From IMG/VR virus record IMGVR_UViG_3300017971_000200, positions 97,621 to 161,620 of that record: a stretch of DNA of 64,000 nt. One strand, written 5' to 3'. A program made the position numbers and the translations under genes. The notes under the pieces were generated by a model that was given only the letters and a program-made list of their open reading frames with translations, made no database searches and had not been told where the DNA came from. Positions 1 to 64,000 of the stretch are shown one piece after another (the stretch's first letter is position 1; each line of letters begins with the position of its first letter). The DNA comes from a virus.

Positions 1-38
1 TTAGCTGGGATAACGATTGATAAACTTTGTACTTCCAC
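1..38 (-). CDS. Partial CDS, probable family 2 glycosyltransferase N-terminus
   Basis: A GTG start at 38 preceded by GAAAGG gives M-E-V-Q-S-L-S-I-V-I-P-A and runs off the window. LSIVIPA is the usual first beta strand of GT-A family 2 glycosyltransferases. It lies just downstream of the promoter at 69-107, so it would be first in its transcript. Only 12 codons are visible; the assignment rests on that short motif and on the glycosyltransferases at the other end of the window. Confidence 0.4.
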   Translation of the reverse strand, partial: MEVQSLSIVIPA

Positions 39-68
39 TCTATAACCTTTCTCTTTTTAAACTACCTA

Positions 69-107
69 AATATACGAAATAAATGTGGATTTGTCAACTG
101 TTTTCTG
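69..107 (-). promoter_or_regulatory. Phage promoter P1
   Basis: Minus-strand TTGACA (97-92), 17-base spacer, TATATT (74-69), with CAGAAAACAG directly upstream of the -35 (107-98). It reads toward the partial glycosyltransferase. The -35 box supplies the TGA stop of the nadD-like gene. Confidence 0.85.
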
Positions 108-738
108 ATCTTTTTTCATATAATTTATGTTCTCTAATGTAGTTTAAAACCTTACGGGGCAAGTATCTTCCTGCAACGGTAACTCCACTTTTCAACCAAT
201 TACGTACCAATGTTGCTGATAAACTATTCCGTTTTACATCAATTACGATAATCTTATTAATGTTTTTTGATAGAATAGGATTAGAACTAATAATTTTTGC
301 AATATCATCTGTACCTCTACCAATAACTACAAGGCTCGCCATTTCAAAAATCTTTTCTGGTTGTTTCCAATTATGAAATTCTTTTAGATTATCACTCCCC
401 ATAACGAAGAACAACTCACTTTCTCTAAACATATTTTTATATCGGCGTAACAGCTCATATGTATACATTTTTCCAAATGAAAGAGCATCTACTCCACCAA
501 CACTATAAATACATCCATCAATCGGAGCACTATCATCGAAAATTTCCTGAATCATATTGATTCTATGTTCGACATCTTCTAAACCATTTTTGTCATATTC
601 ATTATTTGTTGGCTCAAACATTAACCAACTTAGACTTAATTTTTTCGCCACTAATTCAGCAATCTGAACGTGCGCAGTTGTTATCGGATTGAATGATCCG
701 CCATAAATACCAACTTTACCCGTCAATCTCTGTGTCAT
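94..738 (-). CDS. nadD: Nicotinate/nicotinamide-nucleotide adenylyltransferase-like protein (NadD)
   Basis: 214 residues, typical NadD length. It joins an adenylyl group from ATP to a nicotinate or nicotinamide mononucleotide, the step that forms (deamido-)NAD. The N-terminus has GGSFNPITTAH (13-23), the nucleotidyltransferase GxFxPxTxxH signature, and near 172-179 there is an S-A-T-x-V-R form of the C-terminal ISSTxIR motif. The ATG has GGAG seven bases upstream and overlaps the previous gene by 23 bases. The C-terminus ENS plus stop is encoded by promoter P1. An NAD-dependent ligase lies in the same window; no other NAD gene is seen. Mononucleotide preference cannot be read from sequence. 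Confidence 0.82.
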   Translation of the reverse strand: MTQRLTGKVGIYGGSFNPITTAHVQIAELVAKKLSLSWLMFEPTNNEYDKNGLEDVEHRINMIQEIFDDSAPIDGCIYSVGGVDALSFGKMYTYELLRRYKNMFRESELFFVMGSDNLKEFHNWKQPEKIFEMASLVVIGRGTDDIAKIISSNPILSKNINKIIVIDVKRNSLSATLVRNWLKSGVTVAGRYLPRKVLNYIREHKLYEKRSENS

Positions 739-1093
739 CTGGTAACTCCACTTCTATTAAATCCAATATAAAATACCATGATTCATTCCTATCTTCTTCT
801 GATACTTGAGCCAACAACTTACCTGCTTCTTCTGGCGAAATCCTAAACGTTACTCGATTTCCATGATTATATAAAAAAGGAATAAGTTCAGATACATCAG
901 CATCCATCGCTATAAACTCAAGTAACAATGAATACAAATCTAAATCCCATACACATTGACCCAACTCTTTGGCTTGTTCTTGAACAAATTCAACAAACTT
1001 GTCCTCGTCTATACATGAATCATATACCCATGAATCAAGTTCATTAACATCTTCAATCGACAAACCTAACAATTTTTCCATCCATTTATCCAT
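716..1093 (-). CDS. Acidic protein of unknown function
   Basis: 125 residues, strongly acidic, with no signal peptide or membrane segment and no family I recognise. GGGAG precedes the ATG. It ends inside the start region of the nadD-like gene, so the two are probably translated together. Upstream (1094-1160) is a short AT-rich gap with TATAAT-like sequence. Confidence 0.75.
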   Translation of the reverse strand: MDKWMEKLLGLSIEDVNELDSWVYDSCIDEDKFVEFVQEQAKELGQCVWDLDLYSLLLEFIAMDADVSELIPFLYNHGNRVTFRISPEEAGKLLAQVSEEDRNESWYFILDLIEVELPDDTEIDG

Positions 1094-1160
1094 AATATAT
1101 CTCCCACGTTATATTATATTAAACGAACTAAAAACATAAAAGTTCATTCATATATAAATA

Positions 1161-1403
1161 TTATGGTAATTCACATCCCACTTCTGTAATCTCAGTTTGT
1201 AACCCTAAATACTCAAGTTTGTCTTTCATTTCAATAGCTTTTTCTTTGTCAATGTTCTCTACTATCGGACAAGAACCATTTACGTGAGTGATTAAAGTAA
1301 ATGATTGAGCTTCGTCAAGTTCCAAACCGCATACTTCCATCAGTGCCATCTGCACATCCGAGTGATGATTTACATCGTCATTGATTAGGTGTAAACTATA
1401 CAT
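1161..1403 (-). CDS. clpS: ClpS-like N-degron adaptor
   Basis: 80 residues, the size of the ClpS core. ClpS binds proteins with bulky N-terminal residues and hands them to the ClpA/ClpC unfoldase. The substrate-pocket signature is intact: N8-D9-D10 in LHLINDD, and H40 in THVNGS followed by CPIV, matching the family NDD and H-x-x-G elements; the end resembles the family's final helix and strand. The flexible N-terminal tail that engages ClpA in bacterial ClpS is nearly absent: only seven residues precede NDD. It may therefore recruit or block rather than act as a full adaptor. It overlaps the upstream gene by 8 bases. Confidence 0.8.
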   Translation of the reverse strand: MYSLHLINDDVNHHSDVQMALMEVCGLELDEAQSFTLITHVNGSCPIVENIDKEKAIEMKDKLEYLGLQTEITEVGCELP

Positions 1404-1560
1404 CTTTCTTACCTTTCTTTTCGTTCTCTATTATATCCATTATTCGCCGTGTGGCTACATCGGTTATTCGTTTCTTAGCCATTTTTGAGTGACCGTCCAT
1501 TACCTGTTGAACGGTCACTATGACTTCATGAATTTTGTTTTCTAAATCTTTGTTAGACAT
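1396..1560 (-). CDS. Small hypothetical protein
   Basis: 54 residues, start MSNKDLENKIHEV, mostly helical and basic at the C-terminus. Its stop overlaps the ClpS start (ATGTATAG), and its start overlaps the end of the next gene upstream by 8 bases, so it is part of the same translationally coupled string. No recognised domain. Confidence 0.7.
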   Translation of the reverse strand: MSNKDLENKIHEVIVTVQQVMDGHSKMAKKRITDVATRRIMDIIENEKKGKKDV

Positions 1561-1867
1561 TTCTATCCAAAATTTGAAATTCTAAAGGTTTCCAACCTTT
1601 TGCTTTACGAATCTTATTGAAGTTTTTTACGTAGGCACGAGTTTCATCAAGCTCCATCGGAATGATTCTTACTTTGAGACCTGTCTTTTCATCCAAGTTC
1701 ATACGTTCAGCAAAAACTGTTGAATCAACGCCAGTAATCAAAGAATCTCCACGATTCTTTTTCAAGTATGTTCCATTCGGCATACATACAATCATATCAT
1801 AATCATCATTAATTACTTTGACACGAAATTCAAAGTGTCCTCTAATATCCATTTTTCTAAACTTCAT
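1553..1867 (-). CDS. Hypothetical protein
   Basis: 104 residues, beta-rich first half and basic C-terminus (KIRKAKGWKPLEF). No signal peptide or known motif. ATGA-overlapped with the zinc-ribbon gene upstream. Confidence 0.75.
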   Translation of the reverse strand: MKFRKMDIRGHFEFRVKVINDDYDMIVCMPNGTYLKKNRGDSLITGVDSTVFAERMNLDEKTGLKVRIIPMELDETRAYVKNFNKIRKAKGWKPLEFQILDRNV

Positions 1868-2124
1868 ACACGTTCCTTTCTTTGTTTTTCTTTATATGAA
1901 ATGATCCAATTAGGCTGTGTTGCTAACCATTCATCTTCGTCGGGAATATCCCATTCAATGTTACCACAATCGTAACATCTTACACCATAAGCGCCACTGG
2001 CCTGTTCGCACAAGGCGTTCCAGGCTCGATTCCAAGACCCACGATCAAGAAATAATGATCCACATTTTTCACAAGTAGGTATTTTAAAGAAGTGACAAAA
2101 CGATTTAAAAAATGCTTTAATCAT
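1864..2124 (-). CDS. Small zinc-ribbon protein
   Basis: 86 residues. Cys pairs CEKC (near 18) and CYDC (near 51) are spaced as in a zinc ribbon, with a Trp-rich C-terminal part. Likely a single structural zinc site; function unknown. One of about twenty such microproteins in the window. Confidence 0.75.
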   Translation of the reverse strand: MIKAFFKSFCHFFKIPTCEKCGSLFLDRGSWNRAWNALCEQASGAYGVRCYDCGNIEWDIPDEDEWLATQPNWIISYKEKQRKERV

Positions 2125-2374
2125 TTAAAAATAATCTTTCTAACTGTTTTTCTGTTATATCATAAAATCCATCTGGCCAAGTGTGACAACGACCATCCGA
2201 ATCTATCTCAATTTTGTGTTCATTAAACATTACATAATATCCACTTAACTTTTGTTCCATAATCTGAACGCGAACATCATTAAAAGAATATTCACTTTCA
2301 ATAGTTCCAATGAAGTTATCTTTAGGATCATATAAAAAACACATGATTTGTGGTATGTTATTTATTTTAATCAT
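2117..2374 (-). CDS. Hypothetical protein
   Basis: 85 residues, probably a small alpha/beta fold. No recognised family. Overlaps the zinc-ribbon start by 8 bases. Confidence 0.72.
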   Translation of the reverse strand: MIKINNIPQIMCFLYDPKDNFIGTIESEYSFNDVRVQIMEQKLSGYYVMFNEHKIEIDSDGRCHTWPDGFYDITEKQLERLFLND

Positions 2375-2384
2375 AATATCCTCA

Positions 2385-2612
2385 TTACATATTTGCTATC
2401 ATTTCTTCAACTAAAATCAAATCTTCAGCAACAATATTCAACTCTCGTTGTTTTTCTGCTAACAAATCATTCAACACTTCAACTTTATTTTGATAAATTA
2501 TTTCTTTGAGTTCGGCAATTTCAGCTTCCAAACGTTCTTTTTTAGCATACATCTTTTTTACATAACTAAAATCTTGTTCCATTTTATATATCCTTATTTT
2601 ACGGGATTCCAA
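2385..2612 (-). CDS. Small coiled-coil protein
   Basis: 75 residues, nearly all charged heptad-like helix (K, E, L rich, residues 15-70). Likely a coiled coil; partner unknown. Confidence 0.75.
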   Translation of the reverse strand: MESRKIRIYKMEQDFSYVKKMYAKKERLEAEIAELKEIIYQNKVEVLNDLLAEKQRELNIVAEDLILVEEMIANM

Positions 2613-2875
2613 ATAGTTAATCTATGTTTTAATTTACCTATTCTTTCTATATCAGTAAAACCCTCAGGAATTTCTCGACCAGTTCTTTTCCAATTTTTAC
2701 GAGCTTCACCTTTAGACCGAAACAATCCAAACATAACTAATATATCAAACATATCTTCATCAGGTCCAACACCAACAAAACCTTCATCTTCACCAAACAA
2801 ATGTTTGAATAAATCTACATTTGATTCTAAATTATCATTTTGTACGATAACATTAAACTCTTGACCCATACTCAT
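2594..2875 (-). CDS. Hypothetical protein, first gene of transcript
   Basis: 93 residues from the ATG at 2875 (MSMGQEF), chosen because GAAAGGA lies nine bases upstream; an in-frame ATG at 2899 sits at the expected transcription start of the 2905-2943 promoter and cannot be used. The C-terminal half (GLFRSKGEARKNW) loosely recalls an S4-type RNA-binding helix, but the match is short and I do not assign it. Confidence 0.75.
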   Translation of the reverse strand: MSMGQEFNVIVQNDNLESNVDLFKHLFGEDEGFVGVGPDEDMFDILVMFGLFRSKGEARKNWKRTGREIPEGFTDIERIGKLKHRLTIWNPVK

Positions 2876-2904
2876 TTTATTTTTTCCTTTCTCAAACATA
2901 CCTA

Positions 2905-2943
2905 AATATACGAAAAAACGGCGTCTTTGTCAACTGTTTTTTT
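2905..2943 (-). promoter_or_regulatory. Phage promoter P2
   Basis: TTGACA (2933-2928), 17-base spacer, TATATT (2910-2905); the upstream block is a variant, GAAAAAAACAG. Drives the 2594-2875 gene and those below it, divergent from the plus-strand operon. Confidence 0.85.
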
Positions 2944-2949
2944 CAATAT

Positions 2950-2987
2950 TTGTAACTTTTTTTCATTTTTTCTCGTATACTATATAA
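2950..2987 (+). promoter_or_regulatory. Possible promoter of the plus-strand operon
   Basis: TTGTAA (2950-2955) and TATACT (2976-2981) with a 20-base gap; or the -10 is the adjacent TATATAA. It lacks the conserved block of the minus-strand promoters, so this operon may be expressed at a different time. GAAAGGA ahead of the ATG at 3004 supports a short leader. Confidence 0.4.
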
Positions 2988-3003
2988 ACGAAAGGAATAA
3001 ACC

Positions 3004-3141
3004 ATGTTTACAAACATTATTTTAGGAATTATTATTTTGATTTTCGCCATACCATTTGTCTACATTATTATTGCAGACCTATTTGACGTGGCGAAACGAT
3101 TAAAACCATACATCATATTAGCGTTCAACAAACTCACATAA
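3004..3141 (+). CDS. Single-pass membrane microprotein
   Basis: 45 residues: a strong hydrophobic helix (about 5-25) followed by a basic tail (AKRLKPY). GAAAGGA upstream of the ATG. The stop is followed at once by AGGAGG for the next gene. First gene of the only plus-strand operon. Size and layout would suit a holin-like or toxin-like protein, but nothing proves it. Confidence 0.7.
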   Translation: MFTNIILGIIILIFAIPFVYIIIADLFDVAKRLKPYIILAFNKLT

Positions 3142-3152
3142 GGAGGCTTATC

Positions 3153-3548
3153 ATGAAACTTTTACTAACTTTTTTACTTGTCATTTTATTCGTGTCGCCA
3201 ACATTAGCAAACAGCGAACGACTTATTAAAAATGCGTTACCAAATTATGAACTTGCATTAAGTTCAAATAATAACGGGCTAATCATTTCTGCCGTTGAAA
3301 ATGTAGTTGAATTAAAAATTCGTGCTCCATATTTAGATTTGTCAAAGATCATAACTAAACTTGATAAATTGTCTGAAAGTGAAACACCTGAAATTAAATA
3401 CAAATCTTTTGTTGTTAGTTCATTTCTTAAAAATCCACACTTTTTTACTTGGCTAAAAGATAAAAACGATCAAGAAAAACTTGAGTTAATGAAAAAAATG
3501 TTGTCTCATTTAGAACAATTCGCTAACAAAAAACATAAGGAGAATTAA
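3153..3548 (+). CDS. Secreted helical protein
   Basis: 131 residues with a Sec signal peptide (1-19, cleavage after TLA) and then a mostly helical mature part. Strong AGGAGG ribosome binding site. HEAT-like or four-helix content is possible but not clear. Exported to periplasm or surface together with its neighbour; function unknown. Confidence 0.8.
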   Translation: MKLLLTFLLVILFVSPTLANSERLIKNALPNYELALSSNNNGLIISAVENVVELKIRAPYLDLSKIITKLDKLSESETPEIKYKSFVVSSFLKNPHFFTWLKDKNDQEKLELMKKMLSHLEQFANKKHKEN

Positions 3549-3550
3549 TT

Positions 3551-3952
3551 ATGAAACAATTTTTTATTATTCTACTTTCATTGTTGTTTGTTGTTCCTGT
3601 AATGTCTCAAGATACTTTATCTGTCAGGACTTTTGATGATCTTGGCCCAGCCCTTGAGAAAAAACTTGAGCCTCTCAAACAACTTGAATCATTACCACAC
3701 GACGATTGTAATTGCGAAGAATGTATGGTAATCAAAAACAAGGTTGCTGACGAAGTTGACGCCATCGTTTTAGATGTCGATATTCAACTTGAACCCTGGC
3801 AATCTCGTACATTCCATGAAAAAATAAAATATGGTATGAACAAGATTGAAACACTTAATAAACTGGGCGAAAAAATTCGTAACAAGGAGCGTCTTCGGCA
3901 TAGACACCACGATCACGAATGCGAAAAATGCCCGAAAACATTGGAAAATTAA
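3551..3952 (+). CDS. Secreted Cys/His-rich protein
   Basis: 133 residues, Sec signal peptide 1-19 (VMS|Q). The mature part has CNCEEC near 55 and a C-terminal HRHHDHECEKC cluster, which together could bind a metal ion or form disulfides after export. AAGGAG precedes the ATG. Coupled to the secreted helical protein upstream. Confidence 0.8.
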   Translation: MKQFFIILLSLLFVVPVMSQDTLSVRTFDDLGPALEKKLEPLKQLESLPHDDCNCEECMVIKNKVADEVDAIVLDVDIQLEPWQSRTFHEKIKYGMNKIETLNKLGEKIRNKERLRHRHHDHECEKCPKTLEN

Positions 3953-3968
3953 TCATAGGAGTAATAAC

Positions 3969-4289
3969 ATGGAACTTGGATTTTTAGTACCTGTAGCATT
4001 TTTGTTCTTAATCGGTTGGATTGTTAAAACAATCTCTGACAACAAAGTAAGAAAACGTGCTTTAGAAAATGGTAATCTCAATGAAAGTATCAAACATCTA
4101 TGGCAAAAATCTTACGCGAATCGTCCACTACAAAACATTAAATGGGCTATTATATTTGCCGGAATTGGATTCGTAATACTTCTTGCTCACCTGTTCGCCC
4201 TTGCTGAAGCTGTCGCTATTGGATTCGTATGTATTGTTGTCGCTGTTGCTTTACTTGTATATTATAAAATGGAAAAAAATAAATGTTAA
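3969..4289 (+). CDS. DUF6249-like membrane protein
   Basis: 106 residues from the ATG at 3969, which follows AGGAGT. A longer in-frame start at 3846 lies inside the previous gene and lacks a binding site. One N-terminal helix (5-22), a basic linker with RKRALENGN, then two helices (about 58-75 and 80-98). This plan resembles the DUF6249 membrane family. Last gene before the terminator. Confidence 0.72.
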   Translation: MELGFLVPVAFLFLIGWIVKTISDNKVRKRALENGNLNESIKHLWQKSYANRPLQNIKWAIIFAGIGFVILLAHLFALAEAVAIGFVCIVVAVALLVYYKMEKNKC

Positions 4290-4305
4290 AACAATCCTAC
4301 CTAAT

Positions 4306-4343
4306 AAAAAGGGCGTCATTCTAACCCCCAGACGCCCTTTTTT
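4306..4343. terminator. Bidirectional rho-independent terminator
   Basis: Perfect 7-bp stem GGGCGTC (4311-4317)/GACGCCC (4331-4337), with A-run on the left and T-run on the right, so it ends transcripts from both sides. It separates the convergent plus-strand operon and the minus-strand gene ending at 4343. Confidence 0.9.
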
Positions 4344-4558
4344 TAATTCAAATCCTCTTTTGATTCTACTATTACCGTTACATCGGGACGCCCTAACGCT
4401 TTAGCAAGAGTTTCTAACATAAATGTCGTCTCAACCTTTTCTTCAGTTGTCACTGGACTATTCACTCTAATTTTGAATGTTCCATCCGACGGCAATGAAC
4501 TTATTTCTTTAATCAACCTATTTGCTAAATCATCTACCTCTTTCTCATAATCTGTCAT
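4343..4558 (-). CDS. Hypothetical protein
   Basis: 71 residues, acidic, alpha-beta. Ends at the terminator. No recognised family. Confidence 0.7.
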   Translation of the reverse strand: MTDYEKEVDDLANRLIKEISSLPSDGTFKIRVNSPVTTEEKVETTFMLETLAKALGRPDVTVIVESKEDLN

Positions 4559-4559
4559 A

Positions 4560-4817
4560 TTATATTCCTTTCCCTAAATCGTCTAAAAACTTTAACATTC
4601 CTTTTTCAATAAAATCATATACGTGTTGGGCGACATACTCAAGTTTATCTACATGAAATGAATCATGAGAAGGATTTTCACTAACTCCACTTGAGCAGTT
4701 ACATGCGCTCATAGAGATTAATCCAAACCATTGACCTCTTTCATCTTCGCCAACTTCCGAGATAATCCAAAAAGAGTTACCAAACTTTACTACATTTCCT
4801 TTATTATAACGTCTCAT
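4560..4817 (-). CDS. Hypothetical protein
   Basis: 85 residues; N-terminal beta-rich part (NVVKFGNSFWIISEV) with a CNC motif, then a helical end. Start overlaps the upstream stop as ATGA. Confidence 0.72.
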   Translation of the reverse strand: MRRYNKGNVVKFGNSFWIISEVGEDERGQWFGLISMSACNCSSGVSENPSHDSFHVDKLEYVAQHVYDFIEKGMLKFLDDLGKGI

Positions 4818-4975
4818 TTGTCTTTTACTATAACAGTTTTTTCATTTATCAAACCAACAATAAGTTGTGTTTGTAACTCAACAAATTCTTCTAATTCATC
4901 TACACTCATTTTATCCAATATCTCTTGTCGCTCTTTCGCGGGTTTCCCCATAAATTCTAATATATCAATTTCCAT
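4814..4975 (-). CDS. Small helical protein
   Basis: 53 residues, start MEIDILEFMG with GGAGG upstream; amphipathic and acidic. ATGA overlap with the next gene and 11-base overlap with the previous one support it as real. Confidence 0.65.
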   Translation of the reverse strand: MEIDILEFMGKPAKERQEILDKMSVDELEEFVELQTQLIVGLINEKTVIVKDK

Positions 4976-5597
4976 ATGCGTCTACGCCTCCAAATGATTT
5001 ATACAAACTATTTAATGTTACTATTTCTATTTTTTCCAATCCACCAGTTCGCTGATCAAATTTTCTCTCTATATCATAAACAACCTTTGACGCCTTTTCT
5101 ATCGATTCTTCACTTAAATTAAACCTATTACTTTCAATCGCACTTTTTATTCTTCTAAACTTACCACGAATGGATGCTCTTTTCTCAGTATATTCAACAA
5201 TATTATTTGCATCTTCAAATGACTTTATAGGATCACTCCAAGTTTTTATAGGCGTCGATCCGTGATACAAATCCCAATCACCGGTTTCTTTATTAAATGA
5301 TAAAATCCAATTACCTTTACGACGAAATTCCGTGACCTCAATCATTTCCCAATCTTGATCTTTCGCCCATTCTTTTATAACGAAATCAAGTGCTTCTCCC
5401 TTTGACGAAAATTCAGCGACCCGGTTATCAACTTTCTTAGCGTTTACAATCCACCTTTCTTTACCATCACCTGGCATCAATACTCTACTTACACCATAAA
5501 CACCTAATGTAAATAATTTATTATCCATAGGCGAATTATCACTAATTTGACCAAAAAAATCTAAAGCGATTCTATATTCTAATGCAGTACCACTCAT
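4965..5597 (-). CDS. Hypothetical protein
   Basis: 210 residues. Beta-rich N-terminal two thirds and a helical, basic C-terminal third (about 125-190). No signal peptide, no motif I recognise. Overlaps the secreted-protein gene upstream by ATGA. Confidence 0.78.
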   Translation of the reverse strand: MSGTALEYRIALDFFGQISDNSPMDNKLFTLGVYGVSRVLMPGDGKERWIVNAKKVDNRVAEFSSKGEALDFVIKEWAKDQDWEMIEVTEFRRKGNWILSFNKETGDWDLYHGSTPIKTWSDPIKSFEDANNIVEYTEKRASIRGKFRRIKSAIESNRFNLSEESIEKASKVVYDIERKFDQRTGGLEKIEIVTLNSLYKSFGGVDAYGN

Positions 5598-6031
5598 GGT
5601 ATATCCTTTTTCACAAATGAATATGATTCATAAACATCTAATCCTACCACTCGTCCAAATGTCGCCGTTGAATCACTCGTCAGGCGAAAAGCAAACATAA
5701 AAGGTTTTCCATTTTCATCATGAAAGTTTGATGGTTTATTGTTAAACAATCGTTTCTCAACTTTACATACAATAATATTTTTATATACACCTTTTAATTT
5801 GAAATATCGTCCACTCATATATTGTGATGTCGCCACCTTTTTCGTGGGCTCGCCATCTAAATTTCTCAAATATGAGTTGTACTCAAATATCCATATATCT
5901 AATTCGGCTTGAAAATATACCTCGGTGTAAAAATGTTGATCCCAATGTTTTATTTGCCATAAGCCAGAATGCGGGTGTCCGGCGACACCCACACTAACTA
6001 ATATAATGAATATTAAAATAAGTTTTTTCAT
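5594..6031 (-). CDS. Secreted protein of unknown function
   Basis: 145 residues with a Sec signal peptide (1-17, VGVAG). The mature part is beta-rich with many aromatics, like a small exported sandwich domain. ATGA-coupled to the membrane protein gene upstream, suggesting both act at the envelope. Confidence 0.78.
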   Translation of the reverse strand: MKKLILIFIILVSVGVAGHPHSGLWQIKHWDQHFYTEVYFQAELDIWIFEYNSYLRNLDGEPTKKVATSQYMSGRYFKLKGVYKNIIVCKVEKRLFNNKPSNFHDENGKPFMFAFRLTSDSTATFGRVVGLDVYESYSFVKKDIP

Positions 6032-6582
6032 TTAGACGCTTCCGTATCGGGACGACTTGCTTCAGTTTTATTTGTTCCATTAGCAACCAAATCCAAAAGT
6101 TCTTCTGTATGTAATAGATCGGCAGCTTTTTTGACTTTAGGAACAATTACTTTGTATATTTCTTTTACCAATCCCAAGAAAATATATTTCATGAAAACAA
6201 ATGTTATTCCAAATACAATCGCCGTCCAAATACTACCGGTAGACGCGATTAAAACTGCTAAACTTGTATATAACACACTCGACATACTTGTTTGAAATTT
6301 ATACCATTTTGAGTTAAGTTTTTTATCCCACTTCAAAATAGATTCAATCTTTTTCTTGTCCTTTAAATCCTTACTACCGAAAATCGTATCACCGTCTAAC
6401 ATTCCTATAACAATAAGTAATACAACAGTGATTACAAGTTCAAGAATAAACATAATCCACATATAAAAAATCGTTATCGACTCACATGCCGAATTTCCGT
6501 AGTAATAACCATAAATAACTACGGCAGGAATAACTAACCAACCTAAGATATTACCTAAAGTTGTTTTAATTGCTTGCTTCAT
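6028..6582 (-). CDS. Multi-pass membrane protein
   Basis: 184 residues with hydrophobic segments near 10-27, 38-60, 105-122 and 124-140, and a charged loop between. The C-terminal 40 residues are soluble and end in a Thr/Glu-rich tail. AGGAGA before the ATG. No family recognised. Confidence 0.78.
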   Translation of the reverse strand: MKQAIKTTLGNILGWLVIPAVVIYGYYYGNSACESITIFYMWIMFILELVITVVLLIVIGMLDGDTIFGSKDLKDKKKIESILKWDKKLNSKWYKFQTSMSSVLYTSLAVLIASTGSIWTAIVFGITFVFMKYIFLGLVKEIYKVIVPKVKKAADLLHTEELLDLVANGTNKTEASRPDTEASK

Positions 6583-6604
6583 AACATTCTCCTTATTTTA
6601 TTGT

Positions 6605-6793
6605 TTATATTCCAATCCAATCTTCAAAATCTTCTTTTTCGACTTCTTTATCCCACGAAAAATTAAATCCCAACCAACAATATATCGCAGGATTCTTTTT
6701 CAATGTCAATCGTCTCGGTATGATATAACGATACCATATAACATATACACCTTTTACAGGTGACCCGAGTAACCTATACAACTTGTTTAGCAT
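6605..6793 (-). CDS. Small hypothetical protein
   Basis: 62 residues, aromatic-rich (YVIWYRYIIPRR) with an acidic tail. Could be membrane-peripheral. Overlaps the end of the upstream gene by 20 bases. Confidence 0.68.
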   Translation of the reverse strand: MLNKLYRLLGSPVKGVYVIWYRYIIPRRLTLKKNPAIYCWLGFNFSWDKEVEKEDFEDWIGI

Positions 6794-7631
6794 TAGCTTC
6801 TGCCTCCATTTGTTTAAATTCTAAATCTATATCTTTACTTACTTGTATATTTTCTTTATATAATGTATTTAATCGTTTCGCCGTCTCTTTTGTGAATATT
6901 CTCTTGTCCATAAATTCTTTATAATAACTTTCTAATACATTAAAATCTTGTTCAACTATTTCAAGAGCATCATCAGCCATATGAAATTGTAACAACTTGT
7001 CTCTATTCTCTCGGATTAATTGAGAAATTATATAAAACTTTTTTCTTATGTGTTCGTCTTTATCTTCCCATATACGAATACTATCTTTTTTATATGAAGC
7101 ATGATTTTCTTCTGTACGATAACGTTTTACACCATCACTATCTTTCAATACAAGACGTACTTTCATTACTTTATACTTAAACTCACCATTCTTTAAAACA
7201 AGAACTCTATCACCTACATGAATATCACTATTTGTATTGACGCCAACTAAATCGTTCGGCCCCACAGTTTGAAAATGTATGTTACCATTACCTGATGGTT
7301 TTGTTGGTTGAATAACATATTCTAATTGTCTATCATGAACTTGAACTCTCGCAACACTCCACGTATCAGTATTATTGTAACCGAGTTCCGGATGATTCTC
7401 TCCAAACCTAACAATGTCGCCCAACGCAAATGTTTTCGCTAAAGTAACTTCTTTAGTAGAGAATATTTTTTTCGTTCCCTCTACATGAATAAGTACACTA
7501 CCCGTTTGCACTATTGGTTGACCAACGGTTTCTACAACAAAATAACTTCCTTTTGGAAATGTTGTATTTTTATACTTACAATCTTTTGTCGTAACTACAA
7601 TGTCACGCGGGTTTATTTTGTTTGCGCTCAT
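6774..7631 (-). CDS. Beta-barrel repeat protein, paralogue of 8044-8820
   Basis: 285 residues. The first 170 hold two or three small beta-barrel-like units, each starting with a G-D-x-V type strand (ALGDIVRFGE, HVGDRVLVLK), reminiscent of KOW/SH3-like folds. The remainder is helical. The junction IRIWEDKD and following helices match VRIWREKD in the 8044-8820 protein, so the two are paralogues. Function unknown. Confidence 0.78.
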   Translation of the reverse strand: MSANKINPRDIVVTTKDCKYKNTTFPKGSYFVVETVGQPIVQTGSVLIHVEGTKKIFSTKEVTLAKTFALGDIVRFGENHPELGYNNTDTWSVARVQVHDRQLEYVIQPTKPSGNGNIHFQTVGPNDLVGVNTNSDIHVGDRVLVLKNGEFKYKVMKVRLVLKDSDGVKRYRTEENHASYKKDSIRIWEDKDEHIRKKFYIISQLIRENRDKLLQFHMADDALEIVEQDFNVLESYYKEFMDKRIFTKETAKRLNTLYKENIQVSKDIDLEFKQMEAEANAKQVV

Positions 7632-7740
7632 TTCTCAACTTTTGATTTAATTCTAATTTTCTAATCTTTTCGTCTACTCTTTCCTTTTCCACAAGAAGTT
7701 CGGCTAAATCGAGTGCGGAATCACTTCCATGTATTCGCAT
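7603..7740 (-). CDS. Small basic helical protein
   Basis: 45 residues (MRIHGSDSAL...), a single charged helix. Its end overlaps the next start by 29 bases. No stop between it and a plausible ATG; binding site is weak (GAGGTAAATC). Confidence 0.55.
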   Translation of the reverse strand: MRIHGSDSALDLAELLVEKERVDEKIRKLELNQKLRNERKQNKPA

Positions 7741-7743
7741 GAT

Positions 7744-7872
7744 TTACCTCGCTTCCAGAACTTCCACATTCATACCGTATATACTTGCAGCGGCGTGTGT
7801 GGCATCAAAAATATTATACTCAAAAACAGTTCCAACTTTCATTTCACCAACGAATACATTATAGGCTCTCAT
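7744..7872 (-). CDS. Small hypothetical protein
   Basis: 42 residues (MRAYNVFVGEM...) of compact alpha/beta character, the kind of short phage protein whose repeating Ala pairs face a helix. GGAGTT upstream of the ATG. Confidence 0.6.
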   Translation of the reverse strand: MRAYNVFVGEMKVGTVFEYNIFDATHAAASIYGMNVEVLEAR

Positions 7873-7969
7873 AGATAACTCCAGTCTTATATGATTTATA
7901 TGTTTTATAAAGTGCTTGAACTACTTGAATCACAATTAAAGTTATAAAAATAATCCAAAATAATGACAT
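7859..7969 (-). CDS. Membrane microprotein, first gene of transcript
   Basis: 36 residues, one hydrophobic helix (3-20) and a basic tail. AAAGAAAAG precedes the ATG, which lies about 28 bases past the -10 of promoter P3. Its end overlaps the next gene by 14 bases. Confidence 0.62.
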   Translation of the reverse strand: MSLFWIIFITLIVIQVVQALYKTYKSYKTGVIYESL

Positions 7970-7996
7970 CTTTTCTTTCCTTTTTTAATGTACCTA

Positions 7997-8035
7997 AATA
8001 TACGAAAAAATATAACCTTTGTCAACTGTTTTCTG
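7997..8035 (-). promoter_or_regulatory. Phage promoter P3
   Basis: TTGACA (8025-8020), 17-base spacer, TATATT (8002-7997), and the full CAGAAAACAG block (8035-8026). Leads into the 7859-7969 gene and those below. Confidence 0.88.
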
Positions 8036-8043
8036 ATATTTTT

Positions 8044-8820
8044 TTATGTACTCGGTGTGTGTATAACCGCGTGAGCATTAGGTATTTCAAAATTCATCAA
8101 AGTTCTATATTCTTCTATACTATATTTTGGTTCATAACCGGTTGGAACATTACCATCATATACCCATTTAGGATCAGCGTAAAAGACTTGACTTTTCTTT
8201 TCGATTTTCCAAATCTCATTCAACTTCCTAATATCTTCTTTAGAAAATTCTTCGTGATATAAAAACTTATCAAACTTATATTTGACGTGTCTCATATTCG
8301 CCACGTGTTGATCGATTAACGCTTTAACAAAATTTTCTTTCTTACGAAGCTCAAGAGTTGTCTTGTTTGTATTCATCAAGGCGAATAACTTCTTGAATTT
8401 CATACATATATCATCGTCTTTTTCTCTCCATATACGGACATCGTCACAATCTACATAAAATCCAATATCACCACCACCAATAGAATCAGCGACCAGATAT
8501 AACTTACCGGTTTCATCCCATTCTTTTACAATACCGATAACACCTTGAGATTCTCCACATTTGACTATAACCCGACCACCTTTACACGCTATCAAAACTT
8601 CCTCACCATTTGGTTTCCTATCTATTAAACTCGAGGCATCCCAATAAAGTTCCATTTCACTTTCATAAAATCCAACATTGGTTTCTTTGACGCCCCACAA
8701 ATGATCGTCTGACAAATACTTCCCGTGATAAACTTTAAGAGTTAATATATCACCTTTCTTAAAGCGTTCCATTCCACGTTTGACATCAACCTTTAGTTTT
8801 ACCTGATCACCGGATTTCAT
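8044..8820 (-). CDS. Beta-barrel repeat protein, paralogue of 6774-7631
   Basis: 258 residues. N-terminal beta-rich units (GDQVKLKVDV, KKGDILTLKV) and a helical C-terminal half, joined by VRIWREKD, as in the 6774-7631 protein. The copies are diverged and separated by a promoter and three small genes. Possibly a nucleic-acid or protein binding scaffold; not assigned. Confidence 0.78.
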   Translation of the reverse strand: MKSGDQVKLKVDVKRGMERFKKGDILTLKVYHGKYLSDDHLWGVKETNVGFYESEMELYWDASSLIDRKPNGEEVLIACKGGRVIVKCGESQGVIGIVKEWDETGKLYLVADSIGGGDIGFYVDCDDVRIWREKDDDICMKFKKLFALMNTNKTTLELRKKENFVKALIDQHVANMRHVKYKFDKFLYHEEFSKEDIRKLNEIWKIEKKSQVFYADPKWVYDGNVPTGYEPKYSIEEYRTLMNFEIPNAHAVIHTPST

Positions 8821-9062
8821 TATAGTTTCACCACTCCACCTGATGTTTTACGTCTCACATTAAAGTCTTTAATTCTCTTGGCGAAATCCCTATTAAGTTT
8901 ACGAGATTCATAACGTCTTTCCATTTCAGCGTTCGCCAGAGACTCGTTCTTGTACTTATCAACTAAACGATATACCTTTTCACTTGTATCATAACGATAC
9001 AACAACCATTCTTTCTTACTATACTCAACAACCAAAAATAACTTCGGTCTACCCACTCTCAT
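8820..9062 (-). CDS. Small basic protein
   Basis: 80 residues, Arg/Lys-rich (RRYESRKLNRDFAKR), consistent with nucleic-acid binding. TAATG-type overlap with the next gene. Confidence 0.7.
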   Translation of the reverse strand: MRVGRPKLFLVVEYSKKEWLLYRYDTSEKVYRLVDKYKNESLANAEMERRYESRKLNRDFAKRIKDFNVRRKTSGGVVKL

Positions 9063-9065
9063 GAC

Positions 9066-9254
9066 TTACCTACTTTCTTTTTTAGTGTAAACCCTGTTAC
9101 ATACAGGGCACTTTAGTTCGGCAGTAACCACACTCGGCTCATTGGAACGCCATACAAATCTTTCTGTATATTCCAATGCGACCTGTTCATTATTATTTTT
9201 ACAACTTGGACATAAATAATTTTTTCGTCCAACTTTCTTTTTCGTCTCAAACAC
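9066..9254 (-). CDS. Zinc-ribbon protein, GTG start
   Basis: 62 residues from the GTG at 9254, chosen because GGAGG lies six bases upstream and overlap with the previous gene falls to 8 bases; a longer ATG start at 9335 would overlap it by 89. Cys pairs CPSC and CPVC form a zinc ribbon; basic on both sides. Confidence 0.72.
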   Translation of the reverse strand: MFETKKKVGRKNYLCPSCKNNNEQVALEYTERFVWRSNEPSVVTAELKCPVCNRVYTKKESR

Positions 9255-9561
9255 TTTGCGCCTCCGTAACCCTTTTGATTTGGTGGCGCAAACGTGATTC
9301 GTGTTTGTCCATTTCACGTAATCTATTTTCTTCATTTACCATATCATTCTTTTTTGTAGATTTGGCAATAGTTGAATACTTTTCGCCATTCCACTTCATT
9401 AAATGATATCGGTTTTCCCATGCAACAATCACATATTTCAGCTTTCGTCCAGGGTCATTGAATTTCTTCATGTTTTTTGCCTCCCGAGCAACTTTCTTTT
9501 TCAACGGAATAACCTTTACGGTTATCTCGTCATTATCTTCATTAAACTTGTATATTTTCAT
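9247..9561 (-). CDS. Basic hypothetical protein
   Basis: 104 residues, lysine/arginine rich with a central Trp-containing strand region (YVIVAWENRYHLMKW) and helical C-terminus. Possibly nucleic-acid binding. ATGA overlap upstream. Confidence 0.72.
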   Translation of the reverse strand: MKIYKFNEDNDEITVKVIPLKKKVAREAKNMKKFNDPGRKLKYVIVAWENRYHLMKWNGEKYSTIAKSTKKNDMVNEENRLREMDKHESRLRHQIKRVTEAQSV

Positions 9562-9860
9562 CGTAAGTAATTAACTCCATATACATCAGTTCCAGCTAAA
9601 GGATCATCATTATAGATGTTTCCACGAGCATGTTTAGCAGGAGCACTCCAGCTCGCAGGTTTATAAATATCTCCAGTAGCGATTTCAACAAAAGCATAAA
9701 CCGAACGATCATGGACAACTTTAGCAAATTTACGACCAAACGTTAAATCCCAGGGTTTGGGCGACAAATTAGAAAAGTTCTCCAAAATGTGTTTTTCGTC
9801 ACGTTCACGTAACAAAACCATAAAGTTCATAATCGCTTCATCAAAATTTTTATTACTCAT
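9558..9860 (-). CDS. Conserved phage protein of unknown function
   Basis: 100 residues from the ATG at 9860 after AAGGATTTG. A longer frame to 9920 would start inside promoter P4. The C-terminal stretch ATGDIYKPASWSAPAKHARG matches a pattern I know from many phage hypothetical proteins (GDI-K-ASW-APAKHARGNI). First gene of its transcript. Confidence 0.78.
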   Translation of the reverse strand: MSNKNFDEAIMNFMVLLRERDEKHILENFSNLSPKPWDLTFGRKFAKVVHDRSVYAFVEIATGDIYKPASWSAPAKHARGNIYNDDPLAGTDVYGVNYLR

Positions 9861-9891
9861 TTTCAAATCCTTTCTTGACTTGTTATACCCA

Positions 9892-9920
9892 AATATAATC
9901 AATTCGGGCATAACAGTCAA
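9892..9920 (-). promoter_or_regulatory. Phage promoter P4, variant
   Basis: TTGACT (9920-9915), 17-base spacer, TATATT (9897-9892). No CAGAAAACAG block: the divergent member of the set. Confidence 0.75.
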
Positions 9921-9932
9921 GGGCTTTTTTAA

Positions 9933-12506
9933 TTATTTTTCAGTAAATAGTTTATTCAACGCACGGGCAAGAGGTACAACTTGAGTAACATTAATATGTG
10001 TAGCATCTTTACCATACATCATTTTAAATCTACTCATATCAGGATCAACTTTTGATGTGATGAAGAATGACAAGATTTTCACACCATTCGCCCGAATCTT
10101 ATCTACATTATGTTTCGCGATTTCATAAGCATTCATTCTTGAATACTCAGGAAGATTCTCATTTACCATATTAGGATAACCATCAGAGAAGTTTATAAAG
10201 TAACCATCTTTACCGCTCATTGATTTGAGAATGTCTTTCATCACCGCTTCATAACATAGACCTTCTGGAGTAATTCCAAAAGTTCCGATATAAGGAAAGA
10301 GTTTTTGAATCTTTTTGAACTTATCTTTCCTTGAATCATATGCGATAACCATCAGAGGAATTTGATCATAATTATACCATTTACTCCGACGAGTTTTGGG
10401 TTTAGAATAAGTTCCACGAAATGAAATCACAACTTCAAGATTTTCAACTTGAGTAGCAGCGTAAGCAATCGCTACTGCAGCGATCATTGTGTTTTTCCAT
10501 TTTTCACCACTCATTGAACCACTCGCATCAATAGTAATATGAACAACAGCGTTACCGTATTGATCTTTGTTGATTGTCTCAAAGATTTGAGTAGTACCAA
10601 CACCTAATTGATGTAATAGGCGACGATCTACTTTCCCAAAGGTTTTACGTTTACTTTTATATACCTTAGTTTCATTTCTAACTTGTAGTTTCTTCGCCAG
10701 AAGTTTTCCTAAACGAGTACCAGTAGTCACAGCTTCTTGTGATTCAGAATCAATCTTCGCTTCGTAAATAGGGTTATAATCTTCGTCACGTTCCCCTGTG
10801 TAATCCTTATCACAAATCCCAAATGTCAACATAATGTCTTTGTTGAGTTTTCTAACTACATAAACATCGGTACCGGTTTTAGAATCACCTTGAACGTGTT
10901 CAACTGTCGTTCCAGCATCCTCAATATCTTTCAATGTCTTAGCATCTTTTTTACTCAAACCTTGTTTCTTAACGTCACCGTCTAACATATCGGATTGAGT
11001 TTCCAACTCTTTTTCAAGTTTCTTTTCATCTTTAGAATCTAAATCTTCAGGTTCTTCTTCGGGTTCTTCATCTTCCGATTCATCGTCAGAATCTTCATCG
11101 TCGCTCTCATTACTTTCACTACCATTACTATCAGATTCATCATCAGTTTCATCTTCGTCTGATTCTTCGTCACCATCTTCACTTTCGTTACTATCGTTAC
11201 TATCGTTACTTTCGTTATCATCGTCATTTTCGTCTATATCTTCATCAGTTCCATCAGCATTTCCGCCTTTGGAATTTTCACTATCGTCGGATTCTTCATC
11301 ATTTTCAGTCTCGTCAGTATCACCATTACCAGATTCATCAGATTCGTTTTCATCATTTTCATCAGATTCGTCGTTTTCACCGTTTGTTGAAACACCATCA
11401 TCGGATGAAACATCGTCGTTTTCATCTTCGTTTTCAACGGAATCGTCATTTTCATTTTCATCAGATTCTTCTGATGGTTCATTACTTGGCTCAGGTGTTC
11501 CGCTATCACCAGGATCAGAATCATCTAAATCACCAGCATCTTCGTAATCGTCTCTATTATCATTTTCTTCAGGAACATCTTGACTTGATCCATCACCGTC
11601 CTGCGGATCGCCTTGATCTGAAGATTCTTCGTTTTCATTTTCTTCATCTTGTTCGGGCTGCGGTGTAGGAATATTTTTAACAATCATTCTAACAACTTCA
11701 ATCGCAACGTCAATAACTTCTTGAGTATTCTCAAGACGAGAAATGTTGGCGACATCAATAAGATTAATAATATCTTCTAATCCAGGAAGAGCTTTAGGAT
11801 CACTCGCGGGATTAATGTGATTGACAATTCTAAAATTGTATGATTTAAAATTTGGTTCACGACCAAAAGAACTTTCCAAACCTTTAGTGATAAGTTTAGA
11901 ATGAAAATATTTCTTATACAATGCTGTATAATATGGTTCGTAACCAGGAATCATCTTAATCATTTTATCATCAATACGACGATCTTCAATATAATTTTCA
12001 TAACTTTTTACGATTTTACGAATAATAACATCTAAATTATGATGTTCCGCATAACCAATTCTTGTAAATTCGTCAATCAAATCTTGTGGAATTGTCCAAA
12101 CATTTTTGGCTCCCCAACTATCCATCAAGTTTTTAAGAGCTTCCCAATCAGTCCAAAGAATATGACTTGACTCATGAAGTGCTAAACCAACAACAGAATC
12201 AAACTCTTTATTCTTACATACAGCAGAAAGAATAACCTTATCTTCTTGATCGGTTACGTATGAATGACCTTTAAGATTATATACAACAGGAATGTCTTTA
12301 CGTGTAGCGATTTTTACGAATCGAGCGACTGCTCTACGATATGAAGCAAGAGTAATCAAATCTTTGTTATGTTTTGGAAGTTGACCTAACCAATAATTTG
12401 AATACAAATCATCAGTAGAATTTTCATCTTCGTCGCCAAAACCATAACGATCTTTAATTACTTCCTCTAAATAGTCAACATCGTTATATGTAAGTTCTTT
12501 ACTCAT
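9933..12506 (-). CDS. CobT-like metallopeptidase-fold/VWA protein
   Basis: 857 residues. N-terminal helical domain with HESSH (111-115), an HExxH metallopeptidase signature as in DUF2201-type VWA proteins. A very acidic low-complexity linker (about 275-500; Asp, Glu, Ser, Asn). C-terminal VWA domain with the MIDAS motif DASGS (660-664), a Thr in GITPEG and Asp in NFSDG. In CobT and related proteins the VWA part is the metal-binding partner of an AAA+ ring; the matching CobS-like ATPase is at 24468-25754. No CobN is seen, so a remodelling role fits better than cobalt insertion. Own promoter, no partner in its transcript. Confidence 0.82.
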   Translation of the reverse strand: MSKELTYNDVDYLEEVIKDRYGFGDEDENSTDDLYSNYWLGQLPKHNKDLITLASYRRAVARFVKIATRKDIPVVYNLKGHSYVTDQEDKVILSAVCKNKEFDSVVGLALHESSHILWTDWEALKNLMDSWGAKNVWTIPQDLIDEFTRIGYAEHHNLDVIIRKIVKSYENYIEDRRIDDKMIKMIPGYEPYYTALYKKYFHSKLITKGLESSFGREPNFKSYNFRIVNHINPASDPKALPGLEDIINLIDVANISRLENTQEVIDVAIEVVRMIVKNIPTPQPEQDEENENEESSDQGDPQDGDGSSQDVPEENDNRDDYEDAGDLDDSDPGDSGTPEPSNEPSEESDENENDDSVENEDENDDVSSDDGVSTNGENDESDENDENESDESGNGDTDETENDEESDDSENSKGGNADGTDEDIDENDDDNESNDSNDSNESEDGDEESDEDETDDESDSNGSESNESDDEDSDDESEDEEPEEEPEDLDSKDEKKLEKELETQSDMLDGDVKKQGLSKKDAKTLKDIEDAGTTVEHVQGDSKTGTDVYVVRKLNKDIMLTFGICDKDYTGERDEDYNPIYEAKIDSESQEAVTTGTRLGKLLAKKLQVRNETKVYKSKRKTFGKVDRRLLHQLGVGTTQIFETINKDQYGNAVVHITIDASGSMSGEKWKNTMIAAVAIAYAATQVENLEVVISFRGTYSKPKTRRSKWYNYDQIPLMVIAYDSRKDKFKKIQKLFPYIGTFGITPEGLCYEAVMKDILKSMSGKDGYFINFSDGYPNMVNENLPEYSRMNAYEIAKHNVDKIRANGVKILSFFITSKVDPDMSRFKMMYGKDATHINVTQVVPLARALNKLFTEK

Positions 12507-12534
12507 TTAGTCCTATCCTTAATTTTTATACTTA

Positions 12535-12573
12535 AATATAACGAATTCCGACGTATTTGTCAACTGTTTTCTG
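12535..12573 (-). promoter_or_regulatory. Phage promoter P5
   Basis: TTGACA (12563-12558), 17-base spacer, TATATT (12540-12535), full upstream block. Drives the CobT-like gene; the -35 gives the stop of 12560-12688. Confidence 0.87.
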
Positions 12574-12688
12574 GTTTTTCTGGTGAAAAAATTTTATCCC
12601 ACCAACATATAATTGTTGCGATTATGGCGAGCCCGATAAAAAATACTAAACCACCAATAAATATAATTACAAATAATGTTCCTATCAT
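12560..12688 (-). CDS. Membrane microprotein
   Basis: 42 residues (MIGTLFVIIF...), one hydrophobic helix (2-29). Its last codons and TGA are part of promoter P5, giving the C-terminus ENS shared with unrelated genes. Confidence 0.65.
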   Translation of the reverse strand: MIGTLFVIIFIGGLVFFIGLAIIATIICWWDKIFSPEKPENS

Positions 12689-12697
12689 TTTAATCCT

Positions 12698-12823
12698 TTA
12701 TGAACAAAATAATGCTATTAAACCACAAATCCCTATAAACATGAATCGAGACTTTTGTTCTTCTGATGAAACTAAATATCCTATTACTCCAATGAATAAA
12801 AAAAGTAACGCGAGTGATGTCAT
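12698..12823 (-). CDS. Membrane microprotein
   Basis: 41 residues with two short hydrophobic stretches around a charged SSEEQKSR turn, a hairpin-type membrane protein. First of a run of small membrane proteins up to 13342. Confidence 0.62.
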   Translation of the reverse strand: MTSLALLFLFIGVIGYLVSSEEQKSRFMFIGICGLIALFCS

Positions 12824-12825
12824 AT

Positions 12826-13080
12826 TTAATCCTTTAATATTTTTGTATGTTGATATAAATAATATGGGAATGAAAACATTGTGATAAGTCCGGCGACAAC
12901 TCCAATGATTTGAAAGATACCAAATAATATAACCATGAAATATATATCCTTAAACCATACACCAATAACGGTACAAATAATAGTACATCCAAGTAATATT
13001 AAAAATCCAACCGTCATAACTAATGATTCTCTTTTCTCAAGATTCTTTATATCTACAAAATAGTTCCCTGTGAATTTCAT
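12826..13080 (-). CDS. Small membrane protein
   Basis: 84 residues with two or three hydrophobic segments (about 20-41, 46-70). Function unknown. Confidence 0.72.
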   Translation of the reverse strand: MKFTGNYFVDIKNLEKRESLVMTVGFLILLGCTIICTVIGVWFKDIYFMVILFGIFQIIGVVAGLITMFSFPYYLYQHTKILKD

Positions 13081-13081
13081 A

Positions 13082-13342
13082 TCAGTCCTCTAATTTCTCT
13101 ATCAAATATTGTGGGTATAAAAAACTCGCGACATATAAAACACAAACTGCTAAACAACCAACAATAACAATCGGTAATCCTATCATCTTTGTTTCTAATG
13201 ATGAATTCAACCATGTATTGAAAACTAACCACCATTCAGCATAATTGAAATAATGTATTAGTGTCGGAGCAAATTTGATCGCTAAATATAATTGAACCCA
13301 AAATGTTAATAACTGTAACGCTACAACTTTTCCTTTTTTCAT
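13082..13342 (-). CDS. Small membrane protein
   Basis: 86 residues, hydrophobic at 7-30 and 55-78, aromatic-rich middle (FNYAEWWLVFNTW). ATGA overlap with the lipoprotein gene. Confidence 0.72.
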   Translation of the reverse strand: MKKGKVVALQLLTFWVQLYLAIKFAPTLIHYFNYAEWWLVFNTWLNSSLETKMIGLPIVIVGCLAVCVLYVASFLYPQYLIEKLED

Positions 13343-13656
13343 AATACCTTTCCCTCAACCTTTACCTTTTTATATGTCTTAATTTCGTGTGGGCGAATAA
13401 TATGAACTTTCTTAGTTCGTTCATCAACTAAATGAAGATATACAACCTTATTAAAGTTTTCTACACGAGCATAATTATCATCGTTGTCGCCATCAAGTAA
13501 TATATTCAACACGCGACCATCATGATAATAATATGTCATATCATATATTCCATCCATGTCTACTGTCGCCGTCGATTCAACTGTACAACTCGATAACAAT
13601 AACCCAACTAATAACAATAACAAAAATCCCTTTAACTCTTTTGTAAATTCTATCAT
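13339..13656 (-). CDS. Lipoprotein
   Basis: 105 residues. Signal helix ending in a clear lipobox L-S-S-C (Cys near 24), so lipid-anchored after export. The mature part is beta-rich. Neighbours are membrane proteins, which suggests an envelope role. Confidence 0.78.
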   Translation of the reverse strand: MIEFTKELKGFLLLLLVGLLLSSCTVESTATVDMDGIYDMTYYYHDGRVLNILLDGDNDDNYARVENFNKVVYLHLVDERTKKVHIIRPHEIKTYKKVKVEGKVL

Positions 13657-14054
13657 TCTTCATCCCCTTTCGGTTTTAAATGTGGAAATAACTTGTAAAA
13701 ACGCTTCCACGCCGTCTTTCGTTTTTTTCTTGGATAACGTAACCAACCACGCTGCGGGTGACCACTACCCTTATTTATAAAATCCTTGTTATCTTGTCTG
13801 GGACGCTTAGGCATCTTGTTATACTTTTGACGTTCCTCACAAAATTTACTTCCTCTATAATTTTCCCACCATATCTCCCGAACATCCCCTAATACCTTTA
13901 GATTCTTCGCCAGTTCAAAGATTTCATCAAGTATAGGATTACGATAATCACATTCATCTTTCAACTCTACAAACTTGTCATATTCCATCGGCCAAGTTAT
14001 TGACATTAAATATATCATTCGTCGGTTCATCTTATTTCTTGACATCTTTTTCAT
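13653..14054 (-). CDS. Basic hypothetical protein
   Basis: 133 residues, acidic first half and very basic second half (RYPRKKRKTAWKRF). TAATG overlap and GGAG support the start. Possibly nucleic-acid binding. Confidence 0.72.
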   Translation of the reverse strand: MKKMSRNKMNRRMIYLMSITWPMEYDKFVELKDECDYRNPILDEIFELAKNLKVLGDVREIWWENYRGSKFCEERQKYNKMPKRPRQDNKDFINKGSGHPQRGWLRYPRKKRKTAWKRFYKLFPHLKPKGDEE

Positions 14055-14284
14055 TAGAACTCTCCATCATTTGCTAAATGCCACTTTTGACAATATGGAC
14101 AAAAATAAACTTTCCATACTATACGTTCCCTATATCTCTCATTAGCTTCCCGGCCCCAAGCGAGTGCTTCTAACTCACTATTATATTGTTTCTTGTCACC
14201 ACACATCTTTCGTCGCCGTTCTGCTTCTTCCTGTAACTCAGTGTCCCTGAGTTTCTTTTGTCGTCTTTTCTTTCTTCGTGTCAT
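14054..14284 (-). CDS. Small Cys-pair protein
   Basis: 76 residues, strongly basic N-terminus (MTRRKKRRQKK), then the frequent phage pattern of an EA-helix followed by YFCPYCQKWHL. A Cys at 28 and the CPYC pair with His may hold zinc. Confidence 0.72.
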   Translation of the reverse strand: MTRRKKRRQKKLRDTELQEEAERRRKMCGDKKQYNSELEALAWGREANERYRERIVWKVYFCPYCQKWHLANDGEF

Positions 14285-14285
14285 A

Positions 14286-14576
14286 TCAATTCAACGGTTT
14301 AATATACAATCCATCTTTATAGGCGATAAAACCCTCTCCACCAAACCAACTCTCGGCTTCCCTACACATTTCGCCAGGTTTATGATCAAAACCACATTTT
14401 ACACATTTACCATTTAGATAATTTTTCTTAAAGTTATCACAAAAATCTGCGATGCTCATAACAGTAAAATATTGATCAAGATAAATATCCCATAATTCTT
14501 CACAAGTCATTTTTGTCGTCTGACTCAACTTCCATATTCTACGTTTATTACGATTTCGTAACCTATTGAGATTCAT
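14286..14576 (-). CDS. Hypothetical protein with Cys pair
   Basis: 96 residues. Basic N-terminus, CVKCGF near 57 and a Cys near 69 after HKPGEM, a likely zinc site. GGAG before the ATG. Confidence 0.7.
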   Translation of the reverse strand: MNLNRLRNRNKRRIWKLSQTTKMTCEELWDIYLDQYFTVMSIADFCDNFKKNYLNGKCVKCGFDHKPGEMCREAESWFGGEGFIAYKDGLYIKPLN

Positions 14577-14746
14577 TGTAACTCTCCATCTAAATAACCC
14601 AATATCAACTTTACAAGAGCATATATCAATGTAACACCACCAAAGAATATAAATCCTGCTGCGAGTGTTTGGAACGCTAATGATAATCCTACTGAAAATA
14701 ATAATGCTCCCATAAATAATACTTTTACCAATTCACTTTTATTCAT
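14573..14746 (-). CDS. Small membrane protein
   Basis: 57 residues from the ATG at 14746 (MNKSELVKVL), which overlaps the upstream stop (TAATG) and follows GAAAGGATT. An earlier in-frame start at 14785 lies within the previous gene. Two hydrophobic helices. Confidence 0.68.
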   Translation of the reverse strand: MNKSELVKVLFMGALLFSVGLSLAFQTLAAGFIFFGGVTLIYALVKLILGYLDGELQ

Positions 14747-15120
14747 TACATAATCCTTTCTATTATGTTTGTCGCCTTTTCCCAATTCCTGGCGAAAAAT
14801 CTATTAATCTCAAATTTATTTAAACTATATATCAAAGTAATCAACAAACCAATTACTATAACAACCATATAAAGCAATAACACAGATTTAAGTTCTATAC
14901 TATAAGTTTGATGAATCCAAAGAGCTAATACGGCGAGCCCGTAAAGAGCAGCAAAAACACCTAATGAAGTTAAAGTTGTTTTCCACTTTTTAATCATAAT
15001 AACCCAGGGACGCCAGAACAAAAATCGTAACAACTCAAAAATCTTCAAGGCGACAAAAACAAGAATTGTCAATATAAACTTCAATACTCTTAATATGTAA
15101 TATAAAATTATCCCAAACAT
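14746..15120 (-). CDS. Membrane protein
   Basis: 124 residues with hydrophobic segments at about 2-30, 50-70 and 78-98, joined by a basic loop (RPWVIMIKKWK). No family recognised. Confidence 0.74.
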   Translation of the reverse strand: MFGIILYYILRVLKFILTILVFVALKIFELLRFLFWRPWVIMIKKWKTTLTSLGVFAALYGLAVLALWIHQTYSIELKSVLLLYMVVIVIGLLITLIYSLNKFEINRFFARNWEKATNIIERIM

Positions 15121-15224
15121 TTCTTAATCTCCTTTATTAAAAGTACTGTCACAAATAAAGTAATTCCACCTAATATACCAACTATAAATGCTTCTACTAA
15201 AAAATTTACAAACGGACTTAACAT
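15108..15224 (-). CDS. Membrane microprotein
   Basis: 38 residues (MLSPFVNFLVEAF...), one long hydrophobic helix then KEIKKCLG. Overlaps the next start by 13 bases, with AAGGAG inside its end serving the downstream gene. Confidence 0.62.
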   Translation of the reverse strand: MLSPFVNFLVEAFIVGILGGITLFVTVLLIKEIKKCLG

Positions 15225-15244
15225 AACCTCTGTTCCTTATAATA

Positions 15245-16489
15245 TTATTTAACAAGATTCATTCTTTTAATTGAACGATTACTACTTGTACTCAATACAT
15301 AAAAATAAGTTCCACTCGCTAACTCACTACCATCAAAATCTACGGAATAACTACCAACATTCAATCGACCATTAACTAATACTTCAACAACCCTACCCTG
15401 AATGTCATATACAACTAACTTAACATTGTCGGTATTAGGAATACTAAATTCAATCGTAGTGTTCGGATTAAATGGATTCGGATAGTTTTGAAAAACATTA
15501 AACTCAATAGGAATGTCGCCTAACGTCTCAATAGAATTTGGTTCTTCTACCTTTGGTTCGGTTAACGGACTCTCGTAGGCACCTAAATCAGGTAACCCAG
15601 GACCACATCTCGGATTTCCCTCTATATCTAATTCGGGAGCATAATACATCGTTGAATCAACTAATATGGAATCAACTCCAGCTCCAATAGCGGATGAATA
15701 ATCACTTAAATGATAATCGTTGTTTTCAAGTGAAACAAACACTGTGTCGCCCAATGTCTCACCGAATGGGGCATAAATCGAATTTGATATTGTCGCTTCT
15801 CCATCATGTGCGTTTAAAGTAACACTTTTTGTAATAATAGAATTGATAACTGTTATCTTTAATCTACTCTTGTCGGTTTCTTGATAGCCTTCAATCGGAC
15901 CGGTAACAGTTGAATTCATAATAATAGAATGAAAAACTTCCTTTGGTTCTTTACGTTCACTCTCACTATAAAGATAAATACCAGTATAAAAATCAAGTCC
16001 ATAAACTATACTATTCGTCATTTCAGTAGAAGTAGATATGAAAGCAACTCCGGCGAAATGATTTGAATTCACAATAAGATTGCGTAATTTACAAGAAATG
16101 TTTTCATTAAAATTATTAGACATACATAAAACTTGAGCGCCATAGTCTTCAAATCCCCAACTAATTGCTCTACCCCCTTTAATAGTAAATCCAATTACTT
16201 CACTACTATCAGCTTGTACCCATAATGCTTCGCCAGAACCTAAATCACCATCAATAATTGTATTCAAAATATGAAAATATCTGGCGTCCAATATAAATTC
16301 TGAAGCTAAAACAATACTCTTGTTAAGTATAACATTTGAGTATGTTCCATCACGAACGATTATTGTATCACCATCTGCTACGGAATCAATAGCCGTTTGA
16401 ATCGTCGGATAATTATCCGGTACATATACCGTTTCACCAAACGATAACGACACTAAAACTAAACTTAACAAAATAACTAAATACTTCAT
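15245..16489 (-). CDS. Secreted beta-helix protein with type IX-type sorting domain
   Basis: 414 residues from the ATG at 16489 (after GAAAGGGTT); a longer frame to 16522 precedes the signal peptide. Order: Sec signal peptide (1-18); pectin-lyase-like right-handed beta-helix beginning VPDNYPTIQTAIDSVADGDT; C-terminal FlgD-like/Por sorting domain from about 333, with NYPNPFNPNT, LVVYDIQGR and a terminal KRMNLVK strand. In FCB-group bacteria such domains route proteins to the surface. The beta-helix may bind or cut polysaccharide; no catalytic residues are evident. Its presence amid phage genes is striking. Confidence 0.87.
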   Translation of the reverse strand: MKYLVILLSLVLVSLSFGETVYVPDNYPTIQTAIDSVADGDTIIVRDGTYSNVILNKSIVLASEFILDARYFHILNTIIDGDLGSGEALWVQADSSEVIGFTIKGGRAISWGFEDYGAQVLCMSNNFNENISCKLRNLIVNSNHFAGVAFISTSTEMTNSIVYGLDFYTGIYLYSESERKEPKEVFHSIIMNSTVTGPIEGYQETDKSRLKITVINSIITKSVTLNAHDGEATISNSIYAPFGETLGDTVFVSLENNDYHLSDYSSAIGAGVDSILVDSTMYYAPELDIEGNPRCGPGLPDLGAYESPLTEPKVEEPNSIETLGDIPIEFNVFQNYPNPFNPNTTIEFSIPNTDNVKLVVYDIQGRVVEVLVNGRLNVGSYSVDFDGSELASGTYFYVLSTSSNRSIKRMNLVK

Positions 16490-16508
16490 AATATAACCCT
16501 TTCTTTGT

Positions 16509-16772
16509 TTATTTACTTTCATCTAATATATTATCTATATACCAAATATCTGCTTCGGTAATCGGATCAAATTCTTCCTTGAAATATTTACGACCAAATG
16601 AATCTTCTATATATCCACTTTCGCCCACATTCCACTGATCACGAAACATCAATCCATCATATTCTTCCTGAGTAATGTATATCCGCATCCAGAATCGCGG
16701 TGGTACATCATACATCGCTTTTACATACCTGTACTTCTGTCCTCGGTATTCCATCTTAAACTCCATATCCAT
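16509..16772 (-). CDS. Hypothetical protein
   Basis: 87 residues, aromatic and acidic, single globular domain. Overlaps the preceding 55-residue frame by 17 bases. Confidence 0.7.
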   Translation of the reverse strand: MDMEFKMEYRGQKYRYVKAMYDVPPRFWMRIYITQEEYDGLMFRDQWNVGESGYIEDSFGRKYFKEEFDPITEADIWYIDNILDESK

Positions 16773-16923
16773 TTATCAACTGAAATTGTTTCAACTTCTC
16801 AATCTCAATCTTAGTTCTAATAATATCCAACTCCAATTTAATTATTTGAGCTTGACGCTGATCGATGATCTTACTTTTGAGTAATCTCATAACATCTTTG
16901 TATACATCACTATTTCTTGACAT
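16756..16923 (-). CDS. Small coiled-coil protein, first gene of transcript
   Basis: 55 residues, one long charged helix (MSRNSDVYKD...). ATG about 20 bases past the -10 of promoter P6, with AAAAGGAAA upstream. Too short to name. Confidence 0.65.
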   Translation of the reverse strand: MSRNSDVYKDVMRLLKSKIIDQRQAQIIKLELDIIRTKIEIEKLKQFQLINGYGV

Positions 16924-17197
16924 TTTTATTTCCTTTTACACTAATATAAGACTTTTTAGAATACTTGTCAACTGTTTTTTTCAGATACCATTGATAAATG
17001 GCGAAAATCTTATCAAAAAATGTAACATCACTTACTAAGTAACAACTGTGTTCTTGACCAGTATACTTCACTTTATTATCATGAAATATCTTTTCTTTTC
17101 CATACTTAGTACAATAAATGTATTTACCATGTTCATTCTTGAATATACATTTTTCGCCAACTAAAATGTTATTAAAATACTTTTTTTCTAACTTCAT
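16910..17197 (-). CDS. Hypothetical protein running through a promoter
   Basis: 95 residues. The first 70 are beta-rich; the last 25 (KKTVDKYSKK...) are encoded by promoter P6 itself and its leader, so the tail is probably dictated by the regulatory site rather than by function. Confidence 0.68.
   Translation of the reverse strand: MKLEKKYFNNILVGEKCIFKNEHGKYIYCTKYGKEKIFHDNKVKYTGQEHSCYLVSDVTFFDKIFAIYQWYLKKTVDKYSKKSYISVKGNKNVKK
16943..16981 (-). promoter_or_regulatory. Phage promoter P6
   Basis: TTGACA (16971-16966), 17-base spacer, TATATT (16948-16943), variant block GAAAAAAACAG. Lies inside the end of the 16910-17197 frame and drives the genes down to 12560. Confidence 0.85.
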
Positions 17198-17511
17198 TAA
17201 AATATCCCACTAAAACTTTGAAATGAAAATCCCATTATTAAAATTAAAAATACACCGATCGCCGTCAACAATGAAAATATCGATATTCCTACAAATTCCA
17301 TCGGTGTCATACTTTGCAATGTTGTATTCTTGTCATATGTAAAATACAAAAATAAAACTCCAACAACTATCAAGAAAATTCCAGGGTTATCGGCGAAAAC
17401 AAAAATAATCGACACCAATACACTTATTATTACTGAAATTAAAAGTATACCTACAAATAACCCTACTAACCAATGACTACCTTGATTAAAATTTTGTCTA
17501 CTCGTGTACAT
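17197..17511 (-). CDS. Membrane protein
   Basis: 104 residues with three hydrophobic segments (about 14-36, 40-57, 76-97). Start ATGTACACG; ends adjacent to the next gene's start. Confidence 0.72.
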   Translation of the reverse strand: MYTSRQNFNQGSHWLVGLFVGILLISVIISVLVSIIFVFADNPGIFLIVVGVLFLYFTYDKNTTLQSMTPMEFVGISIFSLLTAIGVFLILIMGFSFQSFSGIF

Positions 17512-17642
17512 TATATTTCCCTCGTGTTTAATTCAACTATAACTTTGTTTATCTCGCCCATTTCTTGTATGGAAGCACAAATGTAGCCAATAAGATAGGC
17601 GACAACCATCAAAAGAATACCTAATATAATCCATAAAAACAT
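17511..17642 (-). CDS. Membrane microprotein
   Basis: 43 residues (MFLWIILGIL...), one hydrophobic helix then an acidic tail. Shares its last bases with the next gene's start. Confidence 0.65.
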   Translation of the reverse strand: MFLWIILGILLMVVAYLIGYICASIQEMGEINKVIVELNTREI

Positions 17643-17645
17643 AAT

Positions 17646-17852
17646 TTACTCCATCAAATATTTATCTAAATAATTTTTAATTATTGTAAGTTTCTTTACT
17701 GTACCATGTACGTAAAACATACTTGTATAAAATGAAATCTTTGTTTCTGTCCAAAACTCAATATACTTTTTTTCTTCACACTCAATACAAAATCGTCTGA
17801 AATCAGCCTTCCCAAAACCACTAACCTCATATCTCATTTTCGCTTCACTCAT
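17646..17852 (-). CDS. Small hypothetical protein
   Basis: 68 residues, two Cys (RRFCIECEEK), beta then helix. No recognised family. Confidence 0.68.
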   Translation of the reverse strand: MSEAKMRYEVSGFGKADFRRFCIECEEKKYIEFWTETKISFYTSMFYVHGTVKKLTIIKNYLDKYLME

Positions 17853-17854
17853 TA

Positions 17855-18118
17855 TTAACCCTTTCCAAATAATCTAATCAAAATTGCTAATAACGCGGAT
17901 AATATAACTAAATCTTGTACCTTTAAATCACTCACTGGTTTATCAAACCAACTAGCAACTTGTGGTGAAGTAGCTATCATTTCTAATACATGGGCGAGAA
18001 AATAAACAATACAAAATAAAACAAATAATCCTATAATTGTTCCCACAATTAAAAGTATAGCCTTTCCAAACCACGAATCTAAAATACTCCAAAATCCTAA
18101 TGTAATCTTATTCCACAT
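17855..18118 (-). CDS. Small membrane protein
   Basis: 87 residues from the ATG at 18118 (MWNKITLGFW) following GGAAAGG; the frame also opens with GTG at 18133. Long hydrophobic helix at 21-48 and a second near 70-84. Confidence 0.7.
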   Translation of the reverse strand: MWNKITLGFWSILDSWFGKAILLIVGTIIGLFVLFCIVYFLAHVLEMIATSPQVASWFDKPVSDLKVQDLVILSALLAILIRLFGKG

Positions 18119-18136
18119 ATAAAACCTTTCCACAAG

Positions 18137-18173
18137 TTAAAGTGTCAACTAAATATTAAAGTGTCAACTAAAT
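18137..18173. repeat. Tandem 18-bp direct repeat containing TTGACA
   Basis: TTAAAGTGTCAACTAAAT occurs at 18137-18154 and 18156-18173, exact copies one base apart. On the minus strand each has TTGACA, but no TATATT lies 17 bases downstream. The right copy provides the stop codon of 18168-18347. Confidence 0.85.
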
Positions 18174-18347
18174 TCGTTTTGTATATGTTATCAACACTGA
18201 ATATTTCCTATCACTCATTTGATATTGTAACTCACATGAAACCCGTTCGTCGGGATATAGTGAATCTAAAAAATCATTTACCTTTTTCTCAAAACTTACT
18301 TCACGAGTATCTTCTATTAATTTAACCTGAAATTTCTTTGGTGACAT
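18168..18347 (-). CDS. Small hypothetical protein
   Basis: 59 residues (MSPKKFQVKL...), alpha/beta, with AAGGAATAAG ahead of the ATG. Ends in the tandem repeat. Confidence 0.65.
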   Translation of the reverse strand: MSPKKFQVKLIEDTREVSFEKKVNDFLDSLYPDERVSCELQYQMSDRKYSVLITYTKRI

Positions 18348-18363
18348 AACTTATTCCTTTTAA

Positions 18364-18651
18364 TTAGTCATTTATTAATAATAATCTTATTCCATCTTCA
18401 CTTTTATAATTCCATCCAGCTATCTCGTCACTGTTCATATCATTGTGCGTATGAAAAAATACCTTGTGATTCTCGGTCTCAACATTGATAACTTCCACGG
18501 AATCAAAATGTAACTTACCCTTACTATCCCTACGAGCGGGACCGGAAAAATCGTCAAAACGACCATCTAACTCGGATACTTCCCAAACTAAACTACGGTT
18601 CTTCTTGTTCCAAGCACGTTTCATCAATTCCTTTGTTACATATAATCTCAT
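18364..18651 (-). CDS. Hypothetical protein, first gene of transcript
   Basis: 95 residues from the ATG at 18651 (MRLYVTKEL) after AAAGGATTTT. A frame start at 18693 would sit on the promoter. Charged alpha/beta protein ending in an acidic segment. Confidence 0.73.
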   Translation of the reverse strand: MRLYVTKELMKRAWNKKNRSLVWEVSELDGRFDDFSGPARRDSKGKLHFDSVEVINVETENHKVFFHTHNDMNSDEIAGWNYKSEDGIRLLLIND

Positions 18652-18684
18652 TCCTAAAATCCTTTCAAATTTTATCAGTACTAT

Positions 18685-18723
18685 AATATACAAAATAAAA
18701 CCGTATTTGTCAACTGTTTTCTG
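18685..18723 (-). promoter_or_regulatory. Phage promoter P7
   Basis: TTGACA (18713-18708), 17-base spacer, TATATT (18690-18685), full upstream block. The TGA of the upstream gene is within the -35. Confidence 0.88.
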
Positions 18724-18961
18724 ATAAATCTGGTAACTTTGGTAAATCCACTTTCATAAAATGTGCTTCCTCTACCTCACTCTCGTACATAAACTGCCCG
18801 CTCGCTACATACATAAATCCATTAGCACACCTGTGTACTTCCATAAACATTAACTCCGGTTTAACGGTCTCACCATTCGGTCTGTCATACTTACCATATC
18901 GATAACCATAAAACCAATAACAACCTTCCTCTTTCGGAAATTCTCTACTCCATTTACTCAT
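18710..18961 (-). CDS. Hypothetical protein
   Basis: 83 residues. The start (EEGCYWFYGYRYG) resembles small phage proteins that begin G-x-Y-W-x-x-R. Ends LSENS plus stop, encoded by promoter P7. Confidence 0.72.
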   Translation of the reverse strand: MSKWSREFPKEEGCYWFYGYRYGKYDRPNGETVKPELMFMEVHRCANGFMYVASGQFMYESEVEEAHFMKVDLPKLPDLSENS

Positions 18962-19077
18962 TCTAATTCTCCATTTCTCGGGGCGAGCCCGATACCAATC
19001 ACTCTTTTAATAATTTTACGTTCGGAAACGGCGACTCCACCAATAATTACTTTAATTAATTTCTCGCCGCTAACCAA
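18958..19077 (-). CDS. Small protein with TTG start
   Basis: 39 residues from a TTG at 19077 with AAAGGAT just upstream and an ATGA overlap with the next gene. Sequence MVSGEKLIKVIIGGVAVSER. Short and non-ATG, so tentative. Confidence 0.45.
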   Translation of the reverse strand: MVSGEKLIKVIIGGVAVSERKIIKRVIGIGLAPRNGELE

Positions 19078-19083
19078 TATCCT

Positions 19084-19275
19084 TTAATTAAAAATAATCG
19101 TTTCGGAAACTTCTCTGGGTTGCGGAATATAAATAACTTCACCATCGGTAAATATGTTCATTTCCTTAAACTCGTATAAAGGAAGTTCCTCAATATCATC
19201 TACTAAATCAATCGGTACGTTTCGTATAACCTTTTCACCTGAATCGTTGTGAAATATCATCTTGACTGTAACCAT
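19084..19275 (-). CDS. Small hypothetical protein
   Basis: 63 residues, beta-rich, acidic, ending in a strand-like ETIIFN. AAAGG before the ATG. Confidence 0.7.
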   Translation of the reverse strand: MVTVKMIFHNDSGEKVIRNVPIDLVDDIEELPLYEFKEMNIFTDGEVIYIPQPREVSETIIFN

Positions 19276-19294
19276 TAAATAACCTTTCCTTTCT

Positions 19295-19909
19295 TTACCT
19301 CTGTAATACTAACTTCTTAGTGTCTCTAAAATACGTTGTCGTCATTTGATAAAAATATACACCACTCGATACCTGTTCACCATTATCATTCCTACCATCC
19401 CACCGTATCTTGTAATGTCCTATATCCTTACTCTCGTCAACTAAAACCCTAACCTTGTTCCCTAACATATCATAAACTACTATCGTTACACTCGTGTTCT
19501 TTGCTATACTATACTCAATCGTCGTTATGGGATTAAACGGGTTCAGATAATTTTGAGATAAATCATACGATTTATCTCCGTCATTATCCTCACCAACAAT
19601 TCGTGTAACTGTCGTGCTGACTTCATTCGACGGCCCACTCTCTAATACATTTAAAGAATCATCATGATATACTGCTGTGACTTTCCAATAATATGTCTCT
19701 CCCTCTGTAATCTGGTAATCATAATAAAAGGAATCTAAACCCGCTACATTATCTAAATATACCATCGTTCCTGCTTGTATATCCCTATACATCCTATAAT
19801 CAATAAGTGTATAATTTGGATCATTAGGTGGCGTCCACTCTAAATGTATATATTCCTGAGAAAATAACCCTTGACTTAATAAAAATAAAAATATTAATAA
19901 TTTTCTCAA
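19295..19909 (-). CDS. Secreted fibronectin-III-like protein with sorting domain
   Basis: 204 residues. Sec signal peptide (1-17); one fibronectin type III-like domain (about 20-105; LEWTPPNDP, YYWKVTAVY); then a type IX-type sorting domain from about 117 with QNYLNPFNPIT, VVYDMLGNKV and a final KKLVLQR strand. Together with 15245-16489 it shows the phage exports proteins for display on, or release from, the host surface. It could block other phages, alter adhesion or bind glycans; substrate unknown. Confidence 0.86.
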   Translation of the reverse strand: MRKLLIFLFLLSQGLFSQEYIHLEWTPPNDPNYTLIDYRMYRDIQAGTMVYLDNVAGLDSFYYDYQITEGETYYWKVTAVYHDDSLNVLESGPSNEVSTTVTRIVGEDNDGDKSYDLSQNYLNPFNPITTIEYSIAKNTSVTIVVYDMLGNKVRVLVDESKDIGHYKIRWDGRNDNGEQVSSGVYFYQMTTTYFRDTKKLVLQR

Positions 19910-19937
19910 TGCGCCTCTCCGGTTACGGCGACAATCC

Positions 19938-20120
19938 TTATTTCTTCTTGTCCACCAATTCTGCTTTCATGATACTTACATCAACTACTATATATGCTAA
20001 AGCTAATAATACCATTCTCTCAAATGTATATATTCCAACATCAACACTTATTACAAATACAAAGTATACTATTAAATATGATCCAATTCTTTGAAAAACT
20101 CTTTTTGTGTGTTTATCCAT
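19938..20120 (-). CDS. Small membrane protein
   Basis: 60 residues with two hydrophobic helices (12-30 and 34-52) and basic ends. Overlaps the upstream gene by 8 bases. Confidence 0.68.
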   Translation of the reverse strand: MDKHTKRVFQRIGSYLIVYFVFVISVDVGIYTFERMVLLALAYIVVDVSIMKAELVDKKK

Positions 20121-20505
20121 TCTTTAATATCCCTTTTATTACATCAGCTAATGCTTTTAATCCCTCTAATGTGTCTACATGATATAAACCTACTCCAAAT
20201 CCCTTATACCATTCTTTAGGTGACGGACATCCACAATGACCAGCAACCCGAACAACCTGACCATATTCCTTATGTAACTTCTCGGCGACATCCGCAGGAA
20301 TACCCGGCCCTCGACATACCCAATATGTCCACGCTCTCTCAAATCCCCAACCTGAACCCTTAATCTCTCCAATTACGGATGTAGGTACTTCACCATCAAA
20401 AGGGCGACTGAATTTCGTATACTCAATACCAGCATACTTTAATTCTCTGATAATACCATCGTCACAATCCGCAACACCAGCATAATTCTTTAAATAATCA
20501 TCCAT
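20113..20505 (-). CDS. Hypothetical protein
   Basis: 130 residues, alpha/beta, with a conserved-looking centre (YWVCRGPGIPADVAEKL) and a Cys/Gly-rich loop (GHCGCPSPKEW). Looks like a real globular phage protein, but I cannot name the family. Confidence 0.76.
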   Translation of the reverse strand: MDDYLKNYAGVADCDDGIIRELKYAGIEYTKFSRPFDGEVPTSVIGEIKGSGWGFERAWTYWVCRGPGIPADVAEKLHKEYGQVVRVAGHCGCPSPKEWYKGFGVGLYHVDTLEGLKALADVIKGILKNG

Positions 20506-20521
20506 TTCTAATACCTTTCTC

Positions 20522-20656
20522 TTATCCTAATACCTCTATTTCATATCTACCATCAGGTAAATCATTAATTCTGTATGTTAAATGTTTCTTATCCAACTCT
20601 TTGATAGCTTTACCGAGTTTGCTGACTACAAATCTCGCTATTACTCGTCCTTTCAT
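20522..20656 (-). CDS. Small hypothetical protein
   Basis: 44 residues (MKGRVIARFV...), basic, alpha/beta. Preceded by AAAGG; no recognised family. Confidence 0.62.
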   Translation of the reverse strand: MKGRVIARFVVSKLGKAIKELDKKHLTYRINDLPDGRYEIEVLG

Positions 20657-20672
20657 TGTGTCGCCTTTCTTT

Positions 20673-21116
20673 TTATAAATTTCTTATCTCTATTGAATCA
20701 TCATACTCTAAATCGTATACATACTCTGTAGAATCACTTAAAATCTCAATCGTAGTCTCAACTAAAAAATCTGTATATACACCTAATGAATCCTTTGGTA
20801 CAATATATATCTGCTGAGCTAATGTGTAATACTCATAATAATCTTCATCCCACGCGTACCAGATCATCGAAATCGCTAATACACTGTCACTCGTCAATTT
20901 TGTGATGTCTGCCATATCAGGTGATAAAAATAACATTCCATCGTCGCCATTTGTAATACAAAATAAATCACTATCATCAAAACTCGTTTCAAGTGAATCT
21001 AAAAATTGTGTTTCTAATGAACTATATTCAAGACCATCGGTTACCCAAATCGTTGTCGGTAACTCTTGACCAAAACTTATTCCAACTAATAAAATGAATA
21101 TTAAACTAAATCTCAT
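20673..21116 (-). CDS. Secreted acidic protein
   Basis: 147 residues, Sec signal peptide (1-16, ISFGQ), strongly acidic mature part rich in Asp, Ser, Tyr. No sorting domain. Likely periplasmic or surface. Confidence 0.77.
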   Translation of the reverse strand: MRFSLIFILLVGISFGQELPTTIWVTDGLEYSSLETQFLDSLETSFDDSDLFCITNGDDGMLFLSPDMADITKLTSDSVLAISMIWYAWDEDYYEYYTLAQQIYIVPKDSLGVYTDFLVETTIEILSDSTEYVYDLEYDDSIEIRNL

Positions 21117-21270
21117 TAACCCATTTCTCCCATTCTTTACGGGTATACCATTTATCTCTATAATAATGTCCTTTACACTTCGGACAAAATATGTGAATTA
21201 AATCCATACCACTAAGATTTTGCGTTCCCTTGTTACCACAAAATTTACATTTCTTTGATTTTATCTCCAT
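21106..21270 (-). CDS. Small zinc-ribbon protein
   Basis: 54 residues; CKFC near 8 and CPKC near 29 form a zinc ribbon, followed by a Trp-rich helix (RKEWEKWVNEI). Stop overlaps the next start. Confidence 0.68.
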   Translation of the reverse strand: MEIKSKKCKFCGNKGTQNLSGMDLIHIFCPKCKGHYYRDKWYTRKEWEKWVNEI

Positions 21271-21524
21271 GACTTACTAAATCTCATTGCTGATTCAGCA
21301 CTACCACAATGCTTAATAGCTATAACAAAATGTGATCTTTCATCGTCACTAAAATTTCCATCTTTAAGACGTTCACTTTTATATTCGGCCCATGTCAATA
21401 AACGAAATAGATTTCCGGTACGTTTTAATATCTTCATAATATTTTGAGCAACAGTCTCTGTTTCGCTCTTATATACTATTGATTCATACGGAAAATTTGT
21501 AAAATCTGCTGGATATTTTTTCAT
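21261..21524 (-). CDS. Hypothetical protein
   Basis: 87 residues, mostly helical. GAAAGGAAACG upstream of the ATG. No family recognised. Confidence 0.7.
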   Translation of the reverse strand: MKKYPADFTNFPYESIVYKSETETVAQNIMKILKRTGNLFRLLTWAEYKSERLKDGNFSDDERSHFVIAIKHCGSAESAMRFSKSWR

Positions 21525-21544
21525 AACGTTTCCTTTCTTATTTA

Positions 21545-21772
21545 TTAGTTTTTGTCAAAAACTCCATCAATCTCTACACTTAATCTTTCTTCTTCTGTCA
21601 TTTCTCTAAATGAATAAATAGCACGTTCCATCTTATTCAAGTCAGCAAAATGTGTTCCCGTTACGCGCCAATCTCTCGGTGATACATCCTTTGTAAACTC
21701 GTCGTAAACTTCTTTGAATTCCTGAAGTTTTTCTAACATTTTCTTTTTCTTCTTGTCAAATGACTTACTCAT
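21545..21772 (-). CDS. Small helical protein
   Basis: 75 residues, charged, Lys-rich N-terminus. AAAGGATT before the ATG. Confidence 0.7.
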   Translation of the reverse strand: MSKSFDKKKKKMLEKLQEFKEVYDEFTKDVSPRDWRVTGTHFADLNKMERAIYSFREMTEEERLSVEIDGVFDKN

Positions 21773-22043
21773 TGTTAATCCTTTCTTCTATCGGTACATT
21801 AAGTTCAAATGAAGCAATCGGGTCGCCCATTGAATAAGGTACATACGCTTCAAAATCCTTAATCTCTTGAAGTGTACTTACTTCTTTACTTGTGTATATA
21901 TGGATCACTCCGTCTTTGCCCTTTATATAATGATATAACGTTTTAAGACTTTCAACATATACTAATAATGTATATCCCACGGGCTTGAGCCAGGTGTTCG
22001 GTTCAACTTCCCTATATCCCATCTTAGTTAGTTCTTCTTTCAT
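21765..22043 (-). CDS. Hypothetical protein
   Basis: 92 residues from the ATG at 22043 (MKEELTKMGY), which forms an ATGA overlap with the upstream stop. Alpha/beta. Confidence 0.7.
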   Translation of the reverse strand: MKEELTKMGYREVEPNTWLKPVGYTLLVYVESLKTLYHYIKGKDGVIHIYTSKEVSTLQEIKDFEAYVPYSMGDPIASFELNVPIEERINNE

Positions 22044-22489
22044 TTGTTTTCCCAAAATTTCTTGACTGCTTCTAAATACTCATTTAATTCATTCCATTCA
22101 GCTTCGCTGATACGCTCATACATTTCTACACTATACGTATCATATCTCTGGTAATCCTTTACCTCTTTCTTTATATTGATTTCTCCCTTTCTCATAGGGC
22201 TTCTTGGCTCGTCGCCGAAGAAAACTATTATAGCATCGGCTTCTACCCATATAACGCCATTAGAATCTAAATCAGCACTATGTAATTTGTAATAAAAACG
22301 CTGATCATTTCCAAAAGTACCTTTGTAATAAGCACCATTCTCATTGATGTCTTTTACTATCGCTAAATTTTTAGCATTAATCCTCTCAAATTCTTTCTCG
22401 TCGTTTATCTTGTCTTGCTTTTGAATCTCAAGATATTCGGCGCCTGTCTTGTCGGGATATTCACGCGCTAACTGATCAATAGTTCTCAT
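22040..22489 (-). CDS. Hypothetical protein
   Basis: 149 residues: helical N-terminal 45, beta-rich centre (ADAIIVFFGDE), helical end. No recognised family. Confidence 0.74.
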   Translation of the reverse strand: MRTIDQLAREYPDKTGAEYLEIQKQDKINDEKEFERINAKNLAIVKDINENGAYYKGTFGNDQRFYYKLHSADLDSNGVIWVEADAIIVFFGDEPRSPMRKGEINIKKEVKDYQRYDTYSVEMYERISEAEWNELNEYLEAVKKFWENK

Positions 22490-22783
22490 TTATTTTCCCT
22501 CTTTATCATTCTCACTGAAATATTCATCTTCCCAAATGTTGTTCAACGGATATGGTTCTTCTTTCGCTATAATGTCGGATTCGGATACTAATATCGATCC
22601 ACCGTCCTTACATAATATACCATACCATCTACCTTTTCTTTCTTCATCTGTTACAGGAACTTGTTGGGCATCTAACCATTCCTGACTTTGACCGGTTTCA
22701 CTAAATACTAAATAAATGTTAAATACACGTCCCTGATGTCCGTGTTTTCCTGTCCTTACATATTCGCCTAAATATGACTTCAT
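22490..22783 (-). CDS. Hypothetical protein
   Basis: 97 residues, beta-rich with an acidic tail. AGAGGAAT upstream of the ATG; the stop abuts the next start. Confidence 0.72.
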   Translation of the reverse strand: MKSYLGEYVRTGKHGHQGRVFNIYLVFSETGQSQEWLDAQQVPVTDEERKGRWYGILCKDGGSILVSESDIIAKEEPYPLNNIWEDEYFSENDKEGK

Positions 22784-22785
22784 TT

Positions 22786-22992
22786 CTATTCCTCTCTTAT
22801 TTTATCTATTGTGTCTTTAACGTCTTGTAACTCTTTATATACTTGTGTCGTGTTTTCGCCAATAATAAACCTAATCCGCTTCCGTTTATTTGGAAAAAAC
22901 GGTAATGCGGGAACGGTTATATAATACTTAATCTTCCTTACTCTATATCCCTTATATTCGCCTTCTAACAATGTGTCAAATTTCTTTATCAT
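22786..22992 (-). CDS. Small hypothetical protein
   Basis: 68 residues, basic and beta-rich, then a short C-terminal helix. AGGATAAATC before the ATG. Confidence 0.7.
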   Translation of the reverse strand: MIKKFDTLLEGEYKGYRVRKIKYYITVPALPFFPNKRKRIRFIIGENTTQVYKELQDVKDTIDKIREE

Positions 22993-22995
22993 GAT

Positions 22996-23235
22996 TTATC
23001 CTAATTTGTTGATAATCCAAATACCAATTCCAGCAACTACCATTGATCCATGTATAATGTATTCAGCTAATATGAATGTTTCTTTGATTTCAACTGATGT
23101 TAATTGTGTGTCTAATGACATAACTGAAAGTATAAAAGCTATAACTAAAGCTATGAAAAGTTCAAAAAATAATATCCTCTTTCCATAATACTTAACAAAC
23201 GCCCAAATTATATCCCACTTCGTTATATCCCACAT
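22996..23235 (-). CDS. Small membrane protein
   Basis: 79 residues from the ATG at 23235 (MWDITKWDII) after AAGGAGAG. Two hydrophobic helices (22-40, 54-73). Confidence 0.7.
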   Translation of the reverse strand: MWDITKWDIIWAFVKYYGKRILFFELFIALVIAFILSVMSLDTQLTSVEIKETFILAEYIIHGSMVVAGIGIWIINKLG

Positions 23236-23236
23236 A

Positions 23237-23407
23237 TTACTCTCCTTTATATGACCATTCAAAGTTCGGTTCTAATTTTAATATCTTGTTTTCAATATCC
23301 CAAAATCGTTTTAATGCTTCATCCGCAGCTTTCATCGTATAAGCTTTACTTACTTCCTCTTTGTATATTCTTTCATGTTCAACTTTTAATTTTTCTAATG
23401 TAGTCAT
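23237..23407 (-). CDS. Small coiled-coil protein, first gene of transcript
   Basis: 56 residues from the ATG at 23407 (MTTLEKLKVE) after GAGGAAAG; an in-frame ATG at 23422 is too close to promoter P8. Charged helix. Confidence 0.7.
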   Translation of the reverse strand: MTTLEKLKVEHERIYKEEVSKAYTMKAADEALKRFWDIENKILKLEPNFEWSYKGE

Positions 23408-23418
23408 TTTTTCTTTCC

Positions 23419-23574
23419 TCATTTATTATATCTAAATATACGAAAAAATAGCGTATTTGTCAACTGTTTTCTGATATTTCTGAAATCAATAAGCCTCTCA
23501 GCATTCAAAATCCCAATACCTAAAATCAACATCAATAATAACCAACTACCTAATAAAATGATTCTGATGTCCAC
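23419..23574 (-). CDS. Possible membrane microprotein, GTG start
   Basis: 51 residues from a GTG at 23574 that overlaps the upstream TAG, with GGAG eight bases before it. Hydrophobic helix (4-22); the C-terminus is encoded by promoter P8. Could also start at an internal ATG. Tentative. Confidence 0.4.
   Translation of the reverse strand: MDIRIILLGSWLLLMLILGIGILNAERLIDFRNIRKQLTNTLFFRIFRYNK
23435..23473 (-). promoter_or_regulatory. Phage promoter P8
   Basis: TTGACA (23463-23458), 17-base spacer, TATATT (23440-23435), full upstream block. Confidence 0.88.
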
Positions 23575-23915
23575 TACATATTCTCCAATTTCTCTTTTAA
23601 TCTTTTCGCCTTGTTCGCGAAAAATTCGTAATGTAAATCACCCTCACCAAGCGCGTCTCTCATATATTCAGCATCCTCGATTTCCTGCTTCAATCTGTAT
23701 TCGTAACTGTCCTCTACAAAATCTAAATCAAATGATTCCTTTGAAGCGGATCGCGATCCAGGTCCATCCCACCTGTCTATAAAAATGTTGTCGTTTTTAT
23801 ATCCATTATCTTTCAACCATCTATCCCTCGCCAAAATCGTCCTAAAATACTTCGTGTCAACATGAACGTCACTACGATCATATTCCTCGTAAATCTTGAC
23901 TACATGAACTTTCAT
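23574..23915 (-). CDS. Hypothetical protein, first gene of transcript
   Basis: 113 residues: beta strand then charged helix (RLKQEIEDAEYMRDAL). AAGGAGTC ahead of the ATG, close after promoter P9. Confidence 0.74.
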   Translation of the reverse strand: MKVHVVKIYEEYDRSDVHVDTKYFRTILARDRWLKDNGYKNDNIFIDRWDGPGSRSASKESFDLDFVEDSYEYRLKQEIEDAEYMRDALGEGDLHYEFFANKAKRLKEKLENM

Positions 23916-23943
23916 CTTCTGACTCCTTTTTTAATGTCACTAT

Positions 23944-23982
23944 AATATAATACATTTTAGCGTCATTGTCAACTGTTTTCTG
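23944..23982 (-). promoter_or_regulatory. Phage promoter P9
   Basis: TTGACA (23972-23967), 17-base spacer, TATATT (23949-23944), full upstream block. Its upstream side is the non-coding stretch. Confidence 0.88.
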
Positions 23983-24153
23983 ATATTTCTTTCAATGCTG
24001 GCAATATATTTTATCCTCTCATATCATATACACCGGGGCGCGTCTCAAAAAGCGACCTCACGACACAAGCACACAATGTTGAGCGCACCGGTGCTGCTGC
24101 TCTTCTGTTTTCCTGACTTTCCCCCTGTCTCCGTGTACCCGTGTCCAGCGCAT

Positions 24154-24183
24154 AAAAAAAACCGGACTCAAAAGAATCCGGTT
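24154..24183 (-). terminator. Rho-independent terminator
   Basis: Nine-pair stem (24161-24169 with 24174-24182, one G-T pair), four-base loop, then seven Ts on the minus strand. Confidence 0.85.
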
Positions 24184-24297
24184 CGCGGGGTGCGCTACCA
24201 TGCAGCTCGTATACGTTATAACTCGTTTGTCTACTCGTAAGTATGACTCACTCTTATATATTATACTCAGGGATACGGTTAAAAGTTCCCTAAAATA

Positions 24298-24327
24298 GAA
24301 AAAACCGAGGTGTGACCAGCACCTCGG
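24298..24327 (-). terminator. Rho-independent terminator after the CobS-like gene
   Basis: Perfect 8-bp stem CCGAGGTG/CACCTCGG (24305-24312 and 24320-24327), 7-base loop, followed by a T-run on the minus strand. Confidence 0.88.
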
Positions 24328-24389
24328 CTTTCCTTGCAAGAACGAGTAGGTATAGGAAAGGAGTTAACTATACCATACTCTTGTTTATA

Positions 24390-24438
24390 GTCCGAGACAC
24401 CACTCTCAGACTTATTAACCGGGACACCACTCCCGGTT
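24390..24438 (-). other. Twin RNA hairpins with identical GUGGUG loops
   Basis: Two 8-bp stems, 24390-24411 and 24417-24438, differ in stem sequence but keep the same six-base loop (GTGGTG on the transcript). They start about 30 bases after the CobS-like stop codon. Neither is followed by a T-run, so they are not ordinary terminators; they could be a protein-binding or RNA-stability element. Confidence 0.7.
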
Positions 24439-24467
24439 ATCCCCAACTAACCACCTATCCTATATAA

Positions 24468-25754
24468 TTAGTTTGTAAAGAAATCTTCGTCCTCGTTGAA
24501 TAGATCATCCGTTTCATTGTTTTCCGATTCCTCTACTTCCTGTACTTCTACTTTTGGTTTCGCCATTGGAAATGTGTCTACATTATCCAAATGACTTTCA
24601 CCTTGTACAACTTGTCTCATGTGCGCTCTCTCAGATTCCCCGACTCCGCCTTCATCGTCGTACATTGGAAATACGACAGCTTCCATTACCTCGGTGAACT
24701 TGAAACCATCAATCAATAACGCGACCTGCTCAACAGTTGACCGTGTCGAAATAATAGTTGATAATTCCGGTTCCTCGGATATAACGTTTTCTCGTGTATA
24801 CCAAGCAACTTTGGCGATACCCTTGAGTAATTCTTTATTCACTTTAGGATATAACAACTTCAAAAGATTATATTCTTCATCTTCCGTTAAAACAGGTATA
24901 TCTACTATTGTGGTGAATCTATCTTTTGTCGCCCGATCAATCTGACGAGTTGATGTATATTCCGTACCAACGTTCTCAGTACCAAAGAAACATACACCAT
25001 CAGCAACCTCAACTACAGGGGTATCAGGATGTTCGTCAATTCTGAGATAACGTTGATCTTTGTCAAGTACCGTTAAAAGGATATTCTCGGCGTCATTGGA
25101 AAGCCGTGAGACTTCATCCAAAACTACCACTGCACCCGGAGTAGTAATCGCTGTAACGAATTCACTTTTGGCGAAATACGTACCTTTATCAGGATCGTAG
25201 TGAGTATTACCAATCAAAGCTGTACGAGCGTCCTGCATCGCTCCAAGATTAAACTTGAAAACTGGGCGACCATACGCTTTTGCTAATGTAGTAGCAGTTA
25301 AAGTTTTTCCACCACCACTATGACCATTAAATAATATATTTTCTCCGCGTAACAGAGCACGTACACTATATTTCCAATGAAGTTCTGAAAGAACTAAGGT
25401 ATTAGGTTTTTTAGCGTAAGCGTTCATTACACCGGTTCTTACTTCATCATCAGTAAGTTTCTTATACTCATTATCATTAGAGTTTTCGCCAGACGAAACA
25501 CCGGGATCGGCGAACGGACTCGTATACGATTTTGGTAACTTGTCCTTTTCAATACGACGCCAGATAACGTTCCCCGCTTTGGAAACTTTCTTACCAAGAT
25601 AACGTTCCCTGTCTACGGCGAAACGGCGAGCCCCATAAGGAATAGTTTCATTCACCGGTTCACGGGATAAAACTTCCACGGGTACTAATTTGTTTCCCTC
25701 TCTTATTACTTCTACAATAATGTCAAATGAATCTTGTTTTTTATTTTTCGCCAT
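24468..25754 (-). CDS. CobS/MoxR-type AAA+ ATPase
   Basis: 428 residues. Central AAA+ domain with Walker A GHSGGGKT (144-151) and Walker B VVVLDE (about 209-214); the sensor region has FFGTENVGTEY, and RATKDRF carries the likely arginine finger. Layout is like cobaltochelatase CobS and MoxR proteins, which form rings working with a VWA partner. The likely partner is the CobT-like protein at 9933-12506. The N-terminal 110 residues and acidic C-terminal tail (residues 400-428) are phage-specific in look. Own promoter (25790-25828), followed by the twin hairpins and terminator. Target unknown. Confidence 0.87.
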   Translation of the reverse strand: MAKNKKQDSFDIIVEVIREGNKLVPVEVLSREPVNETIPYGARRFAVDRERYLGKKVSKAGNVIWRRIEKDKLPKSYTSPFADPGVSSGENSNDNEYKKLTDDEVRTGVMNAYAKKPNTLVLSELHWKYSVRALLRGENILFNGHSGGGKTLTATTLAKAYGRPVFKFNLGAMQDARTALIGNTHYDPDKGTYFAKSEFVTAITTPGAVVVLDEVSRLSNDAENILLTVLDKDQRYLRIDEHPDTPVVEVADGVCFFGTENVGTEYTSTRQIDRATKDRFTTIVDIPVLTEDEEYNLLKLLYPKVNKELLKGIAKVAWYTRENVISEEPELSTIISTRSTVEQVALLIDGFKFTEVMEAVVFPMYDDEGGVGESERAHMRQVVQGESHLDNVDTFPMAKPKVEVQEVEESENNETDDLFNEDEDFFTN

Positions 25755-25789
25755 TTGGCGACTCCTTAATTAGTGATCAATAATACTAT

Positions 25790-25828
25790 AATATAATAAA
25801 TATAATCTACAATGTCAACTGTTTTCTG
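25790..25828 (-). promoter_or_regulatory. Phage promoter P10
   Basis: TTGACA (25818-25813), 17-base spacer, TATATT (25795-25790), full upstream block. Drives the AAA+ gene as a single-gene transcript. Confidence 0.88.
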
Positions 25829-25830
25829 GT

Positions 25831-26115
25831 TTATTTTCTAAGTTTATCGTTTATACTTTTTGGATAATGCTTACCTGCTCTCTTAGATACATAGTTGAAA
25901 ATCCGTGATCCGCATTCCATACATTCGCCGAAATGACCTTTCATTTTTATAGTTCCAACGGAAAACTTAGTGTCGTTCGGCAAGAAACCAAACCCTGTCG
26001 GTAACTCCAGAGTCCCTGTTCCATCGGCCCATACATCGCCCCCACCTTTACAATCGGGACACTCCATATAGTTTTTCTTCTTGTCATACTTTTTAATCTT
26101 TGGTAAATCTGACAT
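25831..26115 (-). CDS. Zinc-ribbon protein
   Basis: 94 residues with CPDC near 19 and CMEC near 66 about 47 residues apart, basic C-terminus (KRAGKHYPKS). A single zinc ribbon with a Gly-rich insert. First and only gene after promoter P11. Confidence 0.76.
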   Translation of the reverse strand: MSDLPKIKKYDKKKNYMECPDCKGGGDVWADGTGTLELPTGFGFLPNDTKFSVGTIKMKGHFGECMECGSRIFNYVSKRAGKHYPKSINDKLRK

Positions 26116-26144
26116 CTTAGTTCCTTTCTAAATGTTACAATACA

Positions 26145-26183
26145 AATATAACTAATTACCGCTTAACAGTCAACTGTTTTCTG
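26145..26183 (-). promoter_or_regulatory. Phage promoter P11
   Basis: TTGACT (26173-26168), 17-base spacer, TATATT (26150-26145), full upstream block. Confidence 0.85.
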
Positions 26184-26268
26184 ATCTTTTTTTCATTAAC
26201 CTTTTCGCCAACGAGCTCGGAAAAAGAGGCGAACCGCGCACGGAGTCTGGCCTGTTATCCCACAATAC
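26184..26268 (-). ncRNA. Candidate short RNA between promoters P12 and P11
   Basis: Promoter P12 fires into about 85 bases with no gene except a possible eight-codon frame that ends in P11. The segment 26200-26262 is GC-rich for this genome and contains CTCGGAAAAAGAGGC (26216-26230), repeated at 26359-26373. A short untranslated RNA is plausible; no known family is recognised and no terminator is seen. Confidence 0.35.
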
Positions 26269-26373
26269 AATATAATAAATTAATAGTCAACAGTCAACTG
26301 TTTTCTGAGAAAAGCGTCCCAGCTAAATGGACACTGGAACACGGTTTATTTTCGCGCACTCGGAAAAAGAGGC
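26216..26373. repeat. 15-bp direct repeat pair
   Basis: CTCGGAAAAAGAGGC at 26216-26230 and 26359-26373, one on each side of promoter P12, both near GCGCAC. A looser pair ACACGGTTTA at 26339-26348 and 26438-26447 lies alongside. Confidence 0.8.
26269..26307 (-). promoter_or_regulatory. Phage promoter P12, no protein gene downstream
   Basis: TTGACT (26297-26292), 17-base spacer, TATATT (26274-26269), full upstream block. An extra AGTCAA lies at 26285-26290, at the wrong spacing. Confidence 0.83.
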
Positions 26374-26866
26374 TATACCTTTATTTCAGGAAGCCATTAG
26401 CATGCCCGTATTTTTATTGTAGGACGGCGTCCCTGTGACACGGTTTATACCCTTGTTGGAAATGATCTTTGGAAATGGGGCGCCAATAACGCCGTCACAC
26501 AAGCACACCGTGGTGCTGAGACAATTTGATATTCTTTTATGGGCGTTATGGAATACTAAGTGTATAACTGAAAGTGGTTGACAGTGGTGTAAAGTGGTTG
26601 ATTGTGGATATTTGAAAAATATTTCAAAAGCGTAAAGACAATAACGAGACTCTTTACAGAATATGTGATAAAGTATTGAGGCTCAACGGAGTTAGATGAA
26701 CTGTAGTACAGTAATGGTGGGATATGAATGGCGAAGGTACAACTGTGTCATTTTGGTATATGATAAGGTGTGAACAGGGACACTGAGAATAGTGGAGTAG
26801 TTTACAGGGATGAAAGGAATGAGTAGATTTATATTAAAAAAGGATTTTATGAGTTGAATAAATTTC
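26308..26866. other. Non-coding stretch with candidate replication origin
   Basis: About 560 bases without a convincing gene. From about 26520 the plus strand becomes G-rich, unlike the C-rich plus strand to the left. Contains phased GTGG repeats, a DnaA-box-like 9-mer and an AT-rich inverted repeat (separate entry). The part right of 26640 is G-rich, low in C, and shows no motif I can name. Confidence 0.5.
26571..26628 (+). repeat. Phased GTGG decamers, DnaA-like box and inverted repeat
   Basis: Four ten-base units (26571, 26581, 26591, 26601) each have GTGG at the same position; units one and three are identical, AAAGTGGTTG. The fourth runs into TGTGGATAT (26603-26611), one base off the DnaA box TGTGGATAA, followed by inverted repeat TTTGAAA-AATA-TTTCAAA (26611-26628). 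Iteron-like phasing, a DnaA-type box and AT-rich DNA are the usual parts of an origin; the function is inferred. Confidence 0.55.
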
Positions 26867-27127
26867 TTATTGTTGACCGATTGTTTTAGATTTAGATTTA
26901 CCACATCGTATACATTTGTATTGTACGATAAAGGGAATTAAGGGAGTAGTCAGGAACGCTGTTAGTATACCGGTAATAGGGTTAGATGAATTTGGTTGTT
27001 TAATATCATTAGGGTTAGAGATTTCATATTTATGAATTCCGAGTATACATCTAACAGAGAATGATTTCTTTTTAGGTTTATTTCTTAGAGTAATTCCGTG
27101 AGTGTCATATAGATTTCTTTTATTCAT
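26867..27127 (-). CDS. Small protein with C-terminal Cys pair
   Basis: 86 residues: basic N-terminus with a Cys in SVRCILGIHKYE, a hydrophobic centre (TGILTAFLTTPLIPFIV), then YKCIRCGKSKSK. A lone CxxC plus Cys/His may bind zinc. Last gene before the non-coding stretch. Confidence 0.7.
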   Translation of the reverse strand: MNKRNLYDTHGITLRNKPKKKSFSVRCILGIHKYEISNPNDIKQPNSSNPITGILTAFLTTPLIPFIVQYKCIRCGKSKSKTIGQQ

Positions 27128-27145
27128 ATTACTATGTCCTTTATA

Positions 27146-27412
27146 TTAGTCAAATAGTTTTTTACATTTTTCAGCAGTTTCATTTACAGTATCATTATTA
27201 TTTTTGTTGTCGCCACAAAAGATGTAATGAAGTTTTTTGAGTAGTTCTCTCAATGGATAATTTCCCGGTTCCAGGAGTTGTTCTTTTTTGACGATCATTT
27301 TATGTACTTTTTTATGATGTTTGAATACCCATCTTAACATTTCTATTTCGTCTTTATTAAATGTAAGTGTTAATTCTTCTATCGTATTATTTGTTTTGAT
27401 TGATGCTTTCAT
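27146..27412 (-). CDS. Hypothetical protein
   Basis: 88 residues; beta start (LTLTFNKDEIEMLRWVF) then helices. Coding strand here is poorer in G than in other minus genes, in line with the changed skew near 26.5 kb. Confidence 0.7.
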   Translation of the reverse strand: MKASIKTNNTIEELTLTFNKDEIEMLRWVFKHHKKVHKMIVKKEQLLEPGNYPLRELLKKLHYIFCGDNKNNNDTVNETAEKCKKLFD

Positions 27413-27433
27413 ATTGTGATCCTTTATTTTTTA

Positions 27434-27694
27434 TTATGTCGCCTCGACATCATGAGTATTTACTAATGTAGAATGATTAGTTTGTTGACATTCATGTAAT
27501 GTCATTAGAATAAGATTTCTTACAGCGTTATCGTATACAAATGATCTTGAAAGTGAATCAGTCCATTGACCGAGTTTCAGTCTCAGGTAGTGATATTGTT
27601 CTCTATACTCAGCGTCACTGATATGCGGTTCATGAAGTGATCCCATATTAAATTGATGTAGAGTTTGACAAATTTCAAGTATATTTTTATTCAT
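27434..27694 (-). CDS. Hypothetical helical protein
   Basis: 86 residues, helical, His-rich. AAAGGAAT ahead of the ATG. No family recognised. Confidence 0.7.
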   Translation of the reverse strand: MNKNILEICQTLHQFNMGSLHEPHISDAEYREQYHYLRLKLGQWTDSLSRSFVYDNAVRNLILMTLHECQQTNHSTLVNTHDVEAT

Positions 27695-27845
27695 TTTTTA
27701 TTCCTTTTTCTTTATTGATTTGATTTATCAGTGATTGTATATATTGTAAATGAGCGTAATAGGAACCTGAGTAAGTCCAATTTCCATTTTCTTCAAGACG
27801 TTTTGCTTCTATTAATTCACGTTCTAAACGTTCAAGTTTAGTCAT
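27687..27845 (-). CDS. Small coiled-coil protein
   Basis: 52 residues (MTKLERLERE...), charged helix. GAGAGGAT upstream; overlaps the next start by 8 bases. Confidence 0.65.
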   Translation of the reverse strand: MTKLERLERELIEAKRLEENGNWTYSGSYYAHLQYIQSLINQINKEKGIKNE

Positions 27846-27981
27846 TTTCATATCCTCTCCAGATGATGATTACGATTTTTTTGTAGTCATATATTTCAAA
27901 TAGTTTATAGTTATGTGGTTTCTTTTTATGTTTATGGAATGTAAGAGTATGTGGATTCCATTCATATATTTCTTTTTTCAT
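27838..27981 (-). CDS. Small basic protein
   Basis: 47 residues with HKHKKKPHNYK, then a strand-like end (KIVIIIWRGY). GAAAGGACAC before the ATG. Confidence 0.63.
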   Translation of the reverse strand: MKKEIYEWNPHTLTFHKHKKKPHNYKLFEIYDYKKIVIIIWRGYEND

Positions 27982-28024
27982 TTAGTGTCCTTTCATCAGA
28001 GAACCGAATGTTTTTTATTAAAGA

Positions 28025-28231
28025 TTAACTGGTATCTTTTGTCATTTGATTATACAGGGAAGTAAGACATCTTTTTTGTTCTTTAGACAGTTTACCTTGA
28101 TTAAGTTGTAGGAATAGTTCTCTTATTTTTTTAATCGCCTCATTAATATCGTCTTGGATCAAGATTCTATTAGGTTGAGTAGACAGAATAATAGCTCCCT
28201 TTGTAGTAAATTCTTTTGGTTGATTTTTCAT
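28025..28231 (-). CDS. Small hypothetical protein
   Basis: 68 residues: strand (GAIILSTQPNRILI) then two helices. No family recognised. Confidence 0.68.
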   Translation of the reverse strand: MKNQPKEFTTKGAIILSTQPNRILIQDDINEAIKKIRELFLQLNQGKLSKEQKRCLTSLYNQMTKDTS

Positions 28232-28313
28232 TGTATTATATTTTACCTCTTATGTATTCAATTTTTATACGTCACCGAGGCGTAATTTAATTAAAGATTA
28301 ATTGGTGACTCTC

Positions 28314-28493
28314 TCACTCCGTGAAATAGAATTCTTTAAGTTCTTTAATTATTTCATGAACTTGTGCTAATGCTATAGAGTAGTCCATTTCATCAGGGAA
28401 ATCAGGGAGTTTAACCGCAGTTTCCAATTTATCTACGAGTTCATCTTTCCATTCGTTATTTGCTTCTGCTATACCTGCTGATATTATACTCAT
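28314..28493 (-). CDS. Small acidic helical protein
   Basis: 59 residues (MSIISAGIAE...), acidic, ATGA overlap with the lipoprotein gene upstream. Stop followed by a 100-base gap with no clear signal. Confidence 0.65.
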   Translation of the reverse strand: MSIISAGIAEANNEWKDELVDKLETAVKLPDFPDEMDYSIALAQVHEIIKELKEFYFTE

Positions 28494-28861
28494 TTTTCTT
28501 CGTCCTTTCCGTCGTATTCATTATATTTAAACCACAAGACATTATAGTAAGGGATAAACAGATTACCGTCGAAGTCTTTACAGTTATGTAGAGTAATGAA
28601 GTCAAACATAGCTTTCATAGTTACATCTTCGCAGTAGAATGTAGCAGCTATCATACTATCTTTATATTTCACTTGTACTTTATATTTGTATACCGTGTTA
28701 CTTATGAGATTATCATTTTGGATTTCGCCAGTTGGAATTGTGTTATTTTGTTCGGCGTCACTGTTACAACCGTATACAAAAAGACTTATCACAAAACAAA
28801 CGAGTACCGCGAATCCGATTCTAATCCAAATATCTGCTTCATCCATATCTTTATATTTCAT
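28490..28861 (-). CDS. Lipoprotein
   Basis: 123 residues. Charged N-terminus, hydrophobic helix (14-30) and lipobox V-Y-G-C, then a beta-rich domain (YKYKVQVKYKDSMIAATFYC). Similar in plan to 28862-29152, so the two may be paralogues acting at the envelope. Confidence 0.74.
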   Translation of the reverse strand: MKYKDMDEADIWIRIGFAVLVCFVISLFVYGCNSDAEQNNTIPTGEIQNDNLISNTVYKYKVQVKYKDSMIAATFYCEDVTMKAMFDFITLHNCKDFDGNLFIPYYNVLWFKYNEYDGKDEEK

Positions 28862-29152
28862 TTAGTCCTCCAGATTTTCTCGATAATAGTATTTGACATT
28901 ATAGTATTCTATATAAAATTTATTATTATTAGCTTCTTTACAATCATCTATGTATATTGTACTACCGGTTATTCTTACATTTGATCCATGAAAGATTTCA
29001 GTAGAATCATTATTAAAAGTAATAACAAGTCTTTCTTTATAGATACTTTCATCATTAAGGTTTTCGCCACAACCGACTTGGGCGAACAAAATACAAAATG
29101 TCAATCCAAGTAAAAGTATAGAATGTACTATCCAAATTTGATAACGTTTCAT
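28862..29152 (-). CDS. Lipoprotein-like protein
   Basis: 96 residues from the ATG at 29152 (MKRYQIW) after GAAAGGA; an in-frame ATG at 29170 overlaps the upstream stop but has a poor binding site. Signal helix ends AQVGC, a weak lipobox. The mature part ends FYIEYYNVKYYYRE, like FIPYYNVLWFKYNE in the next protein. Confidence 0.7.
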   Translation of the reverse strand: MKRYQIWIVHSILLLGLTFCILFAQVGCGENLNDESIYKERLVITFNNDSTEIFHGSNVRITGSTIYIDDCKEANNNKFYIEYYNVKYYYRENLED

Positions 29153-29169
29153 TTTATGTCCTTTCGCCA

Positions 29170-29637
29170 TTAATCACTAAATACACCATATCCAACAAAC
29201 TCAATGTGTCTATCCTTATCGTCGTGACCGTAAAACGGTAACCAGGGAATAGGATCATTAATAATTCTCAGATCTAAATCTTCGTCACAATAATTTAGCA
29301 GAAATACCCAAAGTTCAGCCATATCTTCTGGCGACAAATGGATTTCTTGTAGATGATTTTCCATATCAGTAATAGATGTCCAGTCAAATCCCATATCTTT
29401 GAGTAGTTGATATTCAGGGTCAGCTTTCCTGATAAAGTCAACACCATATTCATCACAAAGATTGTGGATGTCTACTCCCGTTTTATCTTTAATAGTGTAA
29501 TGAACTTCTCTTACATATGCGACAGGTTTTGCTGAATGGACAAGGAAGTATTCACATTTACCGTGACCATCAGCACTCCAGTCTCCGATGGGAAGTTTAA
29601 ATTCGTATAATTGTTGAACGTCATTATTTTCATTCAT
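29170..29637 (-). CDS. Conserved-looking phage protein
   Basis: 155 residues. The start (LPIGDWSADGHGKCEYF) has the look of a conserved family I have seen in phage and plasmid hypotheticals, but I cannot name it. Cytosolic, acidic. Confidence 0.76.
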   Translation of the reverse strand: MNENNDVQQLYEFKLPIGDWSADGHGKCEYFLVHSAKPVAYVREVHYTIKDKTGVDIHNLCDEYGVDFIRKADPEYQLLKDMGFDWTSITDMENHLQEIHLSPEDMAELWVFLLNYCDEDLDLRIINDPIPWLPFYGHDDKDRHIEFVGYGVFSD

Positions 29638-29638
29638 A

Positions 29639-29848
29639 TTATCCGTCCTTTTTATCTCCTAATGTATCTAAAAAATTCATTAATTTTTCATAACAAGTAG
29701 AACACAAATCTTTTTCACCCGCGACACTGCGTTGTATGTGAGTATGTTTATCTACTTCAAATGATATTTTATAAAATGGATCAAAAGAAGCTTTTTTATC
29801 TACTTCAAAACCACAACCATCACATACTATTATTTCTTTTTTCGCCAT
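29639..29848 (-). CDS. Zinc-ribbon protein
   Basis: 69 residues; CDGC near 9 and CSTC near 49 with a beta-rich insert. AGGAGATA upstream of the ATG. Confidence 0.73.
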   Translation of the reverse strand: MAKKEIIVCDGCGFEVDKKASFDPFYKISFEVDKHTHIQRSVAGEKDLCSTCYEKLMNFLDTLGDKKDG

Positions 29849-29857
29849 AATTATCTC

Positions 29858-30115
29858 CTATTTATACGCTTCATCCACTCGATCAAATTGTGGTGGCTCC
29901 ACAGTTGGATCGGGCAATAATCCCTCTTGTTCAAGTTGAAATTCTAAATCAACGATTCGTTTGCGAAGATACTCAATACATTCCATAGTAGGTTTACCAT
30001 ATTCTTTACTATGAACTTCTTGTGATCCACATACACGACAAACTTCATTCGGTTCTTCTTGACCCTTATTAAGTCCACGCCGATCATTAATTGTATATCC
30101 CTTTTCTTCACTCAT
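29858..30115 (-). CDS. Small protein with Cys pair
   Basis: 85 residues, CRVC near 26, a third Cys near 46 and a charged helix after it. Pro-rich acidic end. Confidence 0.7.
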   Translation of the reverse strand: MSEEKGYTINDRRGLNKGQEEPNEVCRVCGSQEVHSKEYGKPTMECIEYLRKRIVDLEFQLEQEGLLPDPTVEPPQFDRVDEAYK

Positions 30116-30132
30116 AATTTACCCCTTTCTTA

Positions 30133-30369
30133 TTAATAAGAACCATCTATTAAGGCGATACCTATTGCGAACGGGAACGCGAAACATAACCAACCAACAG
30201 TACCCGACAATCCCCACATGATAGCTCCCCAGATGAACAGCCAAAATGATGGTTCAGTAATACCATGAAACATATTTACAGCTCCACCCCAAAAGAGTAG
30301 ATAAACACCTACGTATAGACCTATAACTATACCGATTAAAATTAATAAACCACCTAATAATTTCTTCAT
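30133..30369 (-). CDS. Small membrane protein, first gene of transcript
   Basis: 78 residues, three hydrophobic segments (5-28, 41-52, 55-72). GAAAGGAAC before the ATG, just past promoter P13. Confidence 0.72.
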   Translation of the reverse strand: MKKLLGGLLILIGIVIGLYVGVYLLFWGGAVNMFHGITEPSFWLFIWGAIMWGLSGTVGWLCFAFPFAIGIALIDGSY

Positions 30370-30404
30370 GATTTGTTCCTTTCTATTTAGATTATATTTC
30401 TTAT

Positions 30405-30433
30405 AATATACGAAATTATTTCGTATTTGTCAA
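30405..30433 (-). promoter_or_regulatory. Phage promoter P13
   Basis: TTGACA (30433-30428), 17-base spacer, TATATT (30410-30405). The upstream block differs (GAAATTAC). The -35 holds the TGA of the upstream gene. Confidence 0.82.
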
Positions 30434-30795
30434 GTAATTTCTTTAGCTTCCGCCCATGCTATTTTAATGTTTGTCCAAATCCATTTGATAAATTTTACAA
30501 TCGCCCAACCAATCCATGTGGCTAACGCTGTTAAAAATGTAACAGCAAATCCTACGACATATAAAGGTACGGCTTTACCGTCACCATCTACCGAATCCAA
30601 CCAACCGAATACATCTACAATGACATATCCAACTATATGAAATACCCCAAATAATATTGAAAAGACAATAGCTAATACAACTACTATTATAATCACTTCA
30701 AGAATATCCGTCCAACCGCGCCAACCCGTTATCCGTTTAATCTCGTTCCATTTATTTCTTAGAAAGATTCTAAAAAAGTTAAGTAGAAAGTTCAT
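30430..30795 (-). CDS. Membrane protein
   Basis: 121 residues, hydrophobic at about 32-58 and 75-100, amphipathic Trp-rich end. Last codon and stop are in promoter P13. Confidence 0.74.
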   Translation of the reverse strand: MNFLLNFFRIFLRNKWNEIKRITGWRGWTDILEVIIIVVVLAIVFSILFGVFHIVGYVIVDVFGWLDSVDGDGKAVPLYVVGFAVTFLTALATWIGWAIVKFIKWIWTNIKIAWAEAKEIT

Positions 30796-30998
30796 TTATT
30801 TTCTCCCTCATATTGAAAGTCTTTTTTACACTTAGGGCATTGCATCATAACACCCTCTTTTTTTATTCGTTTTATACAATTTTTGGCGATATGTCTATTA
30901 ACCGGTCCTTTAGATTCACCTATAAAATCTAACATCATTAGATGTGTATAGTCAAAAGTTGATTTACAATTTGGACAATGGATATTTTCTATTTTCAT
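30792..30998 (-). CDS. Zinc-ribbon protein
   Basis: 68 residues; CPNC (8-11) and CPKC (54-57) form a zinc ribbon with a basic insert. ATGA overlaps on both sides. Confidence 0.75.
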   Translation of the reverse strand: MKIENIHCPNCKSTFDYTHLMMLDFIGESKGPVNRHIAKNCIKRIKKEGVMMQCPKCKKDFQYEGENK

Positions 30999-31279
30999 TC
31001 CAACAGACCTTTCTTTTCAGAATACTTCATATATTTTCTTACTTTTGTCTTTTTCGCCTCAATTTGTTCAGCACTATACAAAATCGTCTCTCTAATATCT
31101 TCACCAAATAACATTTCAATCACGGCGACCAACTCAATAAATTCCCGTAAGATCACTTCTTGAGGCGACTCGTCTAAAAAATCATCGTCTAACCCAAATC
31201 GTTGAGCTTTTCCGACACCTTGAATTATTTCAGATGCTTCTTCACCTATACACGTTAGCAAATATTCCTTTTTATTCAT
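30995..31279 (-). CDS. MazG-like phage protein
   Basis: 94 residues, all helical. TCIGEEASEIIQGVGKAQRFGL followed by a second acidic helix REFIELVAVIEM fits the ExxE...E/DxxD/E plan of all-alpha NTP pyrophosphohydrolases, and phage MazG-like proteins with KA-RFGL. Such proteins hydrolyse nucleoside triphosphates or (p)ppGpp-like nucleotides, limiting the host stress response. Short, so activity is uncertain. Confidence 0.68.
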   Translation of the reverse strand: MNKKEYLLTCIGEEASEIIQGVGKAQRFGLDDDFLDESPQEVILREFIELVAVIEMLFGEDIRETILYSAEQIEAKKTKVRKYMKYSEKKGLLE

Positions 31280-31308
31280 TTATAATTTTCCTTATAATAT
31301 TCATCACT

Positions 31309-31431
31309 CATTTTAGGTTTAAATGGTAATTTAGCACATTTAGGACATATATTATTATGAACTATGATGTAAATATAATGTCCAATATAATGTTTGGTTG
31401 ATGCTTCTCTACCACATGAATAACATTTCAT
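31309..31431 (-). CDS. Zinc-ribbon microprotein
   Basis: 40 residues; CYSC (3-6) and CPKC (29-32) as in a minimal zinc ribbon. AAGGAATATAA before the ATG. Confidence 0.6.
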
Positions 31432-31433
31432 AT

Positions 31434-31685
31434 TTATATTCCTTTGTATGTCGCCTCTTGTTCATCAAAATTATCTTTCCAATGATCAAAAGGTTCATAA
31501 TTTTTTGTAGCGTAATTGTATACTCCATATTTATTTACTCGTATCACTTCCCAAAATGCTTCGTGTGGGCGTACCACATCACAATTAAGTTCTTTCGCCA
31601 ATTCAATCATTTCTCTTACTGATTTGAGCATTTGTGGTACACTACTTTCATTAATAGTTACCACCACAGCAATATTTCTTTTCAC
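31434..31685 (-). CDS. Hypothetical protein, GTG start
   Basis: 83 residues from a GTG at 31685 with GGAG six bases upstream, overlapping the previous gene by 35 bases. Beta then helix (MLKSVREMIELAKEL), possibly ferredoxin-like. Confidence 0.68.
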   Translation of the reverse strand: MKRNIAVVVTINESSVPQMLKSVREMIELAKELNCDVVRPHEAFWEVIRVNKYGVYNYATKNYEPFDHWKDNFDEQEATYKGI

Positions 31686-31929
31686 GTATTGCTCCTTCCA
31701 CTTCTTTTCTTTGTCTCAACATTTTTAAACCCACTTTAATACCAACTTCTTGAGCTTCTTCTCTTGTGTCATAAGTATCTTCTGGCATATAACTACTATA
31801 AACTTTCATATAATGTCTATCGACTATACAACAAACCCATCCTAATAAATTTGGATTGAGTTCAGCAGCTCCAACAGTAAATGTACTTACTTCTATTTCA
31901 TAATTGTTTAAGAACTTAATATAGTTCAT
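31651..31929 (-). CDS. Hypothetical protein
   Basis: 92 residues with EDTYDTREEAQEVGIK, a pattern common in phage domains that place an EA-helix after a strand. Cys pair near each end (VCC, YCC). Confidence 0.7.
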   Translation of the reverse strand: MNYIKFLNNYEIEVSTFTVGAAELNPNLLGWVCCIVDRHYMKVYSSYMPEDTYDTREEAQEVGIKVGLKMLRQRKEVEGAIREKKYCCGGNY

Positions 31930-31931
31930 TC

Positions 31932-32096
31932 TTACGCCTCATTTGCTAAAGTAGTGAATTTATGACCACATTGTTCACAACGATATGTGATTCTATCAGG
32001 TTTTCCCAAGAATGCTTTCTTAAATGTCTTTTGTAACCACCATTTACCATCGGCCCGACACTTCGGGCAGTTTTGAAATTCTTTAAATTCCATCAT
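31932..32096 (-). CDS. Zinc-ribbon protein
   Basis: 54 residues from the ATG at 32096 (MMEFKEFQN), after GAGAGGAAA and overlapping the upstream stop as ATGA; a longer frame to 32180 would overlap that gene by 88 bases. CPKC and CEQC form the zinc ribbon. Confidence 0.72.
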   Translation of the reverse strand: MMEFKEFQNCPKCRADGKWWLQKTFKKAFLGKPDRITYRCEQCGHKFTTLANEA

Positions 32097-32278
32097 TTTG
32101 TTTTTTCCTCTCCCAACAATCTGGCGAGTTCCCAACCAGCATGACTTAAAACATCGTCTAACATATGATGTGTTCTCCACATTTCTAATTCAGCCGCACG
32201 TCCTTTTACAGTAGCAAGAGTTAATATAAATGAACGTATGTCTAATTCTCTTTTATGATCGATTAGTTTTTTACCCAT
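32093..32278 (-). CDS. Small helical protein
   Basis: 61 residues, helical with several His (THHMLDDVLSHAGWEL). No family recognised. Confidence 0.7.
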   Translation of the reverse strand: MGKKLIDHKRELDIRSFILTLATVKGRAAELEMWRTHHMLDDVLSHAGWELARLLGEEKTK

Positions 32279-32501
32279 TATTTTTCTCCATTATTAATCG
32301 TTTCGCCACCCATTGACAACCACAAATCTTACAAGTATACCTTACTTCATATCCTGGCTTACCGTCAGGAGCTGTAGCATCTTGAAAAGATATAATTTCA
32401 AACTTAAATTCCGCAAAGTTTGTAATACATTCAGGACAGGTTTCATTCATAAATGACATATCCCCATAAATAAATTTTAATCCATGTTTAATTATTTTCA
32501 A
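32271..32501 (-). CDS. Zinc-ribbon protein
   Basis: 76 residues; CPEC near 22 and CKICGCQW near 57. ATGA overlap with the upstream membrane gene. Confidence 0.72.
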   Translation of the reverse strand: MKIIKHGLKFIYGDMSFMNETCPECITNFAEFKFEIISFQDATAPDGKPGYEVRYTCKICGCQWVAKRLIMEKNNG

Positions 32502-32788
32502 AATAATAACTCCTTTAATTGTGATAAAGCTAATACCAAATTAAAAAATCCTACAAGAAATAAAAATATTCTTCCTAAGAAGATTCTATAAACTTTCATC
32601 GACGCAATTAACAACCAAAATGCGATATTTAAACTCGCAATCGTTTCAGCCCATAAAGGTAATGTAAAAATCCAACTTATAAGAATCAAAAAAACTACTG
32701 CCCATCCCCAAAGATTAATTCGTCCTCTAAAGGTTTCATTAGTATTGTAAAGTTCAGTCCAATATGGTTGTGGTTCAAATTTACTCAT
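32498..32788 (-). CDS. Membrane protein
   Basis: 96 residues, three hydrophobic segments (about 27-44, 50-64, 70-88). ATGA-coupled to the Tat-signal ATPase gene upstream, so the two may work together. Confidence 0.74.
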   Translation of the reverse strand: MSKFEPQPYWTELYNTNETFRGRINLWGWAVVFLILISWIFTLPLWAETIASLNIAFWLLIASMKVYRIFLGRIFLFLVGFFNLVLALSQLKELLF

Positions 32789-33417
32789 TTTTTAGCTCCC
32801 ATATATTTAGCTTTTCCCAATAGTGCTGGTTGATTTCTTGTTGTAGCACCATATCTATTTTTAACTATTTCGCCGTAAATACTTCCATCTTTACAAGTTA
32901 CATGAACTACAAAAGACGCCATCGACATTATCGGCATTCCCCAATTCGGATCAGTATTATGTAAATAAAAATATCCCATTTCTGCTACCCTATTTTGTTG
33001 TAACGTAACCCAAACTCTATAATTATTTTTAATAGCGATCCTTTGAATATCTCTCAAACGATGATAAGTTTTTACTCCACCATCTAACAAATAAAGATTA
33101 TCAATAAAAATGTTTTGTCTTGAATAATTTCTAAGATTTAAGAAAAATTCCAACGTTTCAAAATCTCTTAAAAATGGTTGTTTTTCCAAATCTATCAACA
33201 CACTTTCCAATTCTTTACCACATTTTGCCATTTCAGAAATAAGTTTTGATTTTCCAGATCCAGTCTTACCATAAATAATACCTACTTCTCCAGGACTAAC
33301 TATCCATCCAGGTAATCCAACATCTTCTTTTACTTTTGTCGCCCCAAATAAGAAATTTCCGGTCGCTATCATCGCGCCCGAGGCCATAATTGTCTTGAAA
33401 AAATTTCTACGATCCAT
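32785..33417 (-). CDS. RecA/RadA-fold ATPase with N-terminal Tat signal
   Basis: 210 residues from the ATG at 33417 (AGGAGC upstream). N-terminus MDRRNFFKTIMASGAMIATG is a textbook twin-arginine signal: RRNFF then an Ala/Gly/Met-rich core. It is followed by a RecA-family ATPase core: Walker A GKTGSGKS (50-57), Walker B IFIDN (D106), Q140/Q141 sensor, and EIVKNRYG (183-190), close to the KNRFG motif of RadA/DnaB-type proteins. The Tat path exports folded proteins, sometimes with cofactor; an exported ATP-dependent enzyme is odd. The signal could be uncleaved and act as a membrane anchor. Start choice matters: no later ATG precedes Walker A except inside the signal. Confidence 0.78.
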   Translation of the reverse strand: MDRRNFFKTIMASGAMIATGNFLFGATKVKEDVGLPGWIVSPGEVGIIYGKTGSGKSKLISEMAKCGKELESVLIDLEKQPFLRDFETLEFFLNLRNYSRQNIFIDNLYLLDGGVKTYHRLRDIQRIAIKNNYRVWVTLQQNRVAEMGYFYLHNTDPNWGMPIMSMASFVVHVTCKDGSIYGEIVKNRYGATTRNQPALLGKAKYMGAKK

Positions 33418-33428
33418 TGTTGCTCCTC

Positions 33429-33650
33429 TCACCTTATGTAATATCTTACACCTTTAAAAAACTCTTTCCACCAATTAATTGTATCAGGTACTACCAATAT
33501 AAACATAAGAATAAACATCCCTACCGGAAACGCCCCTAACCAGAAATGCCATCTTTTGTCAAACGAGTGACCATGTACAAACATAAACCAAAACCCATAA
33601 TTTATAACAACCATCCAAGGCGTAACAAATAATAAAATTGACCAATCCAT
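33429..33650 (-). CDS. Small membrane protein
   Basis: 73 residues from the ATG at 33650 (MDWSILLFVT) after GGAG. Two hydrophobic helices with aromatic loop (WHFWLGAF). Confidence 0.7.
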   Translation of the reverse strand: MDWSILLFVTPWMVVINYGFWFMFVHGHSFDKRWHFWLGAFPVGMFILMFILVVPDTINWWKEFFKGVRYYIR

Positions 33651-33651
33651 T

Positions 33652-33924
33652 TTATAACTCCACAAATAATAAAATTATAAATGTAATAATAATTAACCAA
33701 CTACCAAAATAACCCATTGACGAAAAGGCATCCAACATCCAAGTATGTCTATATCTCCACACCCCATATATACCCACTCCAATAAATTGAATGGTGACTA
33801 TTGTTATTCCTGCGGGGAAAATCTCAGGATTCACAGAAGTCATTAAACAAAAAAACATTACTACTCCATAAATAATTACAAATAATCCTTTTATTCCCGC
33901 CCATGCTTCTTGTGTCATTTTCAT
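33652..33924 (-). CDS. Membrane protein
   Basis: 90 residues, three hydrophobic segments (12-30, 40-55, 70-87). ATGA overlap with the upstream coiled-coil gene. Confidence 0.72.
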   Translation of the reverse strand: MKMTQEAWAGIKGLFVIIYGVVMFFCLMTSVNPEIFPAGITIVTIQFIGVGIYGVWRYRHTWMLDAFSSMGYFGSWLIIITFIILLFVEL

Positions 33925-34139
33925 TTTGTTACGCCTTTCAATACAAGTGTTGTTAATTCATCTACTGCTGTCGCTAGATTTTGTACTTGTTCTTGTAGAT
34001 TTGGAATGATTTTTTCAACCAATATTTTATTTTCATTCTTTTGAATATCATACAATTCTTTTAATAACTTTAACGCGTTACTATTATTTAAAGCGATTTG
34101 ATTGATTTTTTCTTGTCTGCTCTCAGGAGTTTCGTTCAT
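33921..34139 (-). CDS. Coiled-coil protein
   Basis: 72 residues, continuous heptads (IALNNSNALKLLKEL ... LQEQVQNLATAVDEL). Probably oligomeric. Confidence 0.73.
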   Translation of the reverse strand: MNETPESRQEKINQIALNNSNALKLLKELYDIQKNENKILVEKIIPNLQEQVQNLATAVDELTTLVLKGVTK

Positions 34140-34548
34140 TTTCTTGTTCCTTTACTTGTACTAAAATGTTTTGTAAAATTTCTTGTACTTGTCTATCGAT
34201 CACTTGAGTTGATAAAGACATTCCGTGTGTAAGCACACACTTCCCCTCAGACGAAAATAATGACCATTCCCAAAATTTTCCTTTGAGAAAGCATATATAA
34301 ATGCTACTTCCATCTTCAAAAGTAAACTTATAATCTCCGGAATGACTATATCTCATAACATTTATTTTTGGATTTGATTGTAAATGTTTCAATACATTTT
34401 TTCTCGTCAACCACTTGTGACGTTCAAAAAATATAGATTCCCAAACCATTAGAGCAAATCCCAATGTTGCTGCCATGACATATCCTCCGAGAATCTGAAA
34501 TGCTAACTTATATTTGACATCTTCTTTTTTGACACATATGTTTTTCAT
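34123..34548 (-). CDS. Single-pass membrane protein
   Basis: 141 residues with one hydrophobic helix (about 17-37), then a beta-rich soluble domain and a C-terminal helix (DRQVQEILQNILVQV). Confidence 0.74.
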   Translation of the reverse strand: MKNICVKKEDVKYKLAFQILGGYVMAATLGFALMVWESIFFERHKWLTRKNVLKHLQSNPKINVMRYSHSGDYKFTFEDGSSIYICFLKGKFWEWSLFSSEGKCVLTHGMSLSTQVIDRQVQEILQNILVQVKEQENERNS

Positions 34549-34955
34549 GCACAGTTTTCCTTTGGTTCTATTCCTACACTTGTAATAACATAATTATCCA
34601 CAATAGTAATATTTTCATCTTCGTCTGATTTGGATGTATGACCGAATCCAAATGTAACTATCCGAAAGTTTTCCGCATCCTCAATAATTTTTTTTAGTTC
34701 TTCGCCGCTTGGAGTTCCTATTATTTCAATATCACCTACATAATCGTTATCTACTTCATTGATCTCTTTTACCAGAAACGCCGATTTGTGTAGTTCAATA
34801 TCATCATGTTTTGGTTGACCAAGTTGACCAACGGCTTTATCTTCCTCTACTTGTACTTTCACATATTCTTTGAAAGCATTCCGGAGCGCTTCCTTTGTAA
34901 ATACCACTCCATTTCCATTAGGCTCGTCAGCTTTGACGTTAAATTTTACTTTCAT
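34545..34955 (-). CDS. Prohead-protease-like fold, probably inactive
   Basis: 136 residues. VKADEPNGNGVVFTKEAL, GQLGQPKHDD and IEIIGTPSGEELKKIIEDA follow the order of elements in gp21/S80-type phage prohead proteases (N-NG-xY/F, GxLGHP, IL-TP-G). The catalytic His of GHP is Gln here and the SSRG serine region reads VTFGFG, so proteolysis is unlikely. Could be a repurposed or assembly-scaffold form. Confidence 0.5.
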   Translation of the reverse strand: MKVKFNVKADEPNGNGVVFTKEALRNAFKEYVKVQVEEDKAVGQLGQPKHDDIELHKSAFLVKEINEVDNDYVGDIEIIGTPSGEELKKIIEDAENFRIVTFGFGHTSKSDEDENITIVDNYVITSVGIEPKENCA

Positions 34956-35398
34956 TGTTCCTCTCCAGGTTTAAATTCGTGACCACAATCAGGACAAGTT
35001 ACATATTCGGACATATCCACATCATTCGCAACGTGACACGGTTCATTATTTTTCATTACGAGTTTCCAACTATCTTTTGCTCTTTCGCCTTGAGCATGTA
35101 ACGTTCCCTCTAACTCAAAATCGGGATATAAATGTGTCATATAATTGATAATTCCTTGAACGGCGCCCCTCATACCATATGTTTTTTCAGTTCCATTCCA
35201 TCTAATACCATCATAATCAGAAGTAAACTCCAAATCAATGTGATAACCATCAAAATCAGCAGCATCCCAGAATCTGGCTACGTCCTCGTCAAAATCTCTC
35301 ACATCTTCACCAAGAACTTTGTCTAATCTGGCTATCTGAGCAGCATTCAACATCTTTTTGAATGTCAAACAACCACTAAAATCTGTATTATATCCCAT
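34952..35398 (-). CDS. Conserved hypothetical with C-terminal zinc pair
   Basis: 148 residues. Begins MGYNTDFSG and has a core (IRWNGTEKTYGMRGAVQGIINYM, then LEGTLHAQGERAKDSWKLVM) of a family I recognise from phage and bacterial hypotheticals without a known function. Ends CPDCGHEF. Confidence 0.75.
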   Translation of the reverse strand: MGYNTDFSGCLTFKKMLNAAQIARLDKVLGEDVRDFDEDVARFWDAADFDGYHIDLEFTSDYDGIRWNGTEKTYGMRGAVQGIINYMTHLYPDFELEGTLHAQGERAKDSWKLVMKNNEPCHVANDVDMSEYVTCPDCGHEFKPGEEQ

Positions 35399-35399
35399 A

Positions 35400-35573
35400 T
35401 TAAAATCTCCCTTTTATAGATTTATATAACTCGTAAAAGAAGAACGGTGGCCCAATTATAAGACATAATAAAAATACCCAAATCTTTCTTTTCCAATTAA
35501 TTTCAGTTTGATTTGAATAAATAATGTAATGTAACAATCCAAGTCCTAACCAAATATATAAAAATTCTTCCAT
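35400..35573 (-). CDS. Small membrane protein
   Basis: 57 residues from the ATG at 35573 (MEEFLYIWLG), one base past the upstream stop. A longer frame to 35642 lies inside that gene. Two hydrophobic helices. Confidence 0.67.
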   Translation of the reverse strand: MEEFLYIWLGLGLLHYIIYSNQTEINWKRKIWVFLLCLIIGPPFFFYELYKSIKGRF

Positions 35574-35574
35574 A

Positions 35575-35790
35575 TTAGTACCGATCCCCGCCACAAAATT
35601 CACCATTAGGTTGATCTTTCTTTTCAATTTTCTCAACGTCAATTTCTACTACACTATGTAGTGGAATGATAATTTCATTATTGTCGCCTCGTTCCATTGT
35701 AAGAATGTTATCTTTTATTCGATAGCGACTAATCTTTTTATACGTTGTTGAACTATCTCTTTTTGTTACTGTCATTGTAAATGTTTTCAT
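35575..35790 (-). CDS. Small hypothetical protein
   Basis: 71 residues, beta-rich (PH-like strand order), ends with FCGGDRY. Confidence 0.7.
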   Translation of the reverse strand: MKTFTMTVTKRDSSTTYKKISRYRIKDNILTMERGDNNEIIIPLHSVVEIDVEKIEKKDQPNGEFCGGDRY

Positions 35791-36014
35791 ACTTTTACCT
35801 TTCTTACATAGAACGCTTTTAATTCGTCCTCTCGTTTTCGTAAATCCTTGTCGATATTATACCAGGGTCTGTCGTGTCCTATCACTTCCCACATTTCACC
35901 TTTCGCCATGAATATAGTTCCTATCTCAAAATCTTTGACATCTTCCCTTTCAAATACAAACGTTATTTCACCACGCGCACCGACTTGATCGGCGACCGGA
36001 TGGTATTCTCTCAT
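35787..36014 (-). CDS. Small hypothetical protein
   Basis: 75 residues from the ATG at 36014 (MREYHPVADQ) after AGGTGA; the frame also opens with a GTG at 36023. Beta-rich N-terminus and basic end. Confidence 0.7.
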   Translation of the reverse strand: MREYHPVADQVGARGEITFVFEREDVKDFEIGTIFMAKGEMWEVIGHDRPWYNIDKDLRKREDELKAFYVRKVKV

Positions 36015-36015
36015 A

Positions 36016-36483
36016 TTATTCACCTATATTAAAATCATACTCACTTACATCTATAACTTTCATATCTTCATCAGGTTCAATGACATACCAACCGAAAAAG
36101 ATGTTGTTTCCATACATTTTTTTCTCAATAATAGTACGATTGTAATCATTTATTCTACGTTTCGCATCATAAATTCCCTCAACCAAACCCTCATAATATC
36201 CATCTTTGGATTCAGCAATAAGATTATCATCAGCATTAATTGTTTGAGATACCGCATTTAACGCTTTCAAATCATGTTGTAGGATTTCGCCATCTTTATA
36301 CGTTCTCAAATCAACGTAAGAACCATATGAACAACCCCAAGAAATTATCATAACCACAATTAAAATTACTGCTGCAGCACCACTAAAAAACGCAGCTTCT
36401 TCACAATATGTTTTTTGAGCATATTTAACACTCAATGAAATCATAAATATAATTAAACCTACATGAATAAAAAATAATAACAT
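36016..36483 (-). CDS. Membrane protein
   Basis: 155 residues, hydrophobic at 3-19 and 32-52, then a soluble helical domain. GAGAAAAAGG upstream of the ATG. Confidence 0.74.
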   Translation of the reverse strand: MLLFFIHVGLIIFMISLSVKYAQKTYCEEAAFFSGAAAVILIVVMIISWGCSYGSYVDLRTYKDGEILQHDLKALNAVSQTINADDNLIAESKDGYYEGLVEGIYDAKRRINDYNRTIIEKKMYGNNIFFGWYVIEPDEDMKVIDVSEYDFNIGE

Positions 36484-36495
36484 AACCTTTTTCTC

Positions 36496-36690
36496 CTATT
36501 TTTTGACTCTTTCATAAAAGATTGAAATAACAGTTCTTGATTGTTTTCCCATTTCAGTAAGACCCATTGATTGATTTGTATCAACAATTTTCACTCGTTC
36601 TAAATGAGTGTCTGATGATTGTAACCAATTATTTATGAGATTTTGTAAACTATCAATATTGTCGCCTTGAAATATTTTACATTGAATCAT
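36496..36690 (-). CDS. Small hypothetical protein
   Basis: 64 residues; helix (LQNLINNWLQSS) then strands ending in TVISIFYERV, resembling small sporulation-type or DUF2758-like phage proteins; not assigned. Confidence 0.68.
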   Translation of the reverse strand: MIQCKIFQGDNIDSLQNLINNWLQSSDTHLERVKIVDTNQSMGLTEMGKQSRTVISIFYERVKK

Positions 36691-36693
36691 ATT

Positions 36694-37026
36694 TTAATCC
36701 TCTAATTTCAATAAAACACCAGGAGAATTATACCAATTTTCCCCTCTACCCTCTACTTTGACAAGTTCCCCATTTGTATTCGGCAACCAGACGTCAGACC
36801 CTTTGACATCAGTAAAATAGAGCGCATCAGAATCTGCAGCGGAATATGTAATTGTTATATTACTAAACTTCGCCATGATTTTTCCACCACTATATATTAC
36901 CAATGATCCATCTTCATTAGTAATAGATTCATAATTGGCTTTGTCGTACATCTTCTCACAACTACCACACCCTGTCATTATTGTCGCCAAAATAACGATC
37001 ATAAAGACTTTAAATAAAGTATTCAT
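36694..37026 (-). CDS. Lipoprotein
   Basis: 110 residues from the ATG at 37026 (MNTLFKVFMI) after GAAAGGGTT; the long frame to 37143 has no binding site and hides the signal. Lipobox I-M-T-G-C at 20. The mature domain is beta-rich. Confidence 0.77.
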   Translation of the reverse strand: MNTLFKVFMIVILATIMTGCGSCEKMYDKANYESITNEDGSLVIYSGGKIMAKFSNITITYSAADSDALYFTDVKGSDVWLPNTNGELVKVEGRGENWYNSPGVLLKLED

Positions 37027-37054
37027 AATAAACCCTTTCTTGATTATATTTATA

Positions 37055-37630
37055 TTATGCGAATAGAATCGCAGCACATAGACCGATGAAACCAAAGTAA
37101 AATAAAACGTGTCCAACTCGTTCATAATTTTTACTTGAATCATAATTTGAGCCTTCGGCTCTACGATTTATGATTTCATATTCTTTGTCATATGAATTAA
37201 ATAACTTGCCTTCTTTTTTCAATGTTTTCTTTTTTAAGATTTTGCGGGGAATACAAGTTTTGATATAAGAGTATGTAAATAATAAAGTTCCAATCAACCA
37301 AAGCGGGATTCCAACTAACATTTGTAGGAAATCCGTTCCTATAACTTTCCATGCTAAAATTCCAATGAGAGCCATACCCGGAGTAGATTCACCAAATTCA
37401 ACAGCGTTCCGGTTCAAAGCGTCGAAGATCGCCGTGGCTCCCTCTCCAATTTCTTGACCAATTCCGCCCCATTCTTTAGCAGATTTGACTTTCTCTTTGA
37501 CCTCGATTTTAGCTTTTTGATCCGCGTTCAGCATACTTTTTGGAACAGTAACCATTTCAGGTTCCTTTTGTTGTCCAAAAGATACACCAATAGCAAGCAA
37601 TAGAATAAAGACTATAAATAGTTTCTTCAT
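37055..37630 (-). CDS. Exported membrane protein
   Basis: 191 residues: Sec signal peptide (1-19), a soluble stretch, three membrane helices (about 93-110, 112-126, 172-190) and a basic loop. GAAAGGGTTACG upstream, the same leader style as other exported-protein genes here. Confidence 0.77.
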   Translation of the reverse strand: MKKLFIVFILLLAIGVSFGQQKEPEMVTVPKSMLNADQKAKIEVKEKVKSAKEWGGIGQEIGEGATAIFDALNRNAVEFGESTPGMALIGILAWKVIGTDFLQMLVGIPLWLIGTLLFTYSYIKTCIPRKILKKKTLKKEGKLFNSYDKEYEIINRRAEGSNYDSSKNYERVGHVLFYFGFIGLCAAILFA

Positions 37631-37652
37631 TTTCGTAACCCTTTCTTGTTTG

Positions 37653-38042
37653 TTAGTTTTTTATGTAAAAAATGTTTACACCTATCCATTTGATTCTTTG
37701 TACATCTTTTGTGTCAATTATTTCTTCACCAAAAAAACGTCTTGTTACATTAGACGGTACTAACAATGTATCAGATACACTTTTAGAAATCACATCTTCA
37801 TCGGCATCATACCAATAAAATGTAGTCAAAACTTTGTTATCTACTTCATTTCCTGAGACGTAAACTACCCAACCCATTCTAACATTTACATCGTTACTAT
37901 CCAACATTGTTTGTCTAAACTCCACGATTTCTACTGGCGTCTCTTTGACAACTTGTTTTTTAGCTTGAATAGTTTCAGTAGATTGAGCAAAAGTTATTGA
38001 AGATATTAAAATAACATATAAAATTGTAATCCATTTATTCAT
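37653..38042 (-). CDS. Secreted protein
   Basis: 129 residues, Sec signal peptide (1-19, TFAQ), beta-rich mature part (GWVVYVSGNEV, TFYWYDADEDV). No sorting domain. GAAAGGGTT before the ATG. Confidence 0.77.
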   Translation of the reverse strand: MNKWITILYVILISSITFAQSTETIQAKKQVVKETPVEIVEFRQTMLDSNDVNVRMGWVVYVSGNEVDNKVLTTFYWYDADEDVISKSVSDTLLVPSNVTRRFFGEEIIDTKDVQRIKWIGVNIFYIKN

Positions 38043-38064
38043 ATATAACCCTTTCTATTTACGA

Positions 38065-38295
38065 TTAATTTAATTGATTTGATGGTAACTTTAGATTCTC
38101 TACATACTTATTATACGATTCGTCGCCCAAAAAGTTCCTTAAAATTATATTTGCTGCCAAATCACGATGTACATCGTCCATCTTGGATAAATCTACATTC
38201 GCTGACTCGGCAATCTCAAATAATAAATCCTTTAACTGATGATATTGTTTTATGACCTTTATCCGGTCGTCTGTGATATGTAAAGAACCACTCAA
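38065..38295 (-). CDS. Small helical protein
   Basis: 76 residues, helical, no known motif. Confidence 0.7.
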   Translation of the reverse strand: MSGSLHITDDRIKVIKQYHQLKDLLFEIAESANVDLSKMDDVHRDLAANIILRNFLGDESYNKYVENLKLPSNQLN

Positions 38296-38505
38296 TTAAT
38301 TTCCCCTTAACATTTTAAAAAATCCAATAAAAAGCACGATCACTATCATCACGATGATTAGGATCGGCACAAGTATGTGGGCGAGTATAACAATCCCATA
38401 TACTATAAATATAATGATAACAATAAAAAACAATGATAAGATTGTTAAAATGATTGATCCAATAAAAGAACCAAAACTATATACCCATTTAAATAGTTTA
38501 TCCAT
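38296..38505 (-). CDS. Small membrane protein
   Basis: 69 residues from the ATG at 38505 (MDKLFKWVYS), overlapping the upstream stop by 8 bases with GGAAAG before it. Almost entirely hydrophobic after residue 10. Confidence 0.7.
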   Translation of the reverse strand: MDKLFKWVYSFGSFIGSIILTILSLFFIVIIIFIVYGIVILAHILVPILIIVMIVIVLFIGFFKMLRGN

Positions 38506-38827
38506 TATCTTCACTTTCCTTATAATATTTCTTCTCTTTAATGTATTCTTTCGCCCATTCCAAAGCCTCTAACGCGTTACTATATCCGCCCACTTCATGT
38601 AATATTTGTTGGTAAGATGGTTTTTTCATATCCATTACATGCCATACATTGAATCTCGCTTTATACATAATAATAAGATTCTCAAATTGATAACGTTCAT
38701 CGTTGTTTGTAGGTACGTAATCAGCATGAACCTTTTCACTTCTATCTTTTCGTCTGTCGCCCAAGTAATATGGTTCTTTGCCCTTTCTACGTTCTTTACC
38801 ATCCCACTTCTCTACCTTTTTGCCCAT
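38498..38827 (-). CDS. Hypothetical protein
   Basis: 109 residues; very charged first third (KVEKWDGKERRKGKE), then alpha/beta with an EALEWAKEYIKEKK helix. GGRRKDR-type segment recalls regulators bearing PilZ-like tails but is too short to claim. Confidence 0.72.
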   Translation of the reverse strand: MGKKVEKWDGKERRKGKEPYYLGDRRKDRSEKVHADYVPTNNDERYQFENLIIMYKARFNVWHVMDMKKPSYQQILHEVGGYSNALEALEWAKEYIKEKKYYKESEDNG

Positions 38828-38869
38828 TTCACTTCCTTTTGATCTTAATTTTGATTTTTAACTTATATT

Positions 38870-39103
38870 TCATGACATCCATTCTAACTTTTCTTCCAAA
38901 AGTTCTCGCACCCGTTTCCTTGTTTTTTTCAATTCCTTTTCCAACGCAGCAGCATACTCTAACCAAAAGTTCTTTTCCCAAAATAAATGCCACTCGGCTT
39001 CATTGACCCCAGTAACTCGGCGAGCTTTTGCCGTTCGTTTCCAATGATATTGTAAATATTCATTTTTAGATATTTCTAATATATTATACGCTGATTCACT
39101 CAT
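38870..39103 (-). CDS. Small charged helical protein
   Basis: 77 residues, coiled-coil C-terminus (LEKELKKTRKRVREL). Preceded by AAGGAACAAA. Confidence 0.7.
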   Translation of the reverse strand: MSESAYNILEISKNEYLQYHWKRTAKARRVTGVNEAEWHLFWEKNFWLEYAAALEKELKKTRKRVRELLEEKLEWMS

Positions 39104-39112
39104 TTTTGTTCC

Positions 39113-39391
39113 TTAATCTTCATACTTCCAAACGCCCTTTTCTTCCTTTTTACAAAGTTTCAATCCGGCAGCATTATTGTATACCACGTATAACAAATTA
39201 TCTTCCACAAATGATTCAATACTTTTTGTGTCGCCACTCAAGTTGATATTCTCACTCAAACAAGAGCCCATATGCAATGATCCACACTTGAGACAATAAT
39301 AAGTTTTTTGTGTCGTTTGTTCATACACACCTACACCCCGTGTAATGTGTTGAACCATTAACATTTTTTCTTTACAAGTTTTACATTTCAT
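39113..39391 (-). CDS. Zinc-ribbon protein
   Basis: 92 residues from the ATG at 39391 (MKCKTCKEK), overlapping the upstream stop; AGGTGAGC before it. CKTC (3-6) and CLKC (33-36). Confidence 0.73.
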   Translation of the reverse strand: MKCKTCKEKMLMVQHITRGVGVYEQTTQKTYYCLKCGSLHMGSCLSENINLSGDTKSIESFVEDNLLYVVYNNAAGLKLCKKEEKGVWKYED

Positions 39392-39657
39392 CAGCTCACC
39401 TGCCAATCGTGACAATCTTTACATTCCATAACAATGTTTTTAACCAATTCACCTTTTTCAGGAGTATAACCACTTGGAAGTTTTTCGCCAGTAGCAAAAT
39501 GTCCATTGATGATCATTCGTCCACCACAATTCGGACATTCCATACGACCATGAGCACGAAAAGTACCATTAGTTACGCCCTCTTGCGGGAATACGGCTAA
39601 CAATCTAATACCTTGAAAAGTTTTACCAACTACACCATTAAAATCAAAATATTTCAT
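39391..39657 (-). CDS. Zinc-ribbon protein, first gene of transcript
   Basis: 88 residues; CPNC near 41 and CKDC near 80 with Gly-rich insert. GAAAGGGTTT before the ATG, downstream of promoter P14. Confidence 0.74.
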   Translation of the reverse strand: MKYFDFNGVVGKTFQGIRLLAVFPQEGVTNGTFRAHGRMECPNCGGRMIINGHFATGEKLPSGYTPEKGELVKNIVMECKDCHDWQVS

Positions 39658-39658
39658 T

Positions 39659-40057
39659 TTAAACCCTTTCCGGTTTATAATCTAAAGTTAATTGATACCA
39701 TAATATAATAAATCTTTCGTATATTGTCAAGTCTTTTCTGAAAAATCTTGGAAAACTTCTTGATTTTCTCCAAACAATATGTCTCGGTAACTCTTTTGTT
39801 TCTTGATGAGCACGAGCGAGATTACACGGCTCACACGATAATACTGTAAAGTTTTTACCTACTTCTTTCTTCGTTTTCTCTCGTTTACCTCTATACTTCC
39901 CATTTTTAACTTTTGAATATAGATGCTCTAATGTCGTTTCTTCCCACTCTAATTTCTTACCACAATAATGACAATGCGGAAATTGTCGCCAGAGATTGTA
40001 TCTCCGGCGACCATTTGAATTTTTGGGTTTAACTATTTTATCTATTTTAGTGACCAT
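39659..40057 (-). CDS. HNH endonuclease-like protein containing a promoter
   Basis: 132 residues from the ATG at 40057 (MVTKIDKIVK), overlapping the upstream stop. HNH-type core: CHYCGKKLEW, LEHLYSKVKNGKY, then N-F-T-V-L-S-C-E-P-C-N-L-A; the zinc pair, central His and Asn match HNH nucleases. The C-terminal part (KDLTIYERFIILW) is encoded by promoter P14. Homing or packaging roles are both possible. Confidence 0.75.
   Translation of the reverse strand: MVTKIDKIVKPKNSNGRRRYNLWRQFPHCHYCGKKLEWEETTLEHLYSKVKNGKYRGKREKTKKEVGKNFTVLSCEPCNLARAHQETKELPRHIVWRKSRSFPRFFRKDLTIYERFIILWYQLTLDYKPERV
39702..39740 (-). promoter_or_regulatory. Phage promoter P14, inside the HNH gene
   Basis: TTGACA (39730-39725), 17-base spacer, TATATT (39707-39702), block variant CAGAAAAGAC. 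Sits within the 3' end of the HNH reading frame. Confidence 0.8.
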
Positions 40058-40655
40058 AACCAAAACTTGTTTGATATTGTGGGCGACCATTCCATTTACT
40101 CGCACCAGAATAACTTGTAAGACTTACCCAACCATCTTCCGAAGCCACTCTTTTTAGCATAATCTTTCCACTTCTATAAGAAGTATCAGGAACGACACTC
40201 GACCCACCAGGACCATTATCCTCAATAAGTCTTTGACCAATCTTTTCAATCCGAACACTCTTGTTAGTAACTCCAACTACTTCATAAAAATCAACGTTAG
40301 TTTGATCATAACCCCAACTTGAAGTAAGAATATCACCAACTTGATAAGGATTTTGAAGATTTTGACGGGCTTTCTTCCGCTCAGCTTTACGTTTTTCTTC
40401 GTTGTCCATTGAAGTCTTGAACTTATCAATAGCGTCTTGACGACTGGCTTCAGTTACATAATAGTAATAAGATTTAGCTTTACCAGATTCACCTTTATAC
40501 ACACGAAGAACAGGTTTACCCTTTTCATTCGTCCAAGTCTGAAATTCATATTTCTTATAAGTTTCTACTTTAAAATCAGCAGAACGTTCGGCTTGTTTCT
40601 TAGTATCGTATTCTCTCATACCTTTCCAAAACTTTTGTCCACGTCCATAACTCAT
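40047..40655 (-). CDS. Conserved phage protein of unknown function
   Basis: 202 residues from the ATG at 40655 (MSYGRGQKF) after AAAAGGAG; an upstream TTG at 40688 is less likely. The centre (YQVGDILTSSWGYDQTNVDF) belongs to a family frequent in phages and mobile elements; no function known to me. Basic helical N-terminal half. Confidence 0.78.
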   Translation of the reverse strand: MSYGRGQKFWKGMREYDTKKQAERSADFKVETYKKYEFQTWTNEKGKPVLRVYKGESGKAKSYYYYVTEASRQDAIDKFKTSMDNEEKRKAERKKARQNLQNPYQVGDILTSSWGYDQTNVDFYEVVGVTNKSVRIEKIGQRLIEDNGPGGSSVVPDTSYRSGKIMLKRVASEDGWVSLTSYSGASKWNGRPQYQTSFGYGH

Positions 40656-40699
40656 TTTATTTCTCCTTTTGGTTAGTTGTTCTCTCAATCAACACTATA

Positions 40700-40738
40700 A
40701 ATATACGAAATTTCTGGTTACTTGTCAACTGTTTTCTG
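40700..40738 (-). promoter_or_regulatory. Phage promoter P15
   Basis: TTGACA (40728-40723), 17-base spacer, TATATT (40705-40700), full upstream block. Confidence 0.88.
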
Positions 40739-40747
40739 GTTTTTCTG

Positions 40748-40897
40748 TTAAAAATATTTTTTATAAATGTGATGAGCATAATTGTAAAGAGCGGGATCAC
40801 GTCTTGACATTTCTTCTCTATTATGAAGATACCACTCCATTACCCAACGTTCGCAGATTCCTTTGAATTGTAAATAACTCATTAAATCCCCGTCCAT
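40748..40897 (-). CDS. Small hypothetical protein
   Basis: 49 residues (MDGDLMSYLQ...), helical, aromatic. GAAAGGTT before the ATG. No known family. Confidence 0.63.
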   Translation of the reverse strand: MDGDLMSYLQFKGICERWVMEWYLHNREEMSRRDPALYNYAHHIYKKYF

Positions 40898-40911
40898 AAC
40901 CTTTCCCTTTC

Positions 40912-41169
40912 TTATAATTCAATTACATCCATATCAACTACATACAAATCTTCATCTACGGTGTCGCCCAAATCGTGTACCGCATATAACTCTACTATCG
41001 GGAACGCTTCAGTAAAAGTCCTAAGAAGATTATTGTAATCTTGTGAAGTCATTTTTCTAATGAGTTTGTCAGCTTTTTCTTCGTCTTGTTCTAATTGTTT
41101 GACCAAACCCAAAATATAATAGGCATTACCTTTCGGCCCACCAATATTTAATCTTACTTTTCTTGACAT
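40912..41169 (-). CDS. Conserved phage protein, first gene of transcript
   Basis: 85 residues. GGPKGNAYYILGLVKQLEQ and MTSQDYNNLL match a small family common in phages (G-P-x-GNA-x-x-ILG ... SGDY-x-LL). Function unknown. AAAGGA... ahead of the ATG, after promoter P16. Confidence 0.76.
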   Translation of the reverse strand: MSRKVRLNIGGPKGNAYYILGLVKQLEQDEEKADKLIRKMTSQDYNNLLRTFTEAFPIVELYAVHDLGDTVDEDLYVVDMDVIEL

Positions 41170-41197
41170 TTCTATCCTTCCTTTTTTAATGTACTAC

Positions 41198-41236
41198 AAT
41201 ATACGAAAATGAAAGATGTTTGTCAACTGTTTTCTG
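41198..41236 (-). promoter_or_regulatory. Phage promoter P16
   Basis: TTGACA (41226-41221), 17-base spacer, TATATT (41203-41198), full upstream block. It lies just downstream of the LamG array. Confidence 0.88.
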
Positions 41237-41242
41237 ATATTT

Positions 41243-42007
41243 TTATAATAAATCTGGACGGTATTTTTCCATAAGATTACGAGACGCTGCAATTATTTCA
41301 TCTTCAACAAAATAACGATTGTAAACTATTATCTTCTCGATGTAACCGTGAAAATCCATATCATCACGATCAATTTGCCAATTACCAATGATTAACGGGT
41401 CAGCCACAACAGGCGCGATAGTTAATGGATCAACAGGATTGTATACTGTGTTATCACAATTAACTCCATTGACATAAAATATTGATGAAGATTGATGGTA
41501 TCTCCAGTCAGGAACTGACCAACACGCTACATAAGTTGTATCTACTGTTTGAACCGCATTTGTAGTTCCAACTCTACCACCTGGCTGCCAATGATCAGTA
41601 GCTATATCATAATTATTCCCATATGAAAAGAAACACATTCCATCATAACCGTCAGATGGATTTTGACTTACTAATGTAGCAAATGTACTATGTGTCGATT
41701 GTTCAAATACGGCGAATACTGTAATAGGAAATTGAGCTAACCCCGAAAATACACTATTATTTTGTGTTTGAAAATAATCATGAACATGAGCATTAGGATA
41801 ATTAAAAGCTAATGCGGGACGACCCGCAGTATTTATGGAAGCTGATGGAGCATTAGTAGAAATACAATGATTTTGTTGTTGACTTAAATCTTCCCATGTA
41901 CCATTAAGTCCTGTATAAACATAATTTTCAGCATCCAAGTGTAAAACACAATTAGGATCGGTTGATTTAAAGTTACTCCACAATGGAGCTCCACTACGAA
42001 CGGTCAT
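41243..42007 (-). CDS. LamG/concanavalin-like protein 6 of 6
   Basis: 254 residues, most diverged of six tandem paralogues: it keeps CVLHLDAENYV at the N-terminus and DEIIAASRNLMEKYRPDLL at the end but lacks the RARFGV terminus. Beta-sandwich LamG folds bind sugars; in phages they usually sit in tail fibres or virion decorations. Overlaps the next copy as ATGA. Confidence 0.78.
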   Translation of the reverse strand: MTVRSGAPLWSNFKSTDPNCVLHLDAENYVYTGLNGTWEDLSQQQNHCISTNAPSASINTAGRPALAFNYPNAHVHDYFQTQNNSVFSGLAQFPITVFAVFEQSTHSTFATLVSQNPSDGYDGMCFFSYGNNYDIATDHWQPGGRVGTTNAVQTVDTTYVACWSVPDWRYHQSSSIFYVNGVNCDNTVYNPVDPLTIAPVVADPLIIGNWQIDRDDMDFHGYIEKIIVYNRYFVEDEIIAASRNLMEKYRPDLL

Positions 42008-42675
42008 ATTTTATACCTCGATCTAAACGCTTCATGAATTCTTTTAATTTCACCTAATGTAAGTTGTCTATTATATAAAAGAGCTTGAGATACCCAACCC
42101 CACGGTTGAGAAAGTGCACTATAATTTCCTATTCTATCATGTGATTGTCCGGTAGCATTTCTGGCTACACTACCAACAAAATCACCATTGATATAATAAT
42201 CTGTTGTGTCGCCATCATAGGCATTAGCACAAATAGAAAACCAAGTCTCAGCATGTGGCGAAATATCATAACCAGACGACAACCAACCGCCACCATCATT
42301 ATCATAAAATCCCAATTCATTTGTTGATGTTTGAATAAGAATCATATGATCCTCAGGAGTTCCGCGAAAAAGAGTTCTCCAAGTACCATGATCAGCCATC
42401 ATTTTTGTGAATCCATAATAACAATAATCGTCGCCTAAAGATGATTGAATAGTAGCTGCTGCAGTTATAATATCACTTCCAGAACATTCTATTGTAGGTA
42501 TTCCATCTTCATATACAAATCCTGTACCTGTTATCGTATGAACGCCAATATTTGTCCTATCTCGTGATACATTATAAATACTCGTACCACTTCCCGGATA
42601 ACTCACAGTATTGAATACATCAAGATTGATTTCCAATCCGTTTGTAGGTATTTCGGGATTTCCAAACGCACTCAT
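42004..42675 (-). CDS. LamG/concanavalin-like protein 5 of 6
   Basis: 223 residues, shortest copy. PTNGLEINLDVFNTVSYPGSG matches the array's opening; ends EIKRIHEAFRSRYKI. Contains the usual DYYINGDFVGS strand pair of LamG sandwiches. ATGA overlaps on both sides. Confidence 0.8.
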   Translation of the reverse strand: MSAFGNPEIPTNGLEINLDVFNTVSYPGSGTSIYNVSRDRTNIGVHTITGTGFVYEDGIPTIECSGSDIITAAATIQSSLGDDYCYYGFTKMMADHGTWRTLFRGTPEDHMILIQTSTNELGFYDNDGGGWLSSGYDISPHAETWFSICANAYDGDTTDYYINGDFVGSVARNATGQSHDRIGNYSALSQPWGWVSQALLYNRQLTLGEIKRIHEAFRSRYKI

Positions 42676-43394
42676 ACTCCGTACCTCACTCGTTTGGATT
42701 GAAAGTTTTGTAATATTTCAACATCAGTCAATACCCTATCATAAAATGCTATAAATCCAATGTCAACTGGTGCATAATAAGAATCTCTATCATATGATAT
42801 TCTACCTATCGCCATTCCTTCCGAACCGATTGTCGGATCACCTGCACCACCACGTAATACCGTTAAATCATCACCGGTATATTGTCTATCATTCACCCAA
42901 ATAGCACAAGATGTGGTTGTAAAAGCTCCTGAAGTTTTAGTCCAATGAACCAAAACCCAATTATTTAATGGATATTGCACTTCCGTAGAATATGTAGATG
43001 TTCCCCACAAATCCATTGTTATTCTATTATTATCACCTGCATTATAATTCCAATTCCCAATACCATCTAATGTAGTATCGTCGCCAAATCCCCAAAATCC
43101 TGCGGATAAAAAATCATCAGTTCTATAAAATGCTCCAAATACAGTAAAATTAGGATCACCTTGTAAAGTTGTAGGAGTTGTTATTCGATTAGCATAATCA
43201 CTTGAACCATTGAATTGTATTCTCTGTGTCGCCCCACTTCCTGCTAAACCTGCTCCACCATAATTTAAAAAATCTCCACTTCCTGCTAAATTCTTAATGG
43301 TAGCTCCACTCGTGTAACTCTTTGGATTTGCTCCATCAACCAATACTAAAAGATTTTCCTTAGCAGTTAAATGTCCGCCTGTGTTAAATGCCAT
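42672..43394 (-). CDS. LamG/concanavalin-like protein 4 of 6
   Basis: 240 residues with LVDGANPKSYTSGATIKNL at the start and VEILQNFQSKRVRYGV at the end. Same domain plan as its neighbours; no signal peptide, so probably a virion component. Confidence 0.82.
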   Translation of the reverse strand: MAFNTGGHLTAKENLLVLVDGANPKSYTSGATIKNLAGSGDFLNYGGAGLAGSGATQRIQFNGSSDYANRITTPTTLQGDPNFTVFGAFYRTDDFLSAGFWGFGDDTTLDGIGNWNYNAGDNNRITMDLWGTSTYSTEVQYPLNNWVLVHWTKTSGAFTTTSCAIWVNDRQYTGDDLTVLRGGAGDPTIGSEGMAIGRISYDRDSYYAPVDIGFIAFYDRVLTDVEILQNFQSKRVRYGV

Positions 43395-43396
43395 AT

Positions 43397-44137
43397 CTAA
43401 ACTCCAAATCTCGCTCTAAATGAATTGAAATATCGTAAAACTTCATCACCAGAAAGTTCCCGATTGTATATTGAACACATATAATAATTTCCAGCCAATT
43501 CTTGAACACCATCACGACTACCAATAGTAAAATGTGTGCCGACATCTACCATTGTAGCATCCAATGTTCCATATGTAGTAGCATCATAAGTATCGGCTAC
43601 AACACCATCAAGATATGAAGTTATTCCTGTCGCAACGGCTGAACCATCATAAGTTGTACAAGCCATATGAATACCATCATTTATATCAGTTCTACCTGTC
43701 CAAGTTCCACGGCGTCTAACAGCTTTTACACTCCATTGATTTATATCATGTTCACCTACACTACCACCAGGATTTGAAGTTGTCCACAAATCCCAACCAC
43801 GCCAATAACCCGCTCCAGCTTTATCTTGCGCCATTTTCGACATCCACGCACCAGTTTCATCCGATGGAATGTTAGCAACGCAAATTAATGTCTTTGGATC
43901 ATCATATTCAAAATCTAATAATGTCGCATCTGAACCGGAAATATACAATTCATTAAAAGTTGTCGTTGTAAAAAATCCTGCAGAATCCCATGTCGCACCA
44001 TTTATAGTAACATTAAGTTCATTACCGGACAAATCATACCATATATTACCACTTCCCGGATAACTTTTAGGATTTCCGGCATCTACATGAAATATAAGTC
44101 CGTCTCTCGGTATTCTCGGCCCAAATCCAAATGTCAT
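43397..44137 (-). CDS. LamG/concanavalin-like protein 3 of 6
   Basis: 246 residues. HVDAGNPKSYPGSGNIWYDLSG and the end YNRELSGDEVLRYFNSFRARF are the classic frame of phage LamG domains. Closest in length and motif to copy 2. Confidence 0.84.
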   Translation of the reverse strand: MTFGFGPRIPRDGLIFHVDAGNPKSYPGSGNIWYDLSGNELNVTINGATWDSAGFFTTTTFNELYISGSDATLLDFEYDDPKTLICVANIPSDETGAWMSKMAQDKAGAGYWRGWDLWTTSNPGGSVGEHDINQWSVKAVRRRGTWTGRTDINDGIHMACTTYDGSAVATGITSYLDGVVADTYDATTYGTLDATMVDVGTHFTIGSRDGVQELAGNYYMCSIYNRELSGDEVLRYFNSFRARFGV

Positions 44138-44874
44138 ACTCCAAACCTCGCTCTCTCAGCATTAAAATTTTCTTCCATTTCATAAGCTGTTAATTCTCTA
44201 TTATACGCTCTAACGATTGACACATAATTACCAGCTTCAAAACAATCATACGGTGGATTGGCTGCATAACCCCTTCCAATTCTTATTTGATTTGGAGTTG
44301 GTGTAATAGCATCCCCATCAGTTTCTGTGTCTACAGAAAGTGCAGCTACTTGTCCATTAATATAACCAATACCATTTTTAAATCCAGCATCACCGGTATC
44401 TCTTGTCATTCCAAACTGTATCCATTGTGATTGCGGAAGAAGCATTCTATGATAATCATAAGATGGACGGCAATAAAACCAACTCATATCTTCATCTGTT
44501 TCATACGTCATAGCAATTTCTTGATAATACGAAGCATAATCAGTTCCAAGTTTTTCAAAGAATGTAGTACGTGTAGCAGTGCCACCAAAATATACCCAAA
44601 ATTCAAGTGTCATTGGCCCTGATAAATCTAAATTAGCTCCATTATCATGAGCAAAACATTTTTGTTCATTATATTGAAAACACTGAACTCCATTTAACGT
44701 TTCAAATGTTAAATCATTGGTTGCAGCAGCTGCTCCAGATTGATAAAAATCAACATTATTTCCACTCAAATCTTTCCACAATGAACTACCACTAACATAA
44801 CTTTTTGGATTTCCGGCGTCCAAATTAAGAATAAGACTTTCTCTTGAGTTTCCTCTACCTATACTCATTGTCAT
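44134..44874 (-). CDS. LamG/concanavalin-like protein 2 of 6
   Basis: 246 residues: LNLDAGNPKSYVSGSSLWKD at the start, YNRELTAYEMEENFNAERAR plus FGV at the end. MTLEFWVYFGG is the LamG edge strand. ATGA-coupled both sides. Confidence 0.84.
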   Translation of the reverse strand: MTMSIGRGNSRESLILNLDAGNPKSYVSGSSLWKDLSGNNVDFYQSGAAAATNDLTFETLNGVQCFQYNEQKCFAHDNGANLDLSGPMTLEFWVYFGGTATRTTFFEKLGTDYASYYQEIAMTYETDEDMSWFYCRPSYDYHRMLLPQSQWIQFGMTRDTGDAGFKNGIGYINGQVAALSVDTETDGDAITPTPNQIRIGRGYAANPPYDCFEAGNYVSIVRAYNRELTAYEMEENFNAERARFGV

Positions 44875-45632
44875 ACGCCAAACCTCGCTCTATTCATATG
44901 AAAATTATTCAATACTTGTTCATAAGTTAATACTACATCATATATTCGTACTATCGCTATTGACATATCAAAAATCATATGTGTTGCATACCACGGCCCC
45001 ATATTACCTATCGTAATTCTATTACAATCCCGTACACCACCAGCAACCACAGTAGTATCAATATTATTACCATTCCACCAAACATTCCCCGTACTACCAT
45101 CGTGAGTAACAACCCAATGATACCAATTTCCAATAACAGGAACAGCAGTTACGCTATCATATTGATATATTCTATTTGTCGAACTTGTTCCAGGTCCCTC
45201 ATTTGTCCAAGCCCGAATTGACCGATCAGGTTCTACATTTAAAGCATGACCATCATACGGATCAGATGACGTTTGATCTTCATTTATATCTTGCCACAAT
45301 TCGATCACTCTTGGATTATTACCTAATTGATTATCAGCATCTAACCTAAACCAAGCTTCCATTGTGATTGTGTCATTTGGAAATGATAGTGATGCCGTGG
45401 CAACCAATCCACTTATATTAGCAACAGTAAACTTAAAACATCCACCGGCGTCAGAAGATAAAACAGGAAAAGTTGTGTCACCATCAGCGGCATCCTTAAA
45501 TGCCGTAGAACGTACTTCACCAATAATATCATCCCAATAAGCACTACCAGTTAAATGACTTTTTTTGTTGCTCGCGTCCGCATAAAAAATCAATCCATCT
45601 GTAATTATGTCGCCTCCAATCTTCATTCCCAT
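44871..45632 (-). CDS. LamG/concanavalin-like protein 1 of 6
   Basis: 253 residues, first in the transcript order. FYADASNKKSHLTGSAYWDD at the start and EQVLNNFHMNRARFGV at the end; ITMEAWFRLDADN is the LamG strand. The tandem set probably arose by duplication and has diverged strongly in the ligand-facing middle. Confidence 0.84.
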   Translation of the reverse strand: MGMKIGGDIITDGLIFYADASNKKSHLTGSAYWDDIIGEVRSTAFKDAADGDTTFPVLSSDAGGCFKFTVANISGLVATASLSFPNDTITMEAWFRLDADNQLGNNPRVIELWQDINEDQTSSDPYDGHALNVEPDRSIRAWTNEGPGTSSTNRIYQYDSVTAVPVIGNWYHWVVTHDGSTGNVWWNGNNIDTTVVAGGVRDCNRITIGNMGPWYATHMIFDMSIAIVRIYDVVLTYEQVLNNFHMNRARFGV

Positions 45633-46022
45633 TTATTTTCCCCAAATATTAGCATACTTGTTCTCATATAAATAGTCTCCAAGATGAATATCATCAACCC
45701 ATATTTCTGCTAAGTATCGGCTAAATGAACCTTTCTTTACTGATCGTATAATAACCTCTTTCCCTTCCATCATATCAACCACTTTTTGTTTTACCCTTAA
45801 TCCTTCCTCTCGTTCCTCGCCTCGAACCTCTGGCGTGTTGTAATAAAATAACCTAAATCTTATCAATGAATATTGATCAAATCCTAAACTAACTAAAATG
45901 TCATACGTGTCGCCATCAACTACATATGTCACTAAACCTTTATAATAATACAACTTATCTTCATTCTTTATATTACTTTGTTTCTTAAATGAAGCCAACG
46001 CTTCCTTAATCTTCTCTAACAT
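45633..46022 (-). CDS. Staphylococcal-nuclease-fold protein
   Basis: 129 residues. OB-fold thermonuclease core: VVDGDTYDILV, RFRLFYYNTPEVRG, and FSRYLAEIWVDD, carrying the Asp, Arg, Glu and second Arg positions of SNase-type nucleases. No signal peptide, so cytosolic; could degrade host DNA or RNA. Ends just before the LamG array. Confidence 0.83.
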   Translation of the reverse strand: MLEKIKEALASFKKQSNIKNEDKLYYYKGLVTYVVDGDTYDILVSLGFDQYSLIRFRLFYYNTPEVRGEEREEGLRVKQKVVDMMEGKEVIIRSVKKGSFSRYLAEIWVDDIHLGDYLYENKYANIWGK

Positions 46023-46032
46023 TCTTTCTCTC

Positions 46033-46542
46033 CTACTTAAAAATTATCTCGTCTAATATTTCACCAGTAACTGGATCTGTAATGTACTCTTTTCTTCTAC
46101 CCATTAAATTACCACCTGTAAGATATGAACAATTATAACATAACAATGATAAATTTTCTTTCTTATAATTCGTTCTATCGCCATCTTCATAAGCCAATAA
46201 TAATGGGGCTTTTCCATCGGTGATCCTCTTTTCGTCGAATCCACATAAACTACACTTTTCTTCGCCAAGTACCATTTCTTGAATGATTTGATCCCTTAAC
46301 CTTGTTGGATTTAATTTCTTCCCATTAAACTTACCCGCTAAAACATCCTTTAATTCACGGCGTACTCCTTGGCGCATCTTCGGAATTCCCCTTCCAGACG
46401 GATTCTTACCACCCTGAATCCATACATCATATAACTTTGCATACTTCTTGAATGTGTTGTATGAAATGTTTAAATAGCGAGCAGCTTCGCGGAATGAGCG
46501 GGTTTTGTCTATCGCGGCTTTGAGTTGTCGTTCTTCAATCAT
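46033..46542 (-). CDS. HTH plus degenerate HNH-like protein
   Basis: 169 residues. N-terminal helix-turn-helix (FREAARYLNISYNTFKKYAK, 17-36), basic linker, then CSLCGF and LLCYNC zinc pairs around LAYEDGDRTNYKKENLSLL, the HNH frame LxxHHxDGD...NL. The first His pair is replaced (AYEDGD) and the last CH is CS, so cleavage may be lost or altered. Likely DNA binding. Confidence 0.76.
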   Translation of the reverse strand: MIEERQLKAAIDKTRSFREAARYLNISYNTFKKYAKLYDVWIQGGKNPSGRGIPKMRQGVRRELKDVLAGKFNGKKLNPTRLRDQIIQEMVLGEEKCSLCGFDEKRITDGKAPLLLAYEDGDRTNYKKENLSLLCYNCSYLTGGNLMGRRKEYITDPVTGEILDEIIFK

Positions 46543-46613
46543 GGTTTATCTCCTTGTTTTTATATAAATATAAGGAAATAAAATTCTTGATATACTTTTG
46601 AAGTTGATATACA

Positions 46614-46802
46614 CTACGGCTTGTAACGTCGAGAAGTACACTCAACATTCCATTTCATTGTGGCTTCTTTTATAGTTTCTTCTTTTTCGCCAGAAAACCC
46701 ACAATCAACACAATGTATTTGTATTAATGTGGGCTCTCCCATATAAACGTTTGGTATCAATCTTTTACTATTACAATCTGGGCATGGTAGGCAACCGTCC
46801 AT
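46614..46802 (-). CDS. Lar-like zinc-ribbon protein
   Basis: 62 residues: LPCPDCNSKRL, then HCVDCGFSG, then ETIKEATMKWN. This is the order of the Lar/restriction-alleviation family (CPFCGS, C-x-x-CGA, T-EEAI-x-WN). Lar softens type I restriction; many phage homologues have no proven role. GAGAGAAAA before the ATG. Confidence 0.72.
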   Translation of the reverse strand: MDGCLPCPDCNSKRLIPNVYMGEPTLIQIHCVDCGFSGEKEETIKEATMKWNVECTSRRYKP

Positions 46803-46848
46803 TTTTCTCTCCTTAAAAGTTTTATATAAATAGATGGTTGTATAAAAT

Positions 46849-47322
46849 TTAACGTCTTACATATCTTATCATCATACAATATCTCGGTTCAAATGTTTCA
46901 GGATCATAGATCGCTGGAGTAAGTCTAAGAATATAAAAATGAAACATATTCAAATCTAACTCACGAAACTCAGCTTCCATTTCCTCTACAATACATTTTA
47001 AAGTATATTGTTTCATGTCCTTATTGAATTTAGAATATCGTTCTGAAATATAAGGTTTTAATTTACGAGTTTTAGCAGTAAATAGATCACCTTGAATATG
47101 TTCTGTACAATATTTCATTTGTTTCCAGTTGAACTTTGTCTTATGATTTTTAAGATATTCAAAGAAATCATTTGTTAACATTTCAGATTCTTCATCTTCT
47201 ACTGAAACATGACTAATCTCTTTTTCCTTTTCATATACCTTAACTTCTTTTGCATTTGATACTATTACTTTTGTCGCCATTGGTATGGCTAACATACTAC
47301 CTAAAAAATTTCTTCGTCTCAT
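46849..47322 (-). CDS. Tat-signal protein of unknown function
   Basis: 157 residues. MRRRNFLGSMLAIPMATKVI is a twin-arginine signal (RRNFL), followed by an acidic linker and a helical domain (about 55-150) I do not recognise. Second Tat-type N-terminus in the window. GGGAG precedes the ATG. Confidence 0.74.
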   Translation of the reverse strand: MRRRNFLGSMLAIPMATKVIVSNAKEVKVYEKEKEISHVSVEDEESEMLTNDFFEYLKNHKTKFNWKQMKYCTEHIQGDLFTAKTRKLKPYISERYSKFNKDMKQYTLKCIVEEMEAEFRELDLNMFHFYILRLTPAIYDPETFEPRYCMMIRYVRR

Positions 47323-47325
47323 AAC

Positions 47326-48234
47326 TTACTCCCACGGAATTTCTATTCCTAATCGTTTCGCCTTTTCTTCAAACTCTAATCGTTCTATGTTGTTTTTTAA
47401 TGTTCCATCTTCACGTAAATTAAACCAACCATACAAATTCGCTTTTTTAAAGGAATATAAATCTCGTTTAGGTATAAAATCTGGCGATTGTAATAAATGT
47501 ATTAACCCAATATCCCGTGCTGTCAATGTAATAGCGTTCAGGCGATAATCCTCAAAGGCGCCCCACGTCAATGGAAATAACTTGGCGACAATCTCGTTCC
47601 CTATTATCGTAGCATATTCCCTTATCTCTTTCTGAGCATGACTATCCATTCTCAACGATAAAAAATGTAAAAGATTATGCAAATCGATTTTCCAATACGC
47701 CATTGTATATGTGGATAAAGGTAAATCCTTACGGGCTTGTTCCCTGGCAACTCCCTTTTCTAATCGTTGTTTGTATATGTTGTTCGTCAACTCGTGTAAA
47801 TGACTCTCTTGAAATGTTAATCCGGCACCGGTGAGTAGTGGTAAAGTCTCACCACTTCCTTGTTTGTTTATCTTCCCTTGTGTTCGCCAGTCCTCTGGCT
47901 TCGTCATTTGTTTCTCGTCTATCGCCTCAGAATACCTTGTAGAATACTCATTTACACTTGCTGTGCGATGTCTTATCCATTGACGCCAACAATCCATTGG
48001 TACTTTTACATGGAACTTTAATTCGCATTGCTCAAACGGCGTTGTGTGTCGATGTCTCATAAGGTATCGAATTAAGCCTTCATCTTCATGACGTGTCTTT
48101 GTTCCCTTTCCATAACTTACTCTGGCTGCTTGCACCACGGCTTCGTCACTACCCATCACATCAACCAAACGAATAAAACCCTTATCTAAAACCTTGAACT
48201 CTTTCCCTATCAATTCATTTTTTATCTTGTCCAT
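47326..48234 (-). CDS. thyX: Flavin-dependent thymidylate synthase
   Basis: 302 residues. Makes dTMP from dUMP with FAD and methylenetetrahydrofolate. ThyX signature RHRTASVNEYSTRYS begins at 88 (RHRxxS...STRYS); ARVSYGKGT and TTPFEQCELKFHVKVP are the usual neighbours, and the C-terminal half has the helix RMDSHAQKEIREYA that binds FAD and dUMP. A common phage nucleotide-supply gene. AGGAAT upstream of the ATG. Slightly longer than the usual 220-260 residues due to a C-terminal extension. Confidence 0.94.
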   Translation of the reverse strand: MDKIKNELIGKEFKVLDKGFIRLVDVMGSDEAVVQAARVSYGKGTKTRHEDEGLIRYLMRHRHTTPFEQCELKFHVKVPMDCWRQWIRHRTASVNEYSTRYSEAIDEKQMTKPEDWRTQGKINKQGSGETLPLLTGAGLTFQESHLHELTNNIYKQRLEKGVAREQARKDLPLSTYTMAYWKIDLHNLLHFLSLRMDSHAQKEIREYATIIGNEIVAKLFPLTWGAFEDYRLNAITLTARDIGLIHLLQSPDFIPKRDLYSFKKANLYGWFNLREDGTLKNNIERLEFEEKAKRLGIEIPWE

Positions 48235-48442
48235 AATCTATTCCTAACAATTCTTTAGGTAATTTATTCAACTTTCCACAAATTTTACATATTTCGTAAT
48301 CTTCTAAATCAATTACTCCACCATATACATAAATGTGATCACATAATTTTTCACGAATACCCTCAATAGTTTTTCTACTATCCTCTATTCGTTTTTTATG
48401 TTTCTCAATCGACGCTTTCAACGCTTTCTGTTGATTGTTCAT
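48215..48442 (-). CDS. Coiled-coil and Cys-pair protein
   Basis: 75 residues: charged helix (1-33), a Cys/His pair in KLCDHIYVYG and CKICGKL. One zinc site likely. Overlaps the next gene's start by 20 bases. Confidence 0.7.
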   Translation of the reverse strand: MNNQQKALKASIEKHKKRIEDSRKTIEGIREKLCDHIYVYGGVIDLEDYEICKICGKLNKLPKELLGIDYGQDKK

Positions 48443-48752
48443 TTTCTTTCTCTCTTTCTGTCAAAAGTTCTTTCAACTCATTAAATCTGTCGATTGACCA
48501 TTGACGTTTATCTTCCATGTAAATATGTGGACACGCTAATCCATTAGGCACCCATTCGTCACCAACTTTATTGAAAAATTCAATAGGAACTACACCCGGA
48601 ACGCCTTCATCTAACAACCCTACAACTATCCCCAAATCCTCATGAACGCTATGAATCTTGGCGATTGAATAACGACCATAATCACGATGAAATGTTTCTC
48701 TCTTTGCGAATGGATCAAACCTTGAACCAACCTTTGCTCTTTTCTTTGGCAT
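48405..48752 (-). CDS. Hypothetical protein
   Basis: 115 residues, basic N-terminus, beta-rich centre (DLGIVVGLLDEGVPGVV), acidic C-terminus. No family recognised. Confidence 0.72.
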   Translation of the reverse strand: MPKKRAKVGSRFDPFAKRETFHRDYGRYSIAKIHSVHEDLGIVVGLLDEGVPGVVPIEFFNKVGDEWVPNGLACPHIYMEDKRQWSIDRFNELKELLTEREKENEQSTESVESVD

Positions 48753-48761
48753 AATTTCTCC

Positions 48762-48920
48762 TTAACTATTATCTTTTATATATTCCATTATTGCTATTTG
48801 ATTTTTTAAATTTTGTAACCACAAACGATATTCTAACGCTTTTATGAATTCAGAATCACTTCCTTGTCTATCATGTATAGCTTCTAATATTTCTTTGCTG
48901 TCAGCTAATTCCTTTTCCAT
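48762..48920 (-). CDS. Small helical protein
   Basis: 52 residues (MEKELADSKE...), acidic helix. GAAAAGGTT before the ATG. Confidence 0.65.
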   Translation of the reverse strand: MEKELADSKEILEAIHDRQGSDSEFIKALEYRLWLQNLKNQIAIMEYIKDNS

Positions 48921-48935
48921 AACCTTTTCCTTTCT

Positions 48936-49262
48936 TTAATGTCGTCCGTTCATCATACGACGATTCATTGTTTTGTTTATAACCTTATGTTGTAAAGTAG
49001 GTACATTAACCTTTCTTTTTATACTCCGTTCTATACGACCAAGTTCCATTATTTGTAAATCTTCTCTCTCTTGTTCTTTTCGCCAATGTTCTTCCTCTTG
49101 TTCCTTTGTATAACCATCCGTAGTGTCGGTACAATATGGACAATTCGTTCTTACATCAGCAGTTCCGTTCCAAGATTCACAATTCCAACTATTAGCTGTT
49201 GACGTGTCACAATCACACCGCGAATAGACACGCCTCATATATTCATATAAACTTATACTCAT
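48936..49262 (-). CDS. Cys-rich N-terminal protein
   Basis: 108 residues. N-terminal half holds CDCDTSTANSWNC and CPYC (five Cys), a probable zinc site; the rest is a charged helix and basic tail (NRRMMNGRH). Confidence 0.7.
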   Translation of the reverse strand: MSISLYEYMRRVYSRCDCDTSTANSWNCESWNGTADVRTNCPYCTDTTDGYTKEQEEEHWRKEQEREDLQIMELGRIERSIKRKVNVPTLQHKVINKTMNRRMMNGRH

Positions 49263-49357
49263 TTTTTCTTATACTTTCTATAAAAATAGTGACCATAACC
49301 GGCGACTACAATCAAAATACCCATTATTATAGGCATTAAATCTTTCATAACATCCAT
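49259..49357 (-). CDS. Membrane microprotein
   Basis: 32 residues (MDVMKDLMPI...), one hydrophobic helix, basic end. ATGA overlap with the Cys-rich gene supports it. Confidence 0.58.
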   Translation of the reverse strand: MDVMKDLMPIIMGILIVVAGYGHYFYRKYKKK

Positions 49358-49377
49358 GTTGTGTTCCTATCCTTTCA

Positions 49378-49671
49378 TTAAAATTTGTTTAACCATTCCC
49401 AACCATATTTTTTGATCAGCCAACGGCGAAGCTGGTAAAGCGGTTTACCAATGTAATGACCATAACTGTGGTAATTTGGATTGTCATAAACTCGTTGTAA
49501 TCTGTGTTGACCTATATCGTCTACGGTGAGCCATGTACCAAGTGATGTGAGTATAGTTCCCCACACAATATTACCCATACAGAGTTGCCAAATACCAACT
49601 CCAATCATTATTAAACCAGTATATAAATGATGCCATCCTTTGACATCGAACATAAAATATTTATCTAACAT
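49378..49671 (-). CDS. Small membrane protein
   Basis: 97 residues, two hydrophobic segments (about 15-32, 34-50) and a His/Tyr/Arg-rich C-terminal half (HRLQRVYDNPNYHSYGHY). Confidence 0.71.
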   Translation of the reverse strand: MLDKYFMFDVKGWHHLYTGLIMIGVGIWQLCMGNIVWGTILTSLGTWLTVDDIGQHRLQRVYDNPNYHSYGHYIGKPLYQLRRWLIKKYGWEWLNKF

Positions 49672-49724
49672 ATGTACTCTCCCTATTTATTATACATCTA
49701 TAAATAGAGAAAGTTCCATATATT

Positions 49725-49913
49725 TTATTCTTCAGCAGCAGCTGTTTTTCTATTACGTCTTGTTTTATGACGACCTTTCTTTTGTTTCTTGTTTCGCCAT
49801 CTAACATCTTCCGGTTTCATCCTCGTTTTCTTAACCTTTGAGATTTTTTCAACATCTTCTAAATCTTCCATTTCTTCATAATCTTCAATGTCGTTAAGAT
49901 TTACTTTACTCAC
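49725..49913 (-). CDS. Small charge-segregated protein
   Basis: 62 residues: acidic first third, strongly basic second half (KKQKKGRHKTRRNRK). Could bind nucleic acid or compete for a basic-protein partner. Confidence 0.7.
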   Translation of the reverse strand: MSKVNLNDIEDYEEMEDLEDVEKISKVKKTRMKPEDVRWRNKKQKKGRHKTRRNRKTAAAEE

Positions 49914-50244
49914 TGTCTTGCTCCTTGTTTATTTCTACTTCTTTGATTAATTCTATAACATTTTCTGTTATAAGTTCTATTCTATTATCATACTCATGAT
50001 AATGTTCACCAATTTCTCTTACTTTTTCTAACAACTCGTTTAAATTTTGTTCTTTCCATTTTCGACCACCAACCTTTAACAAACCAGAATATGTACCTGG
50101 CCCCATATCATCAATAAATCTATAACTTATGCCACAAAATGTACAACTATGTCCTATACGATATTTGGGATTATCGTTCCATACCATTTCTCTACCACAT
50201 TCAGGACATATTCCTTTATCTATTTTATTATATCTATCACTCAT
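49906..50244 (-). CDS. Zinc-ribbon protein
   Basis: 112 residues; CPECG near 14 and CTFCG near 35, then a helical acidic C-terminus. ATGA overlap with the gene upstream. Confidence 0.74.
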   Translation of the reverse strand: MSDRYNKIDKGICPECGREMVWNDNPKYRIGHSCTFCGISYRFIDDMGPGTYSGLLKVGGRKWKEQNLNELLEKVREIGEHYHEYDNRIELITENVIELIKEVEINKEQDSE

Positions 50245-50600
50245 TTCAATCCCTCTTTATAAAGATACCAATCAAGTGTTGGCTTTTCATCCGAATTTGT
50301 GTCCCAGACCGCTCTCTCAATTTTTGGACATTCTTCATATTCGAATCGTCCGTCCATTTCATACAAAACATATAATCTTACATGAAGTTCTTCAGCAATC
50401 TCTTTTAATTTCTTATAGTCAAGAGTTAAATCTATATCACCAAACCAAATCTTACCATATTCCATTGTAACGATATTACTATTGAATATAGTTAAATGTG
50501 TTGGATATTGTTTTTCATATGTTGATTTTGAATATGATACCATTCGGCCGGGTGTAAACCCATGTTCTATAAATACTTTTTCTATTTCATACAGTTCCAT
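50241..50600 (-). CDS. Hypothetical protein
   Basis: 119 residues, alpha/beta: YGKIWFGDIDLTLDYKKLKEIA looks like a strand-turn-helix. AAGGTG before the ATG. No known family. Confidence 0.73.
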   Translation of the reverse strand: MELYEIEKVFIEHGFTPGRMVSYSKSTYEKQYPTHLTIFNSNIVTMEYGKIWFGDIDLTLDYKKLKEIAEELHVRLYVLYEMDGRFEYEECPKIERAVWDTNSDEKPTLDWYLYKEGLK

Positions 50601-50991
50601 CTAATAACACCTTATATATAATTAATAACTGAACTAAATGTAACCATTGATCAAATCCAATGACTACAAAAAAGTTGTGATAATCTTTTTTCTTCCATAA
50701 CTTTGATGTTAATTTACTCGATAAAAAATCAGTAACCCAGTGCCACCCGAATACCATACACCAAAAAGGAAAAAGAACAAATGTACTTGGAGGCGAAGTT
50801 TCAAGAATAAATCCATGAATAATCATAACAAGTAACATCATCCAAAATGTTGTGACTGTCGCATATACTCCAGAATGATATGTCAACCACATATTATCTT
50901 TTGATTTCTTTGTCGCCATTTCCTCACTTTGACAAATAAAATCGGCGATAAAATGACCTAACATGATAACTAAAACTATCCAAATTTCCAT
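50587..50991 (-). CDS. DUF3307-like membrane protein
   Basis: 134 residues, four hydrophobic segments. GHFIADFICQSEEMATKKS followed by LTYHSGVY is the DUF3307 signature (GH-x-x-AD-x-x-Q ... K ... H), seen in bacterial and phage membrane proteins of unknown role. Intact domain; function unknown. Confidence 0.8.
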   Translation of the reverse strand: MEIWIVLVIMLGHFIADFICQSEEMATKKSKDNMWLTYHSGVYATVTTFWMMLLVMIIHGFILETSPPSTFVLFPFWCMVFGWHWVTDFLSSKLTSKLWKKKDYHNFFVVIGFDQWLHLVQLLIIYKVLLDGTV

Positions 50992-51191
50992 TATTTTTTC
51001 CCTTTTAATGACTTTATTAATTGTTCTTTTTTGATTTCCATTTCTTCAAAATTATCTACTAAATCTTCAAAAATATCTTCAGGTTTCAGCAATGGTTCAG
51101 TATCTGGATAATACTTTTTATTTAATTTTTTTATTTGTTCAATATATTGACGAGCTTTTTCTTCAGCTATTTTTCTTCTTTTCGATTTCAT
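50991..51191 (-). CDS. Small basic/acidic protein
   Basis: 66 residues from the ATG at 51191 (MKSKRRKIAE); an ATG at 51209 is also in frame. Basic helix then an acidic helix (PEDIFEDLVDNFEEMEI). Confidence 0.68.
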   Translation of the reverse strand: MKSKRRKIAEEKARQYIEQIKKLNKKYYPDTEPLLKPEDIFEDLVDNFEEMEIKKEQLIKSLKGKK

Positions 51192-51543
51192 TCTTTTTTC
51201 TTTCTTCATTGATTGCCGCGGCAGCTACGTGAGCAGCAAAATCTTCCATTTGTTTTACCGTTAAATGTGGTACAAGAACTTCTCCACTTCCCCACGTTAC
51301 ACGATCACCATTATGTGTATTTGATTGCATCCAACTACGAGCAGCACCTAACCAACTACCACCTTTTCTACTCAACTCACACGGTAAAATCCTCTCTACT
51401 CGTTGTTGTTTCAATGGTTTATTATTTAATCGTTCCCATTTTACACCACCTATACCGGTACACGGTAAATCTTTTCTCCAACCCTCAGTTGATTTACAAT
51501 CGGGGAAATGATTACAAGTTCCACAAATCTTTTTTTCAAACAT
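51163..51543 (-). CDS. Hypothetical protein with Cys motif
   Basis: 126 residues. KKICGTCNHFPDCK opening resembles small zinc or redox sites; Arg/Trp middle and an Ala-rich helix (AAHVAAAAINEE) follow. Confidence 0.72.
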   Translation of the reverse strand: MFEKKICGTCNHFPDCKSTEGWRKDLPCTGIGGVKWERLNNKPLKQQRVERILPCELSRKGGSWLGAARSWMQSNTHNGDRVTWGSGEVLVPHLTVKQMEDFAAHVAAAAINEERKKNEIEKKKNS

Positions 51544-51544
51544 T

Positions 51545-51724
51545 TTAATTCCACTCCCTAAAAATATTATTAAAATCTTCTATTTTACATTTTAATTCTC
51601 TTACAGGATATTCAGTAGAAAACGTTACCACATCTTTTTCAACATTCAAAACTTGTATCTTTTGAAATGGTATATTTTCATGATATTGAATTGTTTTTGC
51701 TTTATATAACTTTCCTACTTTCAT
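51545..51724 (-). CDS. Small hypothetical protein
   Basis: 59 residues (MKVGKLYKAK...), beta-rich. ATGA overlap with the end of the ligase gene. Confidence 0.67.
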   Translation of the reverse strand: MKVGKLYKAKTIQYHENIPFQKIQVLNVEKDVVTFSTEYPVRELKCKIEDFNNIFREWN

Positions 51725-53646
51725 TTTCCCACCATTTTTAAGAAATCTACATCACTTATTATTTCAACTCCAAGACTCAGAGCTTTCTTAGTTTTACTAC
51801 TTTGACTTGTTGGATCGGCTTGTACAAGATATGTTAACCCACTTGATACACTCTTAACTTGACCACCATTTTCTTTTACAAGAGTTTCTAACATTCCTCT
51901 TTTATATCTATCTCCATTTTCGTCTGTCGCCTGAACCGCACCAGTAAAACAAAATGACTTACCACTTAGTTTACTTTCGTCCTCAGAACTTGAAGTTTTT
52001 TCAAGGATTTTTACACCATTTTGAACTAACTCATTTATGATATGTTCTTTTTCGTCCATTCCATTCAAGAATGATGTCGCCGTCTTTTCCTCGATTCCCT
52101 TGATCCCTACAAGAGTTTCAAGATTCAAGGCGAAAAGTTTCTCCAATGTATCATGACCATTCTCAACCAATAATTCAACCATTGAAGTTGAAAAGTTTCT
52201 AATGTTCAATCCACCAATGAATTGACTCAAAGGTAACTCTCTCTTACCTTGAATTATAGTGTAAACCTTTTCTGCGGATCGTTTTCCAAATCCCTCAAGA
52301 TTTTCCATTTCATGTTGTTTAAGTGTATATAAATCTTGTGGTTCATACACTAAACCCTCATTGTAAAGTTTCTCTAATGTCTTTCCACCTATACCCAAAC
52401 TTTGCATTTCCGTAACACTCGCCCACTTCTTCAGATCACCAATTTTGGCTCCATCGCACATCGGGTTAGGACACACAAGAAATTTCCCATCAGCAACAGG
52501 TGGTTCACCACAAACAGGACATTCGTCAGCAGGATCAAAAGGAGCTTCACCTTTATATTCAACTACTTTTTCTACATATGGAATAACATCATTTCTACGT
52601 GATACAAGAACAGTATCTCCAGGTCGAAGTTCTAATGTTAAGAAGTTTTCAAGATTGTGTAATGACGCACGTTTGACCGTAACTCCGCCCATTTCAACTG
52701 GCTCAAGTTCGGCAACAGGTGTAAGTGTTCCACTTTTACCTAACTGCCATGTAATATCATTGATTGTTGTTTCTTTCTTCATTGATTTAAATTTGTATGC
52801 TACAGCACCTTTTGGACGATCATTCTTTTCGCCAAGTCTAAGAAAATGATTTGTATCGTTTATATCAATAACAAGTCCATCAATTTCATATGATAAACTA
52901 CTTCTTACACTATTTTCATAAATTTCTACTCGTTCAGGTACTTCATCAGTATTACACATCGCAACAAAAGAAGTAGGTAATCCCATATAACCCAAAAATT
53001 CAAACTTTTCTTGTTTTGTATCAAAATCACCGGTAACATCAAAATAAACAATACTCAAATATTCAGCATATTTTCCATCATATCTCTTAGCGATACCACT
53101 TGCTCCATTACGAAGATTTTTCAATGGTTCTTCGCCACGAGATTCTTGAATAGAAACTATCGTTTCAAAATCATCTTGTTTCAAAATAATCTCTCCACGA
53201 ACCGAACCGGTAAAATTCTCTAACTTTTTCTCAACATTCTGCATCTTCATTACATTCTTTGTGATGTCCTCTCCAATAATACCATCACCACGAGTAATCG
53301 CTTTGAAAAGAAGTCCATTGTAATATTCTAAATCAATAGAAATACCATCTAACTTTTCACTCAGTACATAATATTCACCGCTTACGCTGAGAGCCCATTT
53401 GAAAAATTCGTCTTTATTTGTGACCTTGTTCAAACTACCCATCGGTATTTTATGTGTCGCCTTTTCCCACTCGCTTGCGGGATCGATTGACGAACCAACG
53501 GTTTTCAAAAATGGATCATTAGGATATTTCGATTTGAATTCATCATAGAGTTTATCGAACTCGGCGTCCGACATAATAGAATTTGATTTGTTGTAATAAG
53601 CATCTGAAGCTTCCAGAAGCAACTTCATCATTTCTTGTTTTGACAT
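51721..53646 (-). CDS. ligA: NAD-dependent DNA ligase
   Basis: 641 residues, close to the bacterial LigA length of about 670. Domains in order: Ia (NAD binding, DAYYN...DAEFDKLYDEF), nucleotidyltransferase with the active Lys98 in EKLDG, OB fold, zinc finger CPVC...CPNPMC, helix-hairpin-helix region, and a C-terminal BRCT domain (SGKSFCFTGAVQ). Seals nicks in duplex DNA using NAD and releasing NMN. All key motifs are present. First gene downstream of promoter P17. Shares a need for NAD with the nadD-like gene. Confidence 0.95.
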   Translation of the reverse strand: MSKQEMMKLLLEASDAYYNKSNSIMSDAEFDKLYDEFKSKYPNDPFLKTVGSSIDPASEWEKATHKIPMGSLNKVTNKDEFFKWALSVSGEYYVLSEKLDGISIDLEYYNGLLFKAITRGDGIIGEDITKNVMKMQNVEKKLENFTGSVRGEIILKQDDFETIVSIQESRGEEPLKNLRNGASGIAKRYDGKYAEYLSIVYFDVTGDFDTKQEKFEFLGYMGLPTSFVAMCNTDEVPERVEIYENSVRSSLSYEIDGLVIDINDTNHFLRLGEKNDRPKGAVAYKFKSMKKETTINDITWQLGKSGTLTPVAELEPVEMGGVTVKRASLHNLENFLTLELRPGDTVLVSRRNDVIPYVEKVVEYKGEAPFDPADECPVCGEPPVADGKFLVCPNPMCDGAKIGDLKKWASVTEMQSLGIGGKTLEKLYNEGLVYEPQDLYTLKQHEMENLEGFGKRSAEKVYTIIQGKRELPLSQFIGGLNIRNFSTSMVELLVENGHDTLEKLFALNLETLVGIKGIEEKTATSFLNGMDEKEHIINELVQNGVKILEKTSSSEDESKLSGKSFCFTGAVQATDENGDRYKRGMLETLVKENGGQVKSVSSGLTYLVQADPTSQSSKTKKALSLGVEIISDVDFLKMVGK

Positions 53647-53670
53647 AATACTCCCTTTTTAATTTACTTA

Positions 53671-53709
53671 AATATACGAAATTTTTTACACGTTGTCAAG
53701 TAAAATCTG
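53671..53709 (-). promoter_or_regulatory. Phage promoter P17
   Basis: TTGACA (53699-53694), 17-base spacer, TATATT (53676-53671); block variant CAGATTTTAC. Drives the ligase gene and lies in the end of 53686-53925. Confidence 0.82.
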
Positions 53710-53925
53710 ATATTTTTTCATTTTTTCTAAAAATTCTTCAATATCCATTCTTCCGGGAGCATCATCTTTTCTTACATACATTCCTTCAAGTAACCCTTGT
53801 TCATTATTCTTTACAAGAACTTCAAGAATAATCCAGCCATCTTCGGCGTAAAACTTATTAAATGAAGTTTCGCCAAGTGACCAATATTGTTCGTCAATCT
53901 CACGAACCAAATAATATGTTGACAT
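53686..53925 (-). CDS. Hypothetical protein
   Basis: 79 residues, acidic, alpha/beta. Its final codons (LDNV) are part of promoter P17. Near DUF4177-like neighbour. Confidence 0.7.
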   Translation of the reverse strand: MSTYYLVREIDEQYWSLGETSFNKFYAEDGWIILEVLVKNNEQGLLEGMYVRKDDAPGRMDIEEFLEKMKKYQILLDNV

Positions 53926-53927
53926 TA

Positions 53928-54131
53928 TTAATCCTCGTGTTTATATGACTCTTGTAAAAGTTGTTTATCAGTCCTTTTTATATTGACAAATGGAATTTCC
54001 CTCTTAAACAAACAAAGATTATTTGGCCAAACATTCATAAGTTCCCAGCCTTCCTCTCCAAGTTCATTTAATATATTCGTCGCCAATTCATTTTCATCAA
54101 ATTTAACCTTTTTGTACTCAAATTTCTTCAT
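53928..54131 (-). CDS. DUF4177-like protein
   Basis: 67 residues. FEYKKVKFDENELATNILNEL then EEGWELMNVWPNNLCLFKRE follows the DUF4177 pattern (YE ... lN-lg-eGWEl ... lFkR). Small alpha/beta fold of unknown function, common in phages. Confidence 0.72.
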   Translation of the reverse strand: MKKFEYKKVKFDENELATNILNELGEEGWELMNVWPNNLCLFKREIPFVNIKRTDKQLLQESYKHED

Positions 54132-54687
54132 CTAATTTCTCCTTAAATTCATCAAAAGATGTTGCTTCTTTATCTTTCTCTGACATAATTACTTGATCCC
54201 AATCCCAACCAAAATTAAAACCAAATGGCGAAATTGAGTGTTCAGAATAAGATACTCTCATATGTGTACACTTATAATGAAATACAGTATCATCAGTTAA
54301 TGCTAGAAATCCATGAGCAAATCCAGGTGGTATCCAAAGTTGTCTTTGGTATCCTTCATGAACTTCATTGTTAAGAGCAGTAATATAATATTCTCCAAAC
54401 GTTTCAGAGTTTTTACGAATATCAATAACAACGTCAAGAACTTCGCCATTTAAAACTTGCGCCAACTTACCTTGTCCATCTGGTTCTTTTTGATAATGAA
54501 GTCCACGAAATACATTTTGATTTGATACAGAAACTAACTCATGTATAAAATCAAAATTTTCTAATCCCGGTATCGATCTCTTGTATTTCTTGTCGGTATA
54601 AGATTCAAATAGATAACCTCTACTATCTTTATAAACTGGCGTCAAAATAACATACAAACCCTCTAATTCAGTTTTCTTTACAATCAT
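54118..54687 (-). CDS. rfbC: dTDP-4-dehydrorhamnose 3,5-epimerase-like protein
   Basis: 189 residues from the ATG at 54687 (MIVKKTELEG), which overlaps the upstream stop as ATGA with GAGAGGG before it. RmlC double-stranded beta-helix; motifs RGLHYQ and PPGFAHGFLAL, with the catalytic His in each. It epimerises dTDP-4-keto-sugars on the way to dTDP-rhamnose or a relative. No RmlA, B or D here, so it may draw on host dTDP-sugars. Confidence 0.88.
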   Translation of the reverse strand: MIVKKTELEGLYVILTPVYKDSRGYLFESYTDKKYKRSIPGLENFDFIHELVSVSNQNVFRGLHYQKEPDGQGKLAQVLNGEVLDVVIDIRKNSETFGEYYITALNNEVHEGYQRQLWIPPGFAHGFLALTDDTVFHYKCTHMRVSYSEHSISPFGFNFGWDWDQVIMSEKDKEATSFDEFKEKLDEEI

Positions 54688-55601
54688 AATTCCCTCTCTA
54701 AATAAATAGGTAGCCAATCTTCTAAACGTGTCTCAGGTTCCCAGCCAAACGTTTCTTTAGCTAAACTTATATCAGCATGTGTCTTATATGGCTCAATAAC
54801 CGGTGGTTTATAAATCCTATCACACTTCGTTACTTTCTCAAATATATCAGCTACTTGATTCACTGATAATGGATTTCCACCACCTATATTAAATGCGTCA
54901 CCAAATGCTACACCCGCACAAGCTTCACTATTAGCAGCCATCATGTTGGCTCTTACCACGTCACCAACAAATGTGAAATCCCTTTGTTGATTTCCATCAC
55001 CATTTATTTCTATCGGTTTCTTTTGTTTTATTAAGTTTATCCATTTACCAATCAATAACATATATGCTCCCTCTTGAGGCATTCTGTTACCAAATACATT
55101 GAAATATCTCAATGATACTGCTGGTACGTCATATAAATCAGCATACAACCTTATATATTGTTCGCCAATTAATTTCTGTAACGCGTATGGACTGGATGGA
55201 TTTTTCTGAGCAATTTCATTTACAGGAAATTGTACTTGTTCTCCATAAACCGATGAAGATGAAGAATATACAAATTTTATTAAATTTTTATTATTTCTAA
55301 GAGCCTCTAATACATTCAATAAACCATTTACATTTACTCTGTGATACGGGAGCGGATTTTCTATTGATGGTTGAACTCTGGCTTTAGCAGCTAAATAAAA
55401 CACATAATCAGCATCTAAAAGTATCTCATAAGTCTTTTGATTTAAATAACTAACATCGTTTTTCTGAACAATGTGATTTGGAACATTCTCTACACAACCG
55501 GTACTCAAATCATCAACGATAATGACTTTGCCAAACTTGTCCAACTTATCAACTAAATGACTACCTATAAAACCGGCTCCACCAATAACTACAAATTTCA
55601 T
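54684..55601 (-). CDS. NAD-dependent sugar epimerase/dehydratase
   Basis: 305 residues of the extended SDR family: GGAGFIGSHL at the N-terminus, SSSSVYG, Y-A-L-Q-K as the catalytic YxxxK, and RDFTFVGDV. Closest in look to UDP-glucose 4-epimerase or dTDP-sugar dehydratases. Makes or converts a nucleotide sugar for the glycosyltransferases around it. Confidence 0.9.
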   Translation of the reverse strand: MKFVVIGGAGFIGSHLVDKLDKFGKVIIVDDLSTGCVENVPNHIVQKNDVSYLNQKTYEILLDADYVFYLAAKARVQPSIENPLPYHRVNVNGLLNVLEALRNNKNLIKFVYSSSSSVYGEQVQFPVNEIAQKNPSSPYALQKLIGEQYIRLYADLYDVPAVSLRYFNVFGNRMPQEGAYMLLIGKWINLIKQKKPIEINGDGNQQRDFTFVGDVVRANMMAANSEACAGVAFGDAFNIGGGNPLSVNQVADIFEKVTKCDRIYKPPVIEPYKTHADISLAKETFGWEPETRLEDWLPIYLEREL

Positions 55602-56803
55602 TATCTCACCTTTTTAGTTTTATCCACTACTATCAATTTATCTTCAAAATGATTTAGTGCCCTAACTTCTACATTAAATATATCAAATTCATATTCGCCA
55701 ACATCCTCTAATTGATCCAATATGGATGAAAGTTGTGTGACGACGACCTGAAATTTCTCTTGTGTCAACTGTCGCCCATCAAATGAAACCAAAATTTGTC
55801 CTACGTATTCCACATCTTTATTTTGACGAAATAAAAACACTCTTTTAGTCAAATCATACATTGTATTAGGTTGTTCCTTATTTATATATTCTTGTATCTC
55901 GCCATCACAATAAATACGCGAACACCAGGGTTCAAGAGCATCCAAAAGATCTGGAGTACAATTATTAACCACAAAACTTATATCATATTTATGTGGAATA
56001 ATAGGTTTCAACTTTTCGTCCACCTTTACCATATGACCCCACTTCCGAGTAAAATTCCTCTCACTCTTACGATTGTGTGCTAACCATTCCGCACTGGCTT
56101 GACCTACTTGAGTGATTTGTGGATTGAATCTTGAGCCTCTACAAGTCATATGATAAACAAAAGTTTCCCATGTTTGAATTGGCTCATATCCTGCTAATAA
56201 GAATCGATTGAATATGTCACTATCCTCTCTCGATTGTGGAGCATAAAGTGGATCGTGACCACCTATTGCTAAAAAATCCTCTTTGTAAATCGCCCAAGGG
56301 GCAAACATCCCTTGTGTGTTTCCATTGTTGTATACACCTTTATCATCAGCAAACTTCAAAAATCGTTCCTCATTGAATTCCTCAGGTTCCGTCCCAAAAT
56401 TCATAACGATTTTTTCCGGACCATCAGGATGTAAAGGTGGCTCAATACGTGTTACCGAAACAACCGTCTTTGGTTTCAACGTTCTCAATACTTCCTTGTC
56501 CATGTCTTTAGCACAGTACATATCGTTGTGGTAAATCATCACTATATCGTTTGTCGCCTTTTCAATCAACTCGTCGTATAAAATCGTGTGACCCAATCGG
56601 GTTGGCCCATCGTTACGAAATATTTGTACGTTCTTGTCCTTTTTCGCCGTCTCCTGCATCCACTCCCACGTTCCATCATTTGAAAAATCATCGTACATAC
56701 ATATCTCGTGTTGCTTACTACAATTTTTCCTCAATCCACGGTACGCCCATTCCAAATACTTTTTGCCATTCCGCGATGGCATAATGAAACTAATCTTGTC
56801 CAT
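55601..56803 (-). CDS. Family 2 glycosyltransferase
   Basis: 400 residues. N-terminal GT-A domain: FIMPSRNGKKYLEW, CMYDDFSNDGTWEW and YHNDMYC (DxD position). The C-terminal third (from about 290) is a separate unknown domain. Adds a sugar to a glycan; acceptor unknown. Confidence 0.86.
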   Translation of the reverse strand: MDKISFIMPSRNGKKYLEWAYRGLRKNCSKQHEICMYDDFSNDGTWEWMQETAKKDKNVQIFRNDGPTRLGHTILYDELIEKATNDIVMIYHNDMYCAKDMDKEVLRTLKPKTVVSVTRIEPPLHPDGPEKIVMNFGTEPEEFNEERFLKFADDKGVYNNGNTQGMFAPWAIYKEDFLAIGGHDPLYAPQSREDSDIFNRFLLAGYEPIQTWETFVYHMTCRGSRFNPQITQVGQASAEWLAHNRKSERNFTRKWGHMVKVDEKLKPIIPHKYDISFVVNNCTPDLLDALEPWCSRIYCDGEIQEYINKEQPNTMYDLTKRVFLFRQNKDVEYVGQILVSFDGRQLTQEKFQVVVTQLSSILDQLEDVGEYEFDIFNVEVRALNHFEDKLIVVDKTKKVR

Positions 56804-56804
56804 T

Positions 56805-57125
56805 CTATTCTCCTAATACCTTTTTATCTCTCGTCCTCATATGAAGTATAACTAAATATCCAATAGCACTCTCAATCTTTTTCAATGCGGTTTCTAAATC
56901 TTCGCCATCAGCAGCATCCTCGGCTTCCCGTAACCTGACATCAACATGAAGTTCACGAACATGATTTATATCATCAACCGCAGAACGTTCCATGATTCTC
57001 GGCGAATGACTGTGTTGAATCCCATGATACTTTTCGTCACCACGTTTAAATGCTTCCGCTAACTTGTCTAAAATAACATTCTTAATGTATGTTATCTTCT
57101 TTTGATAATTTTGATTATTTTCCAT
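56805..57125 (-). CDS. Hypothetical helical protein
   Basis: 106 residues from the ATG at 57125 (MENNQNYQKK), overlapping the VWA stop by 11 bases with AAGGAGAGG upstream. Two helices (about 10-25 and 55-95), His-rich loop (GIQHSHSPR). Confidence 0.73.
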   Translation of the reverse strand: MENNQNYQKKITYIKNVILDKLAEAFKRGDEKYHGIQHSHSPRIMERSAVDDINHVRELHVDVRLREAEDAADGEDLETALKKIESAIGYLVILHMRTRDKKVLGE

Positions 57126-57762
57126 CGTCCTCTCCTTTTGCTTCGTTTCGTTCATCTTCAGTAAAAGCATCCAATTTTCCAGTCGAACGATAACACTTAA
57201 CTTTATCAGCCATTAAAGCATACGAAGTTGTAACACCTTTTTCATTAGCACTATAAGTCAATGAACTACCAGCATCAAAACCATATTGACCACCGACTTC
57301 AATAGCATCTTGATTAGCTCCAAGAAACATGAATTCCCATTTTTCCTTTTCTTTCATCTCGGTAATCATATTAAAAAGGGCTTCCCTTGTATATTCTCGA
57401 CTGGAATTTTCAAATCCATCGGTAATAACAACAAATATAACTTGTTCAGGTCTATCTTTCTTTTTAGCAGATTTGATAGAACTATAAGTTGAACTAATTG
57501 TTTTACCTACAGCATCCAATAAAGCTGTCAATCCACGAGGCACAAATGTAGTATCATCTAAATCAGCAACAACATTCAAATCCACTCCCGCAAATTGAGG
57601 CTCATATTGATCATCAAATAATACTAATGATACTTCCGCCTTACCTTTTACTTTCCTTTGTTCCTCTAAAAAACTATTAAATCCACCAATAGTATCATCT
57701 TTGACAGACCGCATTGAACCTGAACGATCCAATACCATTACGATTTGTGTAAATTTACTCAT
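57115..57762 (-). CDS. Small VWA domain protein
   Basis: 215 residues from the ATG at 57762, an ATGA overlap with the glycosyltransferase upstream; a GTG two codons earlier is less likely. Almost only a VWA domain: MIDAS DRSGSM (12-17), Thr in RGLTALLD, and Asp in VITDGFENS. TerY-like in size. Sits inside the glycan cassette, with no AAA+ next to it. Confidence 0.82.
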   Translation of the reverse strand: MSKFTQIVMVLDRSGSMRSVKDDTIGGFNSFLEEQRKVKGKAEVSLVLFDDQYEPQFAGVDLNVVADLDDTTFVPRGLTALLDAVGKTISSTYSSIKSAKKKDRPEQVIFVVITDGFENSSREYTREALFNMITEMKEKEKWEFMFLGANQDAIEVGGQYGFDAGSSLTYSANEKGVTTSYALMADKVKCYRSTGKLDAFTEDERNEAKGEDDGK

Positions 57763-58649
57763 AACCACTCTCCCGTTTTTTCAAAATGTTTGCGTTGTTC
57801 TTCATAACCACTTTTTTTATTTTTATCTGTTTGTTTTCTTAATTCTTCCCACTTCTCTACATCATTCTTGATTTGAGAAAAACCATCTTCTTTTGTTGAC
57901 ATCCCTTTATAATGAAAAATGAATGCGGTTTTACATAACGCGGGAAAATCGTTGTTTGGTATCAATGTCGCCCAATTAAATTCATCTTCACCTTGATACA
58001 TGATTTTTGATGGATCAAATAAATTTCCATCTTCCCTTTCATACTTTATGATATTTCTATTCATCATAAAGAAAAACCCATTGAACATTTTCATTCGTAT
58101 CGGGTCTAAAAGATATAAATTGTTAGCGTCTTTAAATTTTTGTTTCACATCTAAAATAGATTTTTGAACTAATTGATAATTTTTAGGTGTATTTATCCAC
58201 TCCGATTCCGTTCCCGGATAATAGACTTCAATACCTTGAGCATTTCCATTATGACCTGCACCGGCTACACTTGACATTGGAACAACCAACGAAAACGGCC
58301 ACTTCTTAAATACCTCAACCATTTCTTTGATCGCACCTTTCGGAACTAAAACATCATTGTTAGAAATAATAATGTATTTATATTCTTTATGTTCTTTGAA
58401 ATATTTATATCCTTTATTCCAAGAATCCGTGAGACCTTTTCCTTGATCCTTTTTGATAATGTTTATTCCATTTATGGTACACCACTCAACTGTCGCATCA
58501 GTACTCGCATCGTCCACAACTAATATATCAATTTCTATTCCACTCACAATCTCAGGGGAACTTAACTTGAACGCCGTTAAACGGTTATGTAACATTTCCG
58601 TATAACTCATTTGATTATACGTTGTTATAACAAATAATATTTTATCCAT
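57759..58649 (-). CDS. Family 2 glycosyltransferase
   Basis: 296 residues, GT-A fold: LFVITTYNQMSYTEM, VDDASTDATVEW, and IISNNDVLVP at the DxD site. Probably cytosolic; acceptor unknown. Coupled to the VWA gene. Confidence 0.87.
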   Translation of the reverse strand: MDKILFVITTYNQMSYTEMLHNRLTAFKLSSPEIVSGIEIDILVVDDASTDATVEWCTINGINIIKKDQGKGLTDSWNKGYKYFKEHKEYKYIIISNNDVLVPKGAIKEMVEVFKKWPFSLVVPMSSVAGAGHNGNAQGIEVYYPGTESEWINTPKNYQLVQKSILDVKQKFKDANNLYLLDPIRMKMFNGFFFMMNRNIIKYEREDGNLFDPSKIMYQGEDEFNWATLIPNNDFPALCKTAFIFHYKGMSTKEDGFSQIKNDVEKWEELRKQTDKNKKSGYEEQRKHFEKTGEWL

Positions 58650-58824
58650 TTTGACTTAACCGATTATTATAGATTTTCAATAACTCCGCTAAAGCTTCTT
58701 CTAAAACCGCATGCTGAGAGCTTGGTTCATTCTCCACCAAACTTTTCAAAATGACTAATTGTTTCAGCAGATTCTTTATTTCTTTACTTACCTTAAAATT
58801 AAGGTTTACTTTTTCTTCTGCCAT
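58642..58824 (-). CDS. Small helical protein, ribbon-helix-helix-like
   Basis: 60 residues. A strand-like start (KVNLNFKVSKEIKNLL) and two helices fit a ribbon-helix-helix regulator, but no certain match. GGACGAAAC before the ATG is weak. Confidence 0.6.
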   Translation of the reverse strand: MAEEKVNLNFKVSKEIKNLLKQLVILKSLVENEPSSQHAVLEEALAELLKIYNNRLSQNG

Positions 58825-58862
58825 GTTTCGTCCTTTTATTTACTTTCTTTATTGTCTATATC

Positions 58863-59855
58863 TTATTTAACTCCCGAAAACACCTTTTGTTCCAAGAAAT
58901 TAAAGAAATTCTTTTTCCAAACTTCCTCACTATATACTTCCTTGTAAATTCTCTTTGACTCATTTGAACAAAAATCGTAAAATTCTTTGTCCTCTTTCAA
59001 CTTCCTTGCTATTTCTTTAGCATTCCCCAATCCTGCAGTTACATCAACTGACAAATATTCATGACACCAATGTTGTGTATCTATTTGTTCGTTCCCAATA
59101 CACGGAATTCCTAAATAAGCACAATTCAATGAAAACGTTCCTGCAGCTGCGGTCGGCATCATATGAATCGCATACTTAAACCCCGATAAAGTGGACATCC
59201 ATTCTTTCCAGGTTTTATATTCAATGTGAGATAATCCCTCAACTTGAGCTTCATCCTCTTTCATTCTACCCATAGATGGCGCAAATATCTCTTGTCCAAA
59301 TTCTAAGGCAATCATGTATGAATCAAATCCACCATACCAACCAACAAAGTTTCCACCTATCATTGTTCCATGTCGCGCTTCCGGCTCATGCCAGGGCCCG
59401 TTAGGTAGAGCATCCTCAATCATTAATGTACGATTGACAAATATATCCATGTCAGGAAAATGAGCTTCCATATAATCTTTGTCTATTTCATTATGTACAA
59501 ATAAGAAATCCATTGACGCTAATGTAGCAAAATACCATGTCTGAATCGCCATAGAATAATCATGAAAATATTTTACAGGTCCTTCCTGCATCCATCCTAT
59601 CTTTTTCGCAATACGTCTCATTTGACCTACTAAATCAAATCCCTGGTACGCAGATATACGATATAAAATATCTTCTCTCTTTGGTAATATAATAATAGCT
59701 ACATCATAAGAATTATCAGGTACATTCAATATATTTCCTATATTTGTATGAACACCATCACTAGCACAAAACCACGCCATTTCTGTCCGCATTTGTTCAA
59801 AGTTTCTCGGTACTTTTCCCTCTAAACCGTTTTCAGATAACCATAAAATTTTCAT
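58863..59855 (-). CDS. GT-B type glycosyltransferase-like protein
   Basis: 330 residues. N-terminal Rossmann-like half, then a C-terminal half with GGNFVGWYGGFDSYMIA and AAGTFSLNCAYLGIPCIGNE, as in family 1/4 glycosyltransferases where a Ser/Ala-Gly patch is followed by LG-x-P-x-I. No clear EX7E; donor unknown. Confidence 0.72.
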   Translation of the reverse strand: MKILWLSENGLEGKVPRNFEQMRTEMAWFCASDGVHTNIGNILNVPDNSYDVAIIILPKREDILYRISAYQGFDLVGQMRRIAKKIGWMQEGPVKYFHDYSMAIQTWYFATLASMDFLFVHNEIDKDYMEAHFPDMDIFVNRTLMIEDALPNGPWHEPEARHGTMIGGNFVGWYGGFDSYMIALEFGQEIFAPSMGRMKEDEAQVEGLSHIEYKTWKEWMSTLSGFKYAIHMMPTAAAGTFSLNCAYLGIPCIGNEQIDTQHWCHEYLSVDVTAGLGNAKEIARKLKEDKEFYDFCSNESKRIYKEVYSEEVWKKNFFNFLEQKVFSGVK

Positions 59856-60208
59856 TAATCACTCCCATGATTTACTTTAATATCTTTAAATCCTTCGCCA
59901 TACGTTTCAACCATTTGGTTCTTGACGAATACCCTTTTCTTGTTTTGTTCACGAATTAATATGGCACGTCGTCCAACTTCCTCAAGTCCAAGTTCCTTCT
60001 CTCGACCCTTACGTATATCAGATTCCAGATGCCAGATTTCTCCATTAATCTCATATAATTTGTCAACATATTCATGAATGTTTTCATAACCTCTTAACTC
60101 ACTTTCATATAACTCAATTTCTTTTCGTAAATCTTCGGATGTCCTTTCTTGTTTTAACATACAAATAGACAACCTATCAGCGATTTCACTTATCGGCATT
60201 TTAATCAT
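59855..60208 (-). CDS. DUF6165-like protein
   Basis: 117 residues, helical. ISEIADRLSICMLKQERT, IHEYVDKLYEINGEIWHLES and a terminal REQNKKRVFVKNQM follow the DUF6165 plan (E-DKLTILE-K ... L-x-IN-x-LW-x-ED-IR ... ND-R-xIK-xIN), a family often beside glycan genes. Start overlaps the previous stop. Confidence 0.68.
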   Translation of the reverse strand: MIKMPISEIADRLSICMLKQERTSEDLRKEIELYESELRGYENIHEYVDKLYEINGEIWHLESDIRKGREKELGLEEVGRRAILIREQNKKRVFVKNQMVETYGEGFKDIKVNHGSD

Positions 60209-60211
60209 AAT

Positions 60212-60412
60212 TTACCCTTTCAAAAGTTCTCTTTTGTCTATTTCGATTCCGCTAAATCCTTCAAACGCTTCAAATGTCATATCAAATTTTAACTTCGTGA
60301 CCACATTTTCAAGTGTCAACATTTTTCTTGCTTCGTCAACCTTTATTACGGTAACTTTATGTTTCTTACCGCCCATATCCATTTCTACTAAAAGTCCTTT
60401 AAGGTTTTTCAT
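60212..60412 (-). CDS. Small hypothetical protein
   Basis: 66 residues, beta-rich, basic and acidic turns. No family recognised. Confidence 0.68.
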   Translation of the reverse strand: MKNLKGLLVEMDMGGKKHKVTVIKVDEARKMLTLENVVTKLKFDMTFEAFEGFSGIEIDKRELLKG

Positions 60413-60424
60413 TATATCTCTCCC

Positions 60425-60652
60425 TCAATGTTTTTCTATTTTTGTTCTTACGATTTTTTCAGGTTGTTCATTAAACAATTTATCAGCATCCCGTTTTGGA
60501 TCATAACTGGCACAAGTCTCAGCCATACAATTTTCCCATCCTTTTGCATCATCAGGTAACAAGGGGCAAACCGTAAATTCTTGTCCACAAGTCTCACAAA
60601 TATGAATTGATATCGGAGTACCATATTCATTTACACTATTTTTTATTTTCAT
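60425..60652 (-). CDS. Small Cys-rich protein
   Basis: 75 residues; CETCGQEFTVCPLL plus further Cys (NCMAETCASY) form a likely zinc site. Overlaps the next gene by 17 bases. Confidence 0.7.
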   Translation of the reverse strand: MKIKNSVNEYGTPISIHICETCGQEFTVCPLLPDDAKGWENCMAETCASYDPKRDADKLFNEQPEKIVRTKIEKH

Positions 60653-60845
60653 TTCTTTTCTCCCAACGTTTTAAAAAAGAAAATGTCCACCTAAAATATT
60701 TCTTGTTCCCATATTTGATAACCCACCAACTATTCCAGGATTTACTCTTTGGAACGTTTAATCCAATATGTAATCCCTTGTCATATGAATTACCACAATA
60801 AGAACAAGTACACAATTCTTTATGTTTTTCATTTAATATTGTCAT
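60636..60845 (-). CDS. Small protein with Cys pair
   Basis: 69 residues; CTCSYCGNS near 12, then an aromatic/basic C-terminus (FRWTFSFLKRWEKR). ATGA overlap upstream. Confidence 0.67.
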   Translation of the reverse strand: MTILNEKHKELCTCSYCGNSYDKGLHIGLNVPKSKSWNSWWVIKYGNKKYFRWTFSFLKRWEKRNENKK

Positions 60846-61000
60846 TTTAAATTCTCCATTCGCAACATATTAAGAAGTATATCTACTTCAATTATTACCC
60901 TTGACACATCACATTCAGAATATTTATCCGTATCTACATATTGTTTTTTAAGTTCTTTAATATTGGTTTCTAACTCACTTATTACTTTTTCTTTTGTCAT
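60842..61000 (-). CDS. Small helical protein
   Basis: 52 residues (MTKEKVISEL...), charged helix, ATGA overlaps on both sides. Not a known family. Confidence 0.66.
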   Translation of the reverse strand: MTKEKVISELETNIKELKKQYVDTDKYSECDVSRVIIEVDILLNMLRMENLK

Positions 61001-62043
61001 TTTAAATACCCTTGTTGTATCATTGATGTAAAATATTCATTCCAAGTATGAAATCTAAAATTTGGATTATTTAAATTATATAAATTCTCTTTACTCCATT
61101 GTTCTAATATCTTCCACCATTTACCTTTATCCTTTTCGCCACAAAAACCCAATGGATTATCTTCATCTAATATGTAATGTCTCTTTTTTGGGTGGCGACG
61201 ATTGTGTACACGTAACAAATTTCTTACGTGAAACTGTATGTAACCATCACCTAATATCTTCTTAGCAATATATCCAAAACTCGTGTCCTCTCCACTCATA
61301 AGTAACGCGTGCGGTATGTTGACTCCACTCTTTACAATGTCACTCCTAAATACTACACACGAACCATCAAACTTTGGATCGGCTAACGGAACAATATCTA
61401 TATCATGTTCTTTTAAACTTCTCTCATTTATCTCGTTCATATCTTCAATCGACATATAACACTTTTCACTGGCTCGATTGTTTAAATTCCATTCATCAGT
61501 ATCCTGGAACGCTTCTTTCGCAAACTCAGGATGTTCCAATACTGCCCATCCCTTATCCCACATTTTACGATAAGCAAAACTTACTACATATCTACTTACA
61601 TTTACTTGATCCGCATACATAGCAACTCGTTCTAAAACTTGAAATGTTTGTTTTGGAAAAAATGAATCAGTTTCGCCCCACATCAAATAATCAACTTCAT
61701 TCGCATAACGATAATTGAAGTCTCGACGACAACGAGCAATACTATATGGTTCAGGACGATCATGACCATCAGACAAAACATAATCATTTACTTTTATTCC
61801 GGTATTCGTTAATATTTCGATTTGTTTCATATATTCGGTAACCAAATAACCGTCACTCGGTAACGTTTTGTGATCTATCGTTTCAAAATCTTGACACATA
61901 CTATAATCAATATGTAAGGTAATATTCTCCGGATTCTCCACATCCAATAACATATTCTCAATCCCTTTTACCCAATCTTTCATCATTTCTATTTCATAGA
62001 ACATAATCAAACAATGGATAGCATAAGTTTTACTTAGTTTCAT
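60997..62043 (-). CDS. GT-A glycosyltransferase-like protein
   Basis: 348 residues from the ATG at 62043 (MKLSKTYAIH); an ATG three codons earlier has a poorer spacing. Contains YLMWGETDSFFP, a DxD-type metal site (ETD), and a C-terminal HVRNLLRVHNRRHPK segment. Handles a nucleotide sugar; acceptor unknown. Confidence 0.74.
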   Translation of the reverse strand: MKLSKTYAIHCLIMFYEIEMMKDWVKGIENMLLDVENPENITLHIDYSMCQDFETIDHKTLPSDGYLVTEYMKQIEILTNTGIKVNDYVLSDGHDRPEPYSIARCRRDFNYRYANEVDYLMWGETDSFFPKQTFQVLERVAMYADQVNVSRYVVSFAYRKMWDKGWAVLEHPEFAKEAFQDTDEWNLNNRASEKCYMSIEDMNEINERSLKEHDIDIVPLADPKFDGSCVVFRSDIVKSGVNIPHALLMSGEDTSFGYIAKKILGDGYIQFHVRNLLRVHNRRHPKKRHYILDEDNPLGFCGEKDKGKWWKILEQWSKENLYNLNNPNFRFHTWNEYFTSMIQQGYLK

Positions 62044-62434
62044 TTTCACCATACCTTTCTATATAATACTCACCAATCAACGCACACAATTCAAATTCGG
62101 CGTCCAACATACCCATTTCCTTGAACGCTTTAAATGTGTCGCCGTGTTTTTCAATGACTTCAAAATATATTTCTTTCATCTTTTCATAATCAGCTTTTAA
62201 TTCTTTTCCTTCATCGTATATTCGTCTTACAAGCGGCATTACCATTCCATTAAAATATTCATCACTGTTTTCATCACCAATTACGGCAAGCGCAGCTTCC
62301 TCTAAATATTCAGCTACTTTTTGTTTCCAATCCGTATCTAACCTTTTCTTTCGTAATTCCTCACTGGTTGGATATGGAGTAGTCCTTTTATCCAACAATC
62401 CCGTCATTTCCCACTTTTTTATTAAATCACTCAT
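62030..62434 (-). CDS. Hypothetical helical protein
   Basis: 134 residues, acidic and helical. AGAGAGGAAAAG upstream of the ATG. No recognised domain. Confidence 0.72.
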   Translation of the reverse strand: MSDLIKKWEMTGLLDKRTTPYPTSEELRKKRLDTDWKQKVAEYLEEAALAVIGDENSDEYFNGMVMPLVRRIYDEGKELKADYEKMKEIYFEVIEKHGDTFKAFKEMGMLDAEFELCALIGEYYIERYGENETK

Positions 62435-62446
62435 AACTTTTCCTCT

Positions 62447-62665
62447 CTAAAAATTTAAGTCTAACCAATTACAAAATTTAAAAATTGGCTTAGAAAATAT
62501 TACCATGAATCCATACCAAAATACTACTAACATAATCCCTGCTAAATCCGTATCACCTTGAATACCTATTAATTCTATTGATGTAAATGCTAAATACATA
62601 CAACCAAATACAAAAAGACAAGCCACCAACATTGCTGTTATAAATTTTATTATGTTAAAAATCAC
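62447..62665 (-). CDS. Small membrane protein
   Basis: 72 residues, two hydrophobic helices (7-27, 42-60). Start overlaps the upstream gene as ATGA. Confidence 0.7.
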   Translation of the reverse strand: MIFNIIKFITAMLVACLFVFGCMYLAFTSIELIGIQGDTDLAGIMLVVFWYGFMVIFSKPIFKFCNWLDLNF

Positions 62666-63420
62666 AATTCACCCCACAAATATTTGTATGTCGCCTCCAT
62701 CCACGCGTTTGAAATCCTACTTTCTTGATTGTTTGGGATTGCATTAAAATGATAAACCCAACCAAATTCCGTGAATAAAAAGTCCTCAGTCAATCCCTCA
62801 TGCATTGCTAAATCCTGCATATTAAATTGATAATCTAATATTGTCATATCTACTTTAAAAATATCCAATAAGAAATTTACTACTGGTTGATCAGTTCCCA
62901 CATGAAATGTTTCTTGTACTTTCAATAAGTGATCCTTGTTTGTATTATAAAACTCGGTCATAGCAGCAAAAAATGGTTCATGTTCTTTATTCACTATTTG
63001 GAAACCACCATTTATATATTTCGCCCAATCACTAAATTCATATTCATTGAATACATATTTTGAATAATTCTCTATTGACCTAAATAACCAATCATATGAG
63101 CCACAATTATGTACTCCACTATATTTATACTCCGTCAACTCAAAAAAGTTCGGACAATCTGGATGTACTATTGTGTCACTATCGACCATTAAAATTTGAT
63201 CATATTCTACTCCACTACTTTTCAATAAATCAAATAAATAATAACGTTGCCATGTGGGGCTCATTGTCTTTGGATCTGTTAATGGTTCTTCCAATATAAA
63301 TGTCTTACAATTATTCTTTTCGCCCCATTTCTTCCAACTTGAAATAGAATACTCATACGCATCAGCTCGATTCGGTTTGTGATCGAGCTTCATATTAATC
63401 ATAAAAATAATATTATTCAT
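62662..63420 (-). CDS. GT-A glycosyltransferase, GT8-like
   Basis: 252 residues from the ATG at 63420 (MNNIIFMINM), overlapping the methyltransferase stop; a longer frame to 63468 lies inside that gene. ILMVDSDTIVHP holds the DxD metal site; KYINGGFQIVNK and HVGTDQPVVNFLL follow the order of GT8-like enzymes. Confidence 0.8.
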   Translation of the reverse strand: MNNIIFMINMKLDHKPNRADAYEYSISSWKKWGEKNNCKTFILEEPLTDPKTMSPTWQRYYLFDLLKSSGVEYDQILMVDSDTIVHPDCPNFFELTEYKYSGVHNCGSYDWLFRSIENYSKYVFNEYEFSDWAKYINGGFQIVNKEHEPFFAAMTEFYNTNKDHLLKVQETFHVGTDQPVVNFLLDIFKVDMTILDYQFNMQDLAMHEGLTEDFLFTEFGWVYHFNAIPNNQESRISNAWMEATYKYLWGEL

Positions 63421-64000
63421 AGTTACAAATAACCCCTTCCTGATCGAAAAACTGCGTTCCGGCCGCATGACTTAAATCTTCTGGTTTTTCTCCAATGAAC
63501 TTTGTGATCTTCAAAACCCCTTGTGAAACTTTTTCATCGATTGCTCGTTTTACCTCGCCAGGAGGCAAACCATAATCATCAAATATAAATATAGGATTTT
63601 CAATATTTTTCAACGAATTTTCAATGTCCATTTTTACTGCTTCATAAGTATGATTAGCATCAATAAAAACTACATCAACTTCGTGAGAGCGAATCCAATC
63701 CCAGGGTTCATTATATAAATCGGCCTTAATAATTTGAACATTATCACGATCCTTGCATCTTTGCTTCGCTTGTTCAATATTCCAATCATCAATATCAACC
63801 GCAATAACTTTTCTAAATATATGACTAAACATTCTTGTCGATTGACCTTGACTACAACCTAACTCTAAAATTGCCTTGTCTTTAAATCTCTCATTATGAA
63901 ACATATCTAAAATATCTTGTTTGAATTTTCGACTTGTTGTATATTTAGCCTTATCTTTGTGTTCAACTTCGTCCAAAATCGAAGCACTATCATCGCCGTA
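63413..64000 (-). CDS. SAM-dependent methyltransferase, 5' end outside window
   Basis: Open to the right edge: the frame continues beyond 64000 and no ATG is seen, so at least 195 residues. Class I fold: ILELGCSQGQSTRMF (SAM loop), VIAVDIDDWNIEQA, NVQIIKADL and VVFIDANHTYE. Likely modifies a sugar or glycan end, given the neighbours, but the substrate is inferred. Confidence 0.85.
   Translation of the reverse strand, partial: YGDDSASILDEVEHKDKAKYTTSRKFKQDILDMFHNERFKDKAILELGCSQGQSTRMFSHIFRKVIAVDIDDWNIEQAKQRCKDRDNVQIIKADLYNEPWDWIRSHEVDVVFIDANHTYEAVKMDIENSLKNIENPIFIFDDYGLPPGEVKRAIDEKVSQGVLKITKFIGEKPEDLSHAAGTQFFDQEGVICNYE

Follow-up and report, generated by a model that had tools for sequence, protein, structure and literature searches.

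Two genes of a large tailed phage, here called gene 1 and gene 2, appear to encode captured host surface proteins that would act as cargo for the type IX secretion system (T9SS) of the host; on the sequence evidence, the probability of this reading was put at roughly 0.77. In the FCB group (Bacteroidota and allied phyla), bacteria combine an entry signal with a C-terminal tag to bring proteins of their own to the cell surface. As the two phage proteins carry both this entry signal and the C-terminal address tag, the phage probably redecorates the surface of its host. The window (the whole stretch of DNA that was analysed, 64,000 nt) corresponds to positions 97,621-161,620, i.e., the final 64 kb, of a 161,620-bp record. 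The features of the two genes, in window coordinates, were as follows:

15245..16489, minus strand: gene 1, predicted secreted beta-helix-type protein with a T9SS type A sorting domain, 414 aa (profiles; cellular homologues L289 and L292)
16436..16489, minus strand: gene 1 signal peptide, ~18 residues, cleavage site placed by eye (sequence)
15263..15484, minus strand: gene 1 C-terminal sorting domain (TIGR04183 match at record positions 112883-113104; fold)
16497..16503, minus strand: gene 1 Shine-Dalgarno AAAGGG (phage-wide Shine-Dalgarno use, 72%)
19295..19909, minus strand: gene 2, predicted small secreted FN3-like protein with a sorting/FlgD-like C-terminal domain, 204 aa, TTG start (profiles)
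19856..19909, minus strand: gene 2 signal peptide, ~18 residues, cleavage site placed by eye (sequence)
19301..19549, minus strand: gene 2 C-terminal sorting domain (TIGR04183 match at record positions 116921-117169; fold)

Sorting domains and cargo of the two proteins

Both open reading frames were present on the minus strand with the signal peptides and C-terminal domains (CTDs) of the original prediction. A longer frame for gene 1 (15245-16522) begins at an upstream ATG at 16522. The originally predicted start at 16489 is the better of the two, because an AAAGGG Shine-Dalgarno lies 7 nt upstream of it and it opens the signal peptide (MKYLVILLSLVLVSLSFG). The TTG start of gene 2 has GGAGAGG just upstream. 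The n-, h- and c-regions of a Sec signal peptide were visible in both proteins; that of gene 1 was flagged by a simple script and that of gene 2 was recognised by eye.

A profile search against the TIGR04183 and FlgD_ig models, the check proposed with the original prediction, placed both genes above the sorting-domain cut-offs. For TIGR04183 (T9SS type A sorting domain; cut-off of 23), gene 1 scored 42.9 bits (E 3.7e-11) and gene 2 scored 33.4 bits (E 3.3e-8). The scores for PF18962 (cut-off of 27) were 41.4 and 27.0 bits, respectively, the latter barely at the cut-off. For PF13860 (FlgD_ig), gene 1 was below the cut-off of 27 (23.1 bits) and gene 2 was above it (36.3 bits), slightly higher than its score for TIGR04183. 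The match to sorting-domain models in both genes disposes of the objection that the C-terminal domains might score only to unrelated Ig folds. Scanning of the whole record with TIGR04183 returned exactly two places, both in these genes, and just two of the 14 named control genomes contained matches; the domain matches are thus well above chance. Identity as the FlgD hook-cap protein was considered and rejected, as the FlgD equivalog models gave 30.1 bits or less against cut-offs of at least 230, with the Ig part alone matching.

Both domains lie at the very C-terminus, with a PNP-type opening, a GxY motif and a basic last residue. An NPFNPxT opening and a basic terminus are features of sorting domains. 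The tail of gene 2 reads YLNP where most have YPNP. Across 26 aligned CTDs, most of them taken from other viral contigs, the invariant columns (YxNPFNPxT, two glycines and GxY) were kept in both genes. Structure prediction from this alignment gave a beta-sandwich for both domains (pLDDT of about 95). Foldseek matched them to substrate CTDs bound to the T9SS complex (8glk_D NucA, TMt 0.65; 8gl6_D RemA, 0.58-0.60; 8gl8_D, 0.55), and to the FlgD Ig domain at 0.41-0.46; many generic Ig-like folds were also matched. The only solved relatives found by profile were FlgD sequences. TIGR04183 and FlgD_ig represent related folds, and sorting domains and FlgD-type Ig domains are indistinguishable by fold alone; the assignment as a sorting domain was made because the sequence profile and the context separate the two.

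The labels originally given to the cargo parts are plausible, although neither reached the threshold of a model. The N-terminal part of gene 1, labelled beta-helix, matched no Pfam beta-helix model; its profile matches were sub-threshold (NosD, 19.4 bits; choice-of-anchor Q, 20.6 bits against a cut-off of 25), and its predicted structure was of poor quality and unusable. Cellular homologues of this part were present in 16/100 sampled genomes of one class, that of the Ca. Kapaibacterium genome G086. Two of these cellular reading frames, L289 and L292, contain a signal peptide, a VPxxYxTIQAAI-type beta-helix opening and a QNYPNPFNPxT tail, in the same order as gene 1 (L292 scored 43.9 bits for PF18962). 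They differ from gene 1 in being cellular genes, with ~37-45% identity that is confined to the opening third. The sequence layout of gene 1 is that of a host surface protein of a common kind. For gene 2, the fibronectin-III-like part matched no Pfam model and gave only matches of E ~0.06, most of them to a single stretch in insulin receptor chains.

Phage context and host lineage

The record is that of a large tailed phage, a myovirus. Its baseplate wedge is 42-53% identical to those of Microcystis phage Mel-JY01, one uncultured huge phage and Flavobacterium phage immuto. Other phage genes in the record encode an RNA ligase, a Dda-like helicase, a NAD-dependent ligase, ThyX and a nucleotide-sugar epimerase. 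The GC content and skew were unchanged across gene 1 and gene 2, and both genes match their surroundings in strand, composition and start signals. Together with the phage promoter upstream, this disposes of the possibility that the region is host chromosome, and the region carrying the two genes belongs to the phage. Elsewhere in the window, at 24-29 kb, the GC content rises and the skew is lost. No Rfam families were matched in the window.

The record holds 37 near-identical, minus-strand copies of one extended promoter, with a consensus of about CAGAAAACAGTTGACA-N17-TATATT. Within the window, 17 copies were observed compared to 0.05 expected. The promoter copies and neighbouring genes relevant to gene 1 and gene 2 were:

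16943..16971, minus strand: phage promoter TTGACA-N17-TATATT, upstream of gene 1 and of the small ORFs that precede it
23435..23463, minus strand: nearest strong promoter copy upstream of gene 2, which would make gene 2 the distal gene of a multi-gene unit
20113..20505, minus strand: phage gene close upstream of gene 2, with a 72.6% identical homologue in phage G043
20673..21116, minus strand: neighbouring secreted 147-aa protein without a sorting domain
13339..13656, minus strand: neighbouring putative lipoprotein, lipobox LLSSC

Transcription of gene 2 would begin at the copy at 23463 or at a weaker site nearby; the minus strand from that copy to gene 2 showed no terminator-like hairpin.

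A Shine-Dalgarno core precedes 72% of 149 phage genes, compared to 20% in shuffles and to 5% use in Flavobacterium phage immuto. TTGACA promoters are abundant in the record, and a Bacteroidia-type promoter pattern was found 0 times in the window against 3.4 expected. Two papers describe the ribosomes of Bacteroidia as not using Shine-Dalgarno signals (PMC6847099, PMC9976891). Given the Shine-Dalgarno use, the missing Bacteroidia-type promoters and the abundant TTGACA promoters, the host is probably a Shine-Dalgarno-using FCB-group bacterium outside Bacteroidia. A Bacteroidia host had been suggested by the cellular relatives of the TonB receptor encoded elsewhere in the record, and was dropped on the Shine-Dalgarno and promoter evidence together with these two papers.

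The flavour of the C-terminal tail is specific to lineage. The YPNPFNPxT tail occurred in 20/26 genomes in the class of G086, with up to 271 sites, and at one site among 40 genomes of the class of Flammeovirga (Bacteroidia), even though Flammeovirga and similar bacteria have well over 100 sorting domains per genome. Every one of the 26 genomes sampled from the former class had a PorU sortase above the cut-off. Shine-Dalgarno use in four sampled genomes of this tail-bearing class was 6-43%, below the 72% of the phage, and the class is for this reason a stand-in and not a host assignment. G086 itself was considered as a model host and not upheld, as it contains zero YPNPFNPxT sites. Immuto is the sole phage here whose host is known, and its tail matches the dialect of the class to which that host belongs; the evidence is thin, and such a match, here in one case, would be unexpected for a merely structural Ig fold.

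Sorting-domain cargo in other phages and alternative explanations

Searches of IMG/VR and of 50,697 phage records returned no close relatives of either whole protein. The expectation that the same pair would recur in related phages was not borne out: gene 1 and gene 2 were absent together from all other records searched, including the relatives of the baseplate and of the TonB receptor, and other phages bear other cargo with such tails. The 2.9 million viral contigs of IMG/VR contained 50 stretches with the YPNPFNPxT motif, some of which are possibly host DNA. In G043, a clear phage with phage-like genes of a different lineage elsewhere, a sorting-domain gene lies 3 kb from the homologue of the phage gene at 20113-20505. 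Four further contigs (G037-G040) have a similar sorting-domain protein in common. The huge phages LR756502, LR745206 and LR756501 contain further sorting domains, and Bacteroidia-type tails were found in isolated and huge phages. Judging from this wide but thin occurrence, in the 50 stretches as well as in isolated and huge phages, the earlier reports do not seem to have been oddities.

The closest comparisons are with three phages or groups of phages. Gene 15 of Flavobacterium phage immuto (MW353176), annotated only as a cohesin domain protein, is secreted and has a sorting domain (TIGR04183, 47.1 bits), as do gene 1 and gene 2. Immuto is a distant relative of the present phage (baseplate wedge 42% identical); its gene 15 differs in its cohesin cargo and Bacteroidia-type YPVP tail, and the phage makes no use of Shine-Dalgarno signals. 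A CsgG-like gene beside the sorting-domain gene in immuto and related phages was considered and dropped, as it had no Pfam match. Cryophage, like the present phage, has T9SS type A sorting domains on phage genes, for which its authors proposed the hijack of host export, possibly for superinfection exclusion (Bellas et al. 2020, PMC7468147). Cryophage infects Bacteroidetes, has a 76-kb genome and carries endoglucanase, GH39 and PA14 cargo (PMC7468147), whereas the present phage is a 161-kb myovirus, probably with a Shine-Dalgarno-using host, and has beta-helix-type and FN3-like cargo; gene 1 and gene 2 are sorting-domain genes embedded in a phage genome, as in Cryophage. Sorting-domain proteins were also reported in crAss-BACON phages (2019), which have predicted Bacteroidetes hosts, location of these genes near head genes and BACON domains, unlike the present phage (PMC6949934).

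A literature search, with most subscription papers outside its scope, found no further reports beyond these two. The description of the route as little-described was thus right in that the reports are few and passing, and went too far if taken to mean undescribed (PMC7468147, PMC6949934). The central proposal of the original prediction, FCB-type sorting-domain tagging for the host T9SS, is well supported by the profiles, fold, tail flavour, architecture and regulatory context; what did not hold was the recurrence of the pair in the other records searched. The present case is a further example of such cargo, from a different lineage of phages, in which phage regulation is visible and the tail is lineage-specific.

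Could the two proteins instead belong to the virion, one as a beta-helix tailspike and the other as a decoration protein bearing an Ig fold, with the FlgD-like domain a promiscuous Ig fold of the phage particle? Beta-helices are common in tailspikes, and FlgD Ig domains are among the structural matches of the CTDs. In some crAss-BACON phages, the T9SS-domain genes lie near head genes (PMC6949934); in the present phage, the two genes are at record 112-117 kb, outside the structural block and distant from the baseplate gene (9-11 kb). Both proteins have Sec signal peptides, gene 1 has the layout of a host-type surface protein, and the sorting-domain motif set and basic last residue are retained. 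The lack of any PHROG match for either gene also counts against membership of a virion family, and a place in the particle appears unlikely. The absence of the pair from sibling phages, the lack of close relatives in the viral collections searched and the cellular-protein layout of gene 1 would fit recent host acquisitions (morons) with little or no export and no benefit to the phage. Set against this are the open frames, the intact signal peptide and tail motif, Shine-Dalgarno and GC resembling the rest of the phage, the phage promoter upstream and the recurrence of sorting-domain cargo in other phages, which make idle passengers improbable.

A third possibility is that the CTD is an adaptor that docks secreted proteins to a periplasmic or surface partner, as in FlgD-like use, and is not a T9SS signal. 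The FlgD_ig score of gene 2 and the FlgD sequences as the sole solved relatives found by profile speak for it; the passing of the TIGR04183 cut-off by both genes, the NPFNPxT opening with its basic terminus and the structural match to T9SS-bound CTDs leave it a very low probability.

Under the preferred reading, that of captured surface proteins exported by the host T9SS, the phage would have captured both genes from its host group. During infection, they would be transcribed from the phage's own promoters and translated, and Sec would take the products over the inner membrane by means of their N-terminal signal peptides. Recognition of the C-terminal Ig-like sorting domain in the periplasm would come next, followed by passage through the host outer-membrane translocon and, at its exit, by trimming and attachment to the cell surface or release. 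The beta-solenoid and the small beta-sandwich protein would alter the display on the surface of the infected cell; the most plausible effect would be the masking or occupation of receptors against rival phages, or altered adhesion. Export, a T9SS in the actual host and the surface location are what we infer, and we know of no experiment that shows the export of a phage CTD. Superinfection exclusion as the purpose is a guess that we consider doubtful. It is likewise a tentative suggestion that many FCB phage lineages repeatedly capture dialect-matched surface proteins run from phage promoters, with T9SS surface remodelling as a general strategy for superinfection exclusion. Should the tails be functional, phages that infect a very large group of bacteria could place chosen proteins on the surface of the infected cell, and the dialect of a tail would be an aid in predicting the host of the phage that encodes it.

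A putative NAD-precursor cluster outside the window

At 25-30 kb, the record encodes a TonB-dependent receptor, PnuC and a NadR-like protein. Further phage genes encode a NAPRTase, a NAD synthase, an isochorismatase-type (nicotinamidase-like) protein and a nucleotidyltransferase (window 94-738). From their predicted products, the receptor, PnuC, NadR-like and salvage genes look like a NAD-precursor uptake and salvage set that would reach the outer membrane. Nothing joining a phage TonB receptor, PnuC and NadR-type NAD salvage was found in the literature searched. The receptor, PnuC and NadR-like cluster is common to many phages and merits separate study: at 25 IMG/VR receptor loci (own twin fragment and near-duplicates included), a NadR-like gene was nearby in 23/25 and a PnuC homologue in 16/25, and two huge phages also have NadR-like/PnuC homologues near the receptor.

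Probable genes for NAD uptake and salvage

Two sets of genes related to NAD metabolism were identified in the virus record (L004 and L007 are stretches of it):

Record 25317-30171 (L004:5817-10671), outside the window: cluster of a TonB-dependent receptor, PnuC and a NadR-like protein
Record 94174-96776 (L007:16174-18776) and window 94-738: NAPRTase, NAD synthase, isochorismatase/nicotinamidase-like and CTP_transf-like genes

The first cluster looks like phage-encoded NAD-precursor uptake across the outer membrane. Among 25 IMG/VR loci with receptor homologues (L236-L260; some contigs are near-duplicates), a NadR-like homologue was found near the receptor in 23 and a PnuC homologue in 16. Both homologues were also present near the receptor in two huge phages. 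The second set amounts to a nearly complete NAD salvage pathway.

Promoter copies and a shift in composition

An extended sigma70-like phage promoter, CAGAAAACAGTTGACA-N17-TATATT, was present in 37 minus-strand copies across the whole record, including the following:

Window 97, 2933, 8025, 9920, 12563, 16971, 18713, 23463, 23972, 25818, 26173, 26297, 30433, 39730, 40728, 41226 and 53699, minus strand: promoter copies

Against a uniform background, the GC content rises to 0.41 at window 24000-29000, and the GC skew falls to none and then becomes positive. Three promoter copies (25790-26297) lie inside this region, and two strong terminator-like hairpins are located at 24159-24333. The region is a possible origin or transcription boundary.

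Sorting domains in other viral records

A T9SS sorting domain was identified in an isolated phage, the annotation of which does not mention it:

MW353176 (Flavobacterium phage immuto) 13186-13419: T9SS sorting domain on a cohesin protein

Another sorting-domain protein was common to four IMG/VR contigs (G037-G040). In a 6.1-kb contig, one ORF (L029:4556-6079) has an N-terminal part resembling a phage tail adaptor, followed in the same reading frame by a QNYPNPFNP sorting domain; it may be a chimera or a real fusion.

Translation-related RNAs and a row of ORFs

The phage encodes a tmRNA as well as approximately 40 tRNAs, most of which lie between 44 and 85 kb of the record (L005-L007):

Record 19584-19913 (stretch L003): tmRNA, tag GNELQLAA
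L005:15362-15433: tRNA with anticodon CTA, called tRNA-Pyl

Window 41243-45632 holds six minus-strand ORFs in a row, all similar in size (223-254 aa), which are perhaps a tandem gene family.
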